This document shows, piece after piece, positions 1 to 20,777 of a stretch of 20,777 nt of DNA. The stretch's first letter is position 1. The number at the start of each line of letters is the position of its first letter. Position numbers and translations under genes: made by a program. Source of the DNA: Verrucomicrobiota bacterium (GTDB taxonomy: Bacteria; Verrucomicrobiota; Verrucomicrobiia; Verrucomicrobiales; DEV007); contig JAHDCN010000006.1 in assembly GCA_020629815.1 (NCBI GenBank), positions 1 through 20,777 of the forward strand, in the 5' to 3' direction. The notes under the pieces were generated by a model, which saw only the letters and a program-made list of their open reading frames with translations, did not search any database and was not told the DNA's origin.

Positions 1-1263
1 ATCCCACTCGGGAGAGGGAAGGCGAACTCCGAGTCTCAGATTGCCTTCCGGGGATACCTGCCAATGCGGGTAGCCTACCTTGTAGCTGTCAGTTAGAAGA
101 ATGGACTGATTGCGATCGGTGTGAGAATCGATGCGGACCCATGCGGAGAAAGTCATGGCCTGAAACTCACCGGGAATCTCAAGCCGAACCCGGTCGGCGG
201 GACTGTTGAATTCCAGAGCGCTTTTTCCGGAAAACCTTCCTGGGCTCCAATTCGCGCTGACAATGGCACCATGATGTCCTCCTGGTCCTTGATCAATCAG
301 CGTTCGGCTTCTGGCTTCGAAGTCGTAGTGGGCCACAAGCTCTGGGTGCTTCGTGACCGAATCATTCCAGCTTTCCCAGCTCTTTTTCTTCTGCCGGGAA
401 TTCGAGTCGATTTGCTTGTGAAGTTCCTGAAAGGAAAGGAATCCTTCTGGGCTGAGGTTAATTGATTCAGTTTCTCCTGTTTCGGAAAAGGCAAGGCCTG
501 CGCCTCCCAGCAACTTGTGCAGGGGCTTGTCAGTTTGTTTGTCCGGAGAAAACAATTCCACTTCGCCGTCAAAGACCTGCACGCTGGAGGTGCCGTTAGC
601 TGCGACTTCAACGCCGAATTCGGTTCCGAGGTCAATCAGGTCAAACTGAGGGGCTTTTAGTTTAAAGCCCCTTGCCTGAGGCGGAACGAAAGCCCGAACC
701 TTGCCGCTGCGGCAATACACTTCGTGAGTAGAGATAAGGTCAAAAGTTACCGGAGCGGAGAGCAGAAGTTGTGTGCCATCGAAACATTCCAACAAAGCGC
801 TCCCTTGAGTCAGCGAATACGGGCCTGGCGAGAGAATCGAATTTTTCTGCAATTGACCATCTTCAGACCAGACGGAATTTACCGTTTCACGAATCACGGC
901 TACTCCGTCGTCAACGGCTGCTGCGATTTCCTTTTCGATTTGTGCTGTCGATTTGGGAGTAAACCTGCCAAGAAACAATCCAAACAGAAACAGCAATGCC
1001 GCTGTAGGAAGCAGAATTCTGAGCGAGAGCAGAGCCGGCTTTTTCGCAACCACCGGCTGCGGCGTCCATTTCTCTCCAAGATCGAGAAGGGTTTCTGCTT
1101 CCTGATGCAGATTTGCGTCCATGGCCAGAAAGGTTCGGGCCTGGGCGCGGAATTCCTCTGATTCAAGCAGCGCTGCTTCGAGTTGGGCAAAGTCTTCCGG
1201 TGAAATCGATTGGTCACAATACGATTCCAGCCATTTCATTCGTTCGGGAGGGAGGGAACTCAT
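1..1263 (-). CDS. FecR-domain transmembrane protein with LamG domain (probable anti-sigma/sensor), 3' end outside window
   Basis: 421 codons are visible and the frame is still open at the left edge, so the C-terminus is missing. Start ATG at 1263-1261 overlaps the sigma-factor stop (ATGA). Residues 1-45 (MSSLPPERMKWLESYCDQSI...) are the short acidic N-terminal segment usual in PVC FecR proteins. Residues 83-99 (ILLPTAALLFLFGLFLG) form a single membrane segment. A FecR domain spans about 150-235, with the hallmark IDLGTEFGVEV at 209-219 and VFDGEVEL shortly after. A LamG/concanavalin-like domain begins near residue 310 (VAHYDFEA...GPGGHHGA...). Family knowledge: FecR proteins bind and control an ECF sigma factor through the cytoplasmic part and sense a signal outside; LamG usually binds glycans. 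The role as partner of the adjacent sigma factor is inferred from the overlap. The ligand is unknown. Confidence 0.93.
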   Translation of the reverse strand, partial: MSSLPPERMKWLESYCDQSISPEDFAQLEAALLESEEFRAQARTFLAMDANLHQEAETLLDLGEKWTPQPVVAKKPALLSLRILLPTAALLFLFGLFLGRFTPKSTAQIEKEIAAAVDDGVAVIRETVNSVWSEDGQLQKNSILSPGPYSLTQGSALLECFDGTQLLLSAPVTFDLISTHEVYCRSGKVRAFVPPQARGFKLKAPQFDLIDLGTEFGVEVAANGTSSVQVFDGEVELFSPDKQTDKPLHKLLGGAGLAFSETGETESINLSPEGFLSFQELHKQIDSNSRQKKKSWESWNDSVTKHPELVAHYDFEARSRTLIDQGPGGHHGAIVSANWSPGRFSGKSALEFNSPADRVRLEIPGEFQAMTFSAWVRIDSHTDRNQSILLTDSYKVGYPHWQVSPEGNLRLGVRLPSPEWD

Positions 1264-1790
1264 GTCGCTTTCAGGGTTTGGTTGATACAATCGAACAGGA
1301 CTTTTCGAATCCTGTTTGTTCGCATATAGATTGTGCCGGGATTAACCCCGGCTTTTTCTGCCTCTTCTTTTACACTGAGGCCGGGTGTATAGGAAATCAT
1401 AATCCAGCGTCGTTGTTTTTCGGACAGCTTGGCGAGGCATTTTTCCAAAGCCCGGTATTCTTGCTTACGGCTATTGGTTTCAGTCATGCCTTCTTCGGCC
1501 ATCAGCTCAATCAGCTCATCGGAAAAGCAAAGCCGATCTCTGGCCTTGTTTCTGCGGTAGCTGAGTGCCTTGAAACGGGCGATGGTGCAAACCCAGCTTA
1601 GGAAAGAGCTGCCCTGTTCAAAGTCTTCGAACTTTTTCCAGGCAGTGAGGGCGACTTCCTGCACAACTTCGTCCGCATCGTGCCAGCCGGGGACCAGCGA
1701 GCGCACGAATCCCCGAAGAGCCGGTTCGCTGGCAGTAAACAGCTCCACAAAGCTCTCGTATTCGGAATCGGTGGCCTTTTGGTCACTCAT
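1260..1790 (-). CDS. ECF-family RNA polymerase sigma factor (PVC type)
   Basis: 176 residues, normal for an ECF sigma factor. Region 2 covers about residues 12-85: the segment GWHDADEVVQEVALTAWKKF (40-59) is the DAEDVVQE-type core-binding helix, followed by SFLSWVCTIARFKALSYRR, the region 2.3-2.4 DNA-melting and -10-recognition helix. Region 4 covers about 110-170: LAKLSEKQRRWIMISYTPGL, then LSVKEEAEKAGVNPGTIYMR, a helix-turn-helix for the -35 element. The overall look matches the Rhodopirellula/Verrucomicrobium subfamily of ECF factors. Start ATG is 1790-1788, with AGGGAA on the minus strand (1808-1803) 12 bases upstream, a rather distant ribosome site. The stop TGA (1262-1260) lies inside the ATG of the FecR gene, so translation is probably coupled. 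The target promoters cannot be told from this window. Confidence 0.95.
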   Translation of the reverse strand: MSDQKATDSEYESFVELFTASEPALRGFVRSLVPGWHDADEVVQEVALTAWKKFEDFEQGSSFLSWVCTIARFKALSYRRNKARDRLCFSDELIELMAEEGMTETNSRKQEYRALEKCLAKLSEKQRRWIMISYTPGLSVKEEAEKAGVNPGTIYMRTNRIRKVLFDCINQTLKAT

Positions 1791-1924
1791 ACAACCGTAA
1801 TATTCCCTAAAGCTGTAGTTTCTAACGGGTTTTTTCTCTTTTTTGGAAAAAGATCACTTTTCTGTGAAAAATATGTGAGAATCGGAATCGGCTGGGAATT
1901 ACAGGGAAACGTTCATCTCTTGTT
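1791..1924. promoter_or_regulatory. Divergent intergenic region between sigma-factor operon and PAS-AraC gene
   Basis: 134 bases with no gene. It must carry promoters for both directions. A T-rich stretch lies at 1829-1846 and an A/T-rich stretch at 1866-1874. I see no convincing -35/-10 pair at the right spacing on either strand, so no promoter is placed. ACAGGGAAA (1901-1909) is the only purine-rich site before the plus-strand gene, but it is 17 bases or more from the TTG start. Confidence 0.5.
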
Positions 1925-2680
1925 TTGAATTTACCTTCAAAAGCCGAAGAATTTTTCCGTGCGGTGCCTGACTGTGAAGCGCTCTTGGGCCTGTTCAATC
2001 ATTTGCCGGATGTCGTTCTGTTTGTAAAAGATCTGGAGCGCCGATTGGTTTACGGGAACGGACAGCTTCTGGAAAAGCTGAAGTTATCCTCATTATCCGA
2101 ACTGGTGGGAACCAGAGACGAGGAATATTTTCCCGCCGAGATTTGTGAGTCCTTTCGTCAGGACGACGAGGAGGTCCTGAAACAGGGAAACTCGATAGTC
2201 GATCATCTGGAACTCGCTTTTGATGGCGACCACGCGATTGACTGGTATGTCACCACCAAGCTTCCGGCCCGCGATGCGAATGGCAAGGTTAAAGGGCTGG
2301 TTGGGATTACCCGCAGTTGTGCGGACCCGGATTTGATTGCCCGGTTATCTTCAGACCGCGGCCTGCAGCGTTTGATGCAGTGGCTCCGCGAAAATTCTGA
2401 TCGAAGAGTTTCCATTGATGAAATGGCGCAGATGGCGAGCATGGCCGTATCCGAACTCCGGGACAAGACGAAGGCTACTTTGGGCATAACTCCACGAGAG
2501 TTGGAGATCGGTTCGCGAATTAAACTGGCTGGTGATGCCTTGAGAGAAACCCAAACGAGCATTGCTGATCTGGCGATTCGCTTCGGTTTCTACGACCAGA
2601 GTGCCTTTACTAATCAGTTCAAGAAACGAACTGGAATTACTCCCCGGGAATACCGGCACGGCCGCAGGGTTGAGAATTAG
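1925..2680 (+). CDS. PAS domain / AraC-family transcriptional regulator
   Basis: 251 residues. An N-terminal PAS domain covers about residues 20-133: LFNHLPDVVLFVKDLERRLV, then LLEKLKLSSLSELVGTRDEE, and GLVGITRS as the last strand. A C-terminal AraC-type DNA-binding domain with two helix-turn-helix units covers about 146-248: VSIDEMAQMASMAVSEL as the first, and TSIADLAIRFGFYDQSAFTN then QFKKRTGITPREYR as the second, which is the AraC signature. It is a soluble cytoplasmic regulator and the PAS part should bind a small ligand or mediate dimerisation. The start is TTG at 1925, because an in-frame stop (TGA 1865-1867) lies upstream and no ATG or GTG intervenes; GTG at 1964 (residue 14) is an alternative, so the exact start is uncertain. 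It reads toward the giant gene 191 bases downstream. Regulation of that gene is possible but not shown. Confidence 0.92.
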   Translation: MNLPSKAEEFFRAVPDCEALLGLFNHLPDVVLFVKDLERRLVYGNGQLLEKLKLSSLSELVGTRDEEYFPAEICESFRQDDEEVLKQGNSIVDHLELAFDGDHAIDWYVTTKLPARDANGKVKGLVGITRSCADPDLIARLSSDRGLQRLMQWLRENSDRRVSIDEMAQMASMAVSELRDKTKATLGITPRELEIGSRIKLAGDALRETQTSIADLAIRFGFYDQSAFTNQFKKRTGITPREYRHGRRVEN

Positions 2681-2871
2681 CTCAAAGTTGATTCGAAAGT
2701 TCGCAAGAATCTTACAAGAAATTCGAGCTGAAGTTCCAAGAATTGCAGCCCCTAATCTGCTCCAATTTACGATGGAAGATTCTGATCCTAGTTCCCAGTG
2801 ACAATTTCGCCCCCGAATCATTTTTTCCAAGGATACCCCCTCCCATTTTGACCACATCCTCCCTTTAGTTG
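2681..2871 (+). other. Intergenic gap upstream of giant surface-protein gene
   Basis: 191 bases with no supported gene. I see no strong hairpin followed by a T-run, so no terminator for the upstream gene can be placed. No good Shine-Dalgarno sequence lies in the 20 bases before the ATG at 2872 (the bases there are ACATCCTCCCTTTAGTTG). An AAGGA lies at 2828-2832, too far away to serve that start. A promoter for the giant gene may lie here but I cannot identify one. Confidence 0.45.
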
Positions 2872-3060
2872 ATGCAAAATTATTCGAAATCCGAAGTTCG
2901 TAAGAATTGGTATTTCCAGCGTTCGCGTATGCGTGCGAATCGCAAGTGGCTGGAACGTCTGCTGCGAAAACGAGGCAATCGACGTGCTGAAAAGCGCGCC
3001 CTGCAAATGGAGGCTCTGGAGCCCCGCGTGCTGTTTTCCGGTGCTCCCGTTCCGGAGGTC
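2872..3060 (+). other. Basic N-terminus with LEPR-XLL-like motif
   Basis: Residues 1-63 of the giant protein. Sixteen of the first 42 residues are Lys or Arg, with Trp/Tyr/Phe interspersed (for example RKNWYFQRSR and RKWLERLLRKRGNRR). There is no hydrophobic core of a classical Sec signal peptide. MEALEPRVLFSGAP follows at residues 46-59. The LEPR-x-L-[LF] motif, preceded by a basic stretch, is known at the N-terminus of very large predicted extracellular proteins in Planctomycetota, Verrucomicrobiota and some Proteobacteria. Its exact export role is not known to me. Confidence 0.8.
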
Positions 3061-6000
3061 ACGGTCGATATGGGCCAGCCGCAGGAGAACTTTGCCGCGT
3101 TGGTTCCTCTTCCGCCGGATCCGGCAACGGGAAATGAAGAAGGAGGGCAACCGGGTGTGGCCGGCGTAGGCGACGAGGAAATGATTGGTGAACACGTAGA
3201 TTTCACCATCACGTTCAACAACGACGGGGACTCAACGGGCTATGCTCCGTACATCGATTTTACGATGGATGCCGGGCTGACATTTGCGAGTTCCGGGGTC
3301 GATCCGGATACAGGTTCGCCTATTTTTGATGCTGATGTGGCGACCTTGAAGGGAACCGAGATTGGCTCGGAGATTCAGGCGGTAGCCCAGGTGTTTGATA
3401 TCGATGCGGCGATTCTGGAGCTGCAGGCCGAAGCGGATGCATGGCTCACTGATCTTAACGGGGGAGTGCCTTCCGTATATGACTTTACCCAAACATTTAA
3501 TACCGGGACCCCCAACGATCCGGCGAATTTGACTTTTAATGCGGACCTGAAAGCATCCTACGATGTACTGCAAAATCTGAAACTTGGTCTGACTACTACA
3601 GCAACTCCGGTTTTTGGTCAGGTTCCGGATCCAAATAATCCCGGGACGCCGCTGGAGAATCGCCTGCAGTATTTTGATACAACTTCGACAGATCCGATCC
3701 TTACTCCGGAAGGCAATCCGGTTGGTCCACAGGATAAGTTCTGGATTCGCCCCTACACGACGATTGACGTGACTTCTCTGCACCAGCAGCAGGATTTGGA
3801 TCGTCTTTTCCGCCTGCGGGTGGATCATCCAATCACGGAAAATAGTCTTCCGGTGTCTGGATCTGGCGGGGCCCCTGACAAGATTCTTACCAATGACCTT
3901 GGCCATGGTGATGTCTATTACACGCTGGCATTGCCTTTCGGCAGCTACACGACCGGGCAGCCTGTATCGATCATTGAGTTTGAAGCACGCATCGATCCTG
4001 ATCGGGGTGCTCAGGTGTTTTACGATGACGATGGTTCTCCGCGTTCAGACTTCGAGCTAGGAGTCGATTCAATTGGTGCCTTTGCCTTTGGCTGTGATCC
4101 TTTTGATAATCCGGATGAAGATCCGATTATCGCGGGAACTGCGAGCGGGGACAGTGTCGTTCCGCAAGTGGTCGAGTTGGTCAAGCACGGCCCCAAAGAA
4201 GCGGTGAAGTTGGGACCTTCGTTTCCCAATTTGTATTCTTTGTATGTCGATGTGGCAGCTGGCGAAACGTTGGAGGACTTGCGAATCGAAGACGTGATTC
4301 CCGATGGTCTCGTGTACGTGCCAAACTCGATTACGATTCAATATCGAAATGGTGCCACAGCGGAAGGTGTTCGTGTCGGGCAACCCGGTGGAGCTGATCC
4401 CGATGGAGGCTATACACAGGCTCAGCTGGACTCTTTTGTCGATAATGACAATCCGAATGTTCCGGGTGGGACGCTCGACATCACCTGGGATTCGTTTACT
4501 GGTGCTGACAATGTCAACGGGAACGGAGATTTTGATTCTTCTTTGGAGAACGACTTTGGAACCGGAAATGTCGGAGGAAGCCCGGACTGGGATATCTACA
4601 TTACCTATGAAGCCTACGCGCCTGAATTCAAGGCGGATGGCTCGGCGAATAGCGGTGAGGTTTCGAATGATGCGAAATTAACCGCGACCCATAACGGCCG
4701 GGATGTGATTGACGATGATACGTACGATCCTGCGGCTCATGATGACTATCGGTTGGATACCGATATGACCAGTGCCGAAATCGGTGGTGCTGGCGCAGGT
4801 AAGAATCGAACCGCAATCTACGATGAAAGCGGAAATCGTGTGACTGGAAGAGAAGCGATTCCGGGCGATATCATCGAGTATCAAATTCAGTTCACTATGT
4901 CGGATTTTCTGGCATTGGATAATCTGGTTATCGAAGACTTTCTCGGCGATGGACAGGTGTACTTTGAAGATGCCGGTCTCACCGTGGGTGGGGCGGATGG
5001 ACACCATGCGATTGAGGACGGAATCACTACTTTCCAAAGTTATATTGCGCTGCAAAGCAAAGGAATTGGAGACGACGCCGTTTTGCTCGGGTCTTTCTTT
5101 GAGGATTCCGGAGGCGATGGCGGGCTCGGACAGGTGAGAACAGTCGTTCCGTTTGGTCAGCCGAATATCACCAATGATATTGTCTTTAATGCGGTAACTG
5201 GCGAGTGGGAAGATGGCAGCGGAAATTCGATTGGGACTGATGCTCCGTTTGGTGAAGACCTCCATGGAGATGGTGGTACCGACTACATGAAGTGGGTATT
5301 CACTGGTTTCGATGAGAATGGAAATCGGACAGGTGCTCTGGTAGATGGGGATACCGATGGTGACGGTTCAGTTGAAGCTGGATTGTTCGGCTTCGGTCAG
5401 GGAGGCACTTTTCAAACAGAAGTCGATGGTGTTGATCTGACGATTGATTCCCTGGACTCGATTGACGCCAACGGCGACGGTCAAAACGATGGTCTTGATT
5501 TGGATAATGATGGCGAGGTCGATCTCTACCATTATCTGGCGGGTGGTTTGTTTGACCCTTATAACGATTCGGATGCGTCAGTAAACAATGAAACCGGGAC
5601 GGGAATTGGCCTGGATGGGGACGGCGATGATCCCGGTTTAATTAATGCGGGAGACCCGGGTGGCTACCACCGCTTCTACGATGAAATTACCATTGATGCT
5701 AATGGGGAAGTGGAAAACGGGGAGCTGCAACATGACGTTCCCGAGGTGCCGAAGTTCACAATTGTGTACTACGCGAAAGTTCAGCCAACTTATCAGTCGG
5801 AGGAACAGGGCGGAGGTGAAGGAACCGATTTGTCCGTTGATCTGACAGACCGGCTTTCAAACTATGTCAGTGTAGCCGGTACGCAGATTACTGACTTTTC
5901 CGGTGATGGTGCGGATGGAGTGAACCCGGGAGAAGACGGGATTCATGACTTGCTGGACGACGAAGGTCGACCTGTCGATGCAGACGGCAATGTGATTGCG

Positions 6001-9000
6001 GTACTACCTGTAACTTATGGAGATGAAATTGACCAGCGGCTGGATGGTGCGCACGTTGATCTGGCACCTGCATCGATAGACAAGGATGTCGTAGCGATTA
6101 ATAACGTTTCCGATGATCCTGCAGATGCGATTAGCATTTTTAACACCGAGAATGGCGGCGGTCCGGGTCTGGATCAGACAGATTTTCTTGGTGAGGGAGA
6201 TCCGGATGGATCGATTGATAATTCAAAGTTGCGGGTAGGGGACACTGTTACCTACCGTCTGACTACTACTCTGCCTTATGCCTCCGGTGAGGACATCAAG
6301 GTCGAAGACTTTCTTCCGCTTCCGGTATTTGATGTATCGACCGATTATCCACAGGGGTTGGTGCAAATCGGTAATTACGATGGCAGCACCAATGCGACGT
6401 TGCCGAACGCCTTTCTGAGTCAGGACGGCAATCCGAATGGCTCCTTTATTGAATGGGCGTATGGCCCGGCTCACGATATCGGCACGGACCGGATTCTCGA
6501 CTCATTTGGAAATCCCATCGACATCGATTTGGAGTTTGATCCAACTCCTGACCTAGGCAACGAAGATAGCCAGGCGGGGACGGTATATTTCAATACGAAC
6601 AACAATTCGATCACTTGGAATTTTGGTACGTGGAATGAGCAGGATGACGGCGACCTGAATACCAACGGAGCTGTCATTGATATTATCTTTACGGTAAAGG
6701 TAAATACTTCGCCGTTTTCTGATGGTCTGTTCCTGACCAATGAAGCCTCTCTGGAGTTTGATAACACGGATCAGGATGAAACTTCGGAATCCTCGATCAT
6801 GCCGATCGAATTGCTCGGGCCTGAACTAAATATTCGTAAAGGGATCATCGAATTGACTCCGGAAGGTGATTCCGGCGGAGCCTCTTTCTCTGGTGGTGGA
6901 GTCGGAGATGGATTGACTGCGGAAGGTCTGGATCTGGATCTGACTGCAGGTGGAGTGACCAGTGCTTTCCTGCATGGGGTTGATACTATCACCAACGAAG
7001 ACCAGTTGGACTCGTGGGCTGCCGTTATTGATAGCAATGTGGTTAACGCAGACGCTGGCGATGTGGCCACTTTCGGAATCTTTGTGGAAAATGTCGGAGG
7101 TGGTGATGCCTATGATGTGGTTATTACCGACTCGCTTTTTGATGGGCCTCTGAATACCGATAACTTTCAAACCAGCCAAACTGTGCTGGTCGATAGCGAC
7201 GCGACGGATACCGCAGGCGGGTATGATCTGAGTTCTCTGAATCTTCAGATTGCTACTGGTGATGGAGAAGTGCTTTCAGGGAGTGCGTTCCTGATCGATG
7301 GGGTTACTGAAGTGGATCTGGGAGGAGGAATTCCCGGAGGGTCAGACTTCACGCTTTTCTATACACCGGGCGAAACACAAACGATTTCGGCGGCCGGGGT
7401 GACTGTTTCGGATGGAACAACTATTCAGATTCCACCGGGAAATACCTTCCTTCCGGAATCCCTGTTCATTTCGGTGGATACGACCGGAAATGTCGTTCCC
7501 GTAGGAGACCCGGTGGAGCCTTATCACGTCACGATTCGGGACGTGGAAGTTACCAATGATGATGGTGAGTTGACCGGTTTTGGTTATCTTCAGGACCACA
7601 ATGGCGAAATTGTCGGGTTTATCGATTATCGCACTGGTCTGGCTACCTTTGGTCAGGAGTTGCAATTCGATGGGGATGGAAATGTGGTCGTCATTGCGGC
7701 GACTGGAGCAGCTGACACAGTTGCCGCCACAATTCCGAGTGGGGCTCCTGAGGGCTATCTTGGATTTGATGTCGACGAGATCACCTACACGGACGCTGCC
7801 CTTAAGGAAAATGAGTTGTTCGAGAATGAGGTGCGCAACGGAAACCTGTTTACCAATCTGGACCATACCGAGGTAGTGCCGAATACGGTGGTGCTGACGG
7901 TGAACTCCGGTACCGGTGATTTGCCTCAAGGGGTTAGTATCGAGCTGCGTGACGATGGTCAGGGCAATCTCTATGCGGTAGATCCGCTGGGTGATTTTAC
8001 GGCAGATCCTCCTTCTACTTCGCCTCCCAATGTAACGATTGGAGGCACCACTTATCCGGTCGTAGGTGTCATTGATTACGAAAGCGGTGAAGTGGATATC
8101 CGGTTGGCGATCAACTGGGATATGGATACGACTTTCAACGTGACCGACGCAATCGGTGCGACGACCAGTGAATCCGGCACGGGAACCTTGGTCAGTGGCG
8201 GAAGTAAGATGCAGGCCAGTCAGACTCTGACTGGAGCGCCGGTTCTTCCGGGAACAGTTCGAATTCTGCAGGGGCCGGATCAGGAGCTTCAAGACGCAGG
8301 AAATGGGTTTCTGGTTGATAGCAGGAACATTCCTCTCGGCACCATCGATTACACTACGGGAGAAATTGATTTTACTATTTCGTCAACGGATACCAGCTAC
8401 ACTGTGGTCTACGACGGTCTGGGAAGTCAGGCCGCCAATGCAAATAATGTGCTGACGGTTCAGGATGGAGTTCTGACCGCACCAACGGAATTGACTTTGG
8501 ATAACGATGTGATCGTTCCGGGATCCGTAAACTTCACTGATCCTGTGCATGGTAATATTACAGATGATGGCAGGGGGAACCTGCTCAACGTCGATGGAAC
8601 AATTGTAGGCACGATTACCTATGCTGCGAATCCTCTGGATGGAACTCCGGCCGGTGCCATCGCTTTTTCTGTGGTGGAAACCCTTTCGCTCTCAGCGAAC
8701 TATGCCACGGCCAATACCTTCCAGATTACGTTTGATGACTTTGCTGTCGATGGACGGGAAGGGATTATTCAGGCGGGACGTGATGAAACGGTCGTTGATG
8801 GCGGGATTCCGACAAATGAGACCGGTAGTAACGTTCTGGTGATTACCTACGATTTGGAACTCAGTGACTCCTGGCAACCTGATGAAGAGCTGACCAATGA
8901 AGTTGCCCTGGAAAGCTATTCCAACGGTGACGAAGGTGAGAATTTGATCTTCCGGGAACGCGAAACGGACATCGCGACTATTGAGGGTAGGGACGTGGAG

Positions 9001-12000
9001 ATCGATAAACGAATTCTGGGCTCCAGCCATGAAGCAACGGGCGTGTTCAATGTGTTCGCCGAAGATCATGGATTGATTGGCGTGGAGAACTATACCTTAA
9101 GCAATACTCAGGATTTTAACCTGAATGAGGATGGTATTGTTCCTGGAAGTGTAGATATCAATTTCCCTGATGCGGAGAACTATACCGTGATCCTGGGGGA
9201 CGGCCGTCAGGCTACTGCCAATGTAGAGGCGGCTTACAATATCGTCGATGACGGTGAAGGGCACCTGATCAACACTGTTCGTAATGTGGGATTCGGTGGT
9301 TCGCATTTGGTAAACGGAAATACCAATGATACCGGTTTGCCTGTTTTTGGCAGCAACGTTTGGGGCGGTGCAGGTGGTCACATCAATATTGTTCCCGGTA
9401 CATTCGAAGTTGTACATACCGACCGGATAGACGATCCATTTACCAATACCACCCGGAATGTGACCAGCTACGAGGAGGTGATTGTTGATTCAGCCACAGG
9501 AATTGCCAATCCGGGAGCAACCGCTGATGATCTGACTACAACTGAAGGTATCATCCTGAAGCATGTGGATCGGGAAATTTATGGAGTGCCATTTGGTGGA
9601 TACGGTATCCGTGGGCAGAACACAGGGATTATCGATGATTTTAATTCTCTGACGCCCCCGGGCAGCGATCCGTTTCGTCAGGGGTTCTATGATCAGTCGA
9701 TCAGTACTTTTTACCTGGATAGCCATCTGGAACCGGGATCGATTACGCTGGACGTAAACATTGCCGGCGTTCAGATGACACTCACTGATGTGCCTGCTTT
9801 AACGGCATCCGGTGCTGCAGGAACAGGCACGAGTTTCAACACCGGAACCGGGGTTCTGGTTGATGGCAGTAGCAATGTGATTGCCAATATTGACTATGAA
9901 ACTGGTGAAGTGGTTTTCGTACAAGCCAACGCGCCTCTCAATGAAGTGATTGCATCCTATACATCCTATTACGGCACGGTTGACTACGAAGATGGTTCAC
10001 TGGATTTGCCGGATGATGCGAATTTCCTCAGTAATAACTCTTTCAACGGAAGTGACTCCAATAATCCTGATTTCACGGGATCCTTCACATTCAGTAATCG
10101 TTTCAACCATGGTCTGGCCGATATTACCTATGACCGCGTTGTGGGAACGGTGGATTATGATGCAGGCGAGATTTCGATTGTTCAAGACTTCAACAATCAC
10201 AACCATCGTGTGACTGGTACGCTGGAACATTACGAAGCGGAAATCGATTACCAATTTACTGATGGTGTCGGTAGTGACGAAATTGCCAATGCTGGAAATC
10301 CTGACCGATCCTACGATGTCGCTGTAGGAGAGGAAGTGATTTACGGTATTGTAGTCACCATTCCTGAGGGCACGACGGAAGAGCTGACGATAACCGATTA
10401 CCTACCCGAGGGCTTGGAGTTGCTCGATATTGAGATCGTGACGCAAGCGGATCAGAGCGAGGGCATGCTGGAAACTGATTTCGCCCTCGATGGGAATATG
10501 CCTCCCTTCAATTTGGTGGTTGGCAACCAGGTGATTGCTCAGCGGGATATTCAGTGGACCCACGCGAACGACGAACTTGGCGATGATGATCCGTTCAATT
10601 TCCCGAATGATCATGGCTATTCCGCCGGTCCGGACGAGCCTTATGGTGTCTTTGGCGGACAGGATATTCAAATCCGGTTCATGGATGGTTTTGTGAATGC
10701 TCACGACCCAATCCAGGATGATTCGGATAATGACGCAACAGATCCGATCGACAGTGCGCAGAACAACACCTTTATGCTACGTCTGGTGACGCGGGTCTTG
10801 AATGCGGAGGATTATGATCCGACTGCTAACGCAGTGGACCCGGCGGATTCAGGAGTCGATGATCTTGATACCGAGACTGTGGTCACTGCGGAAACCGAAC
10901 TGGTTAATACTACCGGAACTTCCTTCGGCCAGGAAACCGGTTCGCCGACCGGGAACTTCAATGGCGCTCTACTGACAAATACCGCCGACGCGACTTACAC
11001 CACCGGTCAGGGCATAGATGTGGTTCTGGAAACGGAAGACGTGAACATTGAGATCGTCGAGCCGGACCTGAACGTTGAGAAAGTCATTCTTGGCGCTGAC
11101 GAAGTCGGAACGCTGAGTAATTTTCCCGGAGGGATCGATTACGAAGTGAATCGCGGCCAGCCGGTCACCTACCAGGTTACGGTTGAGCATACCGAGCAAA
11201 GTAATGCGGATGCCTACAATGTGAATATTCACGACGTCATGCTGGCGACCGATTTTGCCAGCCCGACTCTTTCGGAAACACTCGAACTGGTCAGCTTTAC
11301 GATTCAGTCTTCCGGTGATTCTTTCAATGGGGGCGCACCTTTGACCTTGTTTACCGGTGGCGCTTTTTCTGCCGCTCCGACGATTGCTACGAATAGCTCC
11401 TACAATCTTCCAGAGCTGTTCAGCCTCGATAGCAACGGTGATATCGTCCCTTTCAATTTTGCTGATTTCCAGACCGGACTGAACTTCGATGCCAACACGG
11501 CAACTTCTCATGATCTGGAGGGGACCAGCTATGGTAACAATGGGGAAGCATCATTTAATCTGAACTTTGCCCATCTGCCTCTGGATGAGGATTTGGTGAT
11601 TACCTACACGGTGAATGTTCTGGATGAATCGTTGATCAACAACAACGACAGCGATTCCGATGCGGAGCAAAACGATGTCGAAAACCGGGTGGATATCACT
11701 TGGTACAGTCTCCCGGATCGGGGTGATACCATTAATGATCCGTTCGGAAATACCGACCAGGGTTCCAACCCTGAAGTTCGCGAATATACCGACAGCGATG
11801 CGGTCGCGATGGAGATCGTCGGACCGGATGTGGACCTGGCAATTGTGAAGGGTGTCGTTTCTGTTAATCCGGCGAGCGGAGCTCCTCAGACCTTTACTCA
11901 GGACGGGACGGCTAACAATGATTCCGACGACGACGGCAATTTTGATGATGATTCGTTTGTCGCAATAGTGGACGAATCTGCAGCGGGTGTGACTGCCGGC

Positions 12001-15000
12001 TTGAATAATACAACCGGACTGCCTGCGACGATCACGAGTGAATGGCTCCACCCTGAGATGAACGCCACCACGCCGAACATGGCGTGGAACGCGCAGCTGG
12101 ATCGCGATCTGCTGACTGAAAATGGCGGAGTCGATGCCGGCGATGTGGTGACCTATGCGATTATCGTGGAAAACCAGGGAACGTCGGAGGCATTCGATAT
12201 CACCCTGACGGATGTGCTTTCTCTGATTAATACCAGTGGTGATACCTCACTGGGTAGTGTGGCAAATGTTCAGGTTCGCCTCGGCGACGGGACTCCGATT
12301 GCAGCAGCGGATTTTTCTCAGACTACTGTTGATGCGGACGGGGACACAGATCTGGACGATCTCCAGTGGACCTTTACCGGAGAGGTTCTTCAGGCAGGAC
12401 GCGATCAGGAGAATCTGGCGCTTAATAACACGACCGGTTCGAACATTCTCGTGATCACCTACGAGATGACGATTGGAAACAACTTCCAGGCTCTGGATGA
12501 AGTCTCCAATGCGGCAACCATTACGGAATACTATTCTCAGGATGACACCAATCCGGGCCGTGCTAATGAAGCGGATCCGGACAATGATCCTCTTCTGAGT
12601 GATCAGGCCATTGTCGAAGGGCGAACCATTTCGGTAGATAAACAATTGTTCACCACCAGCCTGGAGCATACGGGTGAAGAGTTCACGGAGTCAGTTGCGT
12701 TTACAGATCCGGCTGCGACGACTCTCGAAGGTTCGGTGATTGATTTGTCATCACTGGCCAACTTCCCGGAGAATGCAGCTTTGGAAGTCGGATCGGTGAC
12801 TGTGGATTTGAATGGCACTGTCTTTACCGAAATTGGTACGGGTGCATTGATTCAGACAGGGATTGCTGAGCCCGGACCGATTGCTTTTGATGCGGCGGCC
12901 GGAACGATTACTCTGACAGCAGATGATATTGTTGCAGGTGCATTGGAACTGGATACCGGCAGCTTTACCTTCGACAACGGAACGATTAAAGACAGCTCGG
13001 GAACGATTGTTGGTTCCTACGTGAATACCGCAGATGATGTGACCACGGTGAATCTCGTTCCGGGGTCTTTTGCGTCCGTAACATCGGCGACCTACGACCG
13101 CGAGATTGCGGATATCAATTACAACGATGGGCTGATTACCTTCACTGAGGATGTAGCTGATGCACCGAGTGTGGGCTACACGCCTTCGGTGTCATTTACC
13201 CGCACCTTTGGTGACGCAGGCACAACCGACCTGACTCCAGGTGAAACGGTCTACTACGACATCCTGGTAACGATGCCGGAAGGTGTGGTCGGAACAGCGG
13301 TGAACGGATTGCTGATTACTGATCATTTGCCGGATGGACTGGAAGTGATGGGGCTGGAAATTGTTACCGACCCTGCCAGCTCGACCGACAAAGCCACGCA
13401 ACTGGCCAATGGAGAATCCGACCTGTTGACGGCTGCATTCGGTGCGACTGCTCCGACTTTTCAATCGGTGAATGGAAATGCGGCTGCCGGAAGTAGCGTA
13501 GATCTCAGCGGTGCGCCAATTAGTGGCGAAGATGTAGTGATGGACCTGGGCATTGTTTCCAATGGGTCCGACGACATTGTAAATGACACCTTTGTGGTTC
13601 GGGTGGAAGCTCGTGTCCTCAATGGGTTGAATTACAATCCGTTCGCCAATGGCAGTGATCCAGCAGCCTCCGGAACCTCGGATCTCGATGCAGCTGAGCC
13701 GGTAGCCACCAATGGCGCGGCTCTTGGTTCGGAAACGGGATCGCCTACCGGAAACCTGGAGGCGGCGATTCTTACCAACACCGCTTCGGCGTCTTTCGTC
13801 GATGGTCAGGGCGAGACCCAGACTCTCACCAGCGGTCAGGTCAATATTGAGATCGTCAATCCGGATTTGATTGTCGATAAAGTGATCACTTCTGGAAACC
13901 TGGCGGCTCCGGGGATGGATGCGACCTATGAGATTCGCGTTTCACACAGTGATCTCAGTACGGGGGATGCCTTTGATTTGATCATTGATGATGCCCTGGA
14001 GATGGCGGCAGGTCGCACCAGTGCGCACGCCTATATGCATACCATTTCTGTTTTGAAAGATGGTGTCGCATTGAGCAGTCCAGCCGACTTCACAGATACC
14101 AGTGACATCGGACCCGGAGGTGCGAATACGATTTCTTTGGAAGGCTTCGATCTGGCTCTGGGTGAAGAACTGGTGATCAGTTACAGCGTTCGGGTGGTTG
14201 ATCCTACCGGCGGAGTGCTGGAAACGGATAACATTGCGAATGGAGATCCGGCCGAGCCTTTGAGCTTTACCGGCGAAGACGGCGTTTCTGACTACCAACC
14301 GGATATTCCAACCTCGTATGAACTGGAAGATACGATTGTGGTTACCAAAGGTTACGAAGAGACCTTTGACTGGACCTACAACGGAACCAACATCAATTTC
14401 GCCAACCCGTCTTTTGTGGGAGCTGAGACAATCACCATAACGGCGACCGATGGAACCAGCACAACCATTAGCGGAGTGGACAGCCAGTCGAGCTATGCCT
14501 ACGCCGTTCCGGCTGGAGAAGATATCGCTTCGATTACCGTCGATCACTCCCTGGAGCGCGATACCGATTGGACCTTTGATAAGGATACTGACACCGTTAC
14601 TTTTATCGACTTTGAATTCGATGGTGGGGAGTCGATTGCTGCGACCTCGATTAGTACCGATGCCGATATTCTAAACGAAGCGGAAGTTACTTACTACAAT
14701 ATCGAAGACGGGGAGAATAACCCGGAAGTTCGTGAGTATCAGAAGTCGGATATTGAAGGCCTGGAAGTCATTGATCCCGACCTGGATGTCAATCTGGTCA
14801 AGAGCGTCCTCAGCGTGTCCCGTGCGGATACTTCGGCTAATGATCCGGATACATTTACCGCTGACGTCAGTCGTGATAGCACAACGGAAGACCTGACTTT
14901 TGCGACCAGCGTTGATCCCGATACAGGCGAAGATATTTACTCTATTACCCGAGCAACAGGGGATTTTGGAACCGACGACTATTCGGCAGGGGATACCATC

Positions 15001-18000
15001 ACGATAGCCGGTACGGCATCCAATGACCGTGTCTATACCATCGTCAGCGTCGATGGCGCGACGATCACAGTGGAAGAAGTCATTACAGTGGAGGGGCCGG
15101 TTTCCTCTCAGTTTGCTGCGGGTGATGATACCGTGAACGATACCTACACGGCGGGGATGACGGTTACATCCGAGATGTTGCACAACGAGTCAGACCCGAC
15201 TGATGCCAATATTTGGCGTGATGCTTTTGACCGGGATCTGTCCGCTCTCAACGGGGGAGTCTACAATGGCGACACCGTGACCTTTGGTCTGTTCGTAGAA
15301 AATGCCGGTGACGATGAAGTGTTTGAAATCAACGTGACTGATACCTGGACCGTCGGCGCCAACGATCTCGATGCTGACGCGGAAGGAGCCGGGGAGATCG
15401 ATCTCGCTTCAGTAAGAGTTTACCTTGGTGACGGAACCGAAGTGGATGCAGCGAATTATACCGTTAGCGGTAGCCTGTCGGGTGGAGATTTTGCGGTGAA
15501 GTTCACTGACTTTTCTTTGGCCAGCGGAACCGATAATGAGGACGGCACCAATATTGCAATCATCACCTACGACGTCGTGGTTCGAAACGACATTGAAGAC
15601 GTCCTGTATGATCGCGAGACTAATACCGCTGAAGTGGATTTCTACACGGCGGAAGATGACTCGATCACGAATTTCGCACCGGAAGATCCAGATGGCTTGC
15701 TCACCGATATCGCCTATGTCGAGACTCGGGGTGCAATTGCAGAAATCGAAAAACGGATTTTTGAGACGAGTGAGCCTCATACAGGCAGCGAGCAGCACAA
15801 TCTGCCTGGGCAGGATGTGGAGGTGACGATTCCTGCGAGTGAGAATCTGATCCTGATCGATGATGATTTTTCCACCTTTGGATTTTACGGAGGTGGATCA
15901 CAACTGAGAAATGCGGTCGAACCCGGAACCGAAGGCTTTTGGATCGGCAACGGCAATTGGCGGAATAGCAATGCAATAACTGTTCTGAACCCCAGCTTTG
16001 AAGCGGATGGCTTGGGCAATAATCAACAAGATTCTGATATTGATGATTGGAATGACCCGAATAGTGGATCGCCTGGTCAGACGTCCAATGCCTGGGATCC
16101 TCCTAACTGGCAAATTACACCACGTCATGGCAGTAATGTTGCCTTTTCCCGCATAGACCCAATCAATCAGACGATCGCAGACCCGAATGGTACGATTCAG
16201 GCCGGGCGGAGCTATACCCTTACCGTTGAGGTCTGGGATTCGAGTGCGCACGTTACGAACGGATATGATATCGAACTCCGTGCCTTTGATTCCGGAAGTG
16301 GGACGTTCACGGTTTTGGATGCGGTGGATGAAGTTAGTGATCCTGTTCCGGTAGCGACATCAAATGGCGGAGCCTACACGACTGTTACTCTGACTTTTGA
16401 CGCTGATTCCAATCCTGCTTTGATTGGTCAGCAACTCGATATCAATCTTGTTGGCGGAGGCGTAAGTCCGAATCTGGTTGCCTTTGACAACGTTCGTCTT
16501 TCGTACACTGATCCTAATGGTTTCCTGACTCACCCGAATGGCGGTGCAGGTGCAGCTGTCGATGGTGCTATTGGTAAACTGATTGATGTAACTGGTGTCT
16601 CTGATTCCTCATTGCAGAACCTGCAGATTAGCTTGGACCATTTGGCAGGTGACGAACGGGAAGATTTTCGAATCCACGTGTGGGGCTATGTAGACAATGG
16701 TGCGGGAAGTTTGGGGAATGGAACCCTGAATACTGGCGCTCAGGGCGGAAACTCCTGGGAGTCATCCGGTGCGGGCTGGGATCAATACAACTTAATTGGT
16801 GACTGGAATGCCAATCCCAATGTTGGCGCCGCAGTAAGTGCCCAGTTGGTCACTGCAACCGACGCAGGTTGGGTGACTTCGACTTTCGATATCGATCTCA
16901 CGAATTTGGCACCGTTGCCTCCACAGCACGCCGGGCAGCCACCAGCTCCATCTGACTTATCGGGCTACGATTACATTGTGGTCGGCATTGCTCGAAATGG
17001 GACAGGATCCAGTCTTTCCATCGATAACGTTCTCCTGGAAGCAATCGGCGAGGGAGAACAGACAATTACCGTTCCCGGAGCCACTGACGACTTCGTCGAT
17101 TTGGTTGTTGGAGAAACGGTCACGTATGACCTTGAAGTTACCTTCGAAGAAGGAACCTGGAACAACGTAGTAGTCGAAGATCTGTTACCGGAAGGTCTGG
17201 AATACGTAACCGGGTCCGCTGTGATTGCAGCGAACGATGCCGGCATTACATCTGACACAGAGAATCTCGCAGTAGGGGAGTCTCTGGTTCCTGCGATTGA
17301 CGAGCAGACCCTTACCTTTGATTTGGGGCAGGTCGTAAATCCGGGCAATACGGTTGGAGCTACCGACAGCTTTACCATTCGTCTGACCGCTCTGGTGAAG
17401 GATGTGGACAGCAATGTGGACGGAGTGGTGAAAATCAACAACGCGACCCTCACGGCTCTCGCTGATGTCGCACCAAGTGCGAACTATACCGTTAACGATG
17501 ACGACGATGCTTCGATTGATATCGTTGATCCTGAGTTGGAGTTAAGAAAGTTTGTAACGAACGACAGCGGTGCCCTGAGTGATAATCAGGATAGCACGGG
17601 AGCCTACGCCGTTCCTGAAGGCGATGCCGGAGATACGTTTACCAATACAGTTGTAGTCGATCACAATGATGCGGAGTCAAGTTTTGATCGGAGCACTCAA
17701 ACCTTTTCAACAACGGCTGACTATTCGCTACACGATTCGGAAAGGGCTGACTCAACTGCAGATGCATTTGATCTGACAATTGTCGATACCGTTTCCGATA
17801 CCAGACTTGACTATAAAGAAGGGACTCTGGTTGTGGTGAGGCACAATGCCGATGGTTCGACAACAACTCTCACTGCTGATACTGATGGGACAGTCACAGC
17901 CGATGAGTATGTGCTTCGGGAAGGTGCTGACACTACGGCTGGTGAGGGCTTTGAAATTGATCTGGCTGCTTTGGAATTGGAGCAGGGATTGGTCATTACT

Positions 18001-20777
18001 TTTGACACTCAGCTCAATGACACGATCACCGCCAATGAGATGGTGGAGAATATCGCTTCAGTTGATTGGGATAGCCTCCCTTCAGAGCCGGGTGACCCGG
18101 ATTTCACCGAAGAACGCTCCGGTAGCGACAGTGATGATGCGGATATCAAGACTGGTGCCTTTGTTGATATTGAAAAGGTAATCGTAGGAACCGATCTGGA
18201 TCACACCGAAGTGGACCAGCACAATGTGCCGGGGGAAGAGCCTGTGGGCGATAACCTCTGGAATGTTCAAGTCGTAAATCTGACCAGTGAGTCAAGCACG
18301 ACGACGCTTACTCCGGGGATTAATACCATTACCGCCCGAGGACAGGAAATTGATGTTCACGTTGAAGAGAACAATGGCGAGAACTGGTTGCTCATTGGGC
18401 GTGGTCGAGAAGGATGGGAGTTTGATACGGATGGTCAGGGAGATGCGGCAGAGGTGAGCCAGGGCTTGGGAACTTCTGCTGCCTTCGATCCAGCTGCCTA
18501 CAGTGATGCTGTAGTTAATGATATCCTGCAGCAGCTTGGTGTTGGGATGGACGAAGTAGAAATAAGGCTGAAGCGTGCATCTACGGCTGATGGAACTGGT
18601 GAATACCAAGAGGTACGCTGGAGGGATTTTGTCGGAAACGATAATGCCTTTACTTTTGATTTTGAGGACAATCAGTATTCCATAGAAACAGAGTATGTTA
18701 ATGCTCCTGCCGGCCTCACGGGGGCTGCAACAGGAACTCAACCCACTGGCAATACTCGAGATACCTATCTGGTAAATCCTGCAACCACAAATAACGCTGG
18801 CCGTGTCTTTACCTGGCCCTGGAATCAGCACGGCTCACAAAGAGGATTCAGCTACGGTGCTGGTGTGAATGGGGTTAACGATGCGACGGACCCTAATTCC
18901 TTCCTTTGGGAAAATAGTGGCACTGCCTATACAGGAGCTTCCGGCGAAAACCATGCGATCCCCTACACCGAAATCTACATCCGACCGATCTCGGGTGATC
19001 TAACTCTGGATTCAAACAATTCCAATCTGATTGCCAATGGGAGTTTTGAAGTGAATTCCGGCACAGGCGCATGGACCGGGAACTCGAATGAGCTGGGCTC
19101 AAACCCGCGCGATGCGTCGTCTGGAACTGTGAATGAATGGCTAAGAACCGGGCGAACCTGGCTTTACGAAGATATTGGTGGAGCAAATTTCCCGGACGGT
19201 GAGTTCGCGGCGTCAGTTGATGCTCGCTCCGACATTGGCGGGATCGATGTTCTTGCACAGGAAGGCCTGAATCTGGAAGCGGGCACAACCTACACGCTGA
19301 CGTTTGACTTGTTTGGACCGAATGTCGGTGCAACGGAGCCTTTGGACGTCCGTTTCACACATGGTTACACCGATCCATTGGATCCAACTAGCGGAACCGG
19401 CGTTACCATTATTGATGAGCAGAGCACTGTCGGTAATGACGGAGATATTGAGACCGTTACGGTCGAGTTCACGCCAACTGTGACGGCAAGCTATGCCATC
19501 CAGTTTTTCATGGATGGCACGGGTGCGACTAATAACCATGTCTACATTGATAATGTGAGTCTGGTAGCGCCTGCCGTGGCATCTACCTCGAATCCGACTT
19601 TTGCGGAATGGCAAACGATCTGGAACGAAGTCGACAATGGTCAGCCGATTTCCTTTGGTGGTGGAGGTAATGCAACTCAATCCGTAGATCAGGAAACCGC
19701 CTTCGACTATGCGGGTGATGCCGGGGGCTTTGGCACGAACAATGCCATCGGCACTATCAACAACGACGGTCCGGGCGGAGGTGACGGGCCGTTCGCTCCG
19801 AATGGAAGCGAAGGGGATAACTTTAGCGTTCGGGGACAGACCTTCATTCAGTTCGATCAGGCCGGAACCTATACCATTGCTTTTGGCAGTGCGGATGGTC
19901 GCACGCTTGCCCTGACAGAAGCCGTGCCGGGATCGGCTCCAGGTTACACAGGGTTCACCGCTCAAGGTGGTGATGGAGATGCTGGCTTCACAGCCGGGAG
20001 CACTACGATTGGATTAACTGAAGGCGCTCTTGTGGCGACGGGCGACCTTGGGTTTACCGGCGATTCATCTGCCTTTGCAGGTCGTGATAACGGCCAGCGC
20101 ATTAATATCGACAAGACGTATGCCATGAATCTTACAGCTGGGACTTACCAGCTGGATGAGCTGGAGTTCCGGCACACAACAACTGCAGCGGGTGGCTCGA
20201 TCACTCCCTTTCTCGTGGTGGAAACCGGTACAACGGATGAGTTTGAGGTGATTTGGTTGGGGGCGGCGCAGAATCTTACTGCAGCTACAAGCGCCGTTGA
20301 GATGATTGATCTGTCCGGAGAGTCTTTTACCCTGGCGGCTGATGCTACGGTTTACCTGGGTTTTCAACAAACGGGAGGTGCTGGCATTCTCAGAACGAAC
20401 GGAATTGGCACAACGGCCCATGATAACGATACCACCGCAGCGCCAACTGCAGTTGGGCAAATTATTGATGGTGGCGATGGGGCTGGTCCTAATGCTCCAA
20501 GCTGGACTCAGCCAACATGGGGAAATACATTTGCTATAAGTCTGGGGCTTCTCGAAGGCGGATTCACACCATCACAAACGACCGGCACGTTTACGGTAGA
20601 GGCAGGCGACGTTCTTTTTCTTGATGCCTTTTATTTCGAAGACGCAGGAGCTGATTTCGGTGAGATTTCGATTTCCAGCGATGGAACGAATTTTGAACTG
20701 CTGTCTTCTGATGCCCTTGGTGATACGGTTCACATCTCCTCCGACCCTGCACCTTTCCTCGACTTCGCGGACGACGA
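2872..20777 (+). CDS. Giant LEPR-motif, multi-module surface/adhesin-like protein (5968+ residues, 3' end outside window)
   Basis: One frame is open from ATG 2872 to the right edge: 5968 full codons with no stop, read line by line. An in-frame TAG at 2866-2868 fixes the upstream limit; ATG 2872 is preferred over TTG 2869. The protein is Asp/Asn/Gly/Thr-rich, and I read a single cysteine (TGT 4093-4095, residue 408). Order: basic N-terminus with LEPR motif (1-58); DUF11/D2-like beta modules (about 100-1316); three super-repeats of X-Y-Z modules (1316-5097); then a fourth Y module start, a fibrinogen-like domain (5151-5372), a carbohydrate-binding-like jelly roll (5385-5568) and a PA14-like region. 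Family knowledge: LEPR-XLL and DUF11 proteins of PVC bacteria are predicted exported and very long. Adhesion, matrix attachment or a cell-surface fibre is inferred. No protease, polymerase or other enzyme motif is seen, and no C-terminal anchor is visible because the end is missing. Confidence 0.95.
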   Translation, partial: MQNYSKSEVRKNWYFQRSRMRANRKWLERLLRKRGNRRAEKRALQMEALEPRVLFSGAPVPEVTVDMGQPQENFAALVPLPPDPATGNEEGGQPGVAGVGDEEMIGEHVDFTITFNNDGDSTGYAPYIDFTMDAGLTFASSGVDPDTGSPIFDADVATLKGTEIGSEIQAVAQVFDIDAAILELQAEADAWLTDLNGGVPSVYDFTQTFNTGTPNDPANLTFNADLKASYDVLQNLKLGLTTTATPVFGQVPDPNNPGTPLENRLQYFDTTSTDPILTPEGNPVGPQDKFWIRPYTTIDVTSLHQQQDLDRLFRLRVDHPITENSLPVSGSGGAPDKILTNDLGHGDVYYTLALPFGSYTTGQPVSIIEFEARIDPDRGAQVFYDDDGSPRSDFELGVDSIGAFAFGCDPFDNPDEDPIIAGTASGDSVVPQVVELVKHGPKEAVKLGPSFPNLYSLYVDVAAGETLEDLRIEDVIPDGLVYVPNSITIQYRNGATAEGVRVGQPGGADPDGGYTQAQLDSFVDNDNPNVPGGTLDITWDSFTGADNVNGNGDFDSSLENDFGTGNVGGSPDWDIYITYEAYAPEFKADGSANSGEVSNDAKLTATHNGRDVIDDDTYDPAAHDDYRLDTDMTSAEIGGAGAGKNRTAIYDESGNRVTGREAIPGDIIEYQIQFTMSDFLALDNLVIEDFLGDGQVYFEDAGLTVGGADGHHAIEDGITTFQSYIALQSKGIGDDAVLLGSFFEDSGGDGGLGQVRTVVPFGQPNITNDIVFNAVTGEWEDGSGNSIGTDAPFGEDLHGDGGTDYMKWVFTGFDENGNRTGALVDGDTDGDGSVEAGLFGFGQGGTFQTEVDGVDLTIDSLDSIDANGDGQNDGLDLDNDGEVDLYHYLAGGLFDPYNDSDASVNNETGTGIGLDGDGDDPGLINAGDPGGYHRFYDEITIDANGEVENGELQHDVPEVPKFTIVYYAKVQPTYQSEEQGGGEGTDLSVDLTDRLSNYVSVAGTQITDFSGDGADGVNPGEDGIHDLLDDEGRPVDADGNVIAVLPVTYGDEIDQRLDGAHVDLAPASIDKDVVAINNVSDDPADAISIFNTENGGGPGLDQTDFLGEGDPDGSIDNSKLRVGDTVTYRLTTTLPYASGEDIKVEDFLPLPVFDVSTDYPQGLVQIGNYDGSTNATLPNAFLSQDGNPNGSFIEWAYGPAHDIGTDRILDSFGNPIDIDLEFDPTPDLGNEDSQAGTVYFNTNNNSITWNFGTWNEQDDGDLNTNGAVIDIIFTVKVNTSPFSDGLFLTNEASLEFDNTDQDETSESSIMPIELLGPELNIRKGIIELTPEGDSGGASFSGGGVGDGLTAEGLDLDLTAGGVTSAFLHGVDTITNEDQLDSWAAVIDSNVVNADAGDVATFGIFVENVGGGDAYDVVITDSLFDGPLNTDNFQTSQTVLVDSDATDTAGGYDLSSLNLQIATGDGEVLSGSAFLIDGVTEVDLGGGIPGGSDFTLFYTPGETQTISAAGVTVSDGTTIQIPPGNTFLPESLFISVDTTGNVVPVGDPVEPYHVTIRDVEVTNDDGELTGFGYLQDHNGEIVGFIDYRTGLATFGQELQFDGDGNVVVIAATGAADTVAATIPSGAPEGYLGFDVDEITYTDAALKENELFENEVRNGNLFTNLDHTEVVPNTVVLTVNSGTGDLPQGVSIELRDDGQGNLYAVDPLGDFTADPPSTSPPNVTIGGTTYPVVGVIDYESGEVDIRLAINWDMDTTFNVTDAIGATTSESGTGTLVSGGSKMQASQTLTGAPVLPGTVRILQGPDQELQDAGNGFLVDSRNIPLGTIDYTTGEIDFTISSTDTSYTVVYDGLGSQAANANNVLTVQDGVLTAPTELTLDNDVIVPGSVNFTDPVHGNITDDGRGNLLNVDGTIVGTITYAANPLDGTPAGAIAFSVVETLSLSANYATANTFQITFDDFAVDGREGIIQAGRDETVVDGGIPTNETGSNVLVITYDLELSDSWQPDEELTNEVALESYSNGDEGENLIFRERETDIATIEGRDVEIDKRILGSSHEATGVFNVFAEDHGLIGVENYTLSNTQDFNLNEDGIVPGSVDINFPDAENYTVILGDGRQATANVEAAYNIVDDGEGHLINTVRNVGFGGSHLVNGNTNDTGLPVFGSNVWGGAGGHINIVPGTFEVVHTDRIDDPFTNTTRNVTSYEEVIVDSATGIANPGATADDLTTTEGIILKHVDREIYGVPFGGYGIRGQNTGIIDDFNSLTPPGSDPFRQGFYDQSISTFYLDSHLEPGSITLDVNIAGVQMTLTDVPALTASGAAGTGTSFNTGTGVLVDGSSNVIANIDYETGEVVFVQANAPLNEVIASYTSYYGTVDYEDGSLDLPDDANFLSNNSFNGSDSNNPDFTGSFTFSNRFNHGLADITYDRVVGTVDYDAGEISIVQDFNNHNHRVTGTLEHYEAEIDYQFTDGVGSDEIANAGNPDRSYDVAVGEEVIYGIVVTIPEGTTEELTITDYLPEGLELLDIEIVTQADQSEGMLETDFALDGNMPPFNLVVGNQVIAQRDIQWTHANDELGDDDPFNFPNDHGYSAGPDEPYGVFGGQDIQIRFMDGFVNAHDPIQDDSDNDATDPIDSAQNNTFMLRLVTRVLNAEDYDPTANAVDPADSGVDDLDTETVVTAETELVNTTGTSFGQETGSPTGNFNGALLTNTADATYTTGQGIDVVLETEDVNIEIVEPDLNVEKVILGADEVGTLSNFPGGIDYEVNRGQPVTYQVTVEHTEQSNADAYNVNIHDVMLATDFASPTLSETLELVSFTIQSSGDSFNGGAPLTLFTGGAFSAAPTIATNSSYNLPELFSLDSNGDIVPFNFADFQTGLNFDANTATSHDLEGTSYGNNGEASFNLNFAHLPLDEDLVITYTVNVLDESLINNNDSDSDAEQNDVENRVDITWYSLPDRGDTINDPFGNTDQGSNPEVREYTDSDAVAMEIVGPDVDLAIVKGVVSVNPASGAPQTFTQDGTANNDSDDDGNFDDDSFVAIVDESAAGVTAGLNNTTGLPATITSEWLHPEMNATTPNMAWNAQLDRDLLTENGGVDAGDVVTYAIIVENQGTSEAFDITLTDVLSLINTSGDTSLGSVANVQVRLGDGTPIAAADFSQTTVDADGDTDLDDLQWTFTGEVLQAGRDQENLALNNTTGSNILVITYEMTIGNNFQALDEVSNAATITEYYSQDDTNPGRANEADPDNDPLLSDQAIVEGRTISVDKQLFTTSLEHTGEEFTESVAFTDPAATTLEGSVIDLSSLANFPENAALEVGSVTVDLNGTVFTEIGTGALIQTGIAEPGPIAFDAAAGTITLTADDIVAGALELDTGSFTFDNGTIKDSSGTIVGSYVNTADDVTTVNLVPGSFASVTSATYDREIADINYNDGLITFTEDVADAPSVGYTPSVSFTRTFGDAGTTDLTPGETVYYDILVTMPEGVVGTAVNGLLITDHLPDGLEVMGLEIVTDPASSTDKATQLANGESDLLTAAFGATAPTFQSVNGNAAAGSSVDLSGAPISGEDVVMDLGIVSNGSDDIVNDTFVVRVEARVLNGLNYNPFANGSDPAASGTSDLDAAEPVATNGAALGSETGSPTGNLEAAILTNTASASFVDGQGETQTLTSGQVNIEIVNPDLIVDKVITSGNLAAPGMDATYEIRVSHSDLSTGDAFDLIIDDALEMAAGRTSAHAYMHTISVLKDGVALSSPADFTDTSDIGPGGANTISLEGFDLALGEELVISYSVRVVDPTGGVLETDNIANGDPAEPLSFTGEDGVSDYQPDIPTSYELEDTIVVTKGYEETFDWTYNGTNINFANPSFVGAETITITATDGTSTTISGVDSQSSYAYAVPAGEDIASITVDHSLERDTDWTFDKDTDTVTFIDFEFDGGESIAATSISTDADILNEAEVTYYNIEDGENNPEVREYQKSDIEGLEVIDPDLDVNLVKSVLSVSRADTSANDPDTFTADVSRDSTTEDLTFATSVDPDTGEDIYSITRATGDFGTDDYSAGDTITIAGTASNDRVYTIVSVDGATITVEEVITVEGPVSSQFAAGDDTVNDTYTAGMTVTSEMLHNESDPTDANIWRDAFDRDLSALNGGVYNGDTVTFGLFVENAGDDEVFEINVTDTWTVGANDLDADAEGAGEIDLASVRVYLGDGTEVDAANYTVSGSLSGGDFAVKFTDFSLASGTDNEDGTNIAIITYDVVVRNDIEDVLYDRETNTAEVDFYTAEDDSITNFAPEDPDGLLTDIAYVETRGAIAEIEKRIFETSEPHTGSEQHNLPGQDVEVTIPASENLILIDDDFSTFGFYGGGSQLRNAVEPGTEGFWIGNGNWRNSNAITVLNPSFEADGLGNNQQDSDIDDWNDPNSGSPGQTSNAWDPPNWQITPRHGSNVAFSRIDPINQTIADPNGTIQAGRSYTLTVEVWDSSAHVTNGYDIELRAFDSGSGTFTVLDAVDEVSDPVPVATSNGGAYTTVTLTFDADSNPALIGQQLDINLVGGGVSPNLVAFDNVRLSYTDPNGFLTHPNGGAGAAVDGAIGKLIDVTGVSDSSLQNLQISLDHLAGDEREDFRIHVWGYVDNGAGSLGNGTLNTGAQGGNSWESSGAGWDQYNLIGDWNANPNVGAAVSAQLVTATDAGWVTSTFDIDLTNLAPLPPQHAGQPPAPSDLSGYDYIVVGIARNGTGSSLSIDNVLLEAIGEGEQTITVPGATDDFVDLVVGETVTYDLEVTFEEGTWNNVVVEDLLPEGLEYVTGSAVIAANDAGITSDTENLAVGESLVPAIDEQTLTFDLGQVVNPGNTVGATDSFTIRLTALVKDVDSNVDGVVKINNATLTALADVAPSANYTVNDDDDASIDIVDPELELRKFVTNDSGALSDNQDSTGAYAVPEGDAGDTFTNTVVVDHNDAESSFDRSTQTFSTTADYSLHDSERADSTADAFDLTIVDTVSDTRLDYKEGTLVVVRHNADGSTTTLTADTDGTVTADEYVLREGADTTAGEGFEIDLAALELEQGLVITFDTQLNDTITANEMVENIASVDWDSLPSEPGDPDFTEERSGSDSDDADIKTGAFVDIEKVIVGTDLDHTEVDQHNVPGEEPVGDNLWNVQVVNLTSESSTTTLTPGINTITARGQEIDVHVEENNGENWLLIGRGREGWEFDTDGQGDAAEVSQGLGTSAAFDPAAYSDAVVNDILQQLGVGMDEVEIRLKRASTADGTGEYQEVRWRDFVGNDNAFTFDFEDNQYSIETEYVNAPAGLTGAATGTQPTGNTRDTYLVNPATTNNAGRVFTWPWNQHGSQRGFSYGAGVNGVNDATDPNSFLWENSGTAYTGASGENHAIPYTEIYIRPISGDLTLDSNNSNLIANGSFEVNSGTGAWTGNSNELGSNPRDASSGTVNEWLRTGRTWLYEDIGGANFPDGEFAASVDARSDIGGIDVLAQEGLNLEAGTTYTLTFDLFGPNVGATEPLDVRFTHGYTDPLDPTSGTGVTIIDEQSTVGNDGDIETVTVEFTPTVTASYAIQFFMDGTGATNNHVYIDNVSLVAPAVASTSNPTFAEWQTIWNEVDNGQPISFGGGGNATQSVDQETAFDYAGDAGGFGTNNAIGTINNDGPGGGDGPFAPNGSEGDNFSVRGQTFIQFDQAGTYTIAFGSADGRTLALTEAVPGSAPGYTGFTAQGGDGDAGFTAGSTTIGLTEGALVATGDLGFTGDSSAFAGRDNGQRINIDKTYAMNLTAGTYQLDELEFRHTTTAAGGSITPFLVVETGTTDEFEVIWLGAAQNLTAATSAVEMIDLSGESFTLAADATVYLGFQQTGGAGILRTNGIGTTAHDNDTTAAPTAVGQIIDGGDGAGPNAPSWTQPTWGNTFAISLGLLEGGFTPSQTTGTFTVEAGDVLFLDAFYFEDAGADFGEISISSDGTNFELLSSDALGDTVHISSDPAPFLDFADD
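3181..4140 (+). other. First beta-module region of the giant protein (DUF11-like start)
   Basis: Residues about 104-423. It opens with IGEHVDFTITFNNDGDSTGY then APYIDFTMDAGLTF, a DUF11-type first half (G-x-x-V-x-[FY]-x-[IV]-x-[FVT]-x-N). The middle (DVLQNLKLGLTTTATPVFGQ and onwards) has no motif I recognise. The end (VYYTLALPFGSYTTGQPVSI) looks like a second beta module. It contains the only cysteine codon I read in the whole gene (residue 408, FGCDPF). Function is unassigned beyond structural beta-sandwich. Confidence 0.5.
4165..4680 (+). other. DUF11/D2-like module with Lys-Asp-Asn triad
   Basis: Residues about 432-604. First strand VVELVKHGP (Lys codon 4183), central LRIEDVIPDGLVYVPNSI (Asp codon 4291) as in 'ITDxLPxGL' modules, and last strand GEVSNDAKLTAT (Asn codon 4666). 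This is the earliest clear example of the K...D...N pattern that recurs through the protein. Confidence 0.55.
4786..5880 (+). other. D2-like module with Asp-rich calcium-type loops
   Basis: Residues about 639-1004. The module motif is AIPGDIIEYQIQFTMSDF, then LVIEDFLGDGQVYF (Asp codon 4936). Between 5344 and 5640 there are clustered Asp/Gly loops: DGDTDGDGS (5344-5370), DANGDGQNDGLDLDNDGEVD (5464-5523) and LDGDGDDPG (5608-5634). These resemble thrombospondin type-3 or dockerin-like calcium-binding loops. The last strand RLSNYVSVAGT carries Asn (codon 5860). Calcium binding is inferred from the loop pattern only. Confidence 0.55.
6070..6816 (+). other. Y-type (D2-like) module preceding the super-repeats
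   Basis: Residues about 1067-1315. First strand ASIDKDVVAI (Lys codon 6082); LRVGDTVTYRLTTTLP and IKVEDFLPLPVFDV (Asp codon 6307); last strand FLTNEASLEFDN (Asn codon 6739). It matches the Y modules of the later cycles but lacks the 'TSxxHTG' segment. It is followed directly by the first strand of super-repeat 1. Confidence 0.6.
7495..8680 (+). repeat. Cluster of four 'PGSV...DDGxG...GxIDYxTGE' mini-modules inserted in X1
   Basis: Residues about 1542-1937. Each unit ends with a G-x-I-[DT]-Y-x-x-G-like strand: IVGFIDYRTGLATF (IDY at 7621), VGVIDYESGEVDI (8071), LGTIDYTTGEIDF (8344), VGTITYAANP (8614). Three are preceded by a P-[GN]-[ST]-V strand (VVPNTVVL 7873, VLPGTVRIL 8242, IVPGSVNF 8515) and a loop such as RDDGQGNLYAVD, QDAGNGFLVDS or TDDGRGNLLNVD. 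They lie between the ITD strand (7129) and the ITYD strand (8845) of module X1. Cycles 2 and 3 lack them at this site. I do not recognise a named family with certainty. Confidence 0.65.
9136..10260 (+). repeat. Second cluster of 'PGSV...IDYxTGE' mini-modules inserted in Y1
   Basis: Residues about 2089-2463. Copies or partial copies: IVPGSVDINFPD with VDDGEGHL (9136-9270, the IDY strand absent or diverged), LEPGSITLDV with GVLVDGSSNVIANIDYETGE (IDY at 9892), YGTVDYEDGSLDL (9979), VVGTVDYDAGEISI (10150) and EAEIDYQFTDG (10243). A related copy sits in the same slot of cycle 2: LVPGSFASV with EIADINYNDGLITF (13054-13140). The placement between the HTG motif and the PEG motif of Y modules is the same in both cycles. 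Confidence 0.6.
11821..14772 (+). repeat. Super-repeat 2 (modules X2-Y2-Z2) within the giant protein
   Basis: Residues 2984-3967, the most compact cycle. X2: GPDVDLAIVKGV (11821), SEWLHPEMNATT, GDVVTYAIIVENQGTS (12139) and ITLTD (to 12213), TGSNILVITYEMTI (12436), VSNAATITEYY. Y2: RTISVDKQLFTTSLEHTG (12622), LTPGETVYYDILVTMPEG (13231), LLITDHLPDGLEVMGLEIVT (to 13368), ETGSPTGNLEAAILTNTASA (13732-13791). Z2: VNPDLIVDKVI (13855), ATYEIRVSHSDLSTGDAFD, then an additional module (14332-14700: IVVTKGYEETFDW to ADILNEAEVTYYN), and EVREYQKSDIEGLEVI. Each block aligns in order with super-repeats 1 and 3. Confidence 0.8.
14773..18159 (+). repeat. Super-repeat 3 (modules X3-Y3-Z3) within the giant protein
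   Basis: Residues 3968-5096. X3: DPDLDVNLVKSVLSV (14773), SEMLHNESDPTD, GDTVTFGLFVENAGDD (15268) and INVTD (to 15342), NIAIITYDVVV (15550), RETNTAEVDFYT. Y3: AIAEIEKRIFETSEPHTG (15733), then an inserted jelly-roll block (about 15840-17090), VVGETVTYDLEVTFEEGTW (17104), VVEDLLPEGLEYV, KINNATLTAL. Z3: DPELELRKFV (17527), NTVVVDHNDAESSFD, VENIASVDWDSLPSEPGDP (18043). The Y3 end lacks the ETGSPTGN segment shared by cycles 1 and 2. Confidence 0.78.
15841..17090 (+). other. Inserted jelly-roll (carbohydrate-binding-like) block in Y3
   Basis: Residues about 4324-4740. One domain covers 15970-16512: AITVLNPSFEADG, then AGRSYTLTVEVWDSS and YTTVTLTFDADSNPALIGQQ, ending VAFDNVRLSYTD. This is the NPSFE...G..YTL...V.FDNVRL layout of CBM4/9-like or DUF642-like jelly rolls. 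A second segment covers 16561-17065: GAIGKLIDVTGVSDSSLQNL through DLSGYDYIVVGIARN to SLSIDNVLLEAI, probably another beta sandwich. Sugar binding is inferred from the fold-type pattern; binding residues cannot be named. Confidence 0.55.
18160..18321 (+). other. Start of a fourth Y module (HTG-type first strand)
   Basis: Residues about 5097-5150. FVDIEKVIVGTDLDHTEVDQ matches the Y-module openings at 8995, 12631 and 15739, including the Lys of the first strand (codon 18175). It directly follows the Z3 end, so an X module is skipped. The matching D2 motif and last strand are not reached in the remaining 2.4 kb of the window. Confidence 0.6.
18322..18987 (+). other. Fibrinogen-C-terminal-like domain
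   Basis: Residues 5151-5372. It opens NTITARGQEIDVHVEENNGE then NWLLIGRGREGWEF (codons about 18394-18423), which resembles the 'GGW.L.GRG..GW' opening of fibrinogen-related domains. A Trp/Gly-rich second half follows: RVFTWPWNQHGSQRGFSYGA and ENHAIPYTEIYIRP. Length (about 222 residues) fits the family. Fibrinogen-related domains bind glycans or acetylated groups in other systems. The usual disulfides are absent, as there is no cysteine. The call is by motif resemblance only. Confidence 0.5.
19024..19575 (+). other. Carbohydrate-binding-like jelly-roll module
   Basis: Residues 5385-5568. NLIANGSFEVNSGTGAWTGN opens it; GLNLEAGTTYTLTFDLFGPN is the mid strand pair; ASYAIQFFMDGTGAT and HVYIDNVSLVAP close it. 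This is the NGSFE...W...AG.TYTL.F...IDNVSL pattern of CBM4/9-like modules and is similar in layout to the block at 15970-16512. Confidence 0.6.
19588..20777 (+). other. PA14-like / beta-rich region at the window edge
   Basis: Residues about 5573-5969, incomplete. GDNFSVRGQTFIQFDQAGTY then TIAFGSADGRTLAL (19819-19917) has the 'F..pGtY.F...SdDG..L' look of PA14-like modules. The following stretch (AYAMNLTAGTYQLDELEFRH-like strands, DLSGESFTLAADATVYLGFQ) looks like another beta sandwich. The last visible part (TFTVEAGDVLFLDAFYFEDA) ends at the edge without a stop. No anchor or sorting motif is seen. Confidence 0.4.

What the first reader, a model, noticed from the sequence alone, without database searches (positions are those of the whole stretch)
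6817..18159. Hierarchical super-repeat: X-Y-Z module triplets repeated three times
Three distinct module types keep the same order in three successive cycles. X: GDVATFGIFVENVGGG / GDVVTYAIIVENQGTS / GDTVTFGLFVENAGDD, each 25 residues to the TD. Y: HTG plus VTxPEG plus LPEGLE. Z: DPDLxVxK plus VxHxD plus SLP or EVREY. The cycles are 984 to 1668 residues long, so the repeated unit is a whole multi-domain block rather than one domain. This points to ancient block duplication followed by divergence.
Basis: seen in the sequence. Interest (0 to 1): 0.8.

Follow-up and report, generated by a model that had tools for sequence, protein, structure and literature searches.

The report
Giant surface protein of repeated triplets
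A giant bacterial protein, probably on the cell surface, is built from three kinds of related domain that keep the same order over and over, and a block of these domains was copied long ago; it may be a long, stiff, adhesive stalk, and it is distantly related to the "grappling hook" protein of another bacterium.

Summary
Window 6817-18156 lies inside one frame of 8,198 codons (ATG 2872 to contig base 27468) and is tiled almost without gaps by X1Y1Z1-X2Y2Z2-X3Y3Z3. In a tree of 82 module heads from two genomes, modules cluster by type with the fewest possible changes (4; shuffled mean 43.2). All nine window modules are sister to the same-position module of the orthologue in a second genome, so the cycles predate that species split.

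Two corrections. Beyond the window X is sometimes skipped. The clearest copied block is Y-Z-X, not X-Y-Z (the Z tree does not confirm it).

X, Y and Z are old subtypes of isopeptide-type Ig domains with near-invariant Lys, Asp and Asn. Sixteen of 18 loci from other groups have one strong X, so re-copying X looks lineage-specific. Profiles that include those relatives match B, X and Y, in order, in the Aureispira grappling-hook protein GhpA; lineage-only profiles of B and Y do not. Three of nine inserts scanned hold known lectin-like domains. Best reading: a giant adhesive stalk, a new variant of a known kind.

The parts
2872..20777 (+). giant open frame (continues to contig base 27468; 8198 codons including two 100-N gaps)
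   Evidence: ATG at 2872 agrees with the N-termini of paralogues seen
3001..3060 (+). LEPR-XLL motif (LEPRVLFSGAP)
   Evidence: NF012209, 27.9 bits against cut-off 17
3118..6069 (+). N-terminal region A, conserved in nine relatives from three other phyla
   Evidence: alignment A6
6070..6816 (+). domain B, '...DFLPLPVFD...LTNEA'
   Evidence: profile with relatives hits GhpA 507-640, lineage-only profile does not
6817..8991 (+). module X1 (with insert 7318-8691)
8992..11058 (+). module Y1 (Lys strand, insert 9052-10305, core 10306-11058)
11059..11820 (+). [not shown]
11821..12624 (+). module X2
12625..13857 (+). module Y2 (insert 12685-13221)
13858..14772 (+). [not shown]
14773..15729 (+). module X3
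15736..17526 (+). module Y3, second flavour 'EEGTW' (insert 15802-17094)
15973..16503 (+). HpiC1-like domain inside the Y3 insert
   Evidence: PF22825, 65.9 bits against cut-off 27; 'carbohydrate-binding-like' is recalled
17527..18156 (+). [not shown]
18157..20777 (+). start of a fourth Y (Lys strand 18157-18219) followed by a long insert; most of the Y core seems to fall in the gap after the window (by eye against G029 C95)

Best explanation
A giant, probably secreted surface protein of a member of Verrucomicrobiota. After a LEPR-XLL N-terminus and a conserved head (A, B) comes a stalk of three subtypes of CnaA/D2-type Ig domain, each expected to be locked by an internal Lys-Asn isopeptide bond. 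The old family plan is A-B-X followed by Y and Z modules, with X once. In this lineage the stalk was lengthened by copying multi-domain blocks that include X (best seen as Y-Z-X), followed by divergence and units without X. The loop after the first strand of Y is a tolerant site that holds inserts, some of them lectin-like and different between species. Works like: a long, stiff, covalently braced adhesive fibre that presents binding modules at intervals. Shown: order, type clustering, age, conserved residues, inserts. Inferred: isopeptide bonds, secretion, surface location, stiffness, adhesion.
Confidence: 0.7

Rival explanations
1. Exactly: a whole X-Y-Z block was duplicated twice to give three triplets.
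For: Nine contiguous modules in order; same-type similarity; clustering by type; the Z tree does not favour the Y-Z-X phase.
Confidence: 0.15
2. It is a grappling-hook-type protein: the B-X-Y block is the same functional part as in Aureispira GhpA, and the cell uses a giant extracellular assembly to catch prey or particles.
For: Profiles with cross-phylum rows hit GhpA (9flp_A, 5898 aa) collinearly: B 507-640 E 1.3e-12, X 672-798 E 9.4e-5, Y 827-976 E 9.9e-16. GhpA is the best PDB hit for B and Y and the second for X.
Against: Lineage-only profiles of B and Y (A10, A11), the window from its start to Y1 as one sequence, and profiles of the head parts and of Z do not hit GhpA, so the link is transitive and covers three domains. 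No T6SS sheath protein (PF05943) and no T9SS tail (PF18962) in 5 of 5 genomes of the genus searched; one is 69% complete, and no control genome passed the PF18962 cut-off, so that search may be insensitive. Grappling-hook biology is recalled, not read.
Confidence: 0.2
3. An ordinary DUF11 array in which the apparent types are chance and the order has no meaning.
For: The protein has DUF11 and D2 hits, so generic similarity between modules is expected.
Against: Type clustering at the minimum number of changes, other-type Z mean 1.0, order 44 of 45, type-specific homology of B, X and Y across phyla.
Confidence: 0.02
4. The repeat is an assembly artefact.
For: The contig has two 100-N gaps just after the window, and in G029 identical 55-base contig ends show that similar copies can break assemblies.
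Against: No gap lies in 6817-18156; the cycles share no DNA similarity; a second genome has the same nine modules in the same order.
Confidence: 0.01

Closest known systems
Isopeptide-forming 'fimbrial' D2 domain proteins (TIGR04226) with DUF11 repeats (PF01345, TIGR01451)
   Same: Scores over the cut-offs, best D2 stretches in Y1 and Y3; Lys-Asp-Asn conserved; Y model weakly resembles BcpA pilin and ACE19.
   Different: Three stable subtypes in fixed order with block-copied X; thousands of residues; no LPXTG in the C-terminal sequence read.
LEPR-XLL domain giant proteins (NF012209)
   Same: N-terminal LEPR-XLL over cut-off; LEPR-XLL in 23 of 56 relatives, in frames up to 18,544 aa.
   Different: X modules were found in only 5 of 33 genomes of the genus; many LEPR-XLL giants were matched here only at the ends.
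GhpA, grappling hook protein A of Aureispira sp. CCB-QB1 (PDB 9flp and seven further entries)
   Same: Consecutive B, X, Y domains in the same order, detected with profiles that include cross-phylum rows.
   Different: No A or Z similarity detected; this protein's C-terminus has no match to a known tail family; no T6SS sheath in the genus genomes searched; link not seen with lineage-only profiles of B and Y.
Single-X relatives in other phyla (Stieleria, Gemmataceae, Anaerolineae, Sulfitobacter, Litoreibacter, Rhizobiales and others, L056-L074)
   Same: X then Y and Z modules; A and B aligned in nine of them; B, X and Y profiles match type by type.
   Different: One strong X only in 16 of 18 loci; short loop after the Lys strand of Y in the seven high-scoring Y examined.

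Membership tests
Isopeptide-forming D2 domain (TIGR04226) | profile score over cut-off | tested here: met
   52.5 and 54.8 bits against 30, best stretches in Y1 and Y3; not shown for X and Z
Isopeptide-forming D2 domain (TIGR04226) | conserved Lys, acid and Asn at the bond positions (positions named from recall of CnaA/D2 domains) | tested here: met
   K, D, N invariant or nearly so in X and Z; D, N in Y by count, the Lys of Y by eye in the upstream strand
Isopeptide-forming D2 domain (TIGR04226) | covalent Lys-Asn bond | not testable with these tools
   needs mass spectrometry or a solved structure
LEPR-XLL proteins (NF012209) | N-terminal LEPR-XLL motif over cut-off | tested here: met
   27.9 bits against 17
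Grappling hook protein GhpA family | B-X-Y domains in order | tested here: inconclusive
   found with cross-phylum profiles, not with lineage-only profiles of B and Y
Grappling hook protein GhpA family | T9SS export tail (recalled feature) | tested here: not met
   the C-terminal 176 aa match no Pfam or NCBIfam model up to E 1; PF18962 in 0 of 5 genomes (with no control genome over its cut-off)
Grappling hook protein GhpA family | heptameric assembly (recalled feature) | not testable with these tools
   8 PDB entries with 56 chains would fit seven chains each; nothing known for the window protein
Sortase-anchored pilins / MSCRAMMs | C-terminal LPXTG and membrane segment | tested here: not met
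   C-terminus read by eye, ends ...SGIGGVLE, no LPXTG

The most novel reading that the evidence does not exclude
B-X-Y is the conserved assembly core of a class of giant extracellular grappling fibres found in at least five phyla (Verrucomicrobiota, Planctomycetota, Chloroflexota, Pseudomonadota and, through GhpA, Bacteroidota). In this verrucomicrobial lineage the fibre length is set by the number of copied Y-Z-X blocks, and its specificity by lectin cassettes swapped into one loop of Y.
Probability: 0.2. Interest if true: 0.8.

Novelty: new variant of a known kind. Interest (0 to 1): 0.52.

Why it matters
It gives an orderable case of how a giant protein grows: by copying multi-domain blocks whose parts keep their identity for longer than species do, while one loop takes in new domains. 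The cross-phylum B-X-Y block also gives a sequence handle for asking whether grappling-hook-type proteins are widespread.

Tried and rejected
Whole-protein self-BLAST gave nothing beyond the trivial diagonal, so the protein was cut into pieces. Plasmid tblastn: no match. Neighbourhood as a clue: the ECF sigma, FecR-like and AraC-PAS genes upstream have no match at E<=1e-3 on 16 stretches compared (one is the tail of the same contig and L054 repeats C95), so they are not used. Predation machinery: no VipB, no PF18962 tail in 5 of 5 genomes. GhpA with the window from 2872 to 11058 as one sequence, and with A6, A5, A8, A9, A10, A11: no hit. Structure of X2Y2Z2: low confidence, so its Foldseek list (PrgB Ig-like, BcpA, SpaA, many integrins) is not used beyond 'Ig-like'. 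Chance and assembly artefact were rejected for the reasons given under rivals.

Papers: only one search returned a list (2 papers naming LEPR-XLL once each; listing only). Nothing about grappling hooks, ixotrophy or giant genes was read; those statements are recalled apart from PDB titles. No claim is made that anything here is absent from print.

Full report
What is there. The window is bases 1-20777 of a 28,064-base contig of a 3.5-Mb draft genome, G000 (69% complete). One + strand frame starts at TTG 2869/ATG 2872 and runs to contig base 27468, 8,198 codons from the ATG counting two 100-N gaps at 20778-20877 and 22428-22527. The window ends at the first gap. The protein has a LEPR-XLL N-terminus and hits to isopeptide-forming D2 and DUF11 models, the best D2 stretches being in Y1 and Y3. 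The phylum, Verrucomicrobiota, is taken from G029, a genome of the same genus with contigs whose lengths equal those of 'Verrucomicrobia bacterium isolate MAG-85'.

Clustering and order. Profiles built from the modules were rerun on frames of G000 and G029. The series are: window gene XYZ XYZ XYZ YZ XYZ YZ YZ (the fourth Y is a 14-bit remnant beside the gap); G029 C95 XYZ XYZ XYZ YZ XYZ YZ XYZ YZ X; C133 XYZ XYZ YZ Y(Z); C144 and one C586 frame two XYZ each; C524 one XYZ; three further frames are cut by contig ends or gaps. Of 45 X or Y modules that have a successor, 44 are followed by the expected type (shuffles: mean 17.4, maximum 29 of 2000); the exception is a fragment hit ahead of an X. 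A tree of 82 heads separates A, B, X, Y and Z with 4 changes, the least possible (shuffled mean 43.2, 0 of 200 as low). In it Z, A and B are each one side of a branch, while Z arises from within X and A from within Y; it is a quick tree on 72 columns, and the head starts were placed with the type profiles.

Link to a solved giant. Against PDB sequences, the Y profile with cross-phylum rows hits the grappling hook protein A of Aureispira at 827-976 (E 9.9e-16), the X profile at 672-798 (E 9.4e-5; the top hit for X is surface protein Spb1, 1.1e-6), and the B profile at 507-640 (E 1.3e-12). The order is the same. Profiles of B and Y from the window's lineage alone do not reach GhpA; a lineage-only X profile was not tried. 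The head as a whole, its parts A8 and A9, Z, and the window from its start to Y1 as a single sequence do not reach it either. The relation therefore runs through the cross-phylum family and covers three domains. Five genomes of the genus show no T6SS sheath protein and no PF18962 tail (the second search had no control genome over its cut-off). That GhpA is a T9SS-exported heptamer used in predation is recalled; the paper could not be opened.

How it may work. In G000+G029 the Lys, Asp and Asn expected for a CnaA/D2 isopeptide are invariant or nearly so (the Lys of Y by eye), and they are mostly kept in relatives. The Y model weakly resembles isopeptide pilins. The stretch between the module before Y and the Y core is 34-80 residues in short copies and 183-1710 in long ones. 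Of nine inserts scanned, three hold HpiC1-like, Laminin_G_3, F5/8-type-C or DUF642 domains over cut-off: window Y3, a C95 insert and a C133 insert; six have none. Between orthologues the Y3 and Y4 inserts are 39% and 38% identical with very different lengths, against 77% for the Y3 core, while the X1, Y1 and Y2 inserts (60-73%) fall within the range of the modules (56-81%). This fits a braced stalk with some exchangeable binding cassettes. Adhesion is inference.

The ends. The last 176 residues have no Pfam or NCBIfam match up to E 1, yet similar stretches occur in 10 of 56 relatives, all of the same genus (32 matches, some weak). In the ten loci read the match ends within 75 residues of the stop (in one a stop lies just inside the match). 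Comparing the lists by genome, contig and frame length, 15 of 32 such matches lie in the same frame as a listed LEPR-XLL match. This looks like a sorting or anchoring pair of ends for giant proteins with different middles.

Verdict. A real, old, hierarchical super-repeat; the family is known in kind (isopeptide/DUF11 giants), the architecture is a new variant, and the grappling-hook link is a lead rather than a membership.

Noticed in passing
G000:C377 26938-27465 (L017:6938-7465), beyond the window: A conserved C-terminal domain of about 176 aa without Pfam or NCBIfam match recurs in giants of the genus (32 matches in 10 of 56 genomes); 15 of the 32 share a frame with a LEPR-XLL match listed. 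Possibly a new sorting or anchor domain.
   Followed up: partly
G007:C52 and C80, G004:C57, G000:C586: LEPR-XLL giants stand in tandem: in six junctions read off the C-terminal domain of one is followed 414-889 bases on by the LEPR-XLL of the next (other junctions are wider); frames reach 18,544 and 16,801 aa in G004.
   Followed up: no
L052 (G029:C105) with ends of C133 and C95: Contig ends share exactly 55 bases: similar copies in paralogous giants seem to have broken the G029 assembly, so giant genes may be under-counted in draft genomes.
   Followed up: partly
window 12625-17526 and G029 C95: Y modules come in two flavours, 'PEG' and 'EEGTW' (100/99); late in the gene the unit seems to be X-Ya-Z-Yb-Z, a second level of hierarchy.
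   Followed up: partly
window 1-2680: FecR/LamG-like frame (1-1290, -), ECF sigma factor (1260-1790, -) and PAS-AraC regulator (1925-2680, +) lie upstream of the giant gene; no match on the 16 stretches compared.
   Followed up: yes
L101-L102 (G234), residues 4589-7482 of the 8021-aa frame: Ten Z hits about 316 aa apart, most with equal scores: a regular, probably recent repeat of what looks like a YZ-sized unit in a distant relative.
   Followed up: no
Z modules: Z has an invariant His (26 of 26 in G000+G029, 15 of 24 in relatives) about one position after the place where X has an invariant Glu (20 of 20); role unknown.
   Followed up: no
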